Assembly: GCF_007994075.1 (NCBI RefSeq)
Contig: NZ_VIWU01000001.1
Location: 2,480,001-2,544,000, forward strand
Length of the DNA: 64,000 nt
From: Pseudonocardia hierapolitana
GTDB lineage: Bacteria; Actinomycetota; Actinomycetes; Mycobacteriales; Pseudonocardiaceae
Direction of reading: 5' to 3'
The notes beneath the pieces are model-generated. The model was not told the DNA's origin. It was given only the letters and a program-made list of their open reading frames with translations, and made no database searches. Position 1 is the first letter of the stretch; every line of letters begins with the position of its first letter. Both the position numbers and the translations under genes were made by a program. Shown here piece by piece: positions 1 to 64,000 of this stretch.

Positions 1-72
1 AGGTTCGACCCGTCCCGCAGCCGGTTACCGGCGCGTACGCTCCGCGTAGTCACCGTGCGAGGAGGAACGACG

Positions 73-1293
73 ATGCCCGAAGCCGTGATCGTCGCGGCGG
101 CCCGGTCCCCGATCGGCCGTGCACACAAGGGATCGCTCACCACGATCCGCCCCGACGACCTGACCGCGCAGATGGTGCGCGCCGCGCTGGCCCAGGTCCC
201 CCAGCTCGACCCGGCCGACATCGACGACCTCATGCTCGGCTGCGGCCTGCCCGGTGGCGAGCAGGGCTTCAACATGGCGCGCGTGGTGGCCGTGCTGCTC
301 GGCCACGACACGCTGCCCGGCACCACGATCACCCGCTACTGCTCCTCCTCGCTGCAGACCACGCGCATGGCCATGCACGCCATCAGGGCAGGCGAGGGCG
401 ACGTGTTCATCTCCGCGGGTGTGGAGACGGTGTCGCGCTTCGTGAAGGGCTCCTCCGACTCGCATCCCGACACCCACAACCCCGTCTTCGCCGACGCCGA
501 GGACCGCACCCGGCACATCGCCGAGAACGGCGCCGACTCGTGGAACGACCCGCGCGAGGACGAGCACCTGCCCGACATCTACATCGCCATGGGCCAGACC
601 GCGGAGAACCTCGCCCGGCTCAAGGGCGTCACCCGCGAGGACATGGACCACTTCGGCGTCAGGTCGCAGAACCTCGCCGAGAAGTCCATCGCGAACGGGT
701 TCTTCGCCCGCGAGATCAGCCCGGTCACGCTGCCCGACGGCACCGTGGTCGAGAAGGACGACGGGCCGCGCGCCGGCGTCACCTTCGAGGCCGTCGCCCA
801 GCTCAAGCCGGTGTTCCGGCCCGACGGCCGCGTCACCGCGGGTAACTGCTGCCCGCTCAACGACGGCGCAGCCGCCCTGGTGATCATGTCCGACACCAAG
901 GCCGCCGAGCTGGGCATCACCCCGCTCGCCCGCGTGGTGTCCACCGGGGTCTCCGCACTCTCCCCCGAGATCATGGGCCTCGGGCCGGTCGAGGCCTCGA
1001 AGCAAGCGCTCGCGCGCGCCGGCATGACGATCGACGACATCGACCTCGTCGAGATCAACGAGGCGTTCGCGGCCCAGGTCCTGCCCTCGGCCCGCGACCT
1101 CGGAATCGACCAGGAGAAGCTGAACGTCAACGGGGGCGCCATCGCGCTCGGCCACCCGTTCGGGATGACCGGTGCCCGCATCACCACCACCCTGCTCAAC
1201 GGCCTGCGCACCCACGACAAGACCATCGGCCTGGAGACGATGTGCGTCGGCGGCGGCCAGGGGATGGCGATGGTCCTCGAACGGCTGAGCTGA
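73..1293 (+). CDS. Thiolase (acetyl-CoA C-acyltransferase)
   Basis: Thiolase-family enzyme of 406 residues, normal for the family, that would cleave 3-ketoacyl-CoA with CoA or run the reverse condensation of acetyl-CoA. The nucleophilic Cys is in RYCSSS (about residue 90), the His in GGAIALGHPFG, and the second catalytic Cys in ETMCVGGGQG near the C-terminus. The ATG at 73 is chosen over the in-frame GTG at 55 because GGAGGA lies 7 bases before it. It stands alone here, with no beta-oxidation partner gene adjacent, so whether it degrades fatty acids or builds acetoacetyl-CoA cannot be decided. Confidence 0.93.
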   Translation: MPEAVIVAAARSPIGRAHKGSLTTIRPDDLTAQMVRAALAQVPQLDPADIDDLMLGCGLPGGEQGFNMARVVAVLLGHDTLPGTTITRYCSSSLQTTRMAMHAIRAGEGDVFISAGVETVSRFVKGSSDSHPDTHNPVFADAEDRTRHIAENGADSWNDPREDEHLPDIYIAMGQTAENLARLKGVTREDMDHFGVRSQNLAEKSIANGFFAREISPVTLPDGTVVEKDDGPRAGVTFEAVAQLKPVFRPDGRVTAGNCCPLNDGAAALVIMSDTKAAELGITPLARVVSTGVSALSPEIMGLGPVEASKQALARAGMTIDDIDLVEINEAFAAQVLPSARDLGIDQEKLNVNGGAIALGHPFGMTGARITTTLLNGLRTHDKTIGLETMCVGGGQGMAMVLERLS

Positions 1294-1391
1294 CACCTGC
1301 GGTCTTGCCCGGCCCCTGCGGCGGGAGGATGGTGTGGGGCGCCGGCGGCGCCGCCGGGGCGCTGCCCCGACCCCGAAGGGGGTGGTGGGTC

Positions 1392-2012
1392 GTGTACGCA
1401 CGCTCCACCACGGTCCGCGCACATCCGGAGTCGCTCGAGTCGGGCATCGCGCTCATCCGCGACGAGATCATGCCGGTGGTGCTGGACATGGACGGCTGCG
1501 TCGGGATGTCCATGCTCGTCGATCGCCTGACGGGGCGCTGCATCGTCACCACGGCGTGGCAGTCGAAGGAGGCGATGGACGCCACGGCCGAGGAGGTGCG
1601 CCCGATGCGCGAACGCGCGTCCGAGGTGCTCGGCGGCCGGCCCCAGGTCGACGAGTGGGAGATCGCGGTCATGCACCGCGACCACACCTCCGCCCCGGGC
1701 GCCTGCGTCCGCGCCACCTGGGTGCGGATGGCGCCCGACCAGGTCGACCGCGGCATCGACGTCTACAAGATGGGCGTCCTGCCCGCCACGCAGGAGTTCG
1801 AGGGTTTCTGCAGCGCGAGCCTCATGGTGGACCGCCGTGAGGGCTACGCCGTGTCGTCGGTGACCTTCGACAGCCGTGAGGCGATGGACCGTGGCCGCGC
1901 CAAGGCCGACGAGCTGCGGGAGCGCGGCGCCCGGGAAGCCGGGGTCGAGATCGTGGAGGTCGGCGAGTTCGAGCTCGCGCTCGCCCACCTGCGCGTGCCC
2001 GAGATGGCCTGA
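1392..2012 (+). CDS. ABM-like (dimeric alpha-beta barrel) protein, two repeats
   Basis: Protein of 206 residues that looks like two antibiotic-biosynthesis-monooxygenase-type ferredoxin-like units in tandem. Each half carries a stretch of the kind WQSKEAMDATAEEVR or FDSREAMDRGRAKADELRE, the usual last helix of this fold. Such proteins are cofactor-free oxygenases or sensor-like domains; no substrate can be named. GTG 1392 is preferred because the longer in-frame N-terminus is low-complexity Gly/Ala/Arg sequence read from a GC-rich spacer. The start is not certain, since no good ribosome binding site is visible. It follows the thiolase on the same strand and ends at a strong hairpin. Confidence 0.75.
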   Translation: MYARSTTVRAHPESLESGIALIRDEIMPVVLDMDGCVGMSMLVDRLTGRCIVTTAWQSKEAMDATAEEVRPMRERASEVLGGRPQVDEWEIAVMHRDHTSAPGACVRATWVRMAPDQVDRGIDVYKMGVLPATQEFEGFCSASLMVDRREGYAVSSVTFDSREAMDRGRAKADELRERGAREAGVEIVEVGEFELALAHLRVPEMA

Positions 2013-2020
2013 GAACACGA

Positions 2021-2056
2021 AGCGGCGCCCGCCCCGCAGGGGGAACGGGCGCCGCT
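2021..2056. terminator. Bidirectional terminator hairpin
   Basis: AGCGGCGCCCG (2021-2031) pairs perfectly with CGGGCGCCGCT (2046-2056) across a 14-base loop. It lies between the convergent ABM-like and Bax-inhibitor-like genes, so it can serve both. Confidence 0.75.
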
Positions 2057-2074
2057 CGTTCGTTCAGGAGCAGA

Positions 2075-2887
2075 TCATTCCTGGCGCAGGTAGCTCAGCA
2101 GCCGCAGGATCTCGATGTACAGCCAGACCAGCGTGGTCATCAGGCCGAAGGCGATGTACCAGCTGAACCTCGCCGGGGCACCGTCGCGGACGGCCCGGTC
2201 GGCCATGTCGAAGTCGAGCAGCAGGCTGAACGAGGCCACCCCGATGCAGACGATGCTGAACAGGATCGCTAGCGGCGAGCCGTCGCGCAGCCCGAGGCCG
2301 CCGGTGGTGAAGAAGCTGGCCACCAGGTTGACGACCATCAGGATGACGACGCCGAACATCGCGCCGATCAGCCACTTGGTGAACCTCGGTGTGACCCGCA
2401 CGGCGCCGGTCTTGTAGACGACCAGCATCCCGACGAACACGCCCGCCGTGCCGACGACGGCCTGGAAGCCGATGCCCTCGAAGTTCGGGATGCTCTCGAA
2501 GACGCCGGTGATCCCGCCCAGTGCGACACCCATGGCGGCCGAGTACGTGAGCACGAGGCCGGGGTTGGTGCTCTGCTTGAAGATGACGATCAGCGAGACG
2601 ACGAACCCGACGATGAACGCCGGGAGCACGAGCCAGTACATCCCGCTGAGCGCGGTGAGCACACCCGTTGCGAGCGCGACACCGCCGGTGATTGCCGTCT
2701 TCGTGACGACGTCGTCCATCGTGAGCGGGCGCTCGCCGACCCCGGCCCGCCCGTACTCGACCTGCGAGGCCTGGGCGTCGGCGTAGGCGGCGGCGCCGCC
2801 CGTCGCGCCGCCCTGGCGGTCGAATGTGGCGTACCCACCCTGCCCCGTCGGCAGGTTGCGGAACGCCGGGTTGCTGCTGGTGCGCAC
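2075..2887 (-). CDS. Bax inhibitor-1/YccA family membrane protein
   Basis: Integral membrane protein of 270 residues of the BI-1/YccA-like family. A soluble N-terminus of about 75 residues is followed by roughly seven hydrophobic segments, for example GGVALATGVLTALSG, MYWLVLPAFIVGFVVSLIV and SFSLLLDFDMADRAV. The acidic DFDMAD near the sixth to seventh segment is typical of the family, which includes pH-sensitive calcium-leak proteins; a role here is inferred only. GTG 2887 is chosen because AGGAGGA sits just upstream; an in-frame ATG at 2926 lacks such a site. Confidence 0.88.
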   Translation of the reverse strand: MRTSSNPAFRNLPTGQGGYATFDRQGGATGGAAAYADAQASQVEYGRAGVGERPLTMDDVVTKTAITGGVALATGVLTALSGMYWLVLPAFIVGFVVSLIVIFKQSTNPGLVLTYSAAMGVALGGITGVFESIPNFEGIGFQAVVGTAGVFVGMLVVYKTGAVRVTPRFTKWLIGAMFGVVILMVVNLVASFFTTGGLGLRDGSPLAILFSIVCIGVASFSLLLDFDMADRAVRDGAPARFSWYIAFGLMTTLVWLYIEILRLLSYLRQE

Positions 2888-2983
2888 CTGGGTCCTCCTC
2901 GGAAGCGGGTCATGCGTCCAGTCCAACGAGGAAACAGCCTGTGGCGTTCCCTGTTCGGTAAAGATGACTTTACTGCGATTCGG

Positions 2984-3382
2984 TCACGGAGGGTCCAACG
3001 CGATCCCGGCGTTTTCCAGAGCCGCCTCGGTGAGGAGCCGCGCGAACGGCCGCTCGTGGGCGTCCGCCGAGGCGAGCGGGGCGTCGACCTCGACGAGCCG
3101 GCAGCACTCCAGCAACGTGTCGTCGTAGGCGGCCTCCACCGCCATGCGCCGCACCTGGGTGCGGTAGCAGCCGCAGCACACCTCGCGACGCAGCCTGCGC
3201 AGGTTCGCGACGACGCACTCGAGCGCGGGCCCCGCGGGTGCGTCCTTGCGCCTGCGACACTCGGCCCACGCCGTGACGGCAGCGGGGAGCAGCCGCAGCG
3301 CCGCCCAGAACAGGACGGAGGGCGTGGCCGCGACGAGGACGTAGAGCAGCAGCCCGAGCAGGACCGGACGGTCGCCCGCCAT
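2984..3382 (-). CDS. Hypothetical protein, one membrane segment, Cys-rich
   Basis: Unrecognised 132-residue protein. An N-terminal hydrophobic stretch (LLGLLLYVLVAATPSVLFWAALRLLP, residues about 8-33, quoted here as two parts: LLGLLLYVLVAATP and SVLFWAALRLLP) should anchor it in the membrane. The cytoplasmic part carries several Cys residues in LRREVCCGCYRTQ and LLECCRLVEV, which could bind metal or form disulfides. ATG 3382 was chosen because the ORF upstream of it is arginine/proline-rich read-through. The stop is only 97 bases from the Bax-inhibitor-like start, so the two may be cotranscribed. Confidence 0.6.
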   Translation of the reverse strand: MAGDRPVLLGLLLYVLVAATPSVLFWAALRLLPAAVTAWAECRRRKDAPAGPALECVVANLRRLRREVCCGCYRTQVRRMAVEAAYDDTLLECCRLVEVDAPLASADAHERPFARLLTEAALENAGIALDPP

Positions 3383-3524
3383 CGAGGGATGGTAGCCCTC
3401 GCCGAAGGCGTCCCGGGAGCTGTTTCCGCCGGTCGTACGGGGGAACACAACGTCGTTCGCACGTGCACGGTCCGACCACGGCGCATACGGTCGGGCGCAG
3501 GGAATCTGCTGGAGGTGGCCTTCG

Positions 3525-3767
3525 ATGTGGGCGTTCCTGTCCGCGCGGTTGCGGTGGTGGTTGATCCTCGCGATCGGAGCCCCGGTGCTCGGCTGGTTGC
3601 TCGGCCGGATCGGCGACGTGATCGAGTCCCGCCGGGGCCCTAACTCGATCAGCAAGGTGCTGCAGAATGGCCGGGGCTGGCTGCGGGGACGCTCACGCGG
3701 CCCGCTGGCACCGCGCCGGGCAGGCGACCCCGCGAGCATCCGTGACGCCGGCGCCCCGGCCCGCTGA
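3525..3767 (+). CDS. Small membrane protein of unknown function
   Basis: An 80-residue ORF with GGAGG 8 bases before its ATG. Residues about 10-26 (RWWLILAIGAPVLGWLL) form one membrane helix, followed by a basic, Gly/Arg/Pro-rich tail. It ends 1 base before the ATG of the OsmC-family gene, so translational coupling is likely. It is divergent from the Cys-rich membrane protein at 2984-3382. I do not recognise the family. Confidence 0.65.
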   Translation: MWAFLSARLRWWLILAIGAPVLGWLLGRIGDVIESRRGPNSISKVLQNGRGWLRGRSRGPLAPRRAGDPASIRDAGAPAR

Positions 3768-3768
3768 C

Positions 3769-4245
3769 ATGTCGGAGCAGCCCGTCCACACCTACCGGGC
3801 ACTGTGCTCGTGGTCCGGCTCCACCGCAGGCGGTTACCCGGCCTACGACCGGGCGCACCGCGGCAGCGCACCGCCCGCCGAGCCGGAGCTCGCGCTCTCG
3901 TCCGACCCGGCGTTCCTCGGCGATCCCACGCGGCTCAACCCCGAGCAGCTCGTCGTGCTCGCCGCGGCGTCCTGTCAGCTGCTGTCGTTCCTCGCGGTCG
4001 CCGCGCGGGCCCGGCTCGACGTCCGCGACTACCGCGACGACGCCACCGCCCTGATGCCCGAGGCATCGCGTCCCATCCGGATCTCCGAGATCGTGCTGCG
4101 GCCGAGGATCACACTCGTCGAGGGCCCGACCGAGGAGCGCGTGCGCCACCTCGTCGAAGTGGCGCACCGCGAATGCTTCATCGCCAACAGCCTCGCCACC
4201 CCGGTGCGCATCGAACCGCTGATCGCCTTCGTCGAGGCGGGCTGA
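3769..4245 (+). CDS. OsmC family peroxiredoxin-like protein
   Basis: OsmC/Ohr-type protein of 158 residues. These small dimeric enzymes reduce organic hydroperoxides with two Cys residues. The first Cys is in AAASCQLLSFLAVAARA at the head of the long central helix, the second in HRECFIANSLATPVRI, both in the expected places. The N-terminal SWSGSTAGGYPAYDRAHRG matches the usual strand region. Start ATG 3769 lies directly after the stop of the upstream small membrane protein. Length and spacing of the Cys pair fit OsmC rather than a YhfA-type variant. Confidence 0.88.
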   Translation: MSEQPVHTYRALCSWSGSTAGGYPAYDRAHRGSAPPAEPELALSSDPAFLGDPTRLNPEQLVVLAAASCQLLSFLAVAARARLDVRDYRDDATALMPEASRPIRISEIVLRPRITLVEGPTEERVRHLVEVAHRECFIANSLATPVRIEPLIAFVEAG

Positions 4246-4251
4246 CGCGCC

Positions 4252-4962
4252 TCAGCGGATCGCCGCGACGCGGCCCGCCCCCACGAGCTCGGCCCTGAGG
4301 ATCCCGGCGAGCTGGGCGGGACGGGACAGGAACGGCGAGTGCGAGGTGGGCATCCGCAGCACCCGGTCCGCGCGGTCGGCCATGATCTCCTGCGCCACGA
4401 CGGGGATTGCGGCATCCCGCTCGCACACGACGTACGTGCTGGGGACCGTGCGCCACGCCGCACGCGTGAGCGGCTGCTCCAACGCGGCCAGCGCCTGATG
4501 GCCGAGCCGGGCGACGGCGCCACGGGCGGTGTGCGGGCGGACGTCGGCGTAGAACGTCTCGAAGGGGCGCAGCGGGTCGACGTAACCCTCCGCCCGGTGC
4601 ACGTCCCACCAGCCCGGGGCGGCACCCCCGACCGCGCTCATCAGCGACTCGCCGATGTCGAGCTGGAACGCGCACAGGTAGACCAGGCCGACGACGTTCG
4701 GCACGCCCGCCAGGCCCTCGGTGACCGGGACGCCGCCGTAGGAGTGGGCACATACGAGGACGGGACCGTCCACCACCGCGACCGCGGCCCGCACGGCCTC
4801 CGCGTCGGTGTGCATGTCCCCGAGTGCGGCGATGTCGGGGCCGACGGACGGCAGCGCGACCGTACGGACGTCGAGATCGGCGAGTTCCTCGACGAGTCGG
4901 CGCCACGCCCATGGTCCGTGCCACGCACCGTGCACGAGGACCAATGTCGGCGCCGACGTCAT
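4252..4962 (-). CDS. Alpha/beta hydrolase
   Basis: A 236-residue alpha/beta-hydrolase of the small esterase type (salicylate-esterase/pyrethroid-hydrolase-like). Seen: oxyanion-hole motif LVHGAWHGPWAW at residues 8-19, nucleophile elbow CAHSYGG near residue 73, and the terminal catalytic His in TSHSPFLSRP. AGGAGG precedes ATG 4962 by 7 bases. It converges on the OsmC gene with only 6 bases between stops, so no separate terminator fits there. The substrate is unknown. Confidence 0.85.
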   Translation of the reverse strand: MTSAPTLVLVHGAWHGPWAWRRLVEELADLDVRTVALPSVGPDIAALGDMHTDAEAVRAAVAVVDGPVLVCAHSYGGVPVTEGLAGVPNVVGLVYLCAFQLDIGESLMSAVGGAAPGWWDVHRAEGYVDPLRPFETFYADVRPHTARGAVARLGHQALAALEQPLTRAAWRTVPSTYVVCERDAAIPVVAQEIMADRADRVLRMPTSHSPFLSRPAQLAGILRAELVGAGRVAAIR

Positions 4963-5140
4963 GGCGACCTCCTGGAAAGCGCGCTCCGAAGGGAGCAGCC
5001 TTCCGGCGTCACTCCGCGCCGGGCAACATCACTTCCGCTGGCCGGAAGGTCCGTTGCCCGACCGTCACACCGGAGACCCATGAGGACTACGACAGCGTTG
5101 GGCGGCACGGGACGGTGCCGCGCGCGTCGGTGCCCGTTCG

Positions 5141-5965
5141 TCAGGGCTTGCGGCCCACCGCGCCGACGATGGTGTTGGAGATCGGCGGCAACGGCTTCAC
5201 GCGCGGTCCGTCCGGCCACCAGTTGCAGCAGAGCACGAGACCGGGTTCGACGAGTTCGAGCCCGGGAAGCATGCTCATGATCTGCTCGCGAGTGCGGAAC
5301 CAACCACTACCCATCGGACTGTGGAGGAATACCTCCTCCAGCCGGCGCGCAAGCGGGCTGAACTCATCGGTTTCCGGGTCGAAGAAGTGACTCAGCGCGA
5401 CATAGGAGCCCGACGGCAGCGCGTCGATGTATTCCTGCATGATCTCGGCGTACCGATCGCCGCTGTAATGGTGGATCGTTCCGCACTGGTACAGCGCGAT
5501 GGGCTCGGCGAAATCGAGGTGCTTGCGCACGACCTCGTTCTGCAGCACCGCGGCCGGGTCGAAGATGTCGGCGCCGACGAGATGGGTCTGGTCGTTCTCC
5601 TCGAGCAGCGCGCGTCCGTGCGCGAGCACCACCGGGTCGTTGTCGACGTACACGACCTTGGCCTCGGGATTGATGCGCTGCACGACCTGGTGGGTGTTCT
5701 CCGCCGTGGGCAGGCCGGAACCGCAGTCGAGGTACTGGCTGACACCGGTCTGACTGGCGATGAATCGGCTGGCCCGGATGAGGAACTCGCGGTTGTCCCA
5801 CCCGAGCTGCGTCGCCTCCGGTGCCACTTTCTGGACCCGCCGCAGGACTTCACGGTCGATCTCGTAGTTGTCCTTGCCATTCAGGAAGGCGTCGTAGACC
5901 CGCGCGACACTGGCCTTCGACACGTCGATGTAGTGCGGAACTACCTCTTCCTCGGTACTCGGCAC
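5141..5965 (-). CDS. DUF574-type SAM-dependent methyltransferase
   Basis: S-adenosyl-methionine methyltransferase of the actinobacterial DUF574 group (about 274 residues). Typical landmarks are the N-terminal PHYIDVSKASVARVYDAFLNGKDNY, given here by its core VYDAFLNGKDNY, then YLDCGSGLPTAENTHQV (motif I) and VYVDNDPVVLAHGRALL (acidic residue for the SAM ribose). GTG 5965 is preferred because GAGG lies 6 bases upstream; an ATG at 5998 is possible. It is divergent from the XRE regulator at 6189, an arrangement common in actinomycetes, where such methyltransferases accompany WhiJ-like regulators. Its methyl acceptor is unknown. Confidence 0.85.
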   Translation of the reverse strand: MPSTEEEVVPHYIDVSKASVARVYDAFLNGKDNYEIDREVLRRVQKVAPEATQLGWDNREFLIRASRFIASQTGVSQYLDCGSGLPTAENTHQVVQRINPEAKVVYVDNDPVVLAHGRALLEENDQTHLVGADIFDPAAVLQNEVVRKHLDFAEPIALYQCGTIHHYSGDRYAEIMQEYIDALPSGSYVALSHFFDPETDEFSPLARRLEEVFLHSPMGSGWFRTREQIMSMLPGLELVEPGLVLCCNWWPDGPRVKPLPPISNTIVGAVGRKP

Positions 5966-6020
5966 ACTCGCCTCACTCGGTAGATGATCACGAAGCACGG
6001 GAGTCTACGGCGGCCAGTAG

Positions 6021-6052
6021 AGTGTAGGGCAAGGACTGATCAGGTTGAACCT
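6021..6052. promoter_or_regulatory. Divergent promoter with palindrome AGGTT-G-AACCT
   Basis: Between the DUF574 gene and the XRE gene, the minus strand reads TACACT at 6026-6021 as a plausible -10 box. A near-perfect palindrome, AGGTT G AACCT (6042-6052), falls at the matching -35 position, so a repressor bound there would block the methyltransferase promoter. The site is inferred from symmetry only. Confidence 0.4.
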
Positions 6053-6188
6053 CGGACGTGAGCCTCCACTTGTCGTTCTCTCCGTGTACGGTCATCGTCC
6101 AGCAGAGTGCCGGCCCTGCTCGTTCTGCCATCAGCGGGAAGTGGGGAGGGCCTGAGAACACGGGCCGGAAGTCCGCGAGGAGGAGCAG

Positions 6189-7082
6189 ATGGCGGAGGGT
6201 GGCCGCTCCGAACAGAGTTCCGTTCTGCCCGCCGAGGTCCGCGGTGTCACAGCGCGCCGCATCGTGCTCGGCACCCAGTTGCGCAGGCTGCGCGAGAACG
6301 CCGGCATCTCCCGCGCGGACGCCGGCTACATGATCAGGGCGTCGGACTCCAAGGTCTCCCGCCTCGAGCTCGGCCGGGTCGCGTTCAAGGAACGTGACGT
6401 CGCCGACCTGCTCACCATGTACGGCATCAGTGACCCCGAGGAGCGCGAGCAGTTCCTCGCTATGGTCCGCAAGGCCAACGAGCCCGGCTGGTGGCGCCGC
6501 TACACCGACGTCATCCCGAGCTGGTTCCAGGAGTTCGTCGGACTCGAGGAGTCGGCGAGCCGGATCCACACCTACGAGCTGCAGTTCGTGCCCGGCCTGC
6601 TGCAGACCGAGGATTACGTGCGCGCGGTGCTCACCCGGGGCCGGCCCGACTACGCTCCGCCCGACACGGAGAAGCGGATCCACCTGCGCATGCAGCGCCA
6701 AGCGCTGATCACCGGCCCGAACCCGCCGAGGTACTGGGCGGTCGTCGACGAGTCGGTGCTCCATCGTCCGATCGGTGGCCGGCGGGTACTGAGGGAGCAG
6801 CTCAAGTTCCTGCTCGAGCAGTCGAAGCAGCCACACGTCACCATCCAGGTCGTGCCCAACCAGCTCAGCGGCTACGCCGCGGAGAGCCCGTTCCAGTTGC
6901 TCCGGTTCGCCGAGCCCGAACTCCCGGACGTCGTGTACATCGAGCACCTCGGCGGAGCCGTCATGCTCGACGGCGTCGAGGAGATCGAGATCTTCAGTCG
7001 CGCACTCGACCGGCTCACCGTCGACGCCGAGACGCCGGACCGCTCTCGCCAGATCCTCGCGAAGGCCATCGCCGAGCTCTGA
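6189..7082 (+). CDS. XRE-family HTH regulator with DUF5753 (WhiJ-like)
   Basis: Regulator of 297 residues. Residues about 25-80 form the Cro/CI helix-turn-helix (LGTQLRRLRENAGISRADAG, then SDSKVSRLELGRV); the remainder is the DUF5753 sensor region (WFQEFVGLEESASRIHTYEL, FVPGLLQTEDYVRAVL). Actinomycetes carry many such proteins, each usually beside a DUF397 partner, as in the WhiJ family of Streptomyces developmental regulators. GAGGAG lies 6 bases before ATG 6189. It converges with a DUF397 gene at 7152-7388 and diverges from a DUF574 methyltransferase, so the three form one regulatory unit. Confidence 0.9.
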   Translation: MAEGGRSEQSSVLPAEVRGVTARRIVLGTQLRRLRENAGISRADAGYMIRASDSKVSRLELGRVAFKERDVADLLTMYGISDPEEREQFLAMVRKANEPGWWRRYTDVIPSWFQEFVGLEESASRIHTYELQFVPGLLQTEDYVRAVLTRGRPDYAPPDTEKRIHLRMQRQALITGPNPPRYWAVVDESVLHRPIGGRRVLREQLKFLLEQSKQPHVTIQVVPNQLSGYAAESPFQLLRFAEPELPDVVYIEHLGGAVMLDGVEEIEIFSRALDRLTVDAETPDRSRQILAKAIAEL

Positions 7083-7102
7083 TCGGGTGCAGGCACACCG
7101 AC

Positions 7103-7127
7103 GCCCGGCGTGGAGTCCACGCCGGGC
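7103..7127. terminator. Terminator hairpin
   Basis: GCCCGGCGTGG (7103-7113) pairs with CCACGCCGGGC (7117-7127) across a 3-base loop. It separates the convergent XRE and DUF397 genes. Confidence 0.8.
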
Positions 7128-7151
7128 GGGCTGACTTCTGCTGCGGGACGG

Positions 7152-7388
7152 TCAGTGAGCTGGGCGGTCGCCGAACTCGCCGTGCCAGGCGCCCTGGAGG
7201 AACGCCGACCACTCCTCGGGAGTGAACACGAGCGCGGGGCCTGCCGGCTGGCGCGAGTGGCGCACGGCCACCTCTCCGCCGTCCAGCATCGCGACCTCCA
7301 CGCAGGCGTGCTGCCCGCTGAACGTGCTCTTGTGCCAGTGCGCACCTTCGATCTGCTGCGCCGGCACCACGATGCGATCGTTCCCCAT
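7152..7388 (-). CDS. DUF397 domain protein
   Basis: A 78-residue DUF397 protein, the usual small partner of XRE-DUF5753 regulators. The family signature is visible: HWHKSTFSGQHACVEVAML, then VAVRHSRQPAGPALVFTPEEW and SAFLQGAWHGEFG. In known pairs the two proteins act antagonistically. ATG 7388 has AAGGGTG about 7 bases upstream; the longer in-frame N-terminus is not DUF397-like. The gene ends near the terminator shared with the XRE gene, and its upstream region carries a striking cluster of TGCACGTGCA palindromes. Confidence 0.88.
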   Translation of the reverse strand: MGNDRIVVPAQQIEGAHWHKSTFSGQHACVEVAMLDGGEVAVRHSRQPAGPALVFTPEEWSAFLQGAWHGEFGDRPAH

Positions 7389-7429
7389 CTTGATCACCCT
7401 TCGGGGTCGACTATCGGCGGATGCGTCCG

Positions 7430-7659
7430 ACGGTAGCAGCTTGCATCTGCACGTGCATATGGCGTGAGCACCTGCAGTCCGCAAACGCGGGCGGAGTTCC
7501 TCCGATCGAGTGCGCCTGATCAGGGCTTGTTTCCTGCACCCCGTACTCGTCGCGCCGTACGTTCGCGCCCCACTGATCACCTGCGCGGCCATGCAGGCGG
7601 AAACTGCATGCGCAGATGCACGTGCATTCGTGCACGTGCAAGAGCGGGTTGCATCTGCA
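7430..7659. promoter_or_regulatory. Operator cluster: three TGCACGTGCA palindromes upstream of DUF397
   Basis: Exact 10-bp palindromes TGCACGTGCA occur at 7448-7457, 7617-7626 and 7631-7640, and TTGCATCTGCA occurs at 7441-7451 and 7649-7659. On the minus strand TACCGT (7435-7430) is a plausible -10 box for the DUF397 gene, and the first palindrome covers the matching -35. I infer that this is the binding region of the neighbouring XRE regulator. No gene is supported in 7389-7889. Confidence 0.5.
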
Positions 7660-7940
7660 GCCCGTAACCGGCACACTGCTCTGTGTGTCCGGGATCTCAC
7701 GCAGCGGAGCCCGACACGGCTCAGGGGAACGGGCGGCACGAGTCGCCTGACTAGCGCTCCGGGCTCGTCGTTCCAGGGTCGCACCAGACCCGGACGGTCG
7801 GCGGCACCAATGAGCACGGAGCGTCTACCGGCGAGAGGAGCAGCGGTGTTGCGGGGAACAGCGAGGGGGAGCTCGCGAGCAGGTCAGCGGTGCGGATGTG
7901 CAGCACGGCCGGCAGGCCACTGCAGCCCCCGGCTCGCGTG

Positions 7941-8180
7941 ATGGGGTCGCCTCCGGTGGCCCGGGAGCCGAGCGACCAGATCCACAGCATCGCCGAGGTC
8001 CTCGCAGCGACGTTCACCTCGTCGGCGGTGCGCCACATCCTTGCCGAGCACAGCCCCGATGCCACGGGGCACTGCCGCGGCTGCCGCCTCCCCACCACGG
8101 TCGCCCCCGTCTGGCCATGCCGCCTCTGGGAGATCGGCAAGGAGATGGAGCGGCTGCGCGCAGCGGGCGGGCGCCGCTAG
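7941..8180 (+). CDS. Small CxxC/Cys-containing hypothetical protein
   Basis: A 79-residue ORF with a helical middle (SDQIHSIAEVLAATFTSS) and a Cys-rich end, GHCRGCRLPTTVAPVWPCRLWE, in which CxxC plus a third Cys and nearby His could bind zinc. Proteins of this style occur near XRE/DUF397 loci in actinomycetes, but I cannot name a function. The start is uncertain: ATG 7941 is given, GTG 7890 and ATG 7896 are in frame, and none has a good ribosome binding site. Confidence 0.5.
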   Translation: MGSPPVAREPSDQIHSIAEVLAATFTSSAVRHILAEHSPDATGHCRGCRLPTTVAPVWPCRLWEIGKEMERLRAAGGRR

Positions 8181-8287
8181 CGGCATCCGCCCTCCAGGAC
8201 CCGGCGGCGGGCGTCCTCAGAGGGCGCTCGTCGTCGGCCTCGACGATCGATTCGAACGCTGCGCCCGGTCGCGACGTGTACACGTCC

Positions 8288-8554
8288 ATGACGCTCTGGA
8301 TCCTCGGCGTTCTCGGAGCCTGGTGCGCGTTGGCCGTGCCGACGGCGCTCCTGGTCGGCGCCGTGGTCGAGCGCCGTGACGCTCACCGCGTGCCGGAAAC
8401 CGCCCACGCGCGTGCGGACAAGGTGATCGACCCGTCGCCCGCAACGGGAAGGCGCTCGCCCATCAGCGTGTGCAGCGCGGCGCGCCGGTCCTCGTCGAGC
8501 GTGGCGACGAACGCGGGTGCGGGGCCCTGCCCGCCGAGGAAGGGCGTCCAGTAG
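8288..8554 (+). CDS. Possible tiny membrane protein (doubtful)
   Basis: ATG 8288 opens an ORF whose first 30 residues form a convincing membrane helix (MTLWILGVLGAWCALAVPTA, then LLVGAVVERRD). After that it becomes Ser/Arg-rich and runs 172 bases antisense into the end of the methyltransferase at 8383-9174, which suggests a lost stop codon or a shadow. The short helical part may be real; the tail probably is not. Confidence 0.25.
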   Translation: MTLWILGVLGAWCALAVPTALLVGAVVERRDAHRVPETAHARADKVIDPSPATGRRSPISVCSAARRSSSSVATNAGAGPCPPRKGVQ

Positions 8555-9174
8555 TCGTCGAGGTCCCGGAACCGGGTGGGCACCTCGATCGGCTCGACCT
8601 CGACACCGGTGAGGCCTGCGCCGGTCCAGAGGGTGTGCAATGGCTCGGGCCGGCACAGCGGGAAGCGGCGCGCCTCGTCCAGCCGGGCCGCAGCGGGGTC
8701 GAGGGCGGTCGCGGCGTCCCAGAAGAGCCGGATCATCTGCATCCCGTCGGCGTAGTCCCACAGGTAGGCGCCCACCACACCGCCCGGCGCCACCACCCTC
8801 GCCAGCTCCTCGGCCGCGTCCTCCGGCTCGGGGACGAAGTTGAGCACCAGCCCGCTCACCGCGGCGTCGAACCGGGCCTCGGGGAACGGCAGTGCGCGGG
8901 CGTCGCCCACCGCGAACCGGGCCCGAGGGTCGTCGGTGTCCCGGCGCGCGTGGGCGAGGAAGCCCTCCGAGGAATCGACGCCGTGCACGGCGGCCGGATC
9001 GCCCTTGCGCAGGACCGCGGACGTCAGGGCTCCGGTGCCGCAGCCGACGTCCAGCCACCTCCGGCCGGCCGGCACGCCCAGGCGCCGCACGAACACATCG
9101 GCCACATCGCGGCTCCACCGGCCGACGTAGCGCTCGTACGCCTCGCCGACGTTCCAGACCTCGGATGCGCTCAT
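8383..9174 (-). CDS. Class I SAM-dependent methyltransferase
   Basis: A 263-residue methyltransferase of the Methyltransf_11/UbiE type. Motif I is WLDVGCGTGALTSAVL (about residue 40), followed by VHGVDSSEGFLAHAR, the acidic FAVGDARALPFPEARFDAAV, and a post-motif VVAPGGVVGAYLWDY. ATG 9174 matches the family start (MSASEVWNVGEAYERYVGRW); an ATG at 9207 is in frame. It is on the same strand as, and 170 bases downstream of, the polytopic membrane protein at 9345-10919. The substrate is unknown. Confidence 0.85.
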   Translation of the reverse strand: MSASEVWNVGEAYERYVGRWSRDVADVFVRRLGVPAGRRWLDVGCGTGALTSAVLRKGDPAAVHGVDSSEGFLAHARRDTDDPRARFAVGDARALPFPEARFDAAVSGLVLNFVPEPEDAAEELARVVAPGGVVGAYLWDYADGMQMIRLFWDAATALDPAAARLDEARRFPLCRPEPLHTLWTGAGLTGVEVEPIEVPTRFRDLDDYWTPFLGGQGPAPAFVATLDEDRRAALHTLMGERLPVAGDGSITLSARAWAVSGTR

Positions 9175-9344
9175 GGCTTGCCCAAGGTACGCGCGAAGCT
9201 CGGTCATCAGCTGAAAGTCGTCGCGCAGCAGCCGATCGCGCGCCACATCGGCACCGTGCGACCGAGCTCGGCGGACTTGATCAGCTGGGTCGCGGGCCCC
9301 TTCGCGCGTGCCGCCGGCGGCCGACGACATGGCAGCGGTGGCGT

Positions 9345-10919
9345 TCACGGGCTGCGCCGGAGGATCGTGTAGCCCTCGCCGTGCGCGATCGGCCGGTACG
9401 CCGGCGCGAGTTCCCGCTCGATGCCCGCCAGATCGGACGGGCACGCGATCGCCTCCACGTACGGGTGGTCGGCGGCCATGGGCAGCACCGCGCCTGGCAC
9501 CTCCGACAGCGTGGGGGCGAGGACGGTCATGCCACCCCCGGTGGGCCCGTCGGCACGGACGATGGAGGTCTCCTCGACGTTGACCCTTGCCTGCCCGGTC
9601 TCGATCGCGTGGTCGACGCCGAACCACTTGAGCACCGGCACCCCGACCGACAACCCGGGCGCGGCCTCGCAGCCGTAGCGGGAGGGGACCGTCAGGTACG
9701 CCAGCGGCGCACCGGCCGGGACGGCGGCATCGGTGGCCGCGTCCACCCGCGCGATCCGGTGGCCGACGTCGACGTACTCGGCGACGTGCAGGCCGAGGAC
9801 GGCCACCACCAGCAGCCCTGTCACCCCGGTCACGGCGGGACGGACGGCGCGGTAGGGCGGTGAAACCCGGTGAGGCAGGGCCGCGACGGCGAGCAGCAGC
9901 GCGGGCATCACGAACCGCTCGTCGGGCTTGATCAGGTCGTTGACCATGCTGACGGGCAGCACCAGCGCGATCCCGGCGAGCAGGCCGGCGAGCCAGAGCA
10001 CCGGCCTGTCCTCCACGGCGGCACGCAGCGCGGACCGGTCGAGCTGGAAACCCACGAGCGCCACGAACGCCACCGCGAGCAGCAGGTTGACCCAGAAGAT
10101 GGGGAACACCGGCGGGAACGGGTCGAGCCGCAGGAAGAACTGGAGCGTCTCGGTGAGGGAGATCGCTTTGTCGAACCAGGACGAGTAGAGGACGACGCCG
10201 GTCCCTCCCCGTTCGGCCAGCACGTACCACGCGGCCAGCACGACGCCTGGCAGGAGCGTGCCGAGCAGGAGCAGGGCCCGGCGGCCTCGGCCCGTCCGCG
10301 CCAGGACGAGTGCGTGGACGAGGAGGGCCAGCACACCGATCCCCCACGCCAGCAGGTGTGACAGGTAGAGCACGAGGCCGAGGACGCCCAGCAGCAGCAG
10401 GCTCCTGCGGTCCGGCCCGCTCGGATCGGCGACCGCCCGGTGCAGCACGGCGACGAGGACGAACACGAGGGCGAGCCCGACCAGGAAGCTGAGGTAGCCC
10501 TTGTAGAGGTAGAACCCCGGCGCCCAGAGGAAGCCGAGGTACTCGACCGCAGTGGGCCTGCCCTGGAGGGTGCGCACGAGATACCCGAAGGAGGCGGCGA
10601 AGCCGAGCACGGCGAGGACGAGGAAGAGCTGCCCGGCGGCCTCGATCGGCAGGAGCACGTTGAGCGCGCCGATCCCGACCGGGGCGGCGAGGTTGGGCAC
10701 CGGCACGGGATCGAGCGAGTACACGCGGGCGAAGCCCGCGGAGTCGCGGTCCGTCCCGAACAGCAGATCGGACACCACGTGACCTTGGAAGAGCCACTGG
10801 TAGTAGTCGTAGAACGGGAGGAAGTGCGAGCTGTAGAGCGTGCCCACCGTGGCCGCGGCCAGGACGAGCCAGATCACCGCCCCGTCGGAGCGGGTGGCGG
10901 AGCGGACCGACATCGGCAT
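9345..10919 (-). CDS. Polytopic membrane protein, glycosyltransferase-like architecture
   Basis: A 524-residue protein with about ten to eleven predicted membrane helices over the first 400 residues and a soluble C-terminal part of about 110 residues. The layout, with a loop FLPFYDYYQWLFQGH after the first helix and a C-terminal extracytoplasmic segment, resembles C-superfamily (GT-C/PMT-like) membrane glycosyltransferases and related uncharacterised proteins, but I see no decisive catalytic motif. Treat the enzyme idea as speculation. The start at 10919 is ATG, with an in-frame ATG (MSV) two codons later. Confidence 0.75.
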   Translation of the reverse strand: MPMSVRSATRSDGAVIWLVLAAATVGTLYSSHFLPFYDYYQWLFQGHVVSDLLFGTDRDSAGFARVYSLDPVPVPNLAAPVGIGALNVLLPIEAAGQLFLVLAVLGFAASFGYLVRTLQGRPTAVEYLGFLWAPGFYLYKGYLSFLVGLALVFVLVAVLHRAVADPSGPDRRSLLLLGVLGLVLYLSHLLAWGIGVLALLVHALVLARTGRGRRALLLLGTLLPGVVLAAWYVLAERGGTGVVLYSSWFDKAISLTETLQFFLRLDPFPPVFPIFWVNLLLAVAFVALVGFQLDRSALRAAVEDRPVLWLAGLLAGIALVLPVSMVNDLIKPDERFVMPALLLAVAALPHRVSPPYRAVRPAVTGVTGLLVVAVLGLHVAEYVDVGHRIARVDAATDAAVPAGAPLAYLTVPSRYGCEAAPGLSVGVPVLKWFGVDHAIETGQARVNVEETSIVRADGPTGGGMTVLAPTLSEVPGAVLPMAADHPYVEAIACPSDLAGIERELAPAYRPIAHGEGYTILRRSP

Positions 10920-10975
10920 CCCGGCATGGTCCGTCCGGGCCGCTGTGGATTCGCTGAACCCTCAGTCGAGCGCGG

Positions 10976-11743
10976 TCACAGCGACTTCAGCATCCCGCCG
11001 TCGATCACCAGCTCCGAACCGCTCATGTTCCGAACGCGGCCCGAGGCGAGGAAGACCACGAGGGCGGCGACCTCCTCGGGCTCGGTGAGCCGTGACGTGG
11101 ACAGGCCGAGCACGTCGGGAAGCTCGTCCTGGAAGGCGTCGGGGGTCGATCCGGCCCGTCGTGCCAGCATGTCGCCGGGCCCTCCTGGCCGGGTCCACAC
11201 GTCGGTCCGCACCGGGCCGGGCAGGACCGTGTTGACCCGCACGCCGCGACCGCCGAACTCCTCCGCCAGCGCCTTGCCCAGGTTCGCGAGCGCGGCCTTG
11301 GCCGCGGACTGGGCCACCAGGCGCGGCTGCGCCAGCCGCGAGTTCACCGAGCCGATGTTGACGACGGCGCCGCGACGTTCGATCAGGCTCGGCAGCGCCG
11401 AACGCGTGGCGCGAACGGCCGACATGAAGGTCGCGTCGAAGGTGTACCGCCACGCCGCGTCGTCGAGCTCGAGGAATCCGCCGGTCGGGAACGAGGCTCC
11501 CGCCACGTTGTTGACGAGCAGGTCGATGCCGCCGTGCTCGCCCTGCGCCCACCCGATCAGCCGCTCCGGACCACCGGCCGCGGCGAGATCGACCTGCAGC
11601 ACGTGAGGCGTCGCCCGGCGCAGGGCCTCTGTGGGGGTCCGCGCTCCCGCGATCACGGTGTACCCGTCGTCGGCCAACGCCCGCACGATCGCAAGCCCGA
11701 TGCCCCTGCCCGCGCCGGTGACGACTGCTGTGCGCTCCGCCAT
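10976..11743 (-). CDS. SDR-family oxidoreductase, catalytic Tyr missing
   Basis: Short-chain dehydrogenase/reductase of 255 residues with the nucleotide motif TGAGRGIGLAIV at residues 10-21, NNVAG, and a C-terminal SGSELVIDGGMLKSL. At the YxxxK position the sequence is QSAAK (in RLVAQSAAKAALANLG), so the usual catalytic Tyr is replaced by Gln. This suggests an altered activity or a binding role. It is divergent from the HxlR regulator at 11830, which probably controls it. Confidence 0.88.
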   Translation of the reverse strand: MAERTAVVTGAGRGIGLAIVRALADDGYTVIAGARTPTEALRRATPHVLQVDLAAAGGPERLIGWAQGEHGGIDLLVNNVAGASFPTGGFLELDDAAWRYTFDATFMSAVRATRSALPSLIERRGAVVNIGSVNSRLAQPRLVAQSAAKAALANLGKALAEEFGGRGVRVNTVLPGPVRTDVWTRPGGPGDMLARRAGSTPDAFQDELPDVLGLSTSRLTEPEEVAALVVFLASGRVRNMSGSELVIDGGMLKSL

Positions 11744-11785
11744 GTGAGTGCTCCCCCGTCGAGATCGTCCGATCTGAGCGAGACG

Positions 11786-11824
11786 GTAGTGACGAGGGTG
11801 GTTACCGATCGGATACTACGATCG
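11786..11824. promoter_or_regulatory. Candidate HxlR operator between divergent SDR and regulator
   Basis: Two symmetries overlap here: GTAGT (11786-11790) with ACTAC (11815-11819), and CGATCG (11806-11811) with CGATCG (11819-11824). They lie in the 86-base gap between the SDR start and the HxlR start. HxlR-family proteins bind short TACT/AGTA-type inverted repeats, so autoregulation plus control of the SDR is plausible. Confidence 0.4.
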
Positions 11825-11829
11825 ACGCC

Positions 11830-12225
11830 GTGCCCGAGCCGCTCACGTCGGACATGTTCGACCCGGTGTGCCCCTCCGATCTCACGCCGTTCCGTCTCGG
11901 CGACAAGTGGACGCCGTTGGTGCTGCGGTGCCTCGAAGGTGGCCCACGCCGGTTCTCGGAGCTCCGGCCGGCGCTGCCCGCCGCCAGCGCGAAGGCGGTC
12001 AGCAAGTCGCTCCGGCTGCTGGCGCGCGACGGCCTGGTGAGCCGGGCGGAACACCCTGGCCCGCCCCGGCGGGTGGAGTACGAGCTCACGCCGCTGGGAC
12101 GCAGCCTGATGGAACCCATCGCGGCCATCCGGGCCTGGACCGCCGAGCACTGGGACGAGCTGATCGACGCCCGCGAGGCCGGACAGGCGGGCCGGCGGGA
12201 TGCGAACCAGGTCGCCGGCGCCTAG
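11830..12225 (+). CDS. HxlR-family winged-helix regulator
   Basis: A 131-residue HxlR-type transcription factor: LGDKWTPLVLRCLEGGPRRF, SELRPALPAASAKAVSKSL (recognition helix region), then wing RVEYELTPLGRSLMEPI. Family members sense reactive electrophiles, aldehydes or oxidants, often through an N-terminal Cys; here PVCPSDL near residue 13 offers one. GTG 11830 is taken as the start. The stop codon TAG at 12223-12225 lies inside the CTAG that flanks the 161-bp foldback element, so the C-terminal end may have been set by that insertion. Confidence 0.88.
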   Translation: MPEPLTSDMFDPVCPSDLTPFRLGDKWTPLVLRCLEGGPRRFSELRPALPAASAKAVSKSLRLLARDGLVSRAEHPGPPRRVEYELTPLGRSLMEPIAAIRAWTAEHWDELIDAREAGQAGRRDANQVAGA

Positions 12226-12386
12226 GAGGGTCCTGAACAACTCCGGCCGTAGCGAGCGGCGTCCAGGTGGTGCCATCGCAAGGCGGACGATCGGGCCGAT
12301 ACTGCTGTTGTATCGGTGCGATCGTCCAACGCGGCGAGGGCGCCGCCTGGGCGACGCGCAGTAGGTCGGAGTTGTTCAGGGCGCTC
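12226..12386. mobile_element. 161-bp foldback MITE-like element with CTAG duplication
   Basis: The whole spacer between two convergent genes is one imperfect palindrome. CCTGAACAACTCCG near the left end is matched exactly by CGGAGTTGTTCAGG near the right end, and the centre has GGACGATCG/CGATCGTCC and CCGATAC/GTATCGG around a 7-base loop. It is flanked on both sides by CTAG (12222-12225 and 12387-12390), a 4-bp YTAR-type duplication as made by IS5-group transposases. No coding capacity. It may also act as a terminator. Confidence 0.65.
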
Positions 12387-13181
12387 CTAGCGCGCCCCCG
12401 CGAGGTGGCGTCGGAACCACGCGGTCAGGCCGGCGTCCACCTCGCGCGCCAGTGGTAGTTGCGGCGCGGGCTCGATGCCGGGCTCGTCGGCGAGCGGGTG
12501 CGCCAGCCCGGGGATCGACAGGAGTTCGGACCGGTCCCCCAACGCGTCGACGAGCTGCAACGCGTCGGCCCGCAGGCCCGGATGATCCAGCTCGCCGCTG
12601 ACGACCAGCAGCGGCGCGCGACCCGCGATGGCGTCAGCCTCGGCGACGAAGTCCAGGCTGTCGACGACCTCCTCGGACTCGGCGTCGTACGGGTAGTCGC
12701 CGAACAGGGCGATGACGGACCGCAGCCGGATGGCACCGTTGACGACCGCGCCCGCGAAGACCGGGACATCGGTGCCTACGAGGATCCGCAGCGCGACGGC
12801 CGCGCCCAGCGAGCCGCCGAGCACGCCGATCGGGCCGTCGTCGACCGGCAGCTGCGCACGGATCGACTCCAGCGCGGCCGGGAACTCCTCGACCGCCTGC
12901 CGGACGATCGGGTACAGCGCGGCCATCAGGGGATCCTTGCGGAGCAGCTCCAGGCCGGCGTCCATGCTGCCGCCGACCATGCGCGCCCCGCACATCGGCA
13001 TGCCGAGGTGCACCCGCCACGCGGGCACGTCGTTCATCGGCAACGCGGAAGCGAACGCGGCATCCGACCTGGGCGCGTCCAGCATGTGCCAGGTGACGAT
13101 CAGCGGCGCCGGGCCGCCGTCGGCCGGCGGCAGCGCGGTGAACGGCACGCCTGCGGCGGTGCCCGTGATCGGTGAGACCAT
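12387..13181 (-). CDS. Alpha/beta hydrolase (dienelactone-hydrolase-like)
   Basis: A 264-residue hydrolase with nucleophile elbow GVLGGSLGAAVALR (Ser about residue 120), an Asp in VVSGELDHPG, and the His in IPGLAHPLADEP. An oxyanion strand LIVTWHMLDAPRSDAAF follows the N-terminus. Substrate unknown. The start at 13181 is ATG. Its stop codon TAG is formed from the CTAG at 12387-12390 that borders the foldback element, mirror-image to the HxlR gene on the other side. Confidence 0.82.
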   Translation of the reverse strand: MVSPITGTAAGVPFTALPPADGGPAPLIVTWHMLDAPRSDAAFASALPMNDVPAWRVHLGMPMCGARMVGGSMDAGLELLRKDPLMAALYPIVRQAVEEFPAALESIRAQLPVDDGPIGVLGGSLGAAVALRILVGTDVPVFAGAVVNGAIRLRSVIALFGDYPYDAESEEVVDSLDFVAEADAIAGRAPLLVVSGELDHPGLRADALQLVDALGDRSELLSIPGLAHPLADEPGIEPAPQLPLAREVDAGLTAWFRRHLAGAR

Positions 13182-13271
13182 GCGGCGACGGTAGGTCCGC
13201 GGCGGCCCCGCGCGGAATCGGTTACGCCACCAGCGGAATCAGGCGGGCCCGGCCGAGCCGGTCGGGTCACG

Positions 13272-13289
13272 CCCGGTGGGATTCGAACC
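13272..13289. repeat. 18-bp tRNA T-arm fragment, possible distal att site
   Basis: The 18 bases CCCGGTGGGATTCGAACC are identical, in the same orientation, to 24569-24586 inside the tRNA gene. No complete tRNA can be folded here. A direct repeat of a tRNA 3' part about 11 kb from the tRNA is what an integrase att duplication leaves. Confidence 0.5.
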
Positions 13290-13318
13290 GACGGCACGAT
13301 TGCTCAGGAGGTGAACCC

Positions 13319-14254
13319 GTGGAGATCCGCACGAAGGAGACGCTCACCGCGGCCATCCGTGCGCACGGGCGGACCGCGCTGGTCGTCAACGTCCGGTCTC
13401 GCCGGGGGCGCAGGCACTTCTCGGAGGTCCGGGACCGGTTGCAGGCCGCCGGTCTGGACCTGATGGCCGTTTGGCCGGTCAGCGATCCCGCCCGCCTGCC
13501 GCACACCCTCGCCTCGGCGGCGAGCTGCGGCGCCGACCTGGTCGTGGTCGGTGGTGGGGACGGCACCCTGAGCGAAGCCAGCCATCAGCTCGCGCATCGC
13601 GACGTCTGCCTCGGCGTGCTGCCGTTGGGGACCACCAACAACTTCGCCCGCAGCCTCGGCCTGCCGCTGAACCTGTCCAAGGCGTTGCGGACCCTCACGG
13701 AGGGCAAGGTGGCCGATGTGGATCTCGGCCACGTTGCGGGTCGCCATTTCGCCAACCTGACGAGCCTCGGGCTGTCGGTCCTGGTCGCCGAGCACGTCCC
13801 GCACCGCCTCAAACGCATCCTCGGCCGGGCCGCCTACCCGCTGACCGCCCTGGCGCTGCTACCGCGCCACCAGCCGTTCTCGGCGCGGCTGACGGTGGAC
13901 GGCAAGCTGTACGAGCTGGCCACCCACCAGCTCAACATCGCCAACGGCAGCTTCCACGCCGGTCGTGCGATCGCCGCCGACGCCGGCGTCGACGACCGGC
14001 TGCTCGTCGTCTACCGGCTCGGCGACGCCAACCGGCTCCGCCTCACCGCCGCGACGGTGCGCCAGGCCGTCCTCGGGCCGTACCGTGCGCTCGCCCGTAC
14101 GCCGTTCCTGACCGCCGACAGGTTGTCGCTGGAAACCGACCCGCCGCTCGACCTGGACATCGACGGCGAGATCCGCGGGCGCACGCCCGTAGAGATCCAC
14201 CTGGAGGCGAACGCCCTGCGCGTCATGGTCAACCCCTCCTTCCGGGACATGTGA
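13319..14254 (+). CDS. Diacylglycerol/lipid kinase (DAGK_cat, YegS-like)
   Basis: A 311-residue lipid kinase of the DagK/YegS/BmrU family, which phosphorylates diacylglycerol or related lipids with ATP at the membrane. Seen: NVRSRRGRRHFSEV at the N-terminus, the ATP-binding VVVGGGDGTLSEASH, the family motif LPLGTTNNFARSLGLP, and a late DIDGEIRGRTPVEIHL. GTG 13319 is preceded by AGGAGG 8 bases upstream, which decides the start; upstream in-frame residues are read-through of a tRNA-like fragment. It converges on an AraC gene with a hairpin between. Confidence 0.9.
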   Translation: MEIRTKETLTAAIRAHGRTALVVNVRSRRGRRHFSEVRDRLQAAGLDLMAVWPVSDPARLPHTLASAASCGADLVVVGGGDGTLSEASHQLAHRDVCLGVLPLGTTNNFARSLGLPLNLSKALRTLTEGKVADVDLGHVAGRHFANLTSLGLSVLVAEHVPHRLKRILGRAAYPLTALALLPRHQPFSARLTVDGKLYELATHQLNIANGSFHAGRAIAADAGVDDRLLVVYRLGDANRLRLTAATVRQAVLGPYRALARTPFLTADRLSLETDPPLDLDIDGEIRGRTPVEIHLEANALRVMVNPSFRDM

Positions 14255-14255
14255 G

Positions 14256-14286
14256 GCTGCACCGGCCGCGGCGAAGGCGGTGCAGC
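14256..14286. terminator. Terminator hairpin
   Basis: GCTGCACCG (14256-14264) pairs with CGGTGCAGC (14278-14286), between the convergent lipid kinase and AraC genes. Confidence 0.65.
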
Positions 14287-14289
14287 GGC

Positions 14290-15285
14290 TCACAGGGACG
14301 TCCTGTGCTCCTGGGCGTCGGTCCGATACCGGCCCGGTGGGTGGCCGGTAGCGCGTTTGAAGGCTCGGGCGAAGGCGAACTCGGAGTCGTAGCCCACGTG
14401 GCGCGCGACCTCCCGCAGTGAGCCGCGGTGCTCGCGCAGCAGGCGGGCGGCGACCGACATCCGCCAGGCGGCGACGTAGGCCATGGGCGCCTGGCCGGTC
14501 AGGGTGCGGAAGCGCCGGGTGAACGTGGCGCGCGGGGTGCCGGCCGCGCGGGCGAGGAGGTCCACGCTCCAAGGGCGGGCCGGGTCGTCGTGGATCAGCG
14601 CGAGCGCGCTGCCCACCACCGGGTCGTACAGGGCCCGCACCCAGCCCTCGCTCGCGTGGTGCTGCTCGGCCAGCCAGGCGCGCAGTATGTAGACGAACAG
14701 CAGGTCCAGCAGGGACGCGGCCACCGCCGGTGCGCCGGGGTCGGCGCGCTGGACCTCGCAGGAGAGCAGTTCCACCGCGGCGGCCAGCCCTCGGTCCCGG
14801 GACTGCCCGGCGCCGATGTGCACCACCGGCGGCAGGACGGCGGTGAGCGGGTGCGGCGGGCCCGGGGCCAGCAGGAACGCGCCGATCAGCAGCCTCGTCA
14901 CCGGGCCGTCCCCCTCGATCACCAGCCTGTTCGGCATCCCTTCCTCGAGCGGACCTCCGATCAGCTCCGTCAGCGGCCGCGCCGCCCGCCCGGGTTGGTC
15001 GGCACAGATGTGGGCGACGCCGGACGGCAACAGGACCACGTCGCCCTGGACGAGCTGGACCGGCTCGAGGCCCTCCGGCACCAGCCAGCAGGCGCCGGAT
15101 GTGATGACGGCGACCCCCGCGACCGCGCCCTCCTCCAGCTCCATCCCCCAGGGCGCGTGGAGCCGGGCGAGGCAGTAGATGGCGCTGCCGCGCCGGATGG
15201 TGGCCACGACGTCGGCGACGATGTCGGCGACGGCGTCGCCCGAGCCGGACGGAACGGCCGGGACGTCGAGGTCTCGGACGGACAT
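14290..15285 (-). CDS. AraC-family regulator with cupin sensor
   Basis: A 331-residue AraC regulator. Residues 1-170 are a cupin-type sensor (MELEEGAVAGVAVITSG, GDVVLLPSGVAHICAD); residues about 220-320 hold the two helix-turn-helices (WSVDLLARAAGTPRATFTRR and LREVARHVGYDSEFAFARAF, ending KRATGHPPGRYR). Regulators of this shape often control neighbouring oxidoreductases in response to aldehydes or aromatic compounds. It is divergent from the tandem NmrA-like reductases beginning at 15434, its likely targets; the 148-base gap between them would hold the shared control region. Confidence 0.88.
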   Translation of the reverse strand: MSVRDLDVPAVPSGSGDAVADIVADVVATIRRGSAIYCLARLHAPWGMELEEGAVAGVAVITSGACWLVPEGLEPVQLVQGDVVLLPSGVAHICADQPGRAARPLTELIGGPLEEGMPNRLVIEGDGPVTRLLIGAFLLAPGPPHPLTAVLPPVVHIGAGQSRDRGLAAAVELLSCEVQRADPGAPAVAASLLDLLFVYILRAWLAEQHHASEGWVRALYDPVVGSALALIHDDPARPWSVDLLARAAGTPRATFTRRFRTLTGQAPMAYVAAWRMSVAARLLREHRGSLREVARHVGYDSEFAFARAFKRATGHPPGRYRTDAQEHRTSL

Positions 15286-15433
15286 GCCCCGACGCTAGCG
15301 CGTCGTCATGCTCCGACGACAAGCCGCGTGAGCCGATCGGACATGAATTCGCCCTGAACTGTCATGGCTAATCTCGGAGACGCCTTCGTACGGTCAGTTC
15401 GTCCAACAGACACCGGCGAACCGGAGGCTTCAG

Positions 15434-16333
15434 ATGGGCTTCACCGTTCTGGTGCTCGGCGCGACCGGGAAGACCGGCCGGCGCGTGATACCCCAGCTCG
15501 TGCAGCGCGGCGTCACCGTCCGCGCCGCCGGCCGCACTCCTGTCCCCGAGCGCGACGGCGTCGAGGCGGCGCGCTTCGACTGGCAGGACGAGGGCACCTA
15601 CCAGACAGCCCTGGACGGCGTGGACGCCGTCTACGTCGTCGGCGGGCACCTGTCCGACAGCGTCAGCAACCCGACCGCGCCCGCCGAGGCGTTCTTCGGC
15701 CGGATGGCCGACGCCGGGGTGCGCCGGGTCGTCCTGCTGTCGGCATCGGGGGTGGACGACGTCCCCGACCCCGAGAACATCCTGCGCCGCTTCGAGCTGT
15801 TCGTGGAGGGGTCCGGGATCCCGAGCACGATCTTGCGGCCGGGCGTGTTCATGCAGAACTTCTCGGAGAGCAACGCTCCTCCGTCGACGGCGCGCATCCG
15901 GGAGCGGAGCGAGATCGCGCTGCCGGGCGGCGATGTCCCGGTGAGCTACATCTCCACGGTCGACGTCGCGGCGGTGGCCGCCGCGGCCCTGACCGAGGAC
16001 GGTCACGAGGGCAAGGGGTACGCGCTCACCGGCCCTGAGGCACTCACGCTCCCCCAGGTCGCCGAGCTCATCTCCGCGGCCGTCGGGCGGACCGTCCGCC
16101 ATGTGGAAACCCGCCCGGAGGAGGGCATCCGCGACGTCCTGCTGGCCGATGGCGCCACGGTCGAGTACGCCGAGTACGTCGCCCGGCTCTACGTCATGAG
16201 CGTCCGGTCCGGCTACGGCACCGACGGCTCCGCGATGACGGGCCTGCCCGCCGAAGACTTCACCACGATCACCGGTCGGCCGATGACCACCTTCGCGGAG
16301 TTCACCAAGGGCGCCGCCGACGCGTGGCGGTGA
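15434..16333 (+). CDS. NmrA-like NAD(P)-binding reductase, copy 1
   Basis: An atypical short-chain reductase of the NmrA/QOR2-like group, 299 residues. The nucleotide motif is LVLGATGKTGRRV at residues 6-18; there is no YxxxK active site, as usual for the group. Later landmarks are ILRPGVFMQNFSE and GKGYALTGPEALTLPQVAE. Such proteins are NADPH-dependent quinone/aldehyde reductases or redox sensors. CGGAGG precedes ATG 15434. The next gene is a close paralogue, so this is a tandem duplication. Confidence 0.88.
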   Translation: MGFTVLVLGATGKTGRRVIPQLVQRGVTVRAAGRTPVPERDGVEAARFDWQDEGTYQTALDGVDAVYVVGGHLSDSVSNPTAPAEAFFGRMADAGVRRVVLLSASGVDDVPDPENILRRFELFVEGSGIPSTILRPGVFMQNFSESNAPPSTARIRERSEIALPGGDVPVSYISTVDVAAVAAAALTEDGHEGKGYALTGPEALTLPQVAELISAAVGRTVRHVETRPEEGIRDVLLADGATVEYAEYVARLYVMSVRSGYGTDGSAMTGLPAEDFTTITGRPMTTFAEFTKGAADAWR

Positions 16334-16405
16334 CCACACCGCGTCCAGCCGTGACCGGCATCGGCTCCTCGTCCTGAACCGGCCCTTCATCTCGGAGGCA
16401 ACGTC

Positions 16406-17248
16406 ATGGGTTCCACCGTCCTGGTGACCGGCGCGACCGGCAAGACCGGTCGCCGGCTCATCCCTCTGCTCCTCGACCACGGCGTCACCGTCCGCGCCGC
16501 GAGCCGCACCCCTGTCCCCGAGCGCCTCGGCGTTGAGCCGGTGCGCTTCGACTGGCTCGACGAGACCACCCACCAGGCCGTCCTCGACGGCGTGGACGCC
16601 GTCTACGCCATCAGCGATCCATCCAACTGGTCCAACCAGAGCTTCGAGGCGTTCCTCGAACGCGCGACCGGCGGCTCGCGCCGGGTCGTGCTGCTGTCGT
16701 CCTTCGGCGTGGACCGCGCCCCCGCGAACGACCCCATGCGCCGCGTCGAGCTCCTCGTCGAGCGGTCCGGCACCGTCCTGCGGCCCACCATGTTCATGCA
16801 GGACTTCTCCGAGGACCATTGGTCAAACCAGGTCACGAGCATCCGCGAGCGCGGAGAGATCACCCTGCCGAATGTCCGGGCCCGGGTGAGCTACGTCTCG
16901 ACCGCCGACATCGCGGCGATTGCCGCCGCCGCCCTGACCGAGGACGGCCACCAGGGCAAGGGGTACACCATCACCGGCCCCGAGGCGCTCACCTCCGCGC
17001 AGGTCGCCGAGCACATATCCGCGGCCGCCGGGCGGCCCGTGCACCCCGTCGAGGTCGACCGGGAAGGCATCCGCGCGGGGCTCCTCGCCTACGGCTACCC
17101 GGCCGGGTCCGTCGAGTACGTCAGCCCGGGGTACGCAGCCGGTTTCGTCGCGATGGATGTCGTCAACGACACCGTCACGAAGGTCACCGGGCGGCCGGCG
17201 ACCACCTTCGCGGAGTTCGCCAAGGACGTCGCCGACGCGTGGCGCTGA
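16406..17248 (+). CDS. NmrA-like NAD(P)-binding reductase, copy 2
   Basis: A 280-residue paralogue of the preceding gene with the same landmarks: LVTGATGKTGRRLIPLLL, VLRPTMFMQDFSE, GKGYTITGPEALTSAQVAEH and a matching end, TTFAEFAKDVADAWR. It is about 20 residues shorter, mainly by loss of a segment before the Ser-rich loop. GGAGG lies 9 bases before ATG 16406. Same operon as copy 1 (72 bases apart) and the SDR that follows 56 bases later. Confidence 0.88.
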   Translation: MGSTVLVTGATGKTGRRLIPLLLDHGVTVRAASRTPVPERLGVEPVRFDWLDETTHQAVLDGVDAVYAISDPSNWSNQSFEAFLERATGGSRRVVLLSSFGVDRAPANDPMRRVELLVERSGTVLRPTMFMQDFSEDHWSNQVTSIRERGEITLPNVRARVSYVSTADIAAIAAAALTEDGHQGKGYTITGPEALTSAQVAEHISAAAGRPVHPVEVDREGIRAGLLAYGYPAGSVEYVSPGYAAGFVAMDVVNDTVTKVTGRPATTFAEFAKDVADAWR

Positions 17249-17304
17249 CCATCCCCCGTCCCTCCACTCACCCTCTTTCCTCCACACACCGACGGAGCGC
17301 ACGC

Positions 17305-18084
17305 ATGACCATGTCCAACCAGCAGCCCGCGGCGCTCATCACCGGCGGCACCACCGGCATCGGCCACGCCACCGCCCGCGTTCTGCACGCCGAGGGGTTC
17401 GGGGTCCTCGTCACCGGCCGCAACCCCGACACGCTCGCCGAGGCGCGGCGCAGCCTGCCCGACGAGGTCGCCGTGCTGCGCGCCGACCTCCGCTCAACCG
17501 CCGACGCCAAGCAGGTCGCCGACGAGATCCAGCAGCGGTTCGGCAAGCTCGACCTCGCCTTCCTCAACGCCGGCCTCGTCCGGCTGACGCCGCTGGAGAC
17601 CCTTGACGAAGCGGTGTGGGACGAGCTGTTCGACGTCAACGTCAAAGGCCAGCTCTTCACCTTGAAGGCGATCCTCCCATTGCTCGGCCCGGGCAGCTCG
17701 GTGGTGTTCAACAGCTCGACCGTCGGTAGACGGGGCGTGCCCGGCCAGCTGGTCTACGGCGCCACCAAGGGGGCTGTGTACTCCCTGATCCGCACGCTCG
17801 CGGTCGAGCTGGCGCCCAGGGGAATCCGCGTCAACGCCGTCAGCCCCGGCCCGGTCGAGACGCCGGCGCAGACCAAGTTGGGCCAGGACATGCCCGCCGG
17901 CCGGCTCGAGACGTTCAAGCAGCAGATCAACGGCTGGATCCCCATGGCCCGGCCCGGTACTGACGAGGAGATCGCCCGCGCGGTCGTCTTCCTCGCCTCT
18001 CCGGCGGCCAGCTTCATCACCGGAGCGAACATCGATGTCGACGGCGGCCTGGCCGCGCAGATCGGTTCGCGAGCCTCGGCATAG
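17305..18084 (+). CDS. SDR-family oxidoreductase
   Basis: Classical short-chain dehydrogenase, 259 residues, with TGGTTGIGHATA (residues 13-24), NAGLVRL, the catalytic Ser in VVFNSSTVGRR and YGATK as YxxxK, and a C-terminal GANIDVDGGLAAQIG. All active-site residues are present. ATG 17305 has GGAG 9 bases upstream. Third gene of the NmrA-NmrA-SDR run facing the AraC regulator, so all three probably answer to the same signal. Confidence 0.88.
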   Translation: MTMSNQQPAALITGGTTGIGHATARVLHAEGFGVLVTGRNPDTLAEARRSLPDEVAVLRADLRSTADAKQVADEIQQRFGKLDLAFLNAGLVRLTPLETLDEAVWDELFDVNVKGQLFTLKAILPLLGPGSSVVFNSSTVGRRGVPGQLVYGATKGAVYSLIRTLAVELAPRGIRVNAVSPGPVETPAQTKLGQDMPAGRLETFKQQINGWIPMARPGTDEEIARAVVFLASPAASFITGANIDVDGGLAAQIGSRASA

Positions 18085-18251
18085 GCGGTCGCTCTCCGGC
18101 GGGGACGAACTGCGGCGCAGCCCGGCCGACGCTCGCAAGCAGACCCCCGCGCCGCCTACGGTCTCATGCGAGCCATATGCAGGGCGCACGTGCGGATCGA
18201 AAGGGGGATGGGAGAACCGGGCCGCGCAGCGGTACCGGCTCCCCGACGTCG

Positions 18252-18902
18252 ATGACCACCCGCCCCTCCCCGGATCGCTCCGGTCTGCGCGTGCGGCCGG
18301 CCACCAGCTCCGACATCGAAGCGCTCAGCCGCCTCCTCGTGCAGCTCTACGCCTTCGAGTTGCCCGGCATGCTCCGCGGCGACGCGGCGGCGCAGACCGA
18401 GATCGCGCGGCGTCTCATCACGGCTACGCCACTCGGCGGTCGATCCGTCGTCGTGCGGGACGGGGCGGTGGTGGCGACCGGGAGCCTCGCGACCCGCGCC
18501 GAGCCCCGCCCCTCGACGCCCCCGGGAGCGCTGCTCGCGCTCCCCTCGGTCATGGGCACGAGCGACGCGCTCAAGAGCTTCATCGGCGTGGTACGCGGGG
18601 TACTGACCATCGCGGCCCCGCCGGCCGCCGACGAGGCGCAGATCCACTCGGTCGTCGTCGACGACCAGGCGCGCGGTCTAGGAGCAGGCTCTCGGATCAT
18701 GCAGCACCTCGAGCGCGAGGCGGCCGCGTCGGGCAAGCGTCGCGTCGTCCTGCAGGTCGTGGCGTCCAATACGGGAGCCCGCGCGTTCTACGGCGCGCTC
18801 GGCTACGAGGAGGCCGGGCCGGCGCACGGACGCCTCCGCAGCGCGGTCGCCTTCCCCTCGGTGCTGATGCACAAGGACATCGAGCCCCGAACGAACATCT
18901 GA
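18252..18902 (+). CDS. GNAT-family N-acetyltransferase
   Basis: A 216-residue acetyltransferase. The acetyl-CoA loop is ARGLGAGSRIMQHLE (motif A, R/QxxGxG/A) after strand IHSVVVDDQ, followed by VLQVVASNTGARAFYGALGY (motif B). The start is uncertain: ATG 18252 lacks a strong ribosome binding site. Substrate unknown. Same strand as the SDR but 167 bases away. Confidence 0.82.
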   Translation: MTTRPSPDRSGLRVRPATSSDIEALSRLLVQLYAFELPGMLRGDAAAQTEIARRLITATPLGGRSVVVRDGAVVATGSLATRAEPRPSTPPGALLALPSVMGTSDALKSFIGVVRGVLTIAAPPAADEAQIHSVVVDDQARGLGAGSRIMQHLEREAAASGKRRVVLQVVASNTGARAFYGALGYEEAGPAHGRLRSAVAFPSVLMHKDIEPRTNI

Positions 18903-19155
18903 ACCTGTCCCGTCGGAAAGGGCCCCTGACCTGCGGTTCAGCCGACGCCTGCGTGCTCTCTGTCCGAATGTCGGCGCCTGTTCGGCGCGGGCCACTCGTC
19001 GGACCAACTCGTCGCCCTTCCAACGCTGGGTCCAGCACCCGCCGCACCCAACTGATCTCTGAGCGGTGCCGGGTACGGGCGGAGCCCACCGGTTGGAAGC
19101 GAACGGTGTGCCAAGATCGGCTGTGCATGTCGCCCCCGAGGAATCTGCCGACTCC

Positions 19156-19869
19156 ATGGAACGACCCGCAGCCAACGACTACGACAACTTCGCCGAGGCA
19201 TACACAGCCGAGACCGAAGACAATCTCGTGAACGGCTACTACGAGCGGCCCGCAATCCTGGACCTGGCTGGTGATGTCCGGGGTCGGCGAGTTCTCGACG
19301 CCGGCTGTGGGTCAGGCCCCCTGTTCGCGTCTCTGAGAGACCGGGGCGCGGCCGTGACAGGTATCGACTCCAGCTCCAAGATGCTCGATCTGGCCAGGCG
19401 CCGACTCGGCGACGACGCAGCCCTGCAGCTCGCTGACCTGCGCGACCCACTGCCGTTTCCCGATGCGGCCTTCGACGACGTGATCGCGTCGCTGGTCCTG
19501 CACTACCTCGAGGACTGGTCCGCCCCGCTGGCTGAACTGCGGCGTGTCTTGACCTCCGGCGGCAGGCTCATCGCGGCCGTTGATCATCCGTTCCAGAGCC
19601 AGATGCAGGCCCCACCTGGTGCTGACTACTTCGCACTCCGGCCTTGGTCGTTCGAGTGGACCCTTGGCGGCCGAACGGTTCCGATGACATTTTGGCATCG
19701 GCCGCTCCACGCCATGACCGACGCTTTCACCGCGGCCGGCTTCCGGATCGCAGTCATCAGCGAGCCGCCCCTGGCGCCCGGCGCTCGTGAGGCGTTCCCT
19801 GACCACCTCGCAGACATGCCGTCGGGCGCCTTCCTGGGCTTCCTGTTCTTCGTGCTGGAAGCCGTCTAG
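19156..19869 (+). CDS. Class I SAM-dependent methyltransferase
   Basis: A 237-residue methyltransferase: VLDAGCGSGPLFASLR (motif I), VTGIDSSSKMLDLARRR, LQLADLRDPLPFPDAAFDDV, then VLTSGGRLIAAVDHP. These match Methyltransf_11-type small-molecule methyltransferases. ATG 19156 is chosen because the family start MERPAANDYDNFAEAY begins there. The stop is 33 bases before an integrase-derived repeat. The 250 bases before the gene show nothing else I can support. Confidence 0.85.
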   Translation: MERPAANDYDNFAEAYTAETEDNLVNGYYERPAILDLAGDVRGRRVLDAGCGSGPLFASLRDRGAAVTGIDSSSKMLDLARRRLGDDAALQLADLRDPLPFPDAAFDDVIASLVLHYLEDWSAPLAELRRVLTSGGRLIAAVDHPFQSQMQAPPGADYFALRPWSFEWTLGGRTVPMTFWHRPLHAMTDAFTAAGFRIAVISEPPLAPGAREAFPDHLADMPSGAFLGFLFFVLEAV

Positions 19870-19901
19870 GCATCAGGCGCGGACTTGGAGCGCCGGGCCG
19901 C

Positions 19902-19976
19902 GATCGTTCGGCAACGGGCCGGACGGGCGGCTGTCGGTGGTGTGCGGGGTGGGGAGCTGTCGGAGAGCACCTACTG
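19902..19976 (+). pseudogene. Fragment of a tyrosine-recombinase gene (copy of 24183-24257)
   Basis: This 75-base stretch repeats 24183-24257 in the same orientation, with 38 identical bases at 19939-19976 matching 24220-24257. In the downstream copy the sequence encodes the FGNGPGGRLFGGVRGGELSEST part of an integrase. Here it is an isolated scrap with no ORF on either side. Confidence 0.6.
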
Positions 19977-20098
19977 TGAGGTGCTGGGGCGGATCGGCGG
20001 CGGCTGCCCGACCAGGGACAGCGATGCGCAAACGCAGCCGGAGGCCCGATCTTGTTCACCGTTCGCAGTGGACTTCTTCGCGTACCCGCTCAGATCGG

Positions 20099-20680
20099 TC
20101 AACGGCGCACCCGATAGCGCAGGTGAAGCACCCGGTTGCCCTGAATCACCACGTCAGGATCCTCCAACAGGTGCTGCGCGTGGACCGACCCGAAGTAGCG
20201 CTTGCCGGACCCGAACACGACGGGTACGACGTCCATGCGCACCTCGTCGATCAGGCCCGCGGCAAGCACCTGGCCACCGACGTCGCCAGCGGCGACCTCG
20301 ACCATGCGGTCACCCGCTAGCTCCTGCGCCTTGGCCATGGCTGCCTCGACGCCGTCGACGAAGTGAAACGGCGTCTCGGGGTCCCAGCCCTCGGGCTCCG
20401 GCCGGTGCGTCACGACGACCACGTGGTCGACCCCGCCCGGAGGCTTCCCGTCCCAGCCGTCCGTCATGTCGAAGACGTGGCGCCCGGCGATTGTCGCCCC
20501 GATCTGGTCCCAGTACGGGCGGGTGTAGTCGTAGGACATCTGCGACACCTTCAATACGCCGCTCTCGTCCAACGGGACGTCACCGCTGGTCAACCAGTCG
20601 AACAGCGGTCCGGGCTGGTCATTCTCGTCCGCGATGAAGCCGTCCACCGACACCGAGGCGTACATGACCACTTTGCCCAC
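20099..20680 (-). CDS. Dihydrofolate-reductase-family protein (RibD C-terminal-like)
   Basis: A 193-residue protein of the bacterial RibD-C/DHFR-like family. Seen: VVMYASVSVDGFIADEND at the N-terminus, GRHVFDMTDGWDGKPPGG, VVVVTHRPEPEGW, and VAAGDVGGQVLAAGLIDEVRMD. These soluble NADPH-binding reductases are common in actinomycetes and rarely have a known substrate. GTG 20680 has GAGGAG 6 bases upstream. It is 65 bases downstream of the AraC gene on the same strand and may be its target. Confidence 0.85.
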   Translation of the reverse strand: MGKVVMYASVSVDGFIADENDQPGPLFDWLTSGDVPLDESGVLKVSQMSYDYTRPYWDQIGATIAGRHVFDMTDGWDGKPPGGVDHVVVVTHRPEPEGWDPETPFHFVDGVEAAMAKAQELAGDRMVEVAAGDVGGQVLAAGLIDEVRMDVVPVVFGSGKRYFGSVHAQHLLEDPDVVIQGNRVLHLRYRVRR

Positions 20681-20745
20681 GAGGCTCTCCTCTGCTTTGG
20701 GGTGCCCCAAATTAGCGGGTCGTGAGCTGTCGCTCTTGTAAGAAA

Positions 20746-21585
20746 TCAATCGGCCGGCAGCGGCCAGCCGTCCAGCACGTGGCCGGGATGTTCGCGCAGG
20801 AACCGCCGCCGGACTTCGACGTACCGGGTCGGCGTGAGCCCGGTGAACGCCCGGAACTCGTGGCCGAAGTGGGCCTGGTCGAAGTAGCCCGCGCCGCCGG
20901 CGAGGTCGCCCCAGTCGATCGGTCCGGCGGGGTTGATCGCGAACACGGTGGCGGTGAAGCGGTAGGTGCGGGCCAGCCGCTTCGGCGTGACGCCGATGAG
21001 CTCCTTGAACCGCTGTGCCAGATGAGTGCTGCTGACACCGGCTGCCACGCTCAGGTCGCCGATCGCCACCGCCCCGCTGGTCGCCGCGAGGACGCTGCTC
21101 GTATGGCGGACCAGCCCCAGGCCGGCGGTCTCGCACAGCCGTCGCATCAGCTCCTCCTCGAGCAGCGTCAGCATCTCGTGCGGTCCGTCCGCCGTGGCCA
21201 GCCGGTCTCGCAGCTCAGCAATGGCAACCCGGCCCCAAACCTGCTCTACCGTCACCGGCCGGTCACACAGCTCGGCCGCGGGCATCGGCAGGAACGGCGC
21301 CAGCCCCCACGGCTTGAGGTGCAGGCCGACGGACCGGGTCCGGAGTGGGTAGCCGAACTCCAACGCGCGGGTGGGCGTGGTGACCACGCAGCCGTCGGCG
21401 TACTCGGCCGTCTCGATGTCGGTGCCGGCGCGGATGCGGAACGGCGCCCCGAGGTTGACGATGAGCAACGCCGACGGCCCCGGCGGCAGCGTCAGCCGGG
21501 CGTACGGCGGCGCACCCTCCAGGTAGTAGAGGTCGTCGATCAGCTCGTCCAGCGGCGGTCGCGGCACTCTGGACACGTACTCCAC
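20746..21585 (-). CDS. AraC-family regulator
   Basis: A 279-residue AraC regulator. The N-terminal 150 residues (LDELIDDLYYLEGAPPYARL, ALEFGYPLRTRSVGLHLKP) form a sensor domain; the C-terminal HTH pair is VAIGDLSVAAGVSSTHLAQR and GDLAGGAGYFDQAHFGHEFR, ending FTGLTPTRYVEVRR. GTG 21585 is chosen because the in-frame sequence further upstream is a fragment of a Tn3-type transposase fused by read-through, not part of this protein. Likely controls the DHFR-family gene downstream. Confidence 0.8.
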   Translation of the reverse strand: MEYVSRVPRPPLDELIDDLYYLEGAPPYARLTLPPGPSALLIVNLGAPFRIRAGTDIETAEYADGCVVTTPTRALEFGYPLRTRSVGLHLKPWGLAPFLPMPAAELCDRPVTVEQVWGRVAIAELRDRLATADGPHEMLTLLEEELMRRLCETAGLGLVRHTSSVLAATSGAVAIGDLSVAAGVSSTHLAQRFKELIGVTPKRLARTYRFTATVFAINPAGPIDWGDLAGGAGYFDQAHFGHEFRAFTGLTPTRYVEVRRRFLREHPGHVLDGWPLPAD

Positions 21586-21683
21586 GCCCACAGCATCGCC
21601 GACGCCCCCGCCGGCATCGCGCGCCGGGATGGTCCAGCCGCGCTGCCGCCAGCATCGAGCCGGCGCCGATCCCGGACCCGCGT

Positions 21684-21894
21684 CCAAACCCAGCCCGTGG
21701 CGAACGTGATCGACAACCAGCTCCGGGATTTCCTCGTCCCGTGGAAACCGGCCCATCCGCTGGAAGCACTTCAGCGCCAGCACCAGCCCCAGCAACGATT
21801 CGTCTGAGCTCGTGACCTCGCCGGCCCAGGTGATCTCCTCGGACGCAGGCGTGTAAAACACCTGCAGCTCACGCGCCGATATCAACCGCGGGAA
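21684..21894 (-). pseudogene. Tn3-family transposase N-terminal fragment (DUF4158-like)
   Basis: In the frame leading into the AraC gene, residues such as LQVFYTPASEEITWA, LALKCFQRMGRFPRDEEI and PELVVDHVRHGLGLD match the DUF4158 N-terminal domain of Tn3-type transposases. Only about 70 codons remain, with no catalytic DDE part and no initiation context. A relic of a transposon. Confidence 0.6.
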
Positions 21895-21939
21895 CCGGGG
21901 TGCGGCGAGCGCACCGCCGATCTGGACGCCGCCGACGCT

Positions 21940-22180
21940 GCCGAGCCCGGCCGCCTGCACCCCGACGACGTGGCGCTGCTCGACGCGCTGCTCTACCTGC
22001 GGCTCAACCTCGCCGACGCGCCACAGCCGCTGCTGCGCGCCCTGTTCGAGGCCACCCGGCTCCCGATCAACCTGCACGAGGACAGCGACGACGTGACCAT
22101 CACAGTCACACTGCCCGCCGAGGAGCTACCCACCATCGCCGAGACCGCGCGCAACCTGCCTGCGCAGCGCTCGGGGCCAC
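21940..22180 (+). pseudogene. Probable mobile-element protein fragment
   Basis: A frame reading RLHPDDVALLDALLYLRLNL, then APQPLLRALFEATRLPINLH and ITVTLPAEELPTI has protein-like composition and resembles the C-terminal end of an actinobacterial recombinase, but it has no plausible start and lies antisense to the transposase scrap. I assign it only as debris; the family match is from memory and weak. Confidence 0.3.
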
Positions 22181-22393
22181 ACGCTGACCAGCACGAAACC
22201 GCGTCGTCCCTGTTTGTAGATGCTGTACGTGCCCCCGGTCGGCGCCTTGACCTCATAGAGGCGGATTCGGCAGCAGAGCAGTGACGGCGGACGACCGACA
22301 TCAGGCGAACCAGTGTTCCCGCTGCGCGAGCAGCTCCGGGAACTCGGGGTGGTGGTGTCGAGCGCCTCGTGCAGGGAGTCGGCGGGTGACCGG

Positions 22394-22705
22394 TCAGACG
22401 ACGGAGCCGGCCGGCCCCGCCAGCAGCGTGACGCCTGCCGTCGCGAAGTTGGCCAGGTCGGCCCGGGTCGCCCGGCCCTCCGGTCCCGCCGTGCCCGCGC
22501 CGTAGGCCGCCTCGGATTCGTACTCCATCACCGCCACCAGGTAGTACGGGGGCAACGTGCCGTCCGGGCCCGGTCCCGGTCTCGTCACCGTGTAGCGCTG
22601 CAGGCCGGGGATCGTGGCGGCGAGCGGCGCGTGGACCCCGTCGTAGTGTTCGTCGAACCGGGCGGGATCCTCGGGGTGGTTGTAGAGCACGGTGACCTGG
22701 AACAC
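22394..22705 (-). CDS. EthD-family protein
   Basis: A 103-residue ferredoxin-like-fold protein of the EthD group: VTVLYNHPEDPARFDEHYDG at the start, HAPLAATIPGLQRYTVTRP, and a final LANFATAGVTLLAGPAG. EthD-type proteins are small dimers tied to oxidation of ethers or polyketides, but most have no proven reaction. AGGAGG lies 6 bases before GTG 22705. It survives intact in a zone otherwise full of broken genes. Confidence 0.85.
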   Translation of the reverse strand: MFQVTVLYNHPEDPARFDEHYDGVHAPLAATIPGLQRYTVTRPGPGPDGTLPPYYLVAVMEYESEAAYGAGTAGPEGRATRADLANFATAGVTLLAGPAGSVV

Positions 22706-22849
22706 GAGACCTCCTCGCCGCGGGGACAGGAGCCATTTTTAGCGGATCGATGACGCCCCGGGACAGGCGCTCCCATGGTGTGGGACCGAAGGCAGGAGTG
22801 TGGGATGCCCCTTCTCGGGCGGGAACCCGGGCTGAAGGAGCCGCCTTGC

Positions 22850-23507
22850 GGATCGGGTCGAGCAGGCCCGTGTACGTCGCCGGGTTGCTCCGGCGCGAGC
22901 CGCGGATCGCGCCCTGGTCGACCACCACCACACCGTCCCGGCCCGCCACCGAGCCGTGGATCAGCGAGCTCTTGCCCGACCCCGCCACGCCGGTGACCAC
23001 CACCAGCACCCCGAGCGGGATGTCCACGTCGACCGCACGCAGGTTGTGCGTGCTGGCGCCGCGCACCTCCATGGCCCCCGACGGGGTGCGCACGGACGGC
23101 TTCAGCGAGGCCCGGTCGTCCAGGTGCCGCCCGGTGATCGTGCCGCTCGCCCGCAGCCCGTCGACGGTGCCCTCGAAGACCACCTCGCCACCGGCCGAGC
23201 CCGCGCCGGCACCGACGTCAACGACGTGGTCGGCGATCGCTATCGCCTCCGGCTTGTGCTCGACGACGAGCACGGTGTTGCCCTTGTCCCGCAGCTGCAG
23301 CAGCAACTCGTCCATGCGCTGGATATCGTGCGGGTGCAGCCCGATCGTGGGCTCGTCGAAGACGTACGTGACGTCGGTGAGCGCCGAGCCGATGTGGCGG
23401 ATCATCTTGACGCGCTGCGCCTCGCCCCCAGACAGCGTGCCCGACGGCCGGTCGAGCGAGAGGTAGCCCTGCCCGATGTTGGCTGGCCGGACGAGCAGCT
23501 CACCCGC
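22850..23507 (-). pseudogene. UvrA-like ABC ATPase fragment
   Basis: The central part of a UvrA-like protein: LSLDRPSGTLSGGEAQRVKM (signature), YVFDEPTIGLHPHDIQRM (Walker B), VVVVTGVAGSGKSSLIHGS (second Walker A) and GSRRSNPATYTGLLDPIRK. The first ABC half is absent before about residue GELLVRPANIGQG, and after DPIRK the frame turns into unrelated sequence, so zinc-finger and second signature regions are lost. Full-length relatives are UvrA paralogues, some linked to drug resistance. No start or ribosome site fits. Confidence 0.7.
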
Positions 23508-23849
23508 GCCATCCGCCGCGAGCACCACGCCGCGATCAACGCCAGGAGTGGATCGACGCCCGTCGCGGCGAGATCCGTTCCGCCCTCGCGGCGCTGCTGG
23601 CACAGACCACGCGGGTGTTCACCGCGATTGCGCCGGCCTCACCTGAACCGGGCGCAACGCTTGACGACGCATGCGACGATTCGCTCGTCGAGGCGCGCGG
23701 TTGGCTCGACGAACTCGCCGCCGACTACCGCGATGACGCGCTCACCCCGGTAACGCTCGCGGTCGCCGGTCTCACAATAGGAGAACTGCGCGGACTCTCA
23801 TTCGTGCAAGCGCTGGACCCGCAACAGCCATTCTGGAGCGTGTTACGCG

Positions 23850-24435
23850 AGATCGACCGTCTCCGGGCGAGGCTCGCGCGCTGCTCGATGCCGTCGCCGA
23901 GCAGAAGCCGAGCGGCTCGCGACTGGTCGCGTTCTTCGGCGCCATGTACTACGCGGCACTCCGGCCGGCGGAGGCAGCGACGCTGCGAAAGTCCAACCTC
24001 GCCTTGCCCGCGGAGGGTTGGGGAGAGTTGGTGCTGGAGTCGTCGACGCCGACTGCCGGCGCCTCGTGGACCGACAGCGGACGGCGGCGCGAGGAGCGCC
24101 AGTTGAAGCACCGTGCTCGCGGTGAGACGCGCGTGGTCCCGTCGCGACCGGCTCTCACGGGCCTGCTGCATGCACACCTGGAATCGTTCGGCAACGGACC
24201 GGGCGGGCGACTGTTCGGCGGTGTGCGGGGTGGGGAGCTGTCGGAGAGCACCTACTGCCGCACCTGGCGCCGCGCTCGGGCCGTCGCGCTCAACCCAGTC
24301 GACGTCGCGTCCCCGCTCGCTCGCCGACCCTACGACCTGTGCCACGCCGCGGTGTCGACCTGGCTCAACGCGGGCGTACCGCCGACGCAGGTCGCCGCCC
24401 GCCGCCGGATCGCCGCCGCCCTCGGCGAGGGATGA
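23850..24435 (+). pseudogene. Tyrosine recombinase (integrase) remnant
   Basis: Catalytic-domain remains of a phage/ICE-type integrase: EARALLDAVAEQKPSGSRLV, then FFGAMYYAALRPAEAATLRK (box I Arg), LKHRARGETRVVPSRP, and PYDLCHAAVSTWLNAGVPPT. In active relatives the last motif reads DLRHA; here the Arg is Cys, and after PPTQVA the frame breaks so the tail with the Tyr nucleophile is missing. The N-terminal DNA-binding domain is also gone. A separate protein-like frame at 23615-23850 (DELAADYRDDALTPVTLAVA) is unassigned. It lies 130 bases from a tRNA 3' end, a usual integrase position. Confidence 0.75.
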
Positions 24436-24564
24436 ACTTTGGCACGCCCGTGGCACAGCCGATCGGTGTGGGCCGGTGCCGGCCGAACAGCACCGGACAC
24501 GGCACGATCAGTAGGCGACGACGATTTGCCTGCTCAACGGCGGGTTCTGCGGCTCGTGGCGGGG

Positions 24565-24638
24565 TGCCCCCGGTGGGATTCGAACCCACACTGTGACCCT
24601 TTTAAGGGGCCTGCCTCTGCCGGTTGGGCCACGGGGGC
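24565..24638 (-). tRNA. tRNA with UAA anticodon (Leu?), class I shape
   Basis: On the minus strand a 74-base cloverleaf folds: acceptor GCCCCCG/CGGGGGC (7 perfect pairs), D arm GCCC/AGGC, anticodon stem GGCCC/GGGTC, loop CTTAAAA, variable loop ACAGT, T arm GTGGG/CCCAC with loop TTCGAAT, discriminator A. No CCA is encoded. The anticodon reads UAA, that is Leu UUA, but the 5-base variable loop is class I, whereas bacterial tRNA-Leu is class II with a long arm. The identity is therefore uncertain. Confidence 0.8.
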
Positions 24639-24669
24639 GCGCGCCAAGCCTACGGACCGAGGCGGCTGC

Positions 24670-25947
24670 TCATGCGGCGGTCGCCACCACGCCGCGCTCC
24701 CATGCCCGGGTGGCGGCCGGCGCCGCCCACCCGCTCGCGAACGCGCGGCGCCGCAGGGGCGCGACCGCCGCGCACAACCGGAAGAACGTGCGCGCCGCCG
24801 CCGTGGCCGCGGTCCCGGTGGACAGCAGCTGCCTCGACTGCTCCAGCGCGTAGCGCACGGCCGCCGTGCCGTAGTCGCGCATCTCGCCCTCGTACTCCGC
24901 GACGGCGTCGAGCAGGGCGCGTTCGCCGCGGTCGACGGCCGGGAGCAGGCGGCTGAGCAGGTGTGCGTCCCGCAGCGCGGTGTTGCCGCCGAGACCGCCG
25001 ATCGGCGGCATGACGTGGATCGCGTCGCCGAGCACCGTCACGGGGCCGCTCGTCCAGGTGGGCACCGGCGGGGCGGCGCTGAAGACGACGGCGCTGCGGC
25101 CCGCGGAATCGGAGTCCGCGAGCGCGCGGCGCAGCCGCGGGTGCCAGCCGGCCACCAGGACGTCGACCACCGCGCGCAGTGCGTCCTGGTCGAGCGAGGT
25201 GAGGTCGGGCGGGAGCAGTTCCGGGCGGGCGACCAACGCGCACAGCAGGTACGGCCGCAGGCCGGTGGCCGCGGGAGGCTCGAACACCGAAGTGAACAGG
25301 AAGAGCGGCGCGTTCGGCTGCACCGCGTTCATGCCGGTGCCCAGCCGGCCCAGCTCGGCCCGCGCCGCGCCGTCGAGCCAGATCTTGTGGGCGATGCCGG
25401 CCACGCCCGCGTCGACCGGGGTCGCGTGCGGCAGCAGCTGGGCTCGCACCCGGGAGGACGGCCCGTCCGCCCCCACGAGCAGGTCGCCGACGGCCGTGCT
25501 GCCGTCGGCGAACCGCGCCTCGACCCGGCCGTCGGGGCGCAGCTCGTATCCGACGAACTCGGAGCCGAGCCGCACGACGCCGTCGAGCCCGCCCGTCAGA
25601 ACGCGGCGCAGCGTGGCGCGGTCGGCGGCGTAGTGGTTCTCGGCGGGCTCGACGGCTCCGGGATACATGATCGATTCCTCGACGACGACCAGCTCGTCGA
25701 GCTGCTCGGTGAGGAACCCGAAGTCGCCGCCGGGGCCTGCCGTCGCCAGGAACTCCTGCCAGCCGTCGGCGGGCAGGAGTGCGTGCAGCGCCCTTGCGCC
25801 GGTCGGGTTGATGTGGATGCGGTAGCCCTCCCAGCGGCTGCCGACGCCCTGGTCGCGCTCGTGGACCGCGACCTCGACGCCGGCCCGGCGCAGCCCCTGA
25901 GCGAGCGCGAGGCCGCCGATGCCACCCCCGATGACCAGTACACGCAT
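24670..25947 (-). CDS. FAD-dependent aromatic-type monooxygenase
   Basis: A 425-residue group A flavin monooxygenase. The FAD motif VLVIGGGIGGLALAQGLR is at residues 3-20; then GADGPSSRVRAQLL (DG motif) and VTVLGDAIHVMPPIGGLGGN (GD motif) complete the family set. Such enzymes use NAD(P)H and O2 to hydroxylate aromatics or antibiotics. Its ATG is only 1 base past the TGA of the TetR gene, so the pair is one operon under the leaderless promoter at 26496-26524, and the substrate or product is likely the TetR ligand. Confidence 0.9.
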   Translation of the reverse strand: MRVLVIGGGIGGLALAQGLRRAGVEVAVHERDQGVGSRWEGYRIHINPTGARALHALLPADGWQEFLATAGPGGDFGFLTEQLDELVVVEESIMYPGAVEPAENHYAADRATLRRVLTGGLDGVVRLGSEFVGYELRPDGRVEARFADGSTAVGDLLVGADGPSSRVRAQLLPHATPVDAGVAGIAHKIWLDGAARAELGRLGTGMNAVQPNAPLFLFTSVFEPPAATGLRPYLLCALVARPELLPPDLTSLDQDALRAVVDVLVAGWHPRLRRALADSDSAGRSAVVFSAAPPVPTWTSGPVTVLGDAIHVMPPIGGLGGNTALRDAHLLSRLLPAVDRGERALLDAVAEYEGEMRDYGTAAVRYALEQSRQLLSTGTAATAAARTFFRLCAAVAPLRRRAFASGWAAPAATRAWERGVVATAA

Positions 25948-25948
25948 G

Positions 25949-26488
25949 TCATCCCCTCCTGTCTCCGGTCAGCGTCGCCGCGAGCAGATCGAGCACCGGG
26001 CCGGCCGCATCGGGCAGCAGGCGCACCCCTTTGACGGTGGCGATCACCAGCTCGGCGGACGTCGCGGGATCGGGCACGAGACCGGTGAGGATCTCGACGA
26101 GCTTCGCCCGCCACCCCGACTCGTGCTGCGCCATCGCGGCGGCCACCGCGGGGTCGCGCCGGGCGCGCAGGTCCAGCTCGACCGTCACGGCGAACAGGTC
26201 CGGCTGCTCGACGATCATCTGCTGCAGCACCCGCAGATGCGCCCGCAGCGCGGCGGCGCGATCCGGCGCCGGCGGGCTCGTCTCCCAGAACTGCCGCGTT
26301 GTGTATGCGGCAACCGCCTCCACCAGGCTCTGCTTCGTGGCGAAGTGGTGGTGGAGCGTGGAGTGGTCGATGCCGACGTCCTCGGCGACCTGCCTCAGCC
26401 GCAACCCTTCGAAACCCGAATCCGCGACCCGCCGGAACGCCGCAGCTATCAGCTGCGCCCGACGCCCCTCAACTTCTCCACCAACCAC
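25949..26488 (-). CDS. TetR-family regulator of the monooxygenase
   Basis: A 179-residue TetR regulator. The N-terminal HTH is AAFRRVADSGFEGLRLRQVA, then EDVGIDHSTLHHHFATKQSL, where the last part is the recognition helix. The C-terminal ligand domain is generic. GTG 26488 is the start: its codon lies inside the operator CAACCA-CT-TGGTTG and about 7 bases after a TAGTCT -10 box, so the mRNA should be leaderless. It precedes the FAD monooxygenase almost without a gap and probably represses both genes. Confidence 0.88.
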   Translation of the reverse strand: MVGGEVEGRRAQLIAAAFRRVADSGFEGLRLRQVAEDVGIDHSTLHHHFATKQSLVEAVAAYTTRQFWETSPPAPDRAAALRAHLRVLQQMIVEQPDLFAVTVELDLRARRDPAVAAAMAQHESGWRAKLVEILTGLVPDPATSAELVIATVKGVRLLPDAAGPVLDLLAATLTGDRRG

Positions 26489-26524
26489 TTGGTTGAGACT
26501 AGCGCGCAGGTCCGGTCCTGTCGA
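26482..26524 (-). promoter_or_regulatory. Leaderless promoter with TetR operator
   Basis: Minus strand: -35 TCGACA (26524-26519), 17-base spacer, -10 TAGTCT (26501-26496), then the start GTG at 26488. The inverted repeat CAACCA-CT-TGGTTG (26482-26495) covers the transcription start and start codon, the right place for a TetR dimer to block initiation. Confidence 0.7.
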
Positions 26525-26536
26525 CGCCGCCGGGCC

Positions 26537-27100
26537 CTACGACTCCGTCCCGCCCGACCGTCGCCCTCGGTGGACGCGCTGACGCTCGCGCCAGCCGCAG
26601 GGGTCCTCCGCGTGCCACCGCCGCGTCCGGGAGCGCGTCGTGTCGTAGAAGAGGAGATCGCATTCGGGGCGGGCACACCGCCGCAACCGACCGGGTTCCA
26701 GCCCGCTGAGCTCCTCCACGAGGCGTCGGGCCAGCGCCGCGGCCGGCGTGGCGTCGGCCCAGACCAGCCGCTGCCGCAGCCCACCATCGGCCGCGACGAG
26801 CTCGACGCGGGCGGTCGCGCCGGCGGCCAGCGCGTTGATCTCGGCGAGGTCGAGCGCCTCACCCGCGAGGATCGCCTCGGCCGCGCGGGACGCCGCCCGT
26901 CGGAGGCGGCGCAGGTCGGCCAGGTCCACCTCGGCGACCGGCAGCTCGACCACCGCGCCCAGCTGCGCGGACGCGGCCGCGGGATCCGGCAGTACCGGCT
27001 CGGTGAACGGGCCGGCCGCCCCCGCCGGTCGCCGCGGACGGCCCAGGTTGGCCAGCAGGACCAGCGCCTCCGGGACCGCGCCCGGCTCAACCCTCGGCAC
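26537..27100 (-). CDS. CGNR zinc-finger-like protein (ABATE domain), altered motif
   Basis: A 187-residue protein of the stress-induced regulator group with an N-terminal ABATE domain and a C-terminal treble-clef finger. The finger reads LRRCARPECDLLFYDTTRSR then RRWHAEDPCGWRERQRVH. The family hallmark CGNR is CGWR here and the Cys of the usual RRWCS is a His, so metal binding may differ. GTG 27100 overlaps the end of the ABM-like gene by 14 bases, indicating coupled translation. Probably a DNA-binding regulator, judged from the family only. Confidence 0.8.
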   Translation of the reverse strand: MPRVEPGAVPEALVLLANLGRPRRPAGAAGPFTEPVLPDPAAASAQLGAVVELPVAEVDLADLRRLRRAASRAAEAILAGEALDLAEINALAAGATARVELVAADGGLRQRLVWADATPAAALARRLVEELSGLEPGRLRRCARPECDLLFYDTTRSRTRRWHAEDPCGWRERQRVHRGRRSGGTES

Positions 27101-27380
27101 GACTCGCGATGATCCGGCGTCGCGGCTCGGTGACCAGGCTGTTCGCGGCGCGGGCGTTCGGATGCCCCGCGTAGAGCCGAAGCGTCTCGTCGGCGTGCTC
27201 CCGGCTCGCCCACCGGCTGACCACCAGCAGGTGTCCCGGATCGTCGGCGTCCACCAGCAGCTCGTGGCTCAGGTAGCCCTCGAAGCCCTCCATGTCTCGC
27301 CAGATGGCCTCGGTGACCGCGCGCCCTTCCGCGGCCCGGGCAGCGGGGAACCGCGACTCCCAGATCGAGTAGATCGACAT
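27087..27380 (-). CDS. ABM-domain (antibiotic biosynthesis monooxygenase-like) protein
   Basis: A 97-residue single ABM-type domain: MSIYSIWESRFPAARAAEGR, a helix EAIWRDMEGFEGYLSHELLV, and LLVVSRWASREHADETLRLY. Such homodimers act as cofactor-free oxygenases or as heme or quinone binders; no substrate is inferred. ATG 27380 is set by AAGGAGG 5 bases upstream. It overlaps the following CGNR gene by 14 bases and its upstream region holds an inverted repeat. Confidence 0.82.
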   Translation of the reverse strand: MSIYSIWESRFPAARAAEGRAVTEAIWRDMEGFEGYLSHELLVDADDPGHLLVVSRWASREHADETLRLYAGHPNARAANSLVTEPRRRIIASRAEG

Positions 27381-27395
27381 CCAGCCTCCTTCGCA

Positions 27396-27428
27396 TGTCA
27401 CGATCTTTTTGCATGATTGACCGTGACA
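27396..27428. promoter_or_regulatory. Inverted repeat TGTCACG...CGTGACA in promoter region
   Basis: TGTCACG (27396-27402) and CGTGACA (27422-27428) flank a 19-base AT-rich core just upstream of the ABM-CGNR pair. The symmetry and AT content suggest a promoter/operator; the binding protein is unknown. Confidence 0.4.
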
Positions 27429-27476
27429 CCGCGGCGCGCAATACCCGGGAGGGACCTCGCTGCGAGGGAGAGCCGG

Positions 27477-28853
27477 TCAGGCGCCCTTGGGCGCGGCCGA
27501 GACCGGCTCGGGAGCCTGCTCAGGCGTGACCGTCTTGCCGGGGCCTGCGACCCGGCTGAACTCCGCCTTCGGGTCCATGATCTGGCCGAGCGCCACGACC
27601 TCGCGGCCGAGGAACAACGCTCCCGTCCAGTCGAAGACGATGCGGATGCGCCGGTTCCATGTGGGCATCCGGCTCACGTGGTAGGTGCGGTGCATGAACC
27701 ACGCGACCGGGCCACGCAGCTTGACGCCGTAGATCTCGGCGACGCCCTTGTACAGCCCGAGGCTCGCCACGGAACCCGCGTAACTGTGCTTGTACTGCTT
27801 GAGCGGCTTGCCGCGCAGGTGGGCCACGACGTTGTCGGCGAGCACCTTGGCCTGCCGGACCGCGTGCTGGGCCGACGGGCTGGTGCGGGCTTCCGGGTCG
27901 TCCTTCGACAGGTCGGGCACCGACGCGCAGTCGCCCGCGCTGAACACGTCGGGCATCCCGGCGACCTGCAGCTCGGCGGTGCACTCGACTCGGCCGCGCG
28001 CGTCGCGGGGCAGGTCGGTCTGCTCGAGCATCGGGCTCGGCTTGACCCCGGCGGTCCAGACGATCGTGTCCGTCTCGAACTCGGTGCCGTCGTCGAGGAC
28101 GACGTGCCCGCCCTCCATCGACTTCACGCGGGTGTCGAGGAAGACCTCGATGCCGGCCTCCAGCAGCCGCTCGACGGTGTAGCGCCCCATCCGCGGGCCG
28201 ACCTCGGGCATGATCCGCCCGGCCGCCTCGACGAGCACCCAGCGCATGTCCTCAGGGGCGATGTTCTCGTAGTAGCGGGTGGCGTAGCGGGCCATGTCCT
28301 GCAGCTCGGCGAGCGCCTCGATCCCGGCGTAGCCGCCGCCGACCACGAGGAACGTGAGGAGTCGGCGGCGCAGATCGGGGTTGATCGTGGTGGCGGCGGC
28401 GTCGAGCCGACCCAGCACGTGGTTGCGCAGGTAGATGGCCTCGCCGACGGTCTTGAAGGCGATACCCCGCTCGGCGAGCCCCGGAACCGGGAGCGTGCGG
28501 GCCACCGATCCCGGGGCCACGACGAGCACGTCGTACCCGAGGGTGGTGACGGTGCCGGAGACGAGCTCGGCCGTGACCTCGCGGGCGGCGTGGTTGATCG
28601 CCGTGACCCGGCCGGTGAGGTGGTGGCACTTGCGAAGCACCTTGCGCAGCGGCACCACCACGTGACGGGGCTCGATCGAGCCTGCCGCGGCCTCGGGGAG
28701 GAACGGCTGGTAGGTCATGTGCGGCTGCGGGTCGATCACCGTGACCTCGGCCTCACCGCGGCGCAGCTTCTTCTGCAGCCGCAGTGCGGTGTACATGCCG
28801 ACGTAGCCGCCGCCGACGACGACGATCCGCGTGTTGCGCGCCATGACACCCAT
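27477..28853 (-). CDS. ndh: Type II NADH dehydrogenase (NDH-2)
   Basis: A 458-residue non-proton-pumping NADH:quinone oxidoreductase, a peripheral membrane flavoprotein that feeds the quinone pool. FAD motif IVVVGGGYVGMYTALRLQKK near the N-terminus, NADH motif LLTFLVVGGGYAGIEALAEL near residue 170, and the late FAD-contact DVFSAGDCASVPDL. The C-terminal third carries the hydrophobic membrane-contact region (GPVAWFMHRTYHVSR, RIVFDWTGALFLGREVV). ATG 28853 is used; ATG 28844 is equally possible. An alternative family name is demethylphylloquinone-type reductase, but length and motifs fit NDH-2. Confidence 0.92.
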   Translation of the reverse strand: MGVMARNTRIVVVGGGYVGMYTALRLQKKLRRGEAEVTVIDPQPHMTYQPFLPEAAAGSIEPRHVVVPLRKVLRKCHHLTGRVTAINHAAREVTAELVSGTVTTLGYDVLVVAPGSVARTLPVPGLAERGIAFKTVGEAIYLRNHVLGRLDAAATTINPDLRRRLLTFLVVGGGYAGIEALAELQDMARYATRYYENIAPEDMRWVLVEAAGRIMPEVGPRMGRYTVERLLEAGIEVFLDTRVKSMEGGHVVLDDGTEFETDTIVWTAGVKPSPMLEQTDLPRDARGRVECTAELQVAGMPDVFSAGDCASVPDLSKDDPEARTSPSAQHAVRQAKVLADNVVAHLRGKPLKQYKHSYAGSVASLGLYKGVAEIYGVKLRGPVAWFMHRTYHVSRMPTWNRRIRIVFDWTGALFLGREVVALGQIMDPKAEFSRVAGPGKTVTPEQAPEPVSAAPKGA

Positions 28854-28864
28854 GTTCCCACCCG

Positions 28865-29608
28865 TCAGGTCACGGACACCTCCCTCCCAGGGGTGAGCCT
28901 GGCTACCTTCGCCGCACGTCGCAGCACGTCCTCGACCATCGCGGGCGTCAGGCGTCCGGTGAAGGTGTTCTGCTGGCTCACGTGGTAGCAGCCGAACAGG
29001 TGCAGCGGCCCCCGCTCGCCTGCGAGCTCGACGTGCGCGCCGTGGGCGAAGCGCGGCCGCGGGCGGGGCACCGCCCAGCCGGCCTCGGCGAGCACCGGGA
29101 GCAGCGCCTGCCAGCCGAACGCTCCGAGGACCACCACCGCCCGCGGCTGCAGCAGCGCCAGCTCTGCACGCAACCACGTGCCGCACCGCTCGCGCTCGTC
29201 CGGGGTCGGCTTGTTGTCCGGGGGCGCGCAGTGCACGGGTGCCGTGATCCGGGTGGAGAACAGCTCGAGCCCGTCCCCCGCGTGGACCGCCGTGGGCTGG
29301 TTCGCCAGGCCGACGGCGTGCAGCGCCGCGTACAGCACGTCGCCGGAGCGGTCGCCGGTGAACATCCGGCCGGTCCGGTTCCCGCCGTGCGCCGCCGGGG
29401 CGAGCCCGACGATCAGCAGGGACGCGTCCAGCGGGCCGAACCCGGGCACCGGCCGGCCCCAGTACTCCTCGTGCCGGAACGCCGCGCGCTTCTCCCGTGC
29501 CACCTGCTCGCGCCATGCCACCAGCCGCGGGCAGGCGCGGCAGTCCACGAGCGCCGCGTCCAGCTCGGCGACGCTCCGGAAGTCTCCCGCCGACGACCTC
29601 GTCCCCAC
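28865..29608 (-). CDS. Uracil-DNA glycosylase, family 5 (UdgB-like)
   Basis: A 247-residue Fe-S uracil-DNA glycosylase that removes uracil and other deaminated bases. Landmarks: Cys ligands beginning in [15 protein letters not shown], the active-site region [34 protein letters not shown] and the substrate loop [16 protein letters not shown]. The Ala in APAAHG, where family 4 has an acidic residue, places it in family 5. GTG 29608 is chosen because a -10 box TAGCGT ends 7 bases before it; other in-frame starts reach 29644. It ends 12 bases before ndh, so cotranscription is likely. Confidence 0.88.
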
Positions 29609-29615
29609 GCACAAC

Positions 29616-29621
29616 ACGCTA
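29616..29621 (-). promoter_or_regulatory. -10 box TAGCGT of leaderless udg transcript
   Basis: TAGCGT on the minus strand ends 7 bases before GTG 29608, which fits transcription starting at the start codon. Confidence 0.45.
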
Positions 29622-29646
29622 CGCACCCCGAGCACGGCCCCCATCC

Positions 29647-29767
29647 GGCGAGTCCGACGTTCTGGCACGGCGAATCCGGCAAACGGGCACGGCGAGTGGG
29701 GCGTGCTGAACGCCAGACTCGCCGTGCCCGAACGCACGACTCACCGTGACGGAACGTCGGACTCGCG
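29647..29767. repeat. 22-bp GGCGAGTC-unit array, three forward and three reverse
   Basis: Units with core GGCGAGTC and end CAC begin at 29647, 29669 and 29691, exactly 22 bases apart. Their complements (GACTCGCC-like) begin at 29716, 29738 and 29760, again 22 apart. The two arms face each other around 29705-29715, so the RNA can fold into a long hairpin. Many units contain CGTTC after the core. It lies between ppx and the uracil-DNA glycosylase start. A second cluster is at 41078-41342. Confidence 0.75.
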
Positions 29768-29792
29768 CCTGGGGTGGGTCCGGCTCCGGAGA

Positions 29793-30746
29793 TCAGGCGA
29801 TGGAGCGGGCGATGCCGTCGAGGATGTCGTGCTCGCTCACAACCAGCTCGTCGATGCCGGCGCGTTCGTACAGCTCTGCGGCCAGCACGTCGACGATCAG
29901 CGCGCCGCCGCCGATCACGTCGATGCGGCCGGGGTGGATCCCGCCGTAGCGGCCGCGCTCCTCGCGGGAGAGGCCGAGCAGTTCCTCGGCGATCCGGTGC
30001 AGGTCGGCGCGTGGGATCCGGGACATGTGCACGGCGTCCGGGTCGTACTCCGCGAGGTTCTGCGCCACCGCGGACAGCGTGGTGATCGTCCCCGCGACGC
30101 CCACCCAGGTGCGCACGCCGTCGATGGGTACGGCGTCGAACGCGTCGTCGAGGATGCCCGTGGCCAGCTCGCGACCCTGCGCCACCTCGTCCGCCGTCGG
30201 AGGGTCGCCGTGCAGGCACCGCTCGGTGATCCGGACGCTGCCGATGTCCACCGACCGGGCGGCGCGCACCGCCGCCTTGTCGACCTCGAGCGTGCCGACG
30301 ACGAGCTCGGTGGACCCGCCGCCGATGTCGACCACGACGAAGGGCCCGTCGTCGGGATCGAGGTCACCCACCGCTCCGGTGAACGACAGCTGCGCCTCCT
30401 CGTCGCCGGAGATCACCTCCGCCTCGATGCCGAGGGTGGCGCGCACCATCCCGAAGAAGTCGTCGCGGTTGCGGGCGTCGCGAGTGGCACTGGTGGCCAC
30501 CATCCGCACGCGTTCGGCACCCTTGCGCAGCAACACGGCCGTGTAGTCGGCGAGTGCGGCGCGGGTGCGCTCGAGCGCCTCGGGCACGAGCTCGCCGGTG
30601 GCGTCGACCCCTTGGCCGAGCCGGACGATCCGGGTCTCGCGATGCACGTCGCGCAGCGCGACCGCACCGTCCGACCCCGTGGTCGCGTCCGCGACCAGCA
30701 GGCGGATCGAGTTGGTCCCGCAGTCGATGGCGGCCACTCGTGACAT
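29793..30746 (-). CDS. Ppx/GppA-family phosphatase
   Basis: A 317-residue exopolyphosphatase/pppGpp phosphohydrolase family protein with the actin-like ATPase fold: AAIDCGTNSIRLLVADATTG at the N-terminus and VVVDIGGGSTELVVGTLE near residue 130 (phosphate loops), plus YGGIHPGRIDVIGGGALIV near the end. It lacks the C-terminal HD domain of long forms, as is usual in actinobacteria. In many relatives this gene directly follows eno-ftsB-DUF501; here three unrelated genes lie between. Confidence 0.92.
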   Translation of the reverse strand: MSRVAAIDCGTNSIRLLVADATTGSDGAVALRDVHRETRIVRLGQGVDATGELVPEALERTRAALADYTAVLLRKGAERVRMVATSATRDARNRDDFFGMVRATLGIEAEVISGDEEAQLSFTGAVGDLDPDDGPFVVVDIGGGSTELVVGTLEVDKAAVRAARSVDIGSVRITERCLHGDPPTADEVAQGRELATGILDDAFDAVPIDGVRTWVGVAGTITTLSAVAQNLAEYDPDAVHMSRIPRADLHRIAEELLGLSREERGRYGGIHPGRIDVIGGGALIVDVLAAELYERAGIDELVVSEHDILDGIARSIA

Positions 30747-30813
30747 GTGCCCTCCCCTCCTCGCCCGATCACCGTACGCGGCGCAAACCGGCCCGGAGGC
30801 GGCAACCGGCCGC

Positions 30814-30819
30814 TACCCT
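30814..30819 (+). promoter_or_regulatory. -10 box TACCCT, leaderless acyl-CoA dehydrogenase transcript
   Basis: TACCCT ends 6 bases before GTG 30826. No ribosome binding site is present, consistent with a leaderless mRNA. Confidence 0.45.
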
Positions 30820-30825
30820 CGCCCC

Positions 30826-32571
30826 GTGGACCCGAAGGGGAAGGAGCAGGAGCAGCTCGCTCCGGGCGGCTCCGCACCGACGATCCCGGCCCCGGCCAGC
30901 CGCAACGGCCACGGGAGATCCGACCCTGCCGGCACGCCCGAGCCACCGCTGAGGCCCGGCGACCACCGTACGCACCGGGTCGAGAACCAGCCGCCCCCGC
31001 TCGCCGGTGCCGATCTGCTGGCCTGCGACCCCGCGCTGACCGACGCCGTGGTCCGGGAGGGCGCCGAGGAGGCGCTGCCGACGCTGCGGCAGCTGGCCGC
31101 CGTCGCCGCGTCGGAGGAGGCCCGCGAGCACGCCCGCTTGGCCAACACCCACTCGCCCGTGCTGCACACCCACGACCGGTACGGCCACCGCATCGACGAG
31201 GTCGAGTTCCACCCGTCGTGGCACTGGCTGATGCGCACGTCGGTGGGCTGGGGACTGCACGGGGCCCCGTGGGTCGCCGAGCCGGGCACGGGCGCCCACG
31301 TCGCGCGGGCCGCGGGCTTCTACCTGATGAGCCAGCTGGAGCCCGGCCACGGCTGCCCGATCTCCATGACGTACGCGGCGGTGCCCGCTCTGCGCCGCGA
31401 CGCGGAGCTCGCGGCGCGGTACGAGCCCGGCCTGCGGTCCACCAGCTACGAGTTCGGCCTCACCGAGCCGTCGACCAAGACGGGCCTGCTCGCCGGGATG
31501 TCGATGACCGAGAAGCAGGGCGGCTCGGACGTGCGTGCCGGCACCACCACGGCCACGGTCACCTCGGACGGCACGTACCGGCTTGTCGGGCACAAGTGGT
31601 TCACCTCGGCGCCGATGAACGACCTGTTCCTGACGCTCGCGCAGGCACCGGCCGGGCTCACCTGCTTCGTGCTCCCCCGGGTGCTGCCCGACGGCACGCG
31701 CAACGCGATCCGGCTGCAGCGGCTCAAGGACAAGCTCGGCAACCGTTCGAACGCCTCGGCGGAGATCGAGTACACCGGCGCCACCGCGTGGCGCCTCGGC
31801 GACGAGGGCCGGGGCGTGCAGACGATCATCGAGATGGTGTCGATGACCCGGCTGGACTGCGTGCTCGGCTCGGCCGCCCTCACCCGGGCCGCCCTCACGG
31901 AGGCGGCCCATCACGTGGCCCACCGCAGCGCGTTCGGCACCCGGCTCGCCGACGCCCCGCTCATGCAGGCGGTGATCGCGGACCTCGCGCTGGAGTCCGA
32001 GGCCGCCACGGCGCTGGCGATGCGGCTCGCCGGGGCTGTCGACCGCGACGAGCGCCTGCTGCTGCGGCTCGCGCTGCCGGCGGCGAAGTACCTGGTCTGC
32101 AAGCGGGCGCCGGCCGTGGTCGCCGAGGCTCTCGAGTGCCTGGGCGGCAACGGCTACGTCGAGGATTCGGGGATGCCCCGGCTCTACCGGGAGGCGCCGC
32201 TCAACTCGATCTGGGAGGGCTCGGGCAACGTCACCGCGCTCGACGTCCTGCGCGCCGTCACACGGGAGCCGGAGTCGGTCGACGCCGTGTTCGCCGAGAT
32301 CGAGTCGGCGTCCGGGCTCGACTCGTGGTTCGACCGCGGCGTCCGCGAGCTGCGCACCGAGCTGCGCGGCCGCGAGGAGCGGCGGGCCCGCCGGCTGGCC
32401 GAGATGCTCGCGCTGTGCCTGCAGGGCTCGCTGCTGCTGCGACACGCACCCGACGAGGTGGCACGCGCGTTCGTCGCGAGCCGGTTCCTGCCCGACGGCC
32501 CGTGGCGCACGTCCGGCACGCTGCCGGCCGAGGCGCAGGCCGACGCGCTGGTCGCTCGCATCACACCCTGA
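30826..32571 (+). CDS. AidB-like acyl-CoA dehydrogenase
   Basis: A 581-residue flavin acyl-CoA dehydrogenase of the AidB type. After a Pro-rich 60-residue N-terminus it shows MTEKQGGSDVRAGTTTATV (FAD/substrate), GHKWFTSAPMNDLFL, and the AidB-type end ECLGGNGYVEDSGMPRLYRE followed by LNSIWEGSGNV. AidB proteins are induced by alkylation damage and bind DNA in enterobacteria; the actinobacterial role is not proven. GTG 30826 is chosen because an apparent -10 box ends 6 bases before it. Divergent from ppx. Confidence 0.9.
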   Translation: MDPKGKEQEQLAPGGSAPTIPAPASRNGHGRSDPAGTPEPPLRPGDHRTHRVENQPPPLAGADLLACDPALTDAVVREGAEEALPTLRQLAAVAASEEAREHARLANTHSPVLHTHDRYGHRIDEVEFHPSWHWLMRTSVGWGLHGAPWVAEPGTGAHVARAAGFYLMSQLEPGHGCPISMTYAAVPALRRDAELAARYEPGLRSTSYEFGLTEPSTKTGLLAGMSMTEKQGGSDVRAGTTTATVTSDGTYRLVGHKWFTSAPMNDLFLTLAQAPAGLTCFVLPRVLPDGTRNAIRLQRLKDKLGNRSNASAEIEYTGATAWRLGDEGRGVQTIIEMVSMTRLDCVLGSAALTRAALTEAAHHVAHRSAFGTRLADAPLMQAVIADLALESEAATALAMRLAGAVDRDERLLLRLALPAAKYLVCKRAPAVVAEALECLGGNGYVEDSGMPRLYREAPLNSIWEGSGNVTALDVLRAVTREPESVDAVFAEIESASGLDSWFDRGVRELRTELRGREERRARRLAEMLALCLQGSLLLRHAPDEVARAFVASRFLPDGPWRTSGTLPAEAQADALVARITP

Positions 32572-32629
32572 GGGCTGTCACCTCCGGGCGCTCCGATCCG
32601 TCACACCGGTGACGGACCGAAGGAGACCG

Positions 32630-33493
32630 ATGCCGGACCACGAAGTGTTCGAGCGGCACCGCCCGCACCTGCGCGCCGTGGCGCTGCGGATGCTCGGCTC
32701 GGCCGCCGAGGCCGATGATGCCGTGCAGGAGACGTGGCTGCGGTTCAGCCGCACCGACACGAGCGGCGTGCACAACATCGCCGGCTGGCTGACGACCGTG
32801 GTCTCCCGCGTGAGCCTGGACGCGTTGCGCACCCGGGCCTCGCGACGCGACCAGCCTGCCGGATGGGAGCTCCCGGAAGCCCCGGACACCGGCCCCGACC
32901 CGCAGGAGGAGGCCGAGCTGGCCGACTCGGTCGGCCGGGCGCTGCTGGTCGTGCTCGATCGGCTCGCACCCGCCGAGCGGGTCGCGTTCGTGTTGCACGA
33001 CGTGTTCGGCCTGGGGTTCGCCGAGATCGGCCCGGTCCTCTCGCGCTCGACGGACGCCACCAAGAAGCTGGCCAGCCGGGCGCGGCAGAAGGTGCGCGTA
33101 CCCGAGGACGCGCTGCCGGCCGACCTCGCCGGGCACCGCCGGGTGGTGGAGACCTTCCTCGACGCCGTCCGCCACGCCGACCTCGACGCGCTGCTCGCCG
33201 TGCTCGCCCCCGACGTCGTGCGCCGGGCCGACCCGGTCTCCCTGCGCCCCGGCGCTGCAGCGGTGGTCCGCGGCGCCCGGGAGGTGGCAGCGGAGGCGCG
33301 CACCCTGTCGCAGCAGCGGGCGCGGCACGCCGAACCGGCGCTGGTGGACGGTGCGATCGGGGCGATCGTCGCTCCTGGTGGGCGGCTGCGTGCCGCGCTG
33401 GTTTTCACGATCGTGGACGGGCTGATCACCGCCTACGAGGTGATCGCGGATCCGGCCCGCTTGGCCGGGCTCGACGTCGCCGTCCTCGACTGA
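32630..33493 (+). CDS. sigJ: ECF41-type RNA polymerase sigma factor (SigJ-like)
   Basis: A 287-residue ECF sigma factor with a C-terminal SnoaL-like extension, the ECF41 pattern. Sigma-2: LRAVALRMLGSAAEADDAVQ and WLRFSRTDTS; sigma-4: RVAFVLHDVFGLGFAEIGPV. The linker WELPEAPDTGPDPQEEAE corresponds to the WLPEP motif of the group. The extension (residues about 175-287) takes the place of a separate anti-sigma factor. AAGGAG precedes ATG 32630 by 6 bases. ECF41 factors commonly control a neighbouring oxidoreductase; the SDR 105 bases downstream is the candidate. Confidence 0.9.
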   Translation: MPDHEVFERHRPHLRAVALRMLGSAAEADDAVQETWLRFSRTDTSGVHNIAGWLTTVVSRVSLDALRTRASRRDQPAGWELPEAPDTGPDPQEEAELADSVGRALLVVLDRLAPAERVAFVLHDVFGLGFAEIGPVLSRSTDATKKLASRARQKVRVPEDALPADLAGHRRVVETFLDAVRHADLDALLAVLAPDVVRRADPVSLRPGAAAVVRGAREVAAEARTLSQQRARHAEPALVDGAIGAIVAPGGRLRAALVFTIVDGLITAYEVIADPARLAGLDVAVLD

Positions 33494-33598
33494 CCTCATC
33501 CCGGTTCGCCGCACCCGGAGCGGGACTCGCGCACACCCAGACCGCGACTCGCGGACGGATTTCGGGTGCCGCGGCGCAGGCGCGGGTACGACGAGCAG

Positions 33599-34630
33599 AT
33601 GCGCATCGACGGCAGCGTGATCGTGGTGACCGGCGCGTCCAGCGGCATCGGGCGCGCCACCGCGCTCGCGCTCGCCTGCGAGGGCGCCCGGGTGGTGCTC
33701 CTCGCGCGGCGGGCCGACGCGCTGGAGCAGGTGGCGTCCGAGATCGCTGCGGAGAGCGGGTCCGGGCGCACGCTCGTCGCACCGGTGGACGTCACCGATG
33801 CGGACGCCGTCGAGCGCGCAGCCGTGGCGGCCGAGCAGCGCTTCGGCCGGATCGACGGGTGGGTCAACTGCGCTGCGGTGACCATGTTCGGGTCGCTGCT
33901 CGAGACCCCGCTCGCCGACCTGCGCCGCGTCCTCGACGTGAACCTCATGGGCTACGTCCACGGCACCCGCGCGGCACTGGCCCGGTTCGCGGCCCAGGAC
34001 TCCGGCGTGCTGGTGAACGTCTCGTCGCTGCTCGGTCGGATCGCCCAGCCCTACGGCACCGCGTACGCGATGTCGAAGTTCGCGATCCGCGGGCTGAGCG
34101 TGGCCGTCCGCGAGGAGCTGCGGCTGGCGGGGAAGCGCGGGGTGTCGGTCTCCACCGTGCTGCCGGCCGCCATCGACACGCCGATCTACGCGGCGGCGGC
34201 CAACCACTCCGGCCGGGTCCCGCACCCGCCACCACCGGTCTACCGCGCCGAGCGGGTGGCGCAGGTGGTGCTGGCTCAGCTGCGCAGGCCGCGCCGCGAG
34301 GTCGTGGCGGGCGGGCTGCTCGGCCGCGCGTTCGTCGCGACCCACACCGTCGCGCCCCGGCTGGCGGAACGGATGCTCGCGATCGACGTGGACCGGTCCC
34401 TCCGCGCGGAAGGCGCCGCGGTGCCGCCGACCTCCGGTTCGCTGCACGCGCCCGGCGCCGCACCCGCCGCGGTGGACGGCGGCTGGCACGGGGGGCAGCG
34501 CGAACGCAAGCGGCGGGCGGCCGCGCTGGCCGGGCTCGTCGCGGCCACCGCAGGCGTGCTCGCGATCCCGCGGTACCACCACACGGTGCGAGCGGCACGC
34601 CAGGCGCTCGACGGGCGGCGGCTCCGCTGA
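33599..34630 (+). CDS. SDR-family oxidoreductase with C-terminal extension
   Basis: A 343-residue short-chain dehydrogenase with IVVTGASSGIGRATALALAC at the N-terminus, the catalytic Ser in NVSSLLGRIAQ and YAMSK as YxxxK. After the normal fold ends near residue 240, about 100 more residues follow, with a possible hydrophobic helix AAALAGLVAATAGVLAI near the C-terminus that could tether the enzyme to the membrane. This layout recurs in actinobacterial SDRs that act on lipids or quinones. Likely regulated with or by the ECF41 sigma gene upstream. Confidence 0.85.
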   Translation: MRIDGSVIVVTGASSGIGRATALALACEGARVVLLARRADALEQVASEIAAESGSGRTLVAPVDVTDADAVERAAVAAEQRFGRIDGWVNCAAVTMFGSLLETPLADLRRVLDVNLMGYVHGTRAALARFAAQDSGVLVNVSSLLGRIAQPYGTAYAMSKFAIRGLSVAVREELRLAGKRGVSVSTVLPAAIDTPIYAAAANHSGRVPHPPPPVYRAERVAQVVLAQLRRPRREVVAGGLLGRAFVATHTVAPRLAERMLAIDVDRSLRAEGAAVPPTSGSLHAPGAAPAAVDGGWHGGQRERKRRAAALAGLVAATAGVLAIPRYHHTVRAARQALDGRRLR

Positions 34631-34829
34631 CCCGCCTAGTGCCTCGCCCAGAAGGTTGGCGCGCAAATCGGTGGATCCAGGCGGTCGCGTGAGCTGGCGC
34701 CGCGCGACCCTCGTACCGGGCACTCGGGTTGTGCGGCAACGCGGCCAGCGGGCGTCTGGGCCGCCGAGTTACGTGGTGAACCTCCTGGGGCGGGAGCACC
34801 AGCTGCCCAGGACGGCGGCGAGTCGGGGG
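34631..34829. other. Intergenic, no gene supported
   Basis: Between the convergent SDR and DUF501 genes. No coding signature, strong hairpin or tRNA-like fold is clear to me. The left end, CTAGTGCCTCGCCCAGAAGG, has the look of an insertion-sequence end, but no partner end was found. Confidence 0.4.
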
Positions 34830-35339
34830 TCAGGGGTGCACGCAGGGCCCGGCCTGCCACCACTCGCCGATCTCGGCGAGGGCCTCGTCGCCGAACGGGT
34901 TCACGCCGGGTCCCGCCGCGAGCGCGTGGGCCACGCAGACGTGCAGGCACTTCACCCGCCCCGGCATACCGCCTGCGCTGACGTCGGTGCCGAGCGGCTC
35001 GATCGCGTCGCGCTCGGCGAGGTACGACTCGTGCGCGCGGCGGTAGGCCGCGGCCAGCTCGGGGTCCTCGGCGAGCCGCTCGGTCATCTCCCGCATCCGG
35101 CCGGACGCCTCGAGGCCGCCGATGCGGGAGTTCAGCCGGGAGCAGGTCAGGTAGTAGAGCGTGGGGAACGGGGTGCCGTCCTCCAGCCGTGGCGAGGTCT
35201 TCACGACGGCGGGCAGCCCGCACGGGCACCGGTAGGCCACCTCGCGCACCGCGCGCGGCGTGCGGCCCAGCTGCGCGGTGACGGCCTCGACGTCCGCATC
35301 GGCGATGTCTTTCCGCCCGGTCGACGGTTTCGGGGTCAC
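34830..35339 (-). CDS. DUF501 family protein
   Basis: A 169-residue DUF501 protein. Signature segments: EVAYRCPCGLPAVVKTSPRL (CxC), TLYYLTCSRLNSRIGGLEAS, and KCLHVCVAHALAAGPGVNPF with GDEAL. The conserved Cys and His residues suggest metal binding, but no activity is known. GTG 35339 overlaps the TGA of ftsB by 4 bases (GTGA), so translation is coupled. Normally found directly after ftsB in actinobacteria, as here. Confidence 0.9.
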   Translation of the reverse strand: MTPKPSTGRKDIADADVEAVTAQLGRTPRAVREVAYRCPCGLPAVVKTSPRLEDGTPFPTLYYLTCSRLNSRIGGLEASGRMREMTERLAEDPELAAAYRRAHESYLAERDAIEPLGTDVSAGGMPGRVKCLHVCVAHALAAGPGVNPFGDEALAEIGEWWQAGPCVHP

Positions 35340-35854
35340 TGCGGTCCCTCCGCCACTTCCCGCCACAACACCCGGTACCACGGGACGCCCGCGTTGGCCG
35401 CGTCCGCCTGGTCGGGACCGGGTGCGACCGGCAGCTGCACGACGTAGGGCACCTCCCCGGGCATGACGTACCCGAGGCGGGACCGGGCCTGCGCCTCGAT
35501 CTCGGCCGGGTCCGACAGCCGCGCCCGCTCCTGCGCGAGCCGCGCGACCTCGGCCGCGAGCACCTGCTGCTGCTCCGACACCGCCGCCAGCTCCTGACGC
35601 TGGGCCACGTAGTTGCGCAGCGGCACCGCGACCGTGAGGGCGAGCGCGCACACGACCAGCGCCAGCGCGGCGGCCCGCCTCGTCGATGACAGGCCGAGGA
35701 AACCCGTGGTGGCCGCGACGACGCCGCGGGCGCGGGGCACCCGCGTCAGCTGAGGCTCCCTGGCCCGCCGACGGGGCGCGGCGCTGCCCGAACGACGCGG
35801 GCGCGGGGTGCGGCGCGTGCGCTCCCCGCGTGCCCTGGCCCGCTCGTCCCCCAC
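35336..35854 (-). CDS. ftsB: FtsB/DivIC-type septum formation initiator
   Basis: A 172-residue divisome protein. A basic Arg/Pro-rich cytoplasmic tail of about 55 residues precedes one membrane helix (AAALALVVCALALTVAVPLR), a coiled coil (QELAAVSEQQQVLAAEVARL, then AQERARLSDP), and the family segment IEAQARSRLGYVMPGEVPYV. FtsB-like proteins link FtsL and FtsQ in the division complex. The GTG start lies 6 bases after eno, and the end overlaps DUF501, forming the eno-ftsB-DUF501 operon. Confidence 0.93.
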   Translation of the reverse strand: MGDERARARGERTRRTPRPRRSGSAAPRRRAREPQLTRVPRARGVVAATTGFLGLSSTRRAAALALVVCALALTVAVPLRNYVAQRQELAAVSEQQQVLAAEVARLAQERARLSDPAEIEAQARSRLGYVMPGEVPYVVQLPVAPGPDQADAANAGVPWYRVLWREVAEGPQ

Positions 35855-35860
35855 GTGCGC

Positions 35861-37201
<1,341 letters not shown>

Positions 37202-37318
37202 CTAGTAGCCGGGTGCGCGAGGCCCGTGGAGGAACCCGCACGTCGCCTGCGGTTTCCCCGTAGGACCCTTCGTCAGCCCTCGCAGATCGCGCCGCCGACA
37301 CCTAACGTAGGAACGACC

Positions 37319-37729
37319 ATGACGAGCCAGCCAGCATCCGACGGCCTCTTCGAGTCGTTCCGCCGCGCCGAGATGCTGATCGCGCGCAGCCGACCGCTCG
37401 ATGCGCTGCAGGCACTCTCCCCGGTACTGGAAAGCCAGCCCAACGACGCATCCGTGCAGCTCCTCGCCGGCCGCGCGTACCTGAACTCCGCCCAGCTGCA
37501 GCGCGCGGAGGAGGCGTTCGGCCGGGTGCTCGACCTCGACCCGGCCGACCACTACGCCCGCTTCGCGCTCGGCAAGGCCCTGCAGCGCCAGGGCCGGCTC
37601 GCCGAGGCGCACGCGCAGCTGAAGATGGCGGCCGCGATGGACCCGCGCCCGGAGTACCAGGAGGCGCTCGGCGAGGTGCGCGTCCGGATGGCGGTCAACG
37701 GTGGCGGCGATCCGGACGATTCGGACTGA
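37319..37729 (+). CDS. TPR-repeat protein
   Basis: A 136-residue soluble protein made of about three tetratricopeptide repeats: ALQALSPVLESQPNDASVQL, AYLNSAQLQRAEEAFGRVLD, FALGKALQRQGRLAEAHAQL. TPR proteins mediate protein contacts; the partner is unknown. ATG 37319 has AGGAA 5 bases upstream and TAACGT (37303-37308) as a possible -10 box. The long in-frame region before the ATG is antisense to eno and is not part of the gene. Divergent from enolase. Confidence 0.85.
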   Translation: MTSQPASDGLFESFRRAEMLIARSRPLDALQALSPVLESQPNDASVQLLAGRAYLNSAQLQRAEEAFGRVLDLDPADHYARFALGKALQRQGRLAEAHAQLKMAAAMDPRPEYQEALGEVRVRMAVNGGGDPDDSD

Positions 37730-37793
37730 GCCGACAAACCCACTTCTGAGCAGCGGTGATGTGCTCCGCGTGACTCTTCCGCGCCCTGTGGGC

Positions 37794-37812
37794 ACAGGCT
37801 AGCCTCACCGAG
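37794..37812. promoter_or_regulatory. Candidate IdeR/DmdR iron box upstream of efeU
   Basis: ACAGGCTAGCCTCACCGAG matches 12 of 19 positions of the actinobacterial iron box TTAGGTTAGGCTAACCTAA, including the central AGGxTAG and CTxACC parts. It is 31 bases before the start of the iron-uptake operon, where an Fe-bound repressor would act. Confidence 0.45.
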
Positions 37813-37843
37813 CCACTGGTCAGCCTGACCTCAGGGAGCTGGC

Positions 37844-38665
37844 GTGCTCGGAAACGCACTGATCGGACTGCGGGAAGGCCTCGAAGCAGGCCTCGTGGTC
37901 AGCATCCTCGTGGCCTTCCTCGTACGCACCGACCGGCGCTCCGAGCTGCCGAAGGTCTGGCTCGGTGTGGGCATCGCGATCGTGATCAGCGCCGGCGTGA
38001 CGATCGCACTCGCGCTCGCGCAACAGCAGCTCACGTTCGAGGCGCAGGAGACGTTCGGCGGGATCCTCTCGATCGTCGCGGTCGGCTTCGTCACCTGGAT
38101 GATCTTCTGGATGCGCCGGGCGGCCCGCTCCATCTCCGCCGAGCTGCGGGGGAGGCTCGAGGGCGCCCTCGCGATGGGGCCCGCCGCCGTGGTCGTGATG
38201 GCCGCGCTCGCCGTCGGCCGCGAAGGGCTCGAGACCGCGCTGTTCTTCTTCACCGCCGCCCGCGCCGCAGGCGAGACCGCCCAGCCGCTGATCGGCTTCT
38301 CACTGGGCATCGCCGCGGCGATCCTGCTCGCCTACCTCATCTACCGCGGGGCGATCAGCCTGAACCTGGGCCGGTTCTTCACGGTCACCGGGGTGCTGCT
38401 GATCTTCGTCGCCGCTGGGATCCTCGCCTACGGCATGCACGACCTGCAGGAGGCCGGGATCGTGCCGGGTCTCACCACCCTCGCGTTCGACGTCAGCGCG
38501 GTGATCCCGCCCGACTCGTGGCACGGCACCCTGCTGAAGGGGATCTTCAACTTCTCCCCGCAGACCACGGTGGCCGAGGCCATCGTCTGGGTCGCCTACG
38601 TGGCGGTCGTCCTCCCGCTGTTCCTCCGTCCCCAGCGGACCCGCGCCGCGACTCCCACCACCTGA
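37844..38665 (+). CDS. efeU: EfeU/FTR1-type ferrous iron permease
   Basis: A 273-residue, seven-helix iron permease of the OFeT/FTR1 family. The two hallmark motifs are LREGLEAGLVVSILVAF in helix 1 and GREGLETALFFFTAARA in helix 4; their Glu residues bind iron. GTG 37844 follows AGGGAG by 6 bases. First gene of efeU-efeO-efeB, a low-pH or aerobic ferrous/ferric uptake system; an iron box is proposed upstream. Confidence 0.95.
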   Translation: MLGNALIGLREGLEAGLVVSILVAFLVRTDRRSELPKVWLGVGIAIVISAGVTIALALAQQQLTFEAQETFGGILSIVAVGFVTWMIFWMRRAARSISAELRGRLEGALAMGPAAVVVMAALAVGREGLETALFFFTAARAAGETAQPLIGFSLGIAAAILLAYLIYRGAISLNLGRFFTVTGVLLIFVAAGILAYGMHDLQEAGIVPGLTTLAFDVSAVIPPDSWHGTLLKGIFNFSPQTTVAEAIVWVAYVAVVLPLFLRPQRTRAATPTT

Positions 38666-38682
38666 TCCGCTCGAGGAGCACC

Positions 38683-39834
38683 ATGTCCCGCACGTCCCGC
38701 GCCGCGGTTCGCGTCACCACAGTGATCGGCGCGGCCGCCGCGCTCGCGGCCTGCACCAGCACCGCGCCTCCCAGCGGCGGCGACGCCGCAGGCGGTGGCC
38801 CGATCGCCGTCACGGCCGCCGACGCCAGCTGCGACGTCGCCGCCGCCGAGGCGCCGGCCGGCAAGATCACGTTCTCGGTCCGCAACACCGGCAGCAAGAT
38901 CACGGAGTTCTACCTCTACGGCACCGGCGACCGGATCATGGGCGAGGTCGAGAACATCGGCCCGGGGCTCACCCGCGACCTGATCGTCGAGGTGCCGGAT
39001 GGTGGCAGCTACACCACGGCGTGCAAGCCGGGCATGGTCGGCGACGGGATCCGCGCCCCGTTCACGGTCACCGGCTCCGCCACCCGGTCCGTCGACGAGA
39101 ACACGCGGCTCGCCGAGGCCACCACCGGCTACCACCGGTGGGTCACCTCGCAGATCGAGGCGCTCGTGCCGAAGACGCAGGAGTTCGTCGACGCCGTGAA
39201 GGCGGGCGACGTCGAGACCGCGAAGGCGCTGTTCCCGGTGGCCCGGACGTACTGGGAGCGGATCGAGCCGGTCGCGGAGTCGTTCGGCGACATCGACCCG
39301 AAGATCGACGGCCGGGAGGACGACGAGCGCGACGCCGGCGTGCAGTTCACCGGCTACCACCGGCTGGAGAAGGACCTGTGGGTCGACGGCCTGCAGGCCG
39401 ACTCGCCCGCCATGGCCGACCAGCTGATGGCCGACATCCGCGACCTGCAGTCGCGTACGGCGACCGTCGAGCTGACGCCCGTGCAGCTGGCGAACGGGGC
39501 GAAGGAGCTGCTCGACGAGGTCGCGACCGGCAAGATCACCGGTGAGGAGGACCGCTACTCGCACACCGACCTGTGGGACTTCAAGGCCAACGTGGAGGGC
39601 TCGCAGGGCGCGGTGGCCTCGCTCCGGCCGGTGATTGACGAGAAGGACCCGACGCTCGGCCCGGTGCTCGACGAGCGCTTCGCCGCCGTCGACGCGCTGC
39701 TCGAGGAGTACCGCGTCGGCGACGGCTACCGGCTCTACACCGAGCTCACCGACGAGGACAAGCGGCGGATGGCCGAGGCCGTCGACGCGCTGGGCGAGCC
39801 GGTGAGCCAGGTCGCGGGGGTCGTCACGTCATGA
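38683..39834 (+). CDS. efeO: EfeO periplasmic-type iron-binding lipoprotein
   Basis: A 383-residue EfeO/M75-peptidase-family protein. A lipobox LAACTS at residues 21-26 predicts a lipoprotein. An N-terminal cupredoxin domain (about residues 35-125, ITFSVRNTGSKITEFYLYG) is followed by the M75 domain with the metal motif HRWVTSQIEALV and GREDDERDAGVQFTGYHRLE. GAGGAG lies 6 bases before ATG 38683. The stop TGA overlaps the ATG of efeB (ATGA). Confidence 0.93.
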   Translation: MSRTSRAAVRVTTVIGAAAALAACTSTAPPSGGDAAGGGPIAVTAADASCDVAAAEAPAGKITFSVRNTGSKITEFYLYGTGDRIMGEVENIGPGLTRDLIVEVPDGGSYTTACKPGMVGDGIRAPFTVTGSATRSVDENTRLAEATTGYHRWVTSQIEALVPKTQEFVDAVKAGDVETAKALFPVARTYWERIEPVAESFGDIDPKIDGREDDERDAGVQFTGYHRLEKDLWVDGLQADSPAMADQLMADIRDLQSRTATVELTPVQLANGAKELLDEVATGKITGEEDRYSHTDLWDFKANVEGSQGAVASLRPVIDEKDPTLGPVLDERFAAVDALLEEYRVGDGYRLYTELTDEDKRRMAEAVDALGEPVSQVAGVVTS

Positions 39835-41066
39835 CCGGGCGGCTCTCCCGGCGGCGGCTGCTCGGCTGGGCGGGCGCCGGGGCGGCGGTCGCCGGCGCCG
39901 GCGCCGTGACGGCGTGCTCGGCCTCGCTCGCGCCCGTCGCCGAGGGGGTCGTTCCGTTCCGGGGTGAGCGGCAGGCCGGCATCGTCACGCCCGCGCAGGA
40001 CCGGCTGCACTTCGTCGCGCTGGACCTCACCACGGACAACCGGGATCGGGTCCGCGCCCTGCTGCAGAAGTGGACGACCGCGGCCGAGCGCATGACCGCC
40101 GGGGCGGAGACCGCCCCCGGCGGTGCGGTGGGCGGCAACCCGGACGGACCGCCGGCCGACACCGGCGAGGCGCTCGGGCTGCCGGCGGCGAAGCTCACAC
40201 TGACGTTCGGCGTGGGGCCCGGGTTCTTCGACAAGCTCGGGCTCGACCCGGCGCTGCGCCCGGCCGGGCTCGCCGAGCTGCCCCGATTCACCCTCGACCA
40301 GCTCGATCCGGCCCTGTCCGGCGGCGACCTGTGCATCCAGGCGTGCGCCGACGACCCGCAGGTCGCCGTGCACGCGGTGCGCAACCTGGTGCGGATGGGC
40401 TTCGGCACCACGACGGTGCGGTGGTCGCAGCTGGGGTTCGGACGCACGTCGTCGACGTCCACGGCGCAGGCGACGCCGCGCAACCTCTTCGGCTTCAAGG
40501 ACGGCACCCGCAACCTCAAGGCCGAGGACGGCGCCGAGCTGGACCAGCACGTGTGGGTGCAGCCCGCCGACGGGCCCCCGTGGCTCGCGGGCGGCACCTA
40601 CCTCGTCGCGCGCCGGATCCGCATGCACATCGAGATCTGGGATCGCACCTCGCTCACCGAGCAGGAGACGATCATCGGGCGGACGAAGGGCGAGGGCGCC
40701 GCGCTCGGCGCGACCGGTGAGTTCGACCCCGCCGACTTCGCCGCCATCGGGCCGGACGGACAGCCGCGCATCGGGGAGGTGGCGCACATCCGGCTCGCCT
40801 CGGCCGAGGCGCTGAACGGCGTGCGGATCCTGCGACGCGGCTACAACTTCGTCGACGGCAGCGACGGCCAGGGCCACCTCAACGCCGGCCTGTTCTTCGT
40901 GGCGTTCATGCGTGACCCGCACGCCCAGTTCGTGCCGATGCAGCGCGCGCTGGCCAACAACGACGTGATGATGGAGTACATCGAGCACACCGGCTCCGCC
41001 GTCTTCGCCTGCCCACCCGGCCTCACCGAGGGCCAGTACTGGGCCCAGCCCCTCCTCGAGGCCTGA
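39831..41066 (+). CDS. efeB: EfeB Dyp-type heme peroxidase
   Basis: A 411-residue Dyp-type peroxidase, Tat-exported (SRRRLLGWAGAGAAVAGAGA, then VTACS), that works with EfeU and EfeO, oxidising ferrous iron or extracting iron from heme. The GxxDG motif is NLFGFKDGTRNLKAEDG, with the distal Asp and Arg typical of the family; the C-terminal NFVDGSDGQGHLNAGLFFVAF is also typical. The ATG overlaps efeO by 4 bases. The end of the operon is followed by the 22-bp repeat array. Confidence 0.95.
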   Translation: MTGRLSRRRLLGWAGAGAAVAGAGAVTACSASLAPVAEGVVPFRGERQAGIVTPAQDRLHFVALDLTTDNRDRVRALLQKWTTAAERMTAGAETAPGGAVGGNPDGPPADTGEALGLPAAKLTLTFGVGPGFFDKLGLDPALRPAGLAELPRFTLDQLDPALSGGDLCIQACADDPQVAVHAVRNLVRMGFGTTTVRWSQLGFGRTSSTSTAQATPRNLFGFKDGTRNLKAEDGAELDQHVWVQPADGPPWLAGGTYLVARRIRMHIEIWDRTSLTEQETIIGRTKGEGAALGATGEFDPADFAAIGPDGQPRIGEVAHIRLASAEALNGVRILRRGYNFVDGSDGQGHLNAGLFFVAFMRDPHAQFVPMQRALANNDVMMEYIEHTGSAVFACPPGLTEGQYWAQPLLEA

Positions 41067-41077
41067 CCCTCCCCCCG

Positions 41078-41342
41078 GGCGAGTCTTGCGTCCCAGCACG
41101 GCGAGTCTTGCGTCCCAGCACGGCGAGTCTTGCATCCCAGCACGGCGAGTCTTGCGTCCCAGCACGGCCAGTCTTGCGTCCCAGCACGGCGAGTCCGACG
41201 ATCGCGCACGGCGAGTCCGACGATCGTGCGCGGGCGAGTCGAGCGATCGTGCGCGCTCCGCGACGCCAGATTCAGCGCGAGGAGATGTCGGACTCGCCGT
41301 GTCGGGATGTCGGACTCGCCGTGCTGGTTCGGCGGACTCGCG
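41078..41342. repeat. 22-bp GGCGAGTC-unit array, eight forward and three reverse
   Basis: Forward units start at 41078, 41100, 41122, 41144, 41166, 41188, 41210 and 41233. Five share GTCTTGCGTCCCAGCAC after GGCGA (the third has one change, the fifth GGCC in place of GGCG), and the later three have GACGATCG-type tails. Reverse units begin at 41291, 41313 and 41335, 22 apart. The array fills the gap between convergent efeB and the lytic transglycosylase and could fold into a long hairpin. Confidence 0.85.
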
Positions 41343-41349
41343 GGGGCTG

Positions 41350-42120
41350 TCAGGCGGCGGTGGCCTCGGTGTAGCGGTCGGCGGCTGCCCAGACGAGGCG
41401 GGCGTAGGCGACCGAGCTGTTGTAGGTGAGCACGCCGGCCCACCATCCCTCTCCGCTGGCCGTGTCGCGGCCGTCGGCGCAGAGGTAGCCGGCCGCGGCG
41501 AGTGCGGCGTCGTCGAGCTGGTTCGGGTCGCGCACCCCGTCGCCGTTGCCGTCGGCGCCGTAGCGGGCCCAGGTGCCGGGCAGGAACTGCATCGGGCCGA
41601 CCGCGCGGTCGAACGTGGTGTCGCCGTCGAGGCGGCCGCCGTCGGTGTCGCGGATCTCGCGCACGCCGGGCGAGCCGTCGAGCGGCGGCCCGATGATCGA
41701 CGGACGGGCGGCGCCGTCTGTGCCGACCCGCGCGCCGCCGAACCGGCCGTGGTCGGACTCGACGCGCCCGATCCCGGCGAGGGTGCTCCAGGAGAGGCGG
41801 CACTCCGGGGTGGCGGAGCGCTGGGCCAGCTCGGCGGCGGCATAGGCGCGCAGCGCCCGGGCCGGGACGCCGCTGCGTTCGGCCGCTGTGGCGGACCACC
41901 TGAGGAGGTCGGTGCCCTCCGCCAGCGGCGGCGGTTGGGGGACGGGTGTGTCCCGGTCGACGTCGGCCGCGGTGAGGCCGTCACCGCGCTGGGGGCGCTC
42001 CGCCCTGTGGTCGCGGCTGTCGCGGGCCGAGAGGATCGACACCCCGATGAGCACCACCATCGTCATGATCCCGAGCACGGCCAGCGCGATTGCGCCGAAT
42101 CGTCCACGACGTGCCGTCAC
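41350..42120 (-). CDS. Lytic transglycosylase (MltB-like)
   Basis: A 256-residue membrane-anchored lytic murein transglycosylase. Residues about 8-30 (GAIALAVLGIMTMVVLIGVS) are a signal anchor. The catalytic Glu is in TLAGIGRVESDHGRF, followed by FDRAVGPMQFLPGTWARYGA and the Asp-rich DGNGDGVRDPNQLDDA, and GVLTYNSSVAYARLV. It would cleave the glycan of peptidoglycan at the cell surface. GTG 42120 lies 9 bases after the mazG stop, so it is the distal gene of surA-mazG-transglycosylase. Confidence 0.92.
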   Translation of the reverse strand: MTARRGRFGAIALAVLGIMTMVVLIGVSILSARDSRDHRAERPQRGDGLTAADVDRDTPVPQPPPLAEGTDLLRWSATAAERSGVPARALRAYAAAELAQRSATPECRLSWSTLAGIGRVESDHGRFGGARVGTDGAARPSIIGPPLDGSPGVREIRDTDGGRLDGDTTFDRAVGPMQFLPGTWARYGADGNGDGVRDPNQLDDAALAAAGYLCADGRDTASGEGWWAGVLTYNSSVAYARLVWAAADRYTEATAA

Positions 42121-42129
42121 CCGACCAGG

Positions 42130-43077
42130 TTAACCAGCTCGTGTGGACCAGTAGCGCCGCCACCCGGCGGCGTCGAGGGCGTGCGGGTCGGCGCCGTCGG
42201 CCGCGGCGGCCTGCTCCGCGGCTCGCACCGTGTCGGCGAACCGGCGCGCGGCCGACCGCAGCTCGGCCTCCGGGTCGACCCCGGCGAGCTTCGCCTTGGC
42301 GGCCAGCGCGAAGAGCTGCTCCCCCACGCTCGCGCCTGCCGGCAGCAGGTCGGCCGGCAGGTGTGCGCGGGCCGTGCGGCTCGTGAGCTTCGCGGCGAGC
42401 GCGACGGCGGGCTGACCGAGCGGCACGCCGTCGACGCTGGACTCGCGCTGCTTCTCGGCGCGCTTGAGCTCCTCCCAGCGGTGCTCCTGGCGCTCGGCCG
42501 TGTCGATCCGCTCGCTGCCGGCGAACACGTGCGGGTGCCGCCCGACGAGCTTGGCGACGAGGTCGCCTGCGACGTCGTCGATCGTGAACGGCCGCGCGGT
42601 GTCCTCCGCGGCGACGCGCGCGTGGAACAGCACCTGCAGCAGCACGTCGCCGAGCTCCTCTCGGATGGCGTCGCCGTCGCCGTCCTCGATCGCCTGGTAG
42701 AGCTCGTAGCACTCCTCGATCAGGTACTGCAGCAGCGACTCGTGGGTCTGCTCGGCGTCCCACGGGCAGCCGCCGGGCGAGCGCAGCCGGTCCATCACCG
42801 CGACGGCGTCGAGCAGCGCGCTCCCCTCCGGGAGGCCGATGACGGCGGCGCCGTCGGCCCGGGCCGGGTCGGTGGTCAGCAGCACCTCGGCCGCCCCGTC
42901 GGCTCCCCAGCCGTCGGCGCGAACGGCGCCCGTGGCGGCCACCACCTCATCGGGCACGGAGGCATCGGCGAGCACCCGCTCGGCCGCCCGCAACGCCGGG
43001 ACGGCGGCAGCCGGAAGCACCCCGCTCCACCGCTCGGGCAGGACGACGACCGTCCGCTGCACGATCCCCGTGCTCAT
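42130..43077 (-). CDS. mazG: MazG nucleoside triphosphate pyrophosphohydrolase
   Basis: A 315-residue MazG-family house-cleaning NTPase. The core holds the catalytic acidic signature SLLQYLIEECYELYQAIEDG, then AIREELGDVLLQVLFHARV (EExxE...ExxD arrangement). The segment RLRSPGGCPWDAEQTHESLL before it is typical. The N-terminal 90 residues and the C-terminal domain are the longer actinobacterial version. ATG 43077 shares one base with the TGA of the upstream SurA-like gene (TGATG). Confidence 0.95.
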   Translation of the reverse strand: MSTGIVQRTVVVLPERWSGVLPAAAVPALRAAERVLADASVPDEVVAATGAVRADGWGADGAAEVLLTTDPARADGAAVIGLPEGSALLDAVAVMDRLRSPGGCPWDAEQTHESLLQYLIEECYELYQAIEDGDGDAIREELGDVLLQVLFHARVAAEDTARPFTIDDVAGDLVAKLVGRHPHVFAGSERIDTAERQEHRWEELKRAEKQRESSVDGVPLGQPAVALAAKLTSRTARAHLPADLLPAGASVGEQLFALAAKAKLAGVDPEAELRSAARRFADTVRAAEQAAAADGADPHALDAAGWRRYWSTRAG

Positions 43078-43988
43078 CAGCCGGCGACGGGCGGGAGGAC
43101 CGAGCCGGCCTGCTGGCCGTCGGCGACGATCCGCAGCTGGACCGGGTCCCACACCCCGTAGCGCGGGTTGACGCGGATGCCGATCGTGTCGGCCGTGGGC
43201 TGCACCAGCCGCTCGCCGATGGCGGCCAGCTGGGACTGGCTCATGCCGCTCAGTGCCTCCGGGTCGGACGGGGCGTCGGTGCGCCGGTCGGTGATCCGCG
43301 CGACGATCCACTGGCTCTGGCCGGGGTTCGGCTGGAACGCGATCACGCTGCCGGCCGGCACGCCGAACAGCACGGTCCTGGCGTTCTCCGGCGAGGCCGC
43401 TGCGGCGAACGTCTGGTCGCGCCTCGCGGTGCGCGGATCGTCGAACAGGGCGTCGGCCTGCGGTCCGCCGGCCTGCAGCGTGGCGGCAGCGGACTCGGCG
43501 TCTGCGCGCGAGGTGGCGGCGACGAGATCCGCGGTGACGACGAGCCCGCCGATTTCCCGCTGGGCCAGCTGAGCGGCGATCAGGTCGTCACGCACGATCT
43601 GACGCAGCGTCGGCTGGTCGAACAGCGAACCGTCGAGGAGCGCGTCGATGCCGCCGTTCTCGGCGATGTAGGCGTCGATCTGCGCGTCGGTGACGACGAT
43701 GCCGTCCTGCGCAGCGCGCCGGTCGAGCAGGTCGTGCAGGACGGCGCGCGTGACGATGCTCCGGGCGAGGTCGGCCGTGGTGCCGCCCTGCGCCGTGATC
43801 TGCGCGATCAGGTCCTTCTTGGCCAGAGCCGTGTCGAGCTGGCTCTGCACGCGCTCGATCGGGACGGCGTTGTCCCCGACGAACACCGCCGTGCCCGCCT
43901 GGATCGGCCCACCGCACCCGCTGATCACCGCACCGATGACGGCGACGGCCGCCGCAACGCGTCCCACCTGCATACGCACGACCGACAC
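43077..43988 (-). CDS. SurA-like N-terminal domain lipoprotein
   Basis: A 303-residue exported protein with a lipobox (VISGCGG) near residues 22-28 and a SurA-type N-terminal helical domain (VQSQLDTALAKKDLIAQITA, RAVLHDLLDRRAAQDGI, QIDAYIAENGG). The peptidyl-prolyl isomerase domain is lacking or very divergent. In actinobacteria such proteins sit next to mfd and mazG and are thought to act as extracytoplasmic chaperones. ATG 43988 or ATG 43973 may be the start. The last base of its stop overlaps mazG. Confidence 0.85.
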   Translation of the reverse strand: MSVVRMQVGRVAAAVAVIGAVISGCGGPIQAGTAVFVGDNAVPIERVQSQLDTALAKKDLIAQITAQGGTTADLARSIVTRAVLHDLLDRRAAQDGIVVTDAQIDAYIAENGGIDALLDGSLFDQPTLRQIVRDDLIAAQLAQREIGGLVVTADLVAATSRADAESAAATLQAGGPQADALFDDPRTARRDQTFAAAASPENARTVLFGVPAGSVIAFQPNPGQSQWIVARITDRRTDAPSDPEALSGMSQSQLAAIGERLVQPTADTIGIRVNPRYGVWDPVQLRIVADGQQAGSVLPPVAG

Positions 43989-44015
43989 CTTCTCACGCGC
44001 GGCGTGAGGCCCGGA

Positions 44016-44570
44016 TCAGAGGTCGGCCTGGACGACGTGCGTGGAGCACATCTTGTCCGCGAAGGTCTGCCGTTGCTCGTCCCACAGCGGCCAGAGAAAG
44101 CCGACTCCCAGCGGGATCGCGTCGACCAGGTGCGCGACCTGCCGCCCGAACGCCCGGCCGAACCCGACCGGCTCGCCGGAACCGGCGCTGACCAGCCGCG
44201 TGCCGAGCACGCTCTTGCCGAGGCTCTGGCCGGAGCGGCCCTGCCGGTACCCGCTGTTCCACACGAGGAACGCCAGCCCGACGAGGGCGGCACCGGGGTA
44301 GACGATGCCGATCACGACGACGTCCCTGGTGGCGAGCGCGGCGATCAGCACGACGGCCAGCAGCCCGGCCGGGATGCCGATGTCGACGAGGAAGCCACCG
44401 ACCCGCTGCCCGTACGTCGCGAACAACGGGAACCCGTAGCGCGCGGGTGGTCGGGGGCGCACGGCGCTCCCCGGGGGCTCCCGACGCGACGGCTCGGTCT
44501 CCGGGTGGAGATCGGGCACGTCAGCGGACGGAGAGCCGGCCGAGCCTGCGGAGTCGGCGGGGTGGGTCAA
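44016..44570 (-). CDS. RDD-family membrane protein
   Basis: A 184-residue RDD-domain protein. After a Pro-rich cytoplasmic N-terminus of about 45 residues come RVGGFLVDIGIPAGLLAVVL (with the R and D of the RDD motif), a second helix VIGIVYPGAALVGLAFLVWN, GQSLGKSVLGTRLV and a third helix region. Function unknown; RDD proteins may be ion transporters or channels. The start is TTG 44570 with GGGAGAG upstream, a rare start in this window. Same strand as mfd and the SurA-like gene. Confidence 0.85.
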   Translation of the reverse strand: MTHPADSAGSAGSPSADVPDLHPETEPSRREPPGSAVRPRPPARYGFPLFATYGQRVGGFLVDIGIPAGLLAVVLIAALATRDVVVIGIVYPGAALVGLAFLVWNSGYRQGRSGQSLGKSVLGTRLVSAGSGEPVGFGRAFGRQVAHLVDAIPLGVGFLWPLWDEQRQTFADKMCSTHVVQADL

Positions 44571-44681
44571 CTCTGCTCTCCCGGGCGTCTTGCCCGTCCA
44601 GGCCAGTCCCGGAGGGCTCCAGCCTGTTGATCGCTCTACGCTGCGGACCGTTACTCCACGCAGGTGATCGGACGCAGGCCG

Positions 44682-47600
44682 TCAGGTCCGCACCGGCGCC
44701 AGCAGGTCGGTGAGCAGCTTCGTGCACCACTCCAACAGAGCAACATCGCGCAGCGGTGCCCCGCCGACCCGGCCGCTCTCGGTGGGCTTCGGGATGGTCA
44801 CGATCTTGGCCGCGGGCTTGTAGGTCGCCTTGGGGTGCAGGCGCTTGAGCCGCATCTGCGCCGAGTCGGGGAGCTCGACCGGCCCGATGCGGATGCCCGT
44901 GCCCGCCACCGTCACCTCGCCGACGCCCAGCGTCCGGCAGGTCTGGCGGAAAGCGGCGACGGCGAGCAGGTTGCGCACCGGGGTGGGCGGCTCGCCGTAG
45001 CGGTCGCCGAGCTCTTCGACGATCGCGTCGAGCGCCGCGCCGTCCGAGGCCTCGGCGATCTTGCGGTAGACCTCCAGCCGCAGGCGCTCGCCGGTGACGT
45101 AGTCGTGCGGCACGTGGGCGTCGATCGGCAGGTCCACCCGCACCTCGGCCAGCTGCTCCTCCTCCTCGCCCTCGCCTGCGCCCGCCTGCCTGCGGAACGC
45201 CGCGACGGCCTCGCCGACGAGCCGGATGTAGAGGTCGAACCCGACGCCCGCGATGTGGCCGGACTGCTCGGCGCCCAGGATGTTGCCCGCGCCCCGGATC
45301 TCCAGGTCCTTCATCGCGACGGCGGCGCCCGAGCCCAGGTCGGAGTGCTGGGCGATCGTGGCGAGCCGGTCGTGCGCGGTCTCCGTGAGCGGGTGCTCCG
45401 GCGGGAACAGGAAGTAGGCGTAGCCGCGCTCGCGGCCACGACCGACGCGGCCGCGCAGCTGGTGCAGCTGCGAGAGCCCGAGCGTGTCCGAGCGCTCGAC
45501 GATGAGCGTGTTGGCGTTGGAGATGTCCAGGCCGTTCTCGACGATCGTGGTGCAGACGAGGACGTCGTACTCCTTGTGCCAGAACCCGTTGACCGTGCGT
45601 TCCAGGATGTCCTCGTTCATCTGGCCGTGCGCGATGGCCACCCGGGCCTCCGGCACGAGTTCGCGGATCTTCCGCGCCGCCCGGTCGATCGTGGAGACGC
45701 GGTTGTGGACGTAGAACACCTGGCCGTCACGCAGCAGCTCCCGGCGGATCGCTGCGGTCACCTGCTTGTCGCTGTACGCGCCGACGTAGGTGAGCGTGGG
45801 GTGGCGGTCCTCGGGCGGGGTGGCGATCGTCGACATCTCGCGAATGCCGGCGAGGCTCATCTCGAGCGTGCGCGGGATCGGCGTCGCGGAGAGCGTGAGC
45901 ACGTCGACGTGCGTGCGCAGCGCCGTGATGTGCTCCTTGTGCTCCACGCCGAAGCGCTGCTCCTCGTCGACGATCACGAGGCCGAGGTCCTTCCAGCGCA
46001 CGCCGGTCTGCAGCAGCCGGTGGGTGCCGACCACGACGTCGACGGTGCCGTCGGCGAGACCCTCGATGGTCTGCTTCGCCTCGATGTTGTCGGTGAACCG
46101 CGACAGGCCCTTGACGGTGACGGGGAAGGCGCGCATCCGGTCGGCGAACGTCTGCAGGTGCTGGGTGGCGAGCAGCGTGGTGGGCACGAGCACCGCCACC
46201 TGCTTGCCGTCCTGCACGGCCTTGAACGCCGCGCGCACCGCGATCTCGGTCTTGCCGAACCCGACGTCGCCGGAGATCACCCGGTCCATCGGGGCCGAGC
46301 GCTCCATGTCGCGCTTGACCTCCTCGATCGCCGCCAGCTGGTCGGGCGTCTCGGTGTACGGGAACGCGTCCTCCAGCTCCCGCTGCCACGGGGTGTCCTT
46401 GCCGAAGGCGTGGCCCGGCGAGGACTGGCGCGCCGCGTAGAGCTGCACGAGCTGTGCCGCGATCTGCCGGACGGCCTTGCGGGCCCGGCCCTTCGTCTTG
46501 GCCCAGTCGGCGCCGCCGAGCTTGTTGAGCGTGGGCACCTCGCCGCCGACGTAGCGGCTGATCTCGTCGAGCGAGTCCGTGGGGACGAACAGGCGGTCGG
46601 CGGGCTGTCCGCGCTTCGAGCTCGCGTACTCCAGCACCAGGTACTCGCGGGTGGCGCCGCCGACGGTGCGTTCGCGCATCTCGACGAAGCGGCCGATGCC
46701 GTGCTGGGAGTGCACCACGTAGTCGCCCGGCTGCAGGGTGACGAGGTCGACCGCGTTGCGTCGCCGCGACGCCAGCTTGCGCGGCTCGGTGCCTGCCGCC
46801 CGGTTGCCGGTGAGGTCGGCCTCGGTGAGCAGCACGAGCGCGCGCGTCGTGAAGCCCTCGGTGAGCCGCCCGCAGGTGACCGTGACCAGTCCCGGCTCCG
46901 GCTCGCCCACCAGTTCCTCGACGTGCTTGGCCGGCACGTCGGCCTCGCGCAGCTGCTCGAGCGAGCGCTGCGCCGTGCCGTGGCCCGCGACGACGAGCAC
47001 GGCGGTGCCGCCCGTGGCGACGTGGGCGCGCAGGTCGACCAGCGCGCGGTCGATGTCGCCGCGGTAGCTCTCCACCTCGTGCACGGCCGGGGCGAGCACG
47101 TCGTCGCGACCGGACACCAGCGGGCTCAGCGTGACGACCGGCCGGCCGGTGGCCGACGCGTGTTCCAGCACATCGCCGAGGTCGCGGTACGCGGACGCGC
47201 CCACGTCGATGGGCGAGTCGCCGCCGACGCCCGCGGCGAACCAGCTCGCCTCCAGGAACTCCTGGCCGGTGCGCACCAGGTCGGCGCTGCGGGTCCGGAT
47301 GCGCTCCGGGTCGGCGAGCAGCACCAGCGAGCCGGCCGGCAGCAGGTCGGTCAGCAGCTCCAGCTCGCCCGCGACCAGCGCCGGCACCAGCGACTCCATG
47401 CCCTCGCTCGGGATGCCCTGCGCGAGGTGCTCCAGGAGCTCCCGCAGCTGCGGGTTGTTCTCGTGGGTGCGTGCGAGCGCGGCCGCCCGCTCCCGCACCG
47501 GCTCGGTGAGCAGCAGCTCCCGGCAGCCGGGGGCGAGCAGCTCCTCGACGGGTGCGACGGAGCGCTGGTCGGCCACCGCGAACGAGCGCAGCTCGCTCAC

Positions 47601-48230
47601 CTCGTCACCCCAGAACTCCACGCGCACCGGGTGCTCGGCGGTGGGCGGGAAGATGTCGACGAGCCCGCCGCGGACGGCGAACTCGCCACGCGCGGTGACC
47701 ATCTCGACGCGCGTGTAGGCCAGCTCGACGAGGCGGACGAGCAGCGCGTCGAAGTCGTGGGTGTCGCCGACCCGCAGCCGGACCGGGTCGAGCGTGCCGA
47801 GGCCGGGGGCGATCGGCTGGATGAGGCTGCGCGCCGCCGCGATCACCACGCGGGGTGCCGTCTCCGGCGCGGCGAGCCGGCGGAAGATCTCCAGGCGGCG
47901 CCCGACCGTGTCCGGGCGCGGGGACAGCCGCTCGTGCGGCAGCGTCTCCCAGGACGGGAGCACGGCGACATCGTCCGGACCGAGCAGGTCGGCGGCCGCG
48001 GCGCCGGCGTCCTCGCCCTCGCGATCGGTGGCGGTGACGACGAGGACCGTGCGGCCGGCGCCGCCCTCGGCGGTGCCGAACGCCGCGGCGAGGAACGGCC
48101 GCAGCGCCGAAGGCCCCTCCACCGCCAGGGCGGGCACACCGTCGGCGCGGGCGTCGCGGGCGGCCTCGACCACGGCACCCAGATCGGGATCGGAGAGGCA
48201 GGAGCGGAGAAGACCGGAGAGCTTGGCCAC
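44682..48230 (-). CDS. mfd: Transcription-repair coupling factor
   Basis: A 1182-residue Mfd, full length. It displaces RNA polymerase stalled at DNA damage and recruits UvrA. Order: UvrB-homology N-terminal part ([17 protein letters not shown]), the RNA-polymerase-interacting RID domain ([20 protein letters not shown] near residue 525), the superfamily 2 translocase with Walker [16 protein letters not shown] and DEEQ box, [34 protein letters not shown], and the C-terminal TRCF domain. GTG 48230 is chosen for the typical start [19 protein letters not shown] 48311 is in frame but implausible. Confidence 0.96.
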
Positions 48231-48358
48231 GTCGGAGGACCCTCGCAAGGCAGGAGAAGCGCACGCAGAACAGACCCCTGCCCCGGACGTCCCCCAGGGT
48301 GGGGCCTCCATCCAGACTACGCCCGCGGTCTCACCGCCCGCTGGCAGTATCGATCGCC

Positions 48359-49150
48359 ATGACCGACCTGTCGAAGCTGCCGCCGGTCGACCCAGCCGTC
48401 CCGAACGCCGCCCGCATGTACGACTACTTCCTGGGCGGCTCCCACAACTTCGCGGCCGATCGGGCAGCCGTCGAACGCACCATCGCCGTCATGCCGTTCG
48501 CGGCGCAGGTGATCCACGCGAACCGGTACTTCCTGGGGCGGGCCGTGCGGTTCTGCGCGCGGGAGGGGATCGACCAGTTCCTCGACCTCGGATCCGGCAT
48601 CCCGACGGTCGGCAACGTCCACGAGGCGGCCCGGGCCGTCGATCCGGCGGCGCGGGTGGCCTACGTCGACAACGAGCTGGTCACCGTCGCCTCAGCCGCC
48701 GCGCTGCTCGACGGTGACCCGCTCGCCACGATCACCGCGGCGGACCTGCGGGAACCCGACGCCGTGTTCGAGGCACCCGGCGTGCGCGAGCTCCTCGACC
48801 TGTCCCGCCCCGTGGCGCTGCTGACGGTCTCCGTGCTGCAGTTCGTGCACGACGACGACGAGGCCGCAGCCATCGTGGAGCAGTACCGCGGTCGGCTGGT
48901 GCCGGGCAGCATGCACGTGCTGTCCCACGTGACGGGCGACCACGACAGGACCGAGCTCACGGCGGCCGAGGACGTGTACCGCAGCACCGCCAACCCCGGA
49001 CGGCTCCGCTCCCGCGAGCAGGTCGCCGCCCTCCTGGCCGGCCTCGAGCTCGAGGAGCCGGGGATCGTGGACGTCACCGAGTGGCGCCCGGACGACACGG
49101 CGGGCAGGCAGCACCGGGGGATGTGGGCCGCCGTCGGGCGCATCCGTTAG
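48359..49150 (+). CDS. DUF574 SAM-dependent methyltransferase, tandem copy 1
   Basis: A 263-residue DUF574-type methyltransferase with [40 protein letters not shown] (motif I) and [18 protein letters not shown]. Divergent from mfd. The next gene, 36 bases on, is a close paralogue with the same first eight residues (MTDLSKLP). ATG 48359 lacks a ribosome site; a weak CAGTAT -10 box ends 8 bases before it. Confidence 0.9.
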
Positions 49151-49186
49151 TGGACTGCGCCCCACCCCGCCGGGAGCATCACCCGC

Positions 49187-49978
49187 ATGACCGACCTGTC
49201 GAAGCTGCCGGCCGTCGACCCCGAGGTGCCCAACGCCGCCCGGATGTACGACTACTACCTGGGCGGCTCGCACAACTTCGCCGCCGACCGCGCCGCGGCC
49301 GAGCGGGTCAAGGCGGCGATCCCCTACGCCGTGGACGTCGCGCGGGCCAACCGGTTCTTCCTGCACCGCGCCGTGCGGTTCTGCATCGGAGAAGGCCTCG
49401 ACCAGTTCCTCGACCTCGGCTCCGGCATCCCGACGGTCGGCAACGTCCACGAGATCGCGCGGAACCTCGGCTCCCGGGCGCGGGTCGCCTACATCGACAA
49501 CGAGCCGGTCACCGTCGCCTCTGCGGCGGCCCTGCTGGAGGACGACCCGCTGGCCACCATCACGATGGCCGACATCCGCGACCCCGACGCCGTCTTCGCC
49601 GCTCCCGGCGTCCGCGATCTGCTCGACCTCTCCCGTCCGGTCGCCCTGCTCACCGTCGCCGCGCTCCCCTTCATCCCCGACGAGGACGACCCCGTGGGGC
49701 TCGCGCAGCGCTACCGCAGCCGGCTCGCGCCCGGCAGCATCCACGTCCTCTCGCACGGCACGGCCGACCACGACCCCGCCGAGCTGCGCGCCCTCGGCGA
49801 CGTCTACCGCAACACCGCGAACCCCGTGACGCTCCGCACCCGGGACGTGGTCGCCGACATGCTGCGCGACACCGAACTGGTGGAGCCCGGCCTCGTGGAC
49901 GCGACGGAGTGGCGCCCGGAGGACACGATCGGCGACCAGCACCGTGGCATATGGGCGGCGGTCGGCTGCATCCGCTGA
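49187..49978 (+). CDS. DUF574 SAM-dependent methyltransferase, tandem copy 2
   Basis: A 263-residue paralogue of the preceding gene, sharing [20 protein letters not shown] and [20 protein letters not shown], and a conserved end QHRGIWAAVGCIR. A tandem duplication that has diverged in the acceptor-side half, suggesting related but distinct targets. A third, more distant DUF574 gene is at 5141-5965. No regulator of the XRE type is beside this pair. Confidence 0.9.
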   Translation: MTDLSKLPAVDPEVPNAARMYDYYLGGSHNFAADRAAAERVKAAIPYAVDVARANRFFLHRAVRFCIGEGLDQFLDLGSGIPTVGNVHEIARNLGSRARVAYIDNEPVTVASAAALLEDDPLATITMADIRDPDAVFAAPGVRDLLDLSRPVALLTVAALPFIPDEDDPVGLAQRYRSRLAPGSIHVLSHGTADHDPAELRALGDVYRNTANPVTLRTRDVVADMLRDTELVEPGLVDATEWRPEDTIGDQHRGIWAAVGCIR

Positions 49979-50131
49979 AGGCGGCCGCCAGCCCGTCGCA
50001 GCTGCTGATCACTCCGAGCAGCACGCCGTCGCCGATCGCGCAGCCGTGGAGTACTCCTCGCCGGGATCGAGCCGCTCGAGAAGCACGCGAGCGCGATCGC
50101 TGCAGCGCTGACGTGCGCCTCGTGCTCAGAA

Positions 50132-50317
50132 CTACCCCGGGGGCAGGGTCCACAGGCCGCGGGGCCTGCGGTGGTGCGTCCCGCGGAACGGCCGGTTCAC
50201 CGCCTCCTTCACGAACCACCACCCCTCCTCCTCCGTCTCCGCCCACCCGTGCGAGGACTTCCCCTCGTCCAACACCACCGTCCACCGGTACCGCCCGCTG
50301 CGCTCGTGGAACGTCAC
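50132..50317 (-). CDS. Small hypothetical protein (61 aa)
   Basis: A 61-residue ORF with composition unlike a shadow: SGRYRWTVVLDEGKSSHGWA, ETEEEGWWFVKEAVNRPF, ending RRPRGLWTLPPG. Trp-rich, soluble, no known family. Its GTG overlaps by 4 bases (GTGA) the stop of a 36-codon ORF at 50314-50424, so the two look translationally coupled. Confidence 0.5.
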   Translation of the reverse strand: MTFHERSGRYRWTVVLDEGKSSHGWAETEEEGWWFVKEAVNRPFRGTHHRRPRGLWTLPPG

Positions 50318-50424
50318 CGACGCCCGCCCTGCTGACGCGTGATCTGCAGCCGCGCCTCCGCCTCGTCCGGTGCCTCACCCATCGCGAACCCGCCCCCCGG
50401 TAGCTCCGTCATCCATAACGCCAT
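50314..50424 (-). CDS. Leaderless micro-ORF with a TTA codon (36 aa)
   Basis: ATG 50424 opens a 36-codon ORF (MALWMTELPGGGFAMGEAPD, then EAEARLQITRQQ). A -10 box TAGTCT (50436-50431 on the minus strand) ends 6 bases before it, as for a leaderless start; an internal ATG at 50412 is the alternative. The third codon is TTA, rare in GC-rich actinomycetes and read by the bldA-type tRNA. The stop overlaps the next ORF. Real but unproven. Confidence 0.4.
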   Translation of the reverse strand: MALWMTELPGGGFAMGEAPDEAEARLQITRQQGGRR

Positions 50425-50507
50425 ACCTGCAGACTAAGCCAAATCGGAAATGTGCGCTATCTCTGATAGCCCTGACACAAGGGCTGAGCAGGACAGACTC
50501 GCCGACG

Positions 50508-50513
50508 TACCGT
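50508..50513 (+). promoter_or_regulatory. -10 box TACCGT, leaderless BldC-like gene
   Basis: TACCGT ends 6 bases before GTG 50520; TGAGCA at 50485-50490 is a weak -35 with a 17-base spacer. Confidence 0.45.
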
Positions 50514-50519
50514 CCAGAC

Positions 50520-50708
50520 GTGGCGGCGGATCGACTCCTGACCACGGGCCAGCTGGCCCGCGAGTTGGGGCTCCATGCCCGATCGATCGCGCGATGGGCG
50601 CAGGAGGGGCAGCTGAAGCCCACACTCGTCACCCCGGGCGGTCAGTACCGGTGGGAGCTGGAGGACGTCCGGGAGCAGCTACGGCAGCTCCGGAAGCGGT
50701 CGGACTGA
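50520..50708 (+). CDS. BldC-like MerR-type HTH protein, copy 1
   Basis: A 62-residue single-domain DNA-binding protein. LLTTGQLARELGLHARSIAR, then WAQEGQLKPTLVTPGGQYRW follows the helix-turn-helix plus wing of BldC and excisionase-like MerR proteins (compare the order HTH, WAKAGKL, GGHRRY in BldC). No effector domain. GTG 50520 has a -10 box upstream but no ribosome site. It is followed 6 bases later by a paralogue, so the two could form homo- or heteromers on DNA. Confidence 0.75.
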   Translation: MAADRLLTTGQLARELGLHARSIARWAQEGQLKPTLVTPGGQYRWELEDVREQLRQLRKRSD

Positions 50709-50714
50709 GCAAAC

Positions 50715-50909
50715 GTGCGTCTGCTGACCACCACGCAAGCGGCGCGCGAGCTGGGGGTGTCGGCACGCTCGCTGGCGAGGTGGGCCCAGGAGGGCAGGCT
50801 GAGGCCGGCGCTCGTGACCCCGGGAGGCGACAAGAGGTCGGGTCGCTACCTGTGGGACCTCGACGATCTCCGCGACCAGCTGCTCAAGCTGCGCACTCGC
50901 CCGGAGTAA
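50715..50909 (+). CDS. BldC-like MerR-type HTH protein, copy 2
   Basis: A 64-residue paralogue of the preceding gene with LLTTTQAARELGVSARSLAR, WAQEGRLRPALVTPGGDKRS and a slightly longer wing before YLWDLDDLRDQLLKLR. GTG 50715 is 6 bases after the stop of copy 1, so the two are cotranscribed. Upstream of the guanidine riboswitch but not obviously part of that unit. Confidence 0.7.
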   Translation: MRLLTTTQAARELGVSARSLARWAQEGRLRPALVTPGGDKRSGRYLWDLDDLRDQLLKLRTRPE

Positions 50910-51031
50910 CCGCACTTCCTCCGGACCGGCCGCCGAGCTGCCGGCTTGGCAGCTTCATCAACCGGTAACGCTCGAAGCGATCGCCTGCAACAGCGCGTGC
51001 GTGTACTGATCCGCGACTCACACACGTGAGG

Positions 51032-51137
51032 CGCGTCTAGGGTTCCGCTCCGCTCGACGGGGGTCTGGTCCGAGAGACGCAGGCGGCCACGCGCGACGGC
51101 CGCCCCACGGCGGGACAAAAGCCCGGGAGACAGCTGG
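51032..51137 (+). promoter_or_regulatory. Guanidine-I (ykkC) riboswitch
   Basis: The conserved blocks of the ykkC/guanidine-I aptamer occur in order: CTAGGGTTCCG (51037-51047), CTGGTCCGAGAGA (51065-51077), a variable GGCGGCC/GGCCGCC stem (51082-51103), and ACGGCGGGACAAAAGCCCGG (51107-51126) with GGAGA. Downstream a hairpin CGGTCGG/CCGACCG (51157-51173) lies just before the ribosome site GAGGAG, a possible expression platform. It would switch on the ureohydrolase when free guanidine is present. Confidence 0.93.
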
Positions 51138-51186
51138 TGGTACCGGCTGCTCCGCGGTCGGTGCCCCCGACCGTGAGGAGCCTTCC

Positions 51187-52344
51187 GTGCACTACCACCC
51201 CCGACTCCCCGATCAGACCCCGGACGGCCCGGAGCTGCACGAGAACTACGGGCCGGAGGCCGCGTTCGCCGTCCGCGCCGAGGCGGGCCTGCCGACCACC
51301 AAGTGGGAGGAGGAGATCGCCCGCGGCCTGGAGCTGGGTCTCCCCGGCGCCGACTCGATCGTCGACAGGCGCATCCCGACGTTCTCCCGGGGCGAGCTGC
51401 CGCACTTCGCCGGGATCAACACGTTCCTCAAGGCCCCGTACGTCGAGGACGTCCGCCGCTGCGGCGAGTACGACGTGGCCGTGCTCGGCGCCCCGTTCGA
51501 CGGCGGCACGACCTACCGCTCGGGCACCCGGTTCGGCCCGCAGGGCATCCGCAAGATCTCCGCGCTGTACGGCCCGTACAGCTTCGAGCTGGGCGTCGAC
51601 CTGCGGGAGTCGATCACGATCGGCGACCTGGGCGACGTCTTCACGATCCCCGGCAACATCGAGAAGACCTTCGACCAGATCAGCAAGGCCGTCTCGCACG
51701 TCTACGCGTCCGGCGCGTTCCCGGTGGTGCTCGGCGGCGACCACTCGATCGGCTACCCCACCGTCCGCGGTGTCGCACCGCACCTGAACGGCGGCAACCT
51801 CGGAATCATCCACTTCGACCGCCACGTCGACACCCAGGAGACCGACCTCGACGAGCGGATGCACACCACGCCGTGGTTCCACGCCACGGACATCCCGAAC
51901 GTGCCGGCGAAGAACCTCGTGCAGATCGGCATCGGCGGCTGGCAGGCCCCGCGACCGGGCGTGCAGGTCGGACGCGAGCGCGGCACGACGATCATGACCG
52001 TCACCGACTGCGTCGAGATGGGCATCGAGGAGGCCGCGCAGCGCGCCCTCGACGTGGCGTGGGACGGGGCCGACGCCGTGTGGCTGTCGTTCGACGTCGA
52101 CTGCCTGGACGCCGCGTTCGTGCCCGGCACCGGCTGGCCGGAGCCCGGCGGTTTCCTACCCCGCGAGGTCCTGAAGTTCATCCAGATCATCGCCGACGCC
52201 CGCCCGCTCGCCGGGATCGAGGTCGTCGAGTGCTCCCCGCCCTACGACAACGCCGAGATCACGTCGCTGATCGCCACCCGCGTCATCTGCGACACCCTCG
52301 GCTGCCTGGTGCGGTCCGGCCATCTCCCCCGCCGCACGTCCTGA
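51187..52344 (+). CDS. gdmH: Agmatinase-family ureohydrolase, probable guanidine hydrolase
   Basis: A 385-residue ureohydrolase, about 75 residues longer than classic agmatinases because of an N-terminal extension that ends in PHFAGINTFLKAPYVEDVRR. Metal-binding motifs are intact: GGDHSIGYPT, HFDRHVDTQE (DxHxD), and SFDVDCLDAAFVPGTGWPEP. The extension, the length and the guanidine-I riboswitch upstream match the Ni-dependent guanidine hydrolases described from cyanobacteria and others; guanidine would give urea and ammonia. Annotation as agmatinase is the conservative alternative. GAGGAG precedes GTG 51187 by 7 bases. The HypA/HypB-like Ni chaperones found beside some such genes are not here. 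Confidence 0.85.
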   Translation: MHYHPRLPDQTPDGPELHENYGPEAAFAVRAEAGLPTTKWEEEIARGLELGLPGADSIVDRRIPTFSRGELPHFAGINTFLKAPYVEDVRRCGEYDVAVLGAPFDGGTTYRSGTRFGPQGIRKISALYGPYSFELGVDLRESITIGDLGDVFTIPGNIEKTFDQISKAVSHVYASGAFPVVLGGDHSIGYPTVRGVAPHLNGGNLGIIHFDRHVDTQETDLDERMHTTPWFHATDIPNVPAKNLVQIGIGGWQAPRPGVQVGRERGTTIMTVTDCVEMGIEEAAQRALDVAWDGADAVWLSFDVDCLDAAFVPGTGWPEPGGFLPREVLKFIQIIADARPLAGIEVVECSPPYDNAEITSLIATRVICDTLGCLVRSGHLPRRTS

Positions 52345-52388
52345 TCTCCCCCAGTCCTCAGGCACGTCCCACCAGCCCGGGAGCCACC

Positions 52389-53864
52389 ATGATCATCCTC
52401 GGCGTCGCGATCAGCGTCCTCGTCGTGCTCGTCGTCGGACTCGCCGTCGCCCGCAAGGTCGACGGCGACAGCACCAACTTCCTCGTCGCAGGCCGTTCGC
52501 TGGCCCTGCCGCTCTCGGCGGCGGGCCTCATGGGCCAGGCCGTCGACTCCAACGCCACCCTCGGCAACACGGACCTGTCCGCGAGCCTCGGGTTCTGGGC
52601 GGGCGCGTCGCTGCCGCTCGGTCTCGGCCTGTGCCTGCTGCTCACCGGCATCTTCTTCGCCAAACCGATGAACCGCATGGGCCTGCTCAGCCTGCCCGAC
52701 TTCTACCGGCGGAAGTACGGGCGCGGGGTCGAGCTCGTCGCGTCCGTCCTCATGATCTTCAGCTTCTGCATCCTGCTCGCCGGCAACCTGGTGGCGGGCG
52801 GGTTCCTGTTCGAGCGCTTCCTCGGCACCAGCTACACCGTCGGCGTGCTGCTGATCGTCGGCGTCGTGCTCGCGTACACGATCACCGGCGGCATGTTCAG
52901 CGACGCCTACACGGCGTTCATCCAGATGGTGATCACGGTGATCGGCTCGGCGGCCCTGCTGATCTGGGTGGCCGTGAGCTACGGGATCACGATCCCGGAG
53001 GGCATGGGCCCGTTCGACCTCGGCCAGCTCACCGACCCGGCGCAGGGCGCCCCGATCAACTGGGCCACGCTCGTCGCGCTCGGCATCGGCGACATCGTCG
53101 CCATCGACTTCATGCAGCGCATCTTCTCCGCGAAGTCGCCCGAGACGGCGCGGCGCGCGTGCTTCGTCGGGGCTGCGGGCACGGCGGTCGTCGGCATCCC
53201 CTACGCGCTCGTGGCGCTCTCCAGCGGCGCGATCCTCTCCGGTCCGGCCGACGGCCCGGTGCTGTTCGCCCTGCTGGAGGGCTACGCCCCGGCCATCCTG
53301 ACGATCCTCGTGCTGTCGGCGATCGTCGCCGCCTCGTGCTCGACGGCCAACGGCGTCATCCTCGGCACGGCGTGCGTGGCCGTCCGCAACATCGCCGGGC
53401 TGGAACAGCAGGCCGATCCGAGCGGCGGGCGCGACCCGCTGCTGCGGCGCGTGCGGTTCACGATGCCGCTCGTGGTGGGTATCGCGATCTTCTTCGCGCT
53501 GCGGGTGCCCGAGACCGGCATCCTGCTCACCCTGGCGTTCGACCTCATGCTCGCCGGGCTCGTGGTGCCGTTCGTGCTCGGCCACTGGTGGCCCGCCGGG
53601 GTCACGACGGCTGCGGCCGCGGCGTCGATCGGCGTGGGCGTGGTGCTGCGGCTGGTGCTCTTCGCCCTGACCCCGACGTTCTACGGCGTCGAGAACACCC
53701 TGCTCCACGTCCCCAACGAGGTGTTCGGCCCTGGTTTCGACGGCTGGCCGACGCTGATCTGCCCCGTCGTGTCCCTCGGGGTGTTCGTGGCGGTGGCAGT
53801 ACTGGTGCCGCGTCGGGAGAGCGCGCTGGCCGAGCGGGCGGCCGTGGTGGCCGTCGAGCCGTAG
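52389..53864 (+). CDS. Sodium:solute symporter family transporter
   Basis: A 491-residue SSS-family membrane protein with about 13 helices. Family traits: FLVAGRSLALPLSAAGLMGQ near the N-terminus and the SSS signature region GGMFSDAYTAFIQMVITVIG. It starts 44 bases after the ureohydrolase stop with no terminator between, so it should share the guanidine-responsive mRNA. I infer import of guanidine or a guanidino compound; substrate specificity cannot be read from the sequence. Confidence 0.9.
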   Translation: MIILGVAISVLVVLVVGLAVARKVDGDSTNFLVAGRSLALPLSAAGLMGQAVDSNATLGNTDLSASLGFWAGASLPLGLGLCLLLTGIFFAKPMNRMGLLSLPDFYRRKYGRGVELVASVLMIFSFCILLAGNLVAGGFLFERFLGTSYTVGVLLIVGVVLAYTITGGMFSDAYTAFIQMVITVIGSAALLIWVAVSYGITIPEGMGPFDLGQLTDPAQGAPINWATLVALGIGDIVAIDFMQRIFSAKSPETARRACFVGAAGTAVVGIPYALVALSSGAILSGPADGPVLFALLEGYAPAILTILVLSAIVAASCSTANGVILGTACVAVRNIAGLEQQADPSGGRDPLLRRVRFTMPLVVGIAIFFALRVPETGILLTLAFDLMLAGLVVPFVLGHWWPAGVTTAAAAASIGVGVVLRLVLFALTPTFYGVENTLLHVPNEVFGPGFDGWPTLICPVVSLGVFVAVAVLVPRRESALAERAAVVAVEP

Positions 53865-54119
53865 TTCTACGGAGGCCCGCCCGTCGGCTCGCTGACAGGA
53901 TCGAATGATGATCCGCAGGTTCCTCCGCTCGTTGATACGGACCGCCGGGCATGCGATCGCGGTGTGTGGTTGGACTTCGGCAACCCCGGGCCGCAGCCCC
54001 CGCCTCCGGCCCGGCCGGCCCGCTCGATCCGGCGCCGTGCATGAGCTCGCCGGCGTTTCCGCAGGACTGAGCCGCCTCGGTACCCGCATCCCCGGAAGGC
54101 TCGACCCTATGCTCGGCCG
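53865..54119 (+). promoter_or_regulatory. Intergenic with -10 box TATGCT
   Basis: No convincing gene. TATGCT at 54108-54113 ends 6 bases before ATG 54120, giving a leaderless promoter for the LLM oxidoreductase. A 72-codon ORF at 53905 looks spurious. Confidence 0.5.
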
Positions 54120-55034
54120 ATGAGGTTCGGGATCGGCATTCCGCAGTTCTTCGCCGACGGCGAGTTCGACTTCGCCGCGTTCCGCACGTTCCTGCGGCGT
54201 GCGGAGGAGCTCGGCTTCGAGAGCGGCTGGACGCAGGAGCAGGTGCTGGGGCCGTCGTCGCAGCTGTCCGCGCTCGAGACGATGACGTACGCCGCCGCGT
54301 GCACGGAGCGCCTGCGCGTGGGTTGCGCGGTGTTCGTGACGACGCTGCACAGCCCGGTCCACCTCGCGAAGAGCCTGGCCTCACTGGACCAGCTGAGCGG
54401 AGGCCGGCTCGATGTCGGCGTCGGCAGCGGGGGCAAACGGGCCTTCGCCGCGTTCCGCGTGGATCCCGAGCGGTACATCGCGCAGTACACCGAGGGGCTC
54501 GCGCTGATGAAGGCGCTGTGGACCGACGATGCCGTGACCTTCGAGGGCGACTTCTGGCAGGTCGAGAACGCCGGTATGCGGCCGAAGCCGTTCCAGAAGC
54601 CGCATCCGCCGCTCTGGATGGGCGGCGGTGCCGAGGTGGCGCTGCGCCGCGCCGTCCGGCTCGGTACGGGCTTCTTCGGGGCGGGGTCGGCGCCGACCGC
54701 GCGGTTCGCCGAGCAGGTCCGCACGGTTCGGCAGCTGCTCGCGGACAACGGCCGGGACGCCGCGACGTTCCCGATCGCCAAGCGGATCTACACCCTGATC
54801 GACGACGACGCGGACCGCGCCCGTACCCGCATGAACGACGCGCTGGCGTCGATCTACGGCGGCCGGATCGAGGCCATCGAGGCCGCCGCGGTCGCCGGGA
54901 CTCCCGCCGACCTCGTGCGCGGGGTGCAGGAGGTGATCGACGCGGGCGCCGAGCTCGTCCTGTTCACGCAGGTGGGGAATCCGGCCGAGCAGATGGAGCG
55001 GCTGGCCGCGGAGGTCATCCCGCAGGTCGGCTAG
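54120..55034 (+). CDS. LLM-class F420-dependent oxidoreductase
   Basis: A 304-residue luciferase-like monooxygenase-family protein: MRFGIGIPQFFADGEFDFAA, the core ERLRVGCAVFVTTLHSPVHL and KSLASLDQLSGGRLDVGVGS, then KPFQKPHPPLWMGGGAEVAL. Actinobacterial members of this branch mostly use cofactor F420; a flavin is the alternative. ATG 54120 has a -10 box 6 bases upstream and no ribosome site. Substrate unknown. Confidence 0.9.
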   Translation: MRFGIGIPQFFADGEFDFAAFRTFLRRAEELGFESGWTQEQVLGPSSQLSALETMTYAAACTERLRVGCAVFVTTLHSPVHLAKSLASLDQLSGGRLDVGVGSGGKRAFAAFRVDPERYIAQYTEGLALMKALWTDDAVTFEGDFWQVENAGMRPKPFQKPHPPLWMGGGAEVALRRAVRLGTGFFGAGSAPTARFAEQVRTVRQLLADNGRDAATFPIAKRIYTLIDDDADRARTRMNDALASIYGGRIEAIEAAAVAGTPADLVRGVQEVIDAGAELVLFTQVGNPAEQMERLAAEVIPQVG

Positions 55035-55078
55035 CGCGAGGCGGGGCTCCGGGCGACGTCGGAAGGCCACGGCGGGAG

Positions 55079-55133
55079 GTTCAGGAAAGCCACTTTCCGG
55101 GCCTGCAAAGCCCTGAATGTGGCTTTCCTGAAC
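55079..55133. terminator. Long hairpin of the GTGGCTTT family
   Basis: GTTCAGGAAAGCCAC (55079-55093) pairs with GTGGCTTTCCTGAAC (55119-55133), 15 perfect pairs. It lies between the convergent LLM oxidoreductase and tricorn-type protease. The core GTGGCTTTnCTGA recurs at 59792-59803. Confidence 0.75.
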
Positions 55134-55155
55134 TTGCCGCGGCCGCGCCAGTCCA

Positions 55156-58100
55156 CTAATCCCGCGGCGGCAGCTCCGGCCGCCGCCGGGACGGGCGGGT
55201 GGCCGGGTCCGGCGGGCGTACGGCCGGGCGTTCCGCCAGCGCCGCCAGCGCGATGTCCACCGCGCGCTTCAGCTGCGGGTCGCGATCTGCCACCCAGTCC
55301 TGGGGGCGCATCACCACCTCGACGTCCGGGTCCACGCCGTGGTTCTCGACGGACCAGCCGGAGTCGTCGAACCAGGTGCCGTAGCGCGGCTGTGTGACGC
55401 CCGTGCCGTCGACGAGGCTGTAGCGGCTGTCGATGCCGATCACGCCACCCCAGGTGCGCACCCCGACGACCGGGCCGATCCCCAGCCGCTTGATCGCCGC
55501 GGTGACGATGTCGCCGTCGGATCCGGCGAGCTCGTCGGCGAGCGCGACCACCGGGCCGCGGGGCGCGTCCTCCGGGTAGGTGGTGGCCTGGCGGTGCCGC
55601 GCCGCGTCCCAGCCGATCACCTTGCGGGCCAGCTTCTCGATCACGAGCTGCGAGGTGTGGCCGCCGCCGTTGCCGCGCACGTCGAGGATCAGCCCGTCAC
55701 GCGAGGTCTCCCGGGACAGGTCGCGGTGCAGCTGCGCCCACCCCTGCGCCGCCATGTCCGGGACGTGCAGGTACCCGAGCCTGCCCTCGGACCGGTCCGC
55801 GACGAACGCGCGGCGACCCGCCACCCAGTCCTGGTAGCGCAGCGCCGCCTCCGACGCGAGGGGCTTGACGACCACGCGTCGCACGGCCCCGGCATCGGGG
55901 CGGTCGGGTCCGGAGCGGACGGTGAGCTCCACCAGCTTGTCGGCCCCGGAGAGCAGCAGCGCGGCAGGCCCGTGCCCGGGATCGACGGGCCGGCCGCCGA
56001 CCTCGAGGATCACGTCGCCCTCCCGCACGTCGACACCCGGGCCGGAGAGCGGGCTCCGCGCGGCGGGCGCCGACGTCTCCGGCGGCAGCACCCTGACCAC
56101 CTGCCAGCCCTCACCGTCCGGGGCGGGTTCGAGATCGGCGCCGAGCAGGCCGGGCCGCCCGCTCGAGTCTCCCGCCTTGCCCGCCTGCACGTACGCGTGC
56201 GACGTGCCGAGCTCGCCGTGCACCTCCCAGAGCAGGTCGACGAGGTCGTCGTGGCTGCCGACGGCGTCGACGAGCGGGCGGTAGCGGGCGAGCTCCGCGT
56301 CCCAGTCGACGCCCGCCATGTCGGCCACCCAGAAGTGGTCGCGCATCAGCCGCCCGGCCTCGTCGAACATCTGACGCCACTCGGCCGTGGGATCGACCGT
56401 GACGACGATGCGGCTCGTGTCGATCTCGAACTCGTCGGCGTCGCCGGAGGACGGCGTGTCGGAACCGGACCGGTCGGTGCGCAGCACCCGCAGCGTCCGG
56501 CCGTCGCGCACGACGAGGCGGGTGCCGTCGCCGCTCACCGCGAACGCGCTCACCGGATCGGCGATGACGTCGAGCTTGCGGCGCACCAGGTCGAAACGCT
56601 CCAGCACCGGACGTTCGGCGCGGTCGTCGGTGTCGGCGATCGCGTCGCCGAGCACCCCGGAAACGGGGATGCGGTACCAGAGCAGGCAGTCCTTGCCCGC
56701 CTGCATCCCGCTGTAGCGGGCGGCCGGTACCGGCATCGGCACGACGCGGGCCGTGAGCCCTTCGACGTCGACGACCACCTCGGGCGGGGCGTCGTCGTCC
56801 TTCTTCTTCTCCGGCTCTTCTCGCTCCTCGTCGTCCCCTGGCGCGGGCAGGTCGGCCGCTCCCTCCTCGCCCGGGGTGACCGGGCGCCCGTCCGGGCTCG
56901 CTCCGAACGGCGACGGCGTGCGCGCGGCGAGCGGCACCAGGAACGGCCGCCACGACGCCGGGAACGTGAGGTCGAAGGCGTGCTCGTCGTAGATCGGGTC
57001 GAAGCTGCGCCGAGACAGGAAGGCCAGGTACTTGCCGTCGGAGGTGAAGACCGGGTCGGTGTCGGCGAACCGCGGCTCGGTGACGGCCACCAGTGTGTCG
57101 TCGGCAAGGCGGGCCATCATGATCCGGGATAGTCCTGCCTCCGCCGGGTCGCTGTAGGCGAGCCACGCGCTGTCCGGCGACCACGCGAGGTCCGAGAGCT
57201 CCCGGTCGGCGCCCTGCGCGAGCTGCCGCAGCGCGCCGGTGGCGACGTCGAGCACCAGGAGCCTGGCGTCGTGCGTGGCCAGCGCCACGGCCGAGGCGTC
57301 CGGGGCGGGCGCCAGTTCGAGCACGCGGCCCACCTCGCCCGCACCGAACCGCCGCAGCGGTTCGGCCCCGTCGGCCCGCTCGTCGAGCGGGGCGATGCAG
57401 ATCGCGTCCTCACCCTCGGCGTCGTCGACCCACACGGCCCGGTCCGTGCCGAGCGGCCGCGCCAGCCGGGCCCGCACGCCGGGTTCGGCGAGCAGCGTGC
57501 GCGCCGGGCCGTCGCGGTGGGTGAGCCGGTGCACGGTGCCGCGGACCAGCGTGATGCTCGTGCGGCCCGTCCGGTCCGGCGCCGCCCACGTGAGCTCCCG
57601 CGCCGCCGACACCCGGTGGGGCTCCCGGTTCGTCCGCGGCCCGCCCAGGCGCACGTCGAGCCGCCGCGGTTCGGCGTCGAGGGAGTCGAGGATCCACAGC
57701 TCGCCCGCGGACTCGTAGACCACCCGCTCCCCGTCGGTGCTCGCGTGCCGCACGTAGAACGCGGGCGCGCCCGGGCCGCCGTGGTCGGTGTGGCGGCGCA
57801 GTCCGGTGCCGTCGGCGCCGAGGGAGTACAGGTTGCCCCAGCCCTCGTGGTCCGAGAGGAAGGCGATCCGGGATCCCACGTGCATCGGAGAGCTGAGCTG
57901 CCCGTCGACGTCGGCGGCGAGCCGCTCGAACTCGCCGTCGCCGGAGCGGTCCCACCACAGCTTGCCCGCGGTGCCCCCGCGGTAGCGCTTCCACCAGGCC
58001 GGTTCCCGAACCATGAGCGTGCTGACGACGACCGTGGGCCCGCCCGCCGCCAGCGCGACGTCCGAGACCGGCCCGTACGGCAGCCGGCGCGGGGTGCCGC

Positions 58101-58467
58101 CCTCCGGTGGGATGGCGTACGCCCAGCTGCGCCGCGAGGACGCCTGCCCTGCGGCGCTCAGCGCGAGCACCTCACCGTCCGGCGTCCAGCCGAGCGACTC
58201 GGCCCGCGGGTCGCCCCAGTACGTCAGCCGCCGCACACCGCCCCCGTCGAGGTCGCTCCCGTAGACCTCGGGAGCCCCGTTCTTCCACGACGTCCAGGCC
58301 AACCGCGTGCCGTCCGGCGACAGCCGGGGGTGCGCGACCGGCACGTCGTCGGCCGTGAGCCGGTACGCCCGGCCGCCGGACAGCGGAGCGGTCCAGACGT
58401 CGTCCTCCGCGGTGAACACGAGCGTGTCGCCGCGGAGGTGGGGGAAGCGCAGGTAGCTCGGGGGCAT
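55156..58467 (-). CDS. Tricorn-type S41 peptidase
   Basis: A 1103-residue protease of the Tricorn family. Two N-terminal beta-propellers of WD40/PD40 type (YLRFPHLRGDTLVFTAEDDV, LSPDGTRLAWTSWKNGAPEV, FTSDGKYLAFLSRRSFDPIY) funnel peptides; a PDZ region (GVDVREGDVILEVGGRPVDP) and S41 catalytic domain follow, with GNGGGHTSQLVIEKL and the Ser region ADELAGSDGDIVTAAIKRLG. Acts on short peptides from proteasome or Clp. A charged linker rich in Glu/Lys lies near residue 540. ATG 58467 follows a TACGGT -10 box by 7 bases. Confidence 0.93.
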   Translation of the reverse strand: MPPSYLRFPHLRGDTLVFTAEDDVWTAPLSGGRAYRLTADDVPVAHPRLSPDGTRLAWTSWKNGAPEVYGSDLDGGGVRRLTYWGDPRAESLGWTPDGEVLALSAAGQASSRRSWAYAIPPEGGTPRRLPYGPVSDVALAAGGPTVVVSTLMVREPAWWKRYRGGTAGKLWWDRSGDGEFERLAADVDGQLSSPMHVGSRIAFLSDHEGWGNLYSLGADGTGLRRHTDHGGPGAPAFYVRHASTDGERVVYESAGELWILDSLDAEPRRLDVRLGGPRTNREPHRVSAARELTWAAPDRTGRTSITLVRGTVHRLTHRDGPARTLLAEPGVRARLARPLGTDRAVWVDDAEGEDAICIAPLDERADGAEPLRRFGAGEVGRVLELAPAPDASAVALATHDARLLVLDVATGALRQLAQGADRELSDLAWSPDSAWLAYSDPAEAGLSRIMMARLADDTLVAVTEPRFADTDPVFTSDGKYLAFLSRRSFDPIYDEHAFDLTFPASWRPFLVPLAARTPSPFGASPDGRPVTPGEEGAADLPAPGDDEEREEPEKKKDDDAPPEVVVDVEGLTARVVPMPVPAARYSGMQAGKDCLLWYRIPVSGVLGDAIADTDDRAERPVLERFDLVRRKLDVIADPVSAFAVSGDGTRLVVRDGRTLRVLRTDRSGSDTPSSGDADEFEIDTSRIVVTVDPTAEWRQMFDEAGRLMRDHFWVADMAGVDWDAELARYRPLVDAVGSHDDLVDLLWEVHGELGTSHAYVQAGKAGDSSGRPGLLGADLEPAPDGEGWQVVRVLPPETSAPAARSPLSGPGVDVREGDVILEVGGRPVDPGHGPAALLLSGADKLVELTVRSGPDRPDAGAVRRVVVKPLASEAALRYQDWVAGRRAFVADRSEGRLGYLHVPDMAAQGWAQLHRDLSRETSRDGLILDVRGNGGGHTSQLVIEKLARKVIGWDAARHRQATTYPEDAPRGPVVALADELAGSDGDIVTAAIKRLGIGPVVGVRTWGGVIGIDSRYSLVDGTGVTQPRYGTWFDDSGWSVENHGVDPDVEVVMRPQDWVADRDPQLKRAVDIALAALAERPAVRPPDPATRPSRRRPELPPRD

Positions 58468-58474
58468 GACGACG

Positions 58475-58480
58475 ACCGTA
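58475..58480 (-). promoter_or_regulatory. -10 box TACGGT, leaderless tricorn gene
   Basis: TACGGT on the minus strand ends 7 bases before ATG 58467, and no ribosome binding site is present. Confidence 0.5.
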
Positions 58481-58535
58481 TCGAGGGGTGACCCGCGTAC
58501 GGCATGTTCACCCTCGCGGCGGCAGGATGGCCGAT

Positions 58536-59765
58536 ATGCGGGGGTTGCGGCGGGGCATGGTGGCGGGCGTCGTGGCGGCGATCGGGGTGGCCGGCTGCGG
58601 GGCGTCGCAGCCGCCACCCGTCGACAGCGCCGCCGCACCGTCGACGACCGTTCCCGGCACCACCGCCCCGGCCCGCACCGGAACCCCCGAGCTGCAGGTC
58701 GAGCTCGTGGCGAGCGGGCTGTCGCACGTCTGGGACATCGGCTTCCTCCCCGACGGCCGGGCGCTCGTCACCGAACGCGGAGGGCGGATCGCCCTGCTGT
58801 CCGGCATCGCGCCGGGCGCGACCGTCCGGGAGGTGGCCGCCGACCTCAGCGACGTGCACGTCCGCGGCGAGGGCGGCCTGATGGGCATGGCGGTGCACCC
58901 CGACTTCGCGCAGTCCCGGCGCTTCACCACCTGTCAGACCCACATGCAGAACGGCAGCCCCACCGACGTCCGGCTCGTCACCTGGCAGCTGTCGGCCGAC
59001 GGCACCTCCGCCAACCGGGTGGCGGACCCGCTGGTCGGCGGCCTGCCGATCAACCAGTCCGGCCGCCACTCCGGCTGCCGCCCGACGATCGCCCCGGACG
59101 GGGCGTTGCTCGTCGGCACCGGCGACACCGCCCGGGGCGCCATCGCGCAGGACCTGAACTCCCTCGGCGGCAAGGTGCTTCGCGTGGACCTCGCGACCGG
59201 CGGGCCCGCGCCCGGCAACCCGTTCGCGGACGCGCAGAACCCGGCGCAGCGACTGATCTGGACCTACGGGCACCGCAACGTGCAGGGCGTGGCCGTGCGG
59301 CCCGGCAGCGCCGACGTCTACGCCGCCGAGCACGGTCCCACCGAGGACGACGAGGTCAACCGGCTGCGGCCGGGCGGCAACTACGGCTGGGACCCGTCGC
59401 AGGGTGGCACCGTCGGCGGCTACGACGAGGACGTGCCGATGACCGACCTCGCGCGCTTCCCCGACGCCGTGCCCGCCGTGTGGAGCTCGGGCGACCCGGT
59501 CGAGGCGGTCTCCGGCGCCGCGTTCCTGTCCGGCGGGCAGTGGGGCGACCTGAACGGCGCGCTGGCCGTGGGGGCGTTGCGGGGCGAGAAGCTGCTGCTC
59601 ATGACGCTCGGCCCGGACGGCGCCGTCGCCGGGGTGAGCAAGCCGGCACCCCTCGACGGCACGTTCGGGCGGCTGCGGGCGGTGCGCCTGGGGCCGGACG
59701 GGGCGCTGTACGTCTCGACGTCGAACGGGAGCAACGACGAGGTCCTGCGCGTCACCCCGATCTAG
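58536..59765 (+). CDS. PQQ-dependent sugar dehydrogenase-like lipoprotein (sorbosone dehydrogenase family)
   Basis: A 409-residue exported beta-propeller protein of the glucose/sorbosone dehydrogenase family. Lipobox VAGCGAS near residue 20, then a Pro/Thr-rich linker. Family motifs: SHVWDIGFLPDGRALVTERG, GEGGLMGMAVHPDFAQ, WTYGHRNVQGVAVRPGSADV, and AAEHGPTEDDEVNRLRPGGN. Oxidises sugar aldehydes with PQQ if holo; no PQQ synthesis genes are in view. ATG 58536 is preferred; ATG 58527 is in frame. Divergent from the tricorn gene. Confidence 0.9.
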   Translation: MRGLRRGMVAGVVAAIGVAGCGASQPPPVDSAAAPSTTVPGTTAPARTGTPELQVELVASGLSHVWDIGFLPDGRALVTERGGRIALLSGIAPGATVREVAADLSDVHVRGEGGLMGMAVHPDFAQSRRFTTCQTHMQNGSPTDVRLVTWQLSADGTSANRVADPLVGGLPINQSGRHSGCRPTIAPDGALLVGTGDTARGAIAQDLNSLGGKVLRVDLATGGPAPGNPFADAQNPAQRLIWTYGHRNVQGVAVRPGSADVYAAEHGPTEDDEVNRLRPGGNYGWDPSQGGTVGGYDEDVPMTDLARFPDAVPAVWSSGDPVEAVSGAAFLSGGQWGDLNGALAVGALRGEKLLLMTLGPDGAVAGVSKPAPLDGTFGRLRAVRLGPDGALYVSTSNGSNDEVLRVTPI

Positions 59766-59779
59766 CCGCCCTCCCCCGC

Positions 59780-59806
59780 GTGTCGGCAAAGTGGCTTTGC
59801 TGACAC
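59780..59806. terminator. Hairpin of the GTGGCTTT family
   Basis: GTGTCGGCAAAG (59780-59791) pairs with CTTTGCTGACAC (59795-59806) with one G-T pair and a 3-base loop, between convergent genes. It shares the GTGGCTTTnCTGA core with 55119-55131. Confidence 0.75.
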
Positions 59807-59823
59807 CGCGCGAGCGCTACGGA

Positions 59824-60321
59824 TCAGCTCCAGCCCTCCGAGCGCGTCACCGGGCGGTCCGGGGCGACGGGCGTGACGGGGCGCCCTTCGAACGCCGTGG
59901 AGAGCACGACGTAGGTGTTGATCTGGCCGTGCTCGCCGATCCGCTCGATCACGCCCTCGAGGTGGCTCAGCGACGTGGCGCGCACCTTGAGCATCGTGCA
60001 GTGCTCGCCGGACAGCTTGTGGATCTCCACCACCTCCGGGTAGGTCTCGGAGGTCGTGGTCTTGAGCAGGCAATGCCCCAGCGTGCACCGCAGCTGGATG
60101 AACGCGAGCAGCGGCTGCCCGGCGCGGGCGGGGTCGACGGTTGCGCGGTAGCCGGAGATCACTCCCGCCGCCTCCAGCCGCCGCACCCGCTCCGCGATCG
60201 CGGGCGGCGAGAGGTGCACCCGCTTGCTCAGCGCGTTGTACGACAGCCGCGCGTCGGCCTGCAGTGCATCGAGCAGCCGCCAGTCGAGCTCGTCCAGCTC
60301 GAACGATCGTGAAGTGTCCAC
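59824..60321 (-). CDS. Lrp/AsnC-family regulator
   Basis: A 165-residue Lrp-type regulator. The HTH is DELDWRLLDALQADARLSYN then ALSKRVHLSPPAIAERVRRL; the RAM ligand domain follows with AGQPLLAFIQLRCTLGH and EIHKLSGEHCTMLKVRATSL. These proteins sense amino acids and form octamers. GCGAGGAG precedes GTG 60321. It is divergent from an MFS transporter at 60414 and probably controls it, a common pairing for amino-acid or drug exporters. Confidence 0.93.
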   Translation of the reverse strand: MDTSRSFELDELDWRLLDALQADARLSYNALSKRVHLSPPAIAERVRRLEAAGVISGYRATVDPARAGQPLLAFIQLRCTLGHCLLKTTTSETYPEVVEIHKLSGEHCTMLKVRATSLSHLEGVIERIGEHGQINTYVVLSTAFEGRPVTPVAPDRPVTRSEGWS

Positions 60322-60400
60322 CGCGAAACTCCTCGCGTTCGTGAACCGGAACGGGGACCGGACCCCCGCGGCGCCCCTTCGGCCGGGCGCCCGTCCTTCC

Positions 60401-60406
60401 TACCGT
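60401..60406 (+). promoter_or_regulatory. -10 box TACCGT, leaderless MFS gene
   Basis: TACCGT ends 7 bases before GTG 60414. Its region lies between the divergent Lrp and MFS genes, where Lrp could bind. Confidence 0.5.
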
Positions 60407-60413
60407 TTTCAGC

Positions 60414-61640
60414 GTGCTTCCACTCCGGATCGCGAGCCTGCTCGGCGGCCTCGCCCAGTCACTCGGCGGCGCGGCCGCCGCCCTTCTCGCCCGCGACCTC
60501 GGCGGCTCGGACGCGGTGGCCGGGCTGCCGCAGGCCGTGCTCGTGGTCGGGTCGGCGGTGGCGGCCCTGGGGATGTCGGCGCTCAGCAGGCGGTACGGGC
60601 GGCCGCGGGCGCTCGCCGCCGGGCTGGCGGTGGCGACGGGCGGGAGCGTCGTCGTCGTGTTCGCAGGCGATCTGCTCGGGCTGCTCGCCGGCACCCTGCT
60701 GCTGGGTGCGGGAACGGCCGCCGTGATGCTCGGCCGGTACGCGGCGGCCGACAGCGCGCCGGAGGGAGCGCGGGCCAGGGCGATGGCCACGGTGCTCGTG
60801 GCCACCACCGTCGGCGCGGTGGCCGGGCCGAACCTGCTGGTGCCGGCGGACGCCCTCGGCCGTGCACTCGGGTTGCCCGGGCTGGGCGGCGCGTACGTCG
60901 TGGCCGCGCTGTGCTTCGCGATCGCCGCGGGCCTGCTCCTGCGGCTGCCGGCGCGTCCACCCGCGGTCGAGCCGGATCCGCGCGGCGCGGTGCCGGGCGG
61001 CACGGCGGTGCGTGGGCTGGCCGTACTGGCGCTCGCCAACCTGGTGATGGTCGGTGTGATGACCATGGCGCCGGTGCACCTGCACCACCTCGGCGCAGGG
61101 CTGGGAGCGATCGGCCTCGTGGTGAGCCTGCACGTCGCCGGGATGTTCGCCCCCGCACCGCTGTCGGGGCGCCTGACGGACCGCTGGGGCGCGGTACCGA
61201 CGACGGCGCTCGCCGGGGCCATGCTCGTGGTGTCGGCCCTGCTCGCCGCGGTGGGCGCGGGCGCACCGCTCGTGCTCGGCGTGGCACTCGTGCTGCTCGG
61301 CGTCGGGTGGAACCTCGGGCTCGTGGCCGGCAGCACCCTGCTCACGGCGGGCGTGCCGGCGGCCGAGCGGCCGCGCCGCGAGGGCTGGGGCGAGGTCGCG
61401 ATGGGGGTGGCCGCCGGTGGCGGCGGCGCGGCGTCCGGCGCGGTGATGAGCGGCGGTGGTTACGGACTGCTCGCCTCCGCGGGCGCGGCGGTGGCCGCGC
61501 TCGTCGTGGCGGCCGCGTGGCAGGCCCGCGTCAGCGGGTGCCGTAACGCAGCGCGGCCCGCTCCCGCGCCTTCGCCGCCTCGACCTCGCGGTCCTTCGGC
61601 GGCGCCGTGGTCACCAGCTCGTCGAGGAGCTGGCGGGTGA
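60414..61640 (+). CDS. MFS transporter
   Basis: A 408-residue major facilitator protein with about eleven to twelve helices (LGGAAAALLARDLGGSDAVA, LLAGTLLLGAGTAAVMLGRY, LSGRLTDRWGAVPTTALAG). The cytoplasmic loop-2 motif is seen only in part (LSRRYGRPRALAAG). The last 40 residues are Pro/Arg-rich and overlap 110 bases antisense with DUF2277, so the true end may have been lost by mutation. Lrp-type regulator divergent upstream. Substrate unknown. Confidence 0.85.
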   Translation: MLPLRIASLLGGLAQSLGGAAAALLARDLGGSDAVAGLPQAVLVVGSAVAALGMSALSRRYGRPRALAAGLAVATGGSVVVVFAGDLLGLLAGTLLLGAGTAAVMLGRYAAADSAPEGARARAMATVLVATTVGAVAGPNLLVPADALGRALGLPGLGGAYVVAALCFAIAAGLLLRLPARPPAVEPDPRGAVPGGTAVRGLAVLALANLVMVGVMTMAPVHLHHLGAGLGAIGLVVSLHVAGMFAPAPLSGRLTDRWGAVPTTALAGAMLVVSALLAAVGAGAPLVLGVALVLLGVGWNLGLVAGSTLLTAGVPAAERPRREGWGEVAMGVAAGGGGAASGAVMSGGGYGLLASAGAAVAALVVAAAWQARVSGCRNAARPAPAPSPPRPRGPSAAPWSPARRGAGG

Positions 61641-61803
61641 CCTCGGTGACGGCGTCGACGGCCCGCGCGAAGGCGGCTTCGTTGGCCTGCGACGGCTTGG
61701 CCGTCCCACTGACCTTGCGCACGTACTGCAGGGCAGCCGCGCGCACCTCGTCGGTGGTGGCCGGAGGCTCGAAATTGTGCAGGGTCCGGATGTTGCGGCA
61801 CAC
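61531..61803 (-). CDS. DUF2277 family protein
   Basis: A 90-residue DUF2277 protein, highly conserved in actinobacteria: CRNIRTLHNFEPPATTDEVR, KVSGTAKPSQANEAAFARAV, TTAPPKDREVEAAKARERAA. GTG 61803 gives the family start, CRNIR at residue 2, with GAGGGGG upstream. No activity known; the Cys and conserved Asn/His near the N-terminus may be functional. The last 110 bases lie antisense to the 3' end of the MFS gene. Confidence 0.9.
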   Translation of the reverse strand: MCRNIRTLHNFEPPATTDEVRAAALQYVRKVSGTAKPSQANEAAFARAVDAVTEVTRQLLDELVTTAPPKDREVEAAKARERAALRYGTR

Positions 61804-61988
61804 GGGAGTGGCCCCCTCATTGACGAACGGCACTCGCATCAGAACCTACTGGAGGAACGTGCCGCACGTCCGGGGCCGCACGGCCACCGAGTGGCCGACC
61901 GGACCATTCGCACTTCGAGGCCATTCGGACGGCGTGGTCTGCATCACCCAGCGAGTAGCGTCCCCCGCCCCTGGGAGAGGGGATCGCC

Positions 61989-62408
61989 ATGAGCAACATC
62001 GACAGCCACCGCCGGTCGGCCGACATGTTCAACAGCCGCGACTGGGACGGCTTCGCCGCCGACCTCGCTGAGAACTGCGAGCTCGTCGACCAGGCCCGCG
62101 ACGTCACGGTCAAGGGGCGCCAGCAGTACCTCGAGTTCGAGAAGGGCTGGGTGGCCGCCTTCTCCGACGGCCGGATCACCAGTCCCCGGTTCTTCGATGC
62201 CGGCTCGGCCACGGTGATGCTGTTCACCGGCGCGGGCCGCAACGACGGGCCGTTCGGCCCGTTCCCCGCGACCGGGCGCGACGCGTCGTCGCCGTTCTGC
62301 GAGGTCCGGGAGTACGACGCGGACGGCAAGGTCGTCCGGACCGAGCTGTACTACGACCAGCTGAGCTTGCTCGTCCAGCTCGGCCACGTGCAGCCACCTG
62401 CTGGATGA
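61989..62408 (+). CDS. SnoaL-like/nuclear transport factor 2-fold protein
   Basis: A 139-residue protein of the SnoaL-like polyketide cyclase/NTF2 fold: MFNSRDWDGFAADLAENCEL, RQQYLEFEKGWVAAFSDGRI, VREYDADGKVVRTELYYDQL. Family members include cyclases, isomerases and hydrolases; a specific reaction is not predicted. GAGGGG precedes ATG 61989 by 6 bases. Followed by a strong hairpin terminator. Confidence 0.85.
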   Translation: MSNIDSHRRSADMFNSRDWDGFAADLAENCELVDQARDVTVKGRQQYLEFEKGWVAAFSDGRITSPRFFDAGSATVMLFTGAGRNDGPFGPFPATGRDASSPFCEVREYDADGKVVRTELYYDQLSLLVQLGHVQPPAG

Positions 62409-62416
62409 CGGACGTA

Positions 62417-62454
62417 GGAACGGCACTCCCGTCCGAGGGCGGGAGTGCCGTTCC
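62417..62454. terminator. Bidirectional terminator hairpin
   Basis: GGAACGGCACTCCCG (62417-62431) pairs perfectly with CGGGAGTGCCGTTCC (62440-62454), loop of 8. It separates the convergent SnoaL-like and epimerase genes. Confidence 0.88.
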
Positions 62455-62471
62455 GGTCGGTGTCGACGGTG

Positions 62472-63497
62472 TCAGGAGACGACGCGCATGCCCTCGTCCA
62501 GCTCGCCCTTCTGCTGGCGGGCGGCCAGAACGGCGAGGCGGGTGAACTTCTTGTCGAACGCCTCCTGGGTGAGGGCGCGCTCGCGGTACTCCTTCGCCAG
62601 CTGGACGGCGCCGTCCGGGATGGACCACTGCGCCTCGAACCCGAGCTCCTTGCGGGCGCGGGCGAAGTCCACGCGGTAGGAGCGCGGGTCGTTGCCCGCC
62701 TCGCCGGTGATCAGGAGCTCCGAGCCGGGGACGGCGTCCACCACGGCCTGGGCGATCTCGGCGACCGTGCGGTTGTTCTTCTCGGTGCCGACGTTGTAGG
62801 CGCGGGCGCGCACGACGTCGGCAGGCGCGGCGAGCGCCGCCACGACGGCACCGGCGATGTCCTCTGCGTGGGCGAGCGGACGCCACGGGGTGCCGTCGGA
62901 GAGCACCTTGACCACGCCCGTCAGGATCGCGTGCCCCACCAGGTTGTTCAGCACGATGTCGGCGCGCAGCCGCGGTGAGAAGCCGAAGGCGGTGGCGTTG
63001 CGCATCGAGACCGGCACGAAGTCGCTGTCGGCCAGCTCGGCGAGGTCGTCCTCGACGCGGACCTTGGAGATCGCGTACGGGGTGACCGGCTTGAGCGGGG
63101 CGTCCTCGTCCACGAGCTCGTCGCCGGACTGCGCGCCGTACACCGAGCAGGTGGAGGCGTAGACGAAGCGCGTGACGCCCGCCTCCTTCGAGAGCCGGGC
63201 GAGCCGGGTGGAGGCGTGGTGGTTGATGTCGTAGGTGATCTCCGGGGCGAGCGAGCCCAGCGGGTCGTTGGACAGCGCCGCCATGTGCACGACGGCGTCG
63301 AAGCCCTGCAGCTGCTCGACGGTGACGTCACGCACGTCGGTGGACAGGCCCTCGACGTCCGGGACGTCGAGGGAGCCGAGCACGCAGTCGGCGAACAGGC
63401 CGCTGTCCAGGCCCGTCACCTCGTGCCCTGCCGCGGTGAGGATCGGGGCCATCACGGTGCCCAGGTAGCCCTGGTGGCCGGTCAGCAGGATGCGCAC
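62472..63497 (-). CDS. NAD-dependent sugar-nucleotide epimerase/dehydratase
   Basis: A 341-residue extended SDR. Nucleotide motif [20 protein letters not shown] at residues 4-23, then [29 protein letters not shown] (catalytic Ser/Thr region) and [15 protein letters not shown] (YxxxK). Probably modifies a nucleotide sugar for cell-surface glycans or a secondary metabolite. GTG 63497 has GAAGGGAA upstream. The next gene on the same strand, a PIG-L deacetylase, supports a glycan pathway. Confidence 0.9.
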
Positions 63498-63557
63498 AGG
63501 TGCAATTTCCCTTCGATCGTCGTCGTCATGTTCTCGTCGAGCCGGTTCCGCGGCCCG

Positions 63558-64000
63558 TTACCGGATCCCGTCCATGGGCTCGCCGCTCGGGAGCGGCGCC
63601 ACACCGAGCACCAGCTTCGCGACGTGGAACGCCTCGGCGTACCGCGCGTGGCACTGCACGCCCCGGATGCGGGCGAGCCCGCCGAAGGCCTCCGCGTCGA
63701 ACCAGACCCGGTCGCGCTGGGACCCGTAGTGCTCGTGCAACTTGGCGATCTTCTCGCGCAGCACCGGCTCGGCCAGCGGGAGGTACGCGGTGGGCTGGGC
63801 GAGGTCGCCGTCCCACTTGAGGATCTCGTAGCCGAGCGTGAGGTGGTCGCGGAACACGGTGGGCACGAGCTCGGCGAGGGTGCGGTGGTCCTGGTGGGCG
63901 TCGTGCGCCGACGGGGCGAGCACGAGGTCCGGCTCGCCGTGGGTGCGCAGCTCCTCGAGCGCGAGCTTGGCGCGCTCCCACCGGGTGGGCACGCGCCCGT
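63558..64000 (-). CDS. PIG-L family deacetylase, N-terminus outside the window
   Basis: The last 147 residues or so of a PIG-L/LmbE deacetylase. LVLAPSAHDAHQDHRTLAEL contains the HxxxH metal-site signature HDAHQDH; then PLAEPVLREKIAKLHEHYGS and AFGGLARIRGVQCHARYAEA. These zinc enzymes deacetylate N-acetylglucosamine derivatives (as in mycothiol or glycan synthesis). The frame is open to position 64000, so the AHPDD-type N-terminal motif is not seen. Same strand as and upstream of the epimerase. Confidence 0.88.
   Translation of the reverse strand, partial: GRVPTRWERAKLALEELRTHGEPDLVLAPSAHDAHQDHRTLAELVPTVFRDHLTLGYEILKWDGDLAQPTAYLPLAEPVLREKIAKLHEHYGSQRDRVWFDAEAFGGLARIRGVQCHARYAEAFHVAKLVLGVAPLPSGEPMDGIR

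Follow-up and report, generated by a model that had tools for sequence, protein, structure and literature searches.

How guanidine is brought into bacterial cells is the question raised by this locus. The use of guanidine by bacteria is established, but its route of entry is not, and PMC12508155 (2025), which like the other papers cited here is represented by excerpts of its text, reports that there have been no studies of potential guanidine importers. The guanidine importers named in the excerpted literature are ABC and APC-type candidates (PMC11410670, PMC12186494, PMC12508155). In the excerpts of these three papers and of PMC12342949, PMC11018352, PMC8390497, PMC12625717 and PMC7266159, all from the open-licence literature, no solute:sodium symporter (SSS) protein tied to guanidine was found. 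The window analysed here, a stretch of 64,000 nt from Pseudonocardia hierapolitana, contains the following features:

51026–51131, + strand: guanidine-I riboswitch aptamer, matching RF00442 over the whole model, with paired changes across 24 aptamers
51187–52344 (GTG start to stop), + strand: guanidinase of the GdmH type, Arginase family PF00491, 385 aa, assigned from structure matches, cut-offs and residues
52380–52383, + strand: GGAG, the likely ribosome site of the symporter gene as judged from the sequence, lying in the gap 52345–52388
52389–53864 (ATG to stop), + strand: SSS protein of 491 aa, candidate Na+/guanidinium importer on the basis of PF00474, linkage, and predicted model and fold

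We consider it probable that these features form a guanidine-inducible nitrogen-scavenging operon, in which the SSS protein would serve as a Na+/guanidinium importer. Intracellular guanidine would bind the aptamer, leading to expression of the guanidinase and the transporter; the transporter would bring in guanidinium together with Na+, the guanidinase would convert guanidine to urea and ammonium, and the resulting urea would be split by a urease encoded elsewhere in the genome. The aptamer class and the enzyme family are already known, and the symporter is the new part: on comparative evidence it appears to import guanidinium, and its family was not found tied to guanidine in the searched literature. 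The question of import becomes directly testable on a single protein for which one substrate is strongly indicated, a cation site can be proposed and a switch responding to guanidine is at hand. If the reading is true, a clade that so far carries just the general label solute:Na+ symporter could be named after its function.

The guanidine-I aptamer

A guanidine-I (ykkC) aptamer upstream of a ureohydrolase had been proposed in the first-pass annotation, and the proposal was confirmed by a covariance-model search over the 64-kb window, in which RF00442 matched along model positions 1–107 of 107 with 80.8 bits (gathering score, 63; E = 8.5e-13). RF00442 was the sole Rfam family with E<=1 between 50950 and 51250. 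The start first proposed, 51032, was placed 6 nt too far downstream, the aptamer beginning at 51026. The covariation alignment comprised 24 of the 27 aptamers above the cut-off, three near copies being excluded; the Rfam structure laid on these 24 showed changes on both sides in 17 of 28 pairs and 89.8 % of cells paired, compared with 30–50 % in slid controls, and none of 500 shuffles matched any of the five measures of covariation. The stretch is assigned by this comparison to the guanidine-I class and is expected to bind guanidine. From its end to the guanidinase start there are 55 nt.

The guanidinase

The ureohydrolase has the 385 residues attributed to it previously. Among solved structures it is matched best by 9FEK, the guanidinase of Nitrospira inopinata (749 bits), followed by Synechocystis GdmH (7ESR/7OI1, 567 bits) and then proclavaminate amidinohydrolase (178). 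A guanidinase should have T105, H222 and W313 (N. inopinata numbering), according to the excerpted text of Palatinszky et al. (PMC11410670), which also lists H182, D207, H209, D211, D299, D301 and E344. In the window enzyme the required Thr, His and Trp are present as T109, H226 and W317, and the seven metal ligands all occur at +4, so that all ten published metal and substrate residues were found. An agmatinase identity was rejected on curated cut-offs and residues, the scores falling short for both TIGR01230 (159.8 vs 174.3 bits) and NF002564 (206.8 vs 302). These comparisons bear out the original preference for a guanidine hydrolase over an agmatinase; the enzyme is classified as a guanidinase, with guanidine hydrolysis as its predicted activity and Ni as its predicted metal. 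Over the loci retrieved, 84 ureohydrolase rows were scored, many of which repeat a single genome, and all ten residues were present in 70; seven rows were without the Trp (L039, L042, L146, L161, L163, L178 and L180), and the remaining seven were cut or split, with some positions unreadable.

The locus had also been described as a self-contained guanidine-use operon. The importer part of that description is supported by linkage (see below), but its self-containment has to be qualified, since urea requires a urease and the two matches to urease PF00449 lie elsewhere in the genome. A search of the whole genome for HypA gave 0 matches. Ni chaperones are absent around the comammox riboswitch as well, according to the excerpt of Palatinszky et al. 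(PMC11410670).

The symporter protein

The second gene had been read as a sodium symporter 44 bases downstream of the enzyme; the gap is indeed 44 nt, and the protein belongs to the SSS family with 75.7 bits for PF00474 (cut-off, 22.8). The TIGR00813 superfamily cut-off was not reached (83.2 vs 184 bits), and the scores are far under the NCBIfam cut-offs for PanF and PutP. The closest named relatives are in Pseudonocardia, and the window's own genome contains 17 PF00474 stretches. The predicted model (pLDDT 83.3, pTM 0.85, with residues 56–63 under 50) has the SSS fold, as the first 38 Foldseek matches are SSS proteins by title. The nearest solved fold is that of CHT1 (SLC5A7, the high-affinity choline transporter), with a TM-score by query length of 0.79–0.81 for the top two matches and 22 % identity; next come SGLT, the sialic acid symporter and NIS, with DUR3 at rank 32 and lower. 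CHT1 carries an organic cation, choline, as the candidate would, but its sequence is distant, and in the related chain 9rws the positions aligned with 53 and 235 do not show the clade's Asp residues.

Four Asp residues distinguish the clade. Among 87 symporters, D53 and D62 are each conserved in 87, D235 in 85 and D240 in 86, and the eight alignable paralogues of the window's genome have Asp at 53, 62 and 235 in none and at 240 in one. In the model, D53 and D62 flank the break in TM1, and D235 and D240 that in TM6, the two breaks being the place where SSS proteins bind substrate. S318 and T319, which we take to be Na2-site residues, are invariant in the clade. Coupling to Na+ is assumed by analogy with the SSS family.

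Neighbouring pathways and the transport substrate

A scan of named genomes yielded 183 confirmed symporter relatives, and the best 80 of these (58–85 % identical, together with one archaeal protein at 56 %) were taken for locus analysis, in which gene calling was crude and the pathway counts come from tblastn. In these best 80 loci a guanidinase is nearby in 28, of which 22 have an aptamer detected by our own model R1; guanidine carboxylase with UAAP1/UAAP2 (CgdAB-type, NCBIfam) is present in 45, one locus at the end of a contig shows UAAP only, and six have neither pathway. The guanidinase type was found in Pseudonocardiaceae, Micromonosporaceae, Mycobacteriaceae and Streptosporangiaceae, and the carboxylase type in Nocardiaceae, Cellulomonadaceae, Glycomycetaceae, Microbacteriaceae and Streptomycetaceae. 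A TetR-type neighbour accompanies 43 of the 45 carboxylase loci; the idea that these loci also carry the aptamer was rejected, R1 giving no match at E<=0.1 in any of the 45.

The residue at K. lactis position 1330 discriminates guanidine carboxylase (Asp) from urea carboxylase (Asn) in the excerpted accounts (PMC11410670, PMC12186494). This position, placed via alignments in which K. lactis shows Asn, could be read in 40 of the 45 loci, every one of which has Asp there, and the second required Asp (1584), readable in 37 of the 40, is present in all 37. The test does discriminate, because L219 and L221 carry Asn at 1330.

These partners bear on whether the symporter could be a DUR3-like urea transporter, which would import urea or recover that made by the guanidinase. 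The SSS family includes DUR3, which shares the fold and is present among the fold matches, and in L183–L186, L070, L094 and the archaeal L146 a urease is encoded no more than a few kb away from the symporter. The DUR3 matches nevertheless rank behind four other SSS types, at TM-scores by query length of 0.58–0.69 (five rows listed) and 14–18 % identity, and the aptamer ahead of the symporter is of a guanidine-sensing class. Moreover, 45 of the best 80 loci pair the symporter with the carboxylase route, which yields no urea (PMC12186494, in excerpt), and the carboxylases that could be read are of the guanidine, not the urea, type. The DUR3 reading is not preferred because of these 45 loci, and with guanidine the compound common to both partner pathways, we regard urea import as quite unlikely. 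What speaks for the importer reading is that the symporter is linked to two guanidine pathways with no relation to each other and that it can stand directly behind guanidine-I aptamers. Against it stand the six of the best 80 loci in which neither pathway is nearby, and the eight of 15 guanidinase genomes that are without the symporter (see below).

Among the six loci, the genomes of L117, L119, L139 and L140 have an Asp-type carboxylase elsewhere, and the draft genome of L134 has only an Asn-type carboxylase. In the sixth, the Halobacteriales MAG L146, no complete carboxylase and no close guanidinase were found, and its symporter lies near a urease and a ureohydrolase that lacks the Trp typical of guanidinases, so that nearer the clade's root the range of substrates may be wider. 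The same archaeal relative speaks for a symporter that imports a larger guanidino compound, from which guanidine is then released, or accepts various small cations; the use of methylguanidine is also known in a guanidine carboxylase operon, in the excerpt of PMC12508155. In the window, however, no guanidine-releasing enzyme lies between transporter and guanidinase, and the partners common across the clade act on guanidine itself, so we consider this alternative unlikely and retain import of guanidinium as the preferred reading.

Distribution and exchange of partners

In a sample of 396 genomes drawn evenly from the phylum (symporter at E<=1e-60, guanidinase at E<=1e-80, with the first 3–4 candidates of each genome scored), the symporter was found in eight genomes, the guanidinase in 15 and both in seven. 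The co-occurrence has a hypergeometric probability of 1.8e-10, a value in which kinship is not accounted for. In all seven genomes with both, the genes are side by side and the aptamer is present; in the eighth symporter genome, carboxylase, CgdAB-type genes and TetR adjoin. The sample overlaps with the best 80 loci, the L181 symporter being identical to that of L081 and the L185 symporter to that of L094. The weakest listed symporter match among the at most three candidates scored per genome, at 8.3e-169, is far from the cut-off, and this gap suggests a separate clade. That the symporter always accompanies the guanidinase was rejected, as eight of the 15 guanidinase genomes are without it; G315 is the sole one of the 15 whose form is without the signature Trp.

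In some relatives an APC permease or an NMT1-type ABC protein occupies the place of the symporter. Nine aptamers precede a guanidinase in Pseudonocardia (the window, L030, L031, L033, L034, L035, L037, L038 and L046), and in the seven of these nine loci where the gene behind the guanidinase could be assigned it is a carrier: this symporter in five, an APC permease in L034 and an NMT1-type ABC protein in L035, the last being found in the symporter slot of L175 as well. It is as if different carrier types filled one slot. A tree of 87 transporters and two outgroups on very long branches, of the quick kind with no bootstrap, requires six changes of the carboxylase label (five forced by well-supported branches) and five of the guanidinase label (four so forced), and from these changes the transporter seems to have been re-paired with its partner pathways several times.

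Many targets of guanidine riboswitches are SMR exporters (PMC12186494, in excerpt), and the symporter might likewise export guanidine, or be a mere neighbour with no role in its use. Such a reading is highly improbable given the repeated pairing with two unrelated degradation pathways, the direct placement behind aptamers and the inward operation expected of a Na+ symporter.

Comparison with known systems

A close parallel to the proposed importer operon is the riboswitch/APC permease/guanidinase operon of N. inopinata, as excerpted from PMC11410670. The two share the aptamer class, and the enzyme of N. inopinata is the closest solved guanidinase; in both, a single transporter rather than an ABC transporter accompanies the guanidinase, the urease is encoded elsewhere and no Ni chaperone is nearby. 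They differ in that an APC-type permease precedes the enzyme in N. inopinata, whereas an SSS protein (PF00474) follows it in the window. Synechocystis GdmH (Sll1077) is likewise a guanidinase under a guanidine-I riboswitch, but its operon contains an ABC importer and Ni-loading proteins in the excerpted description (PMC12186494), and by the bit scores above the enzyme is more distant from that of the window. The carboxylase operons of Raoultella, Klebsiella and Vreelandella (PMC12186494, PMC12508155, in excerpt) also combine riboswitch-linked guanidine import and breakdown, and their pathway is the one that partners the symporter in the 45 carboxylase loci, but their importers are ABC, not SSS. 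The actinobacterial SSS/carboxylase loci differ from those operons in the missing R1 aptamer match and in the TetR-type neighbour.

Leaders and the expression platform

Of the 22 loci with an aptamer, 16 have the transporter as their first gene, 24–54 nt 3′ of the aptamer. The guanidinase is on the opposite strand in 15 of these 16, and in 13 of the 15 the next called gene past the transporter is likewise encoded on the opposite strand; with such neighbours, the transporter would seem to be the only gene under the aptamer's control. Leaders were compared in these 15 opposite-strand loci and in L182. CUCC stands immediately 3′ of the aptamer GGAG in 14 of the 16, and a GGAG starts 10–15 nt 5′ of the ATG in 15, L137 having no ATG at that place. 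The best stem is an 8-bp pairing with arms of the GGAG-N-CUCC type in 12 leaders (not shown by L120, L121, L138 and L182); in nine of the 12 no GGAG lies closer to the start than the second one of this stem, L112, L115 and L122 having a further GGAG nearer the ATG. This pattern in related sequences is consistent with switching at the ribosome site: without guanidine the hairpin would hide the site, and with guanidine the aptamer would retain its GGAG, half of the pairs would be lost and the site would open. Guanidine-I switches are usually transcriptional, according to the excerpt of PMC12186494.

We lean towards a broader proposal for the whole clade, namely that these SSS proteins are dedicated Na+/guanidinium importers, associated with guanidinase through the guanidine-I riboswitch and with guanidine carboxylase in a setting of TetR-type genes; that the cation is read by Asp residues specific to the clade, next to the breaks in TM1 and TM6; and that in loci of the Mycobacteriaceae type the riboswitch acts translationally on the transporter's ribosome site.

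The leader of the window's operon, in which the guanidinase comes first, contains two predicted hairpins:

51126–51153, + strand: hairpin A, expression platform, in which by folding the GGAG at the aptamer's 3′ end and the bases after it pair with a segment whose last four bases are CUCC (51150–51153)
51150–51180, + strand: hairpin B, the alternative, in which by folding without the aptamer GGGAG the CUCC pairs with the Shine–Dalgarno GGAG (51177–51180)

A hairpin beginning in the aptamer GGGAG was found in 11 of 17 folded leaders, being absent in L030, L032, L035, L042, L043 and L046, and hairpin B is retained in only part of the relatives. The CUCC could mask the Shine–Dalgarno GGAG because the guanidine-bound aptamer would keep its own GGAG. 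On this simple reading of the predicted folds, guanidine would release the CUCC, which could then block the ribosome site, the reverse of what induction requires. Folding and comparison with relatives did not yield a clean ON-switch model for this leader; hairpin A might terminate transcription despite having no U-run behind it, or other contacts might decide. A sigma-70 promoter scan found none. Two terminator-like sites, compared with 0.9 expected, were detected, both within the symporter gene.

Urease genes beside the guanidinase and symporter

The pair of guanidinase and SSS symporter genes was found with urease genes at most a few kilobases away in the comparison loci L183, L184, L185 and L186, as well as in L070 and L094 (L185 and L094 being the same in sequence), an arrangement that would place the entire route to ammonium in one locus. 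A relative of the symporter (56% identical) encoded in a Halobacteriales MAG (L146, about 3284-13475) also lies close to urease and ureohydrolase genes, and in this ureohydrolase the guanidinase signature Trp is replaced by Glu.

Other guanidine-I aptamers

Additional Pseudonocardia guanidine-I aptamers were identified in genomes G022 and G034 (loci L039, L042 and L043). Those of L039 and L042 are accompanied by an oligopeptide-type ABC transporter with its binding protein and by a ureohydrolase lacking the guanidinase Trp. A 2OG-Fe(II) oxygenase is encoded near those of L039 and L043.

Guanidine-I aptamers scoring above the cut-off were also present in L032, L040 and L045 (genomes G010, G038 and G053), beside genes for an APC permease, a UAAP/DUF1989-type protein and allophanate hydrolase. 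These loci additionally encode a urea-carboxylase-like protein that is matched only over its carboxyltransferase half (CT_A_B, CT_C_D) and that carries Met at the 1330 place (K. lactis numbering), which is Asp in guanidine-type and Asn in urea-type carboxylases. In L032 and L045, Pfam detected no biotin-carboxylase part in this protein, and the set perhaps represents a biotin-carboxylase-less variant of the pathway.

Weak matches to the RF00442 model, which reach 35-40 bits and fall short of its gathering score (63), occur repeatedly within the genus, in L017, L018, L019, L026, L027 and L029 as well as in the window's own genome, where the next gene encodes an EamA transporter:

L025:1501-1641 (C1:8310660-8310800), weak RF00442 match

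Such matches may correspond to a variant ykkC aptamer.

Other features of the window

48299-49150 and 49187-49978, two adjacent genes encoding PF04672 proteins (S-adenosyl methyltransferase family)
50370-50708, same strand as the aptamer and about 320 nt upstream of it, gene for a small HTH_17/MerR-type protein
24565-24638, (-) strand, tRNA gene (Rfam match)

Besides the aptamer, this tRNA gene was the only Rfam match in the window.
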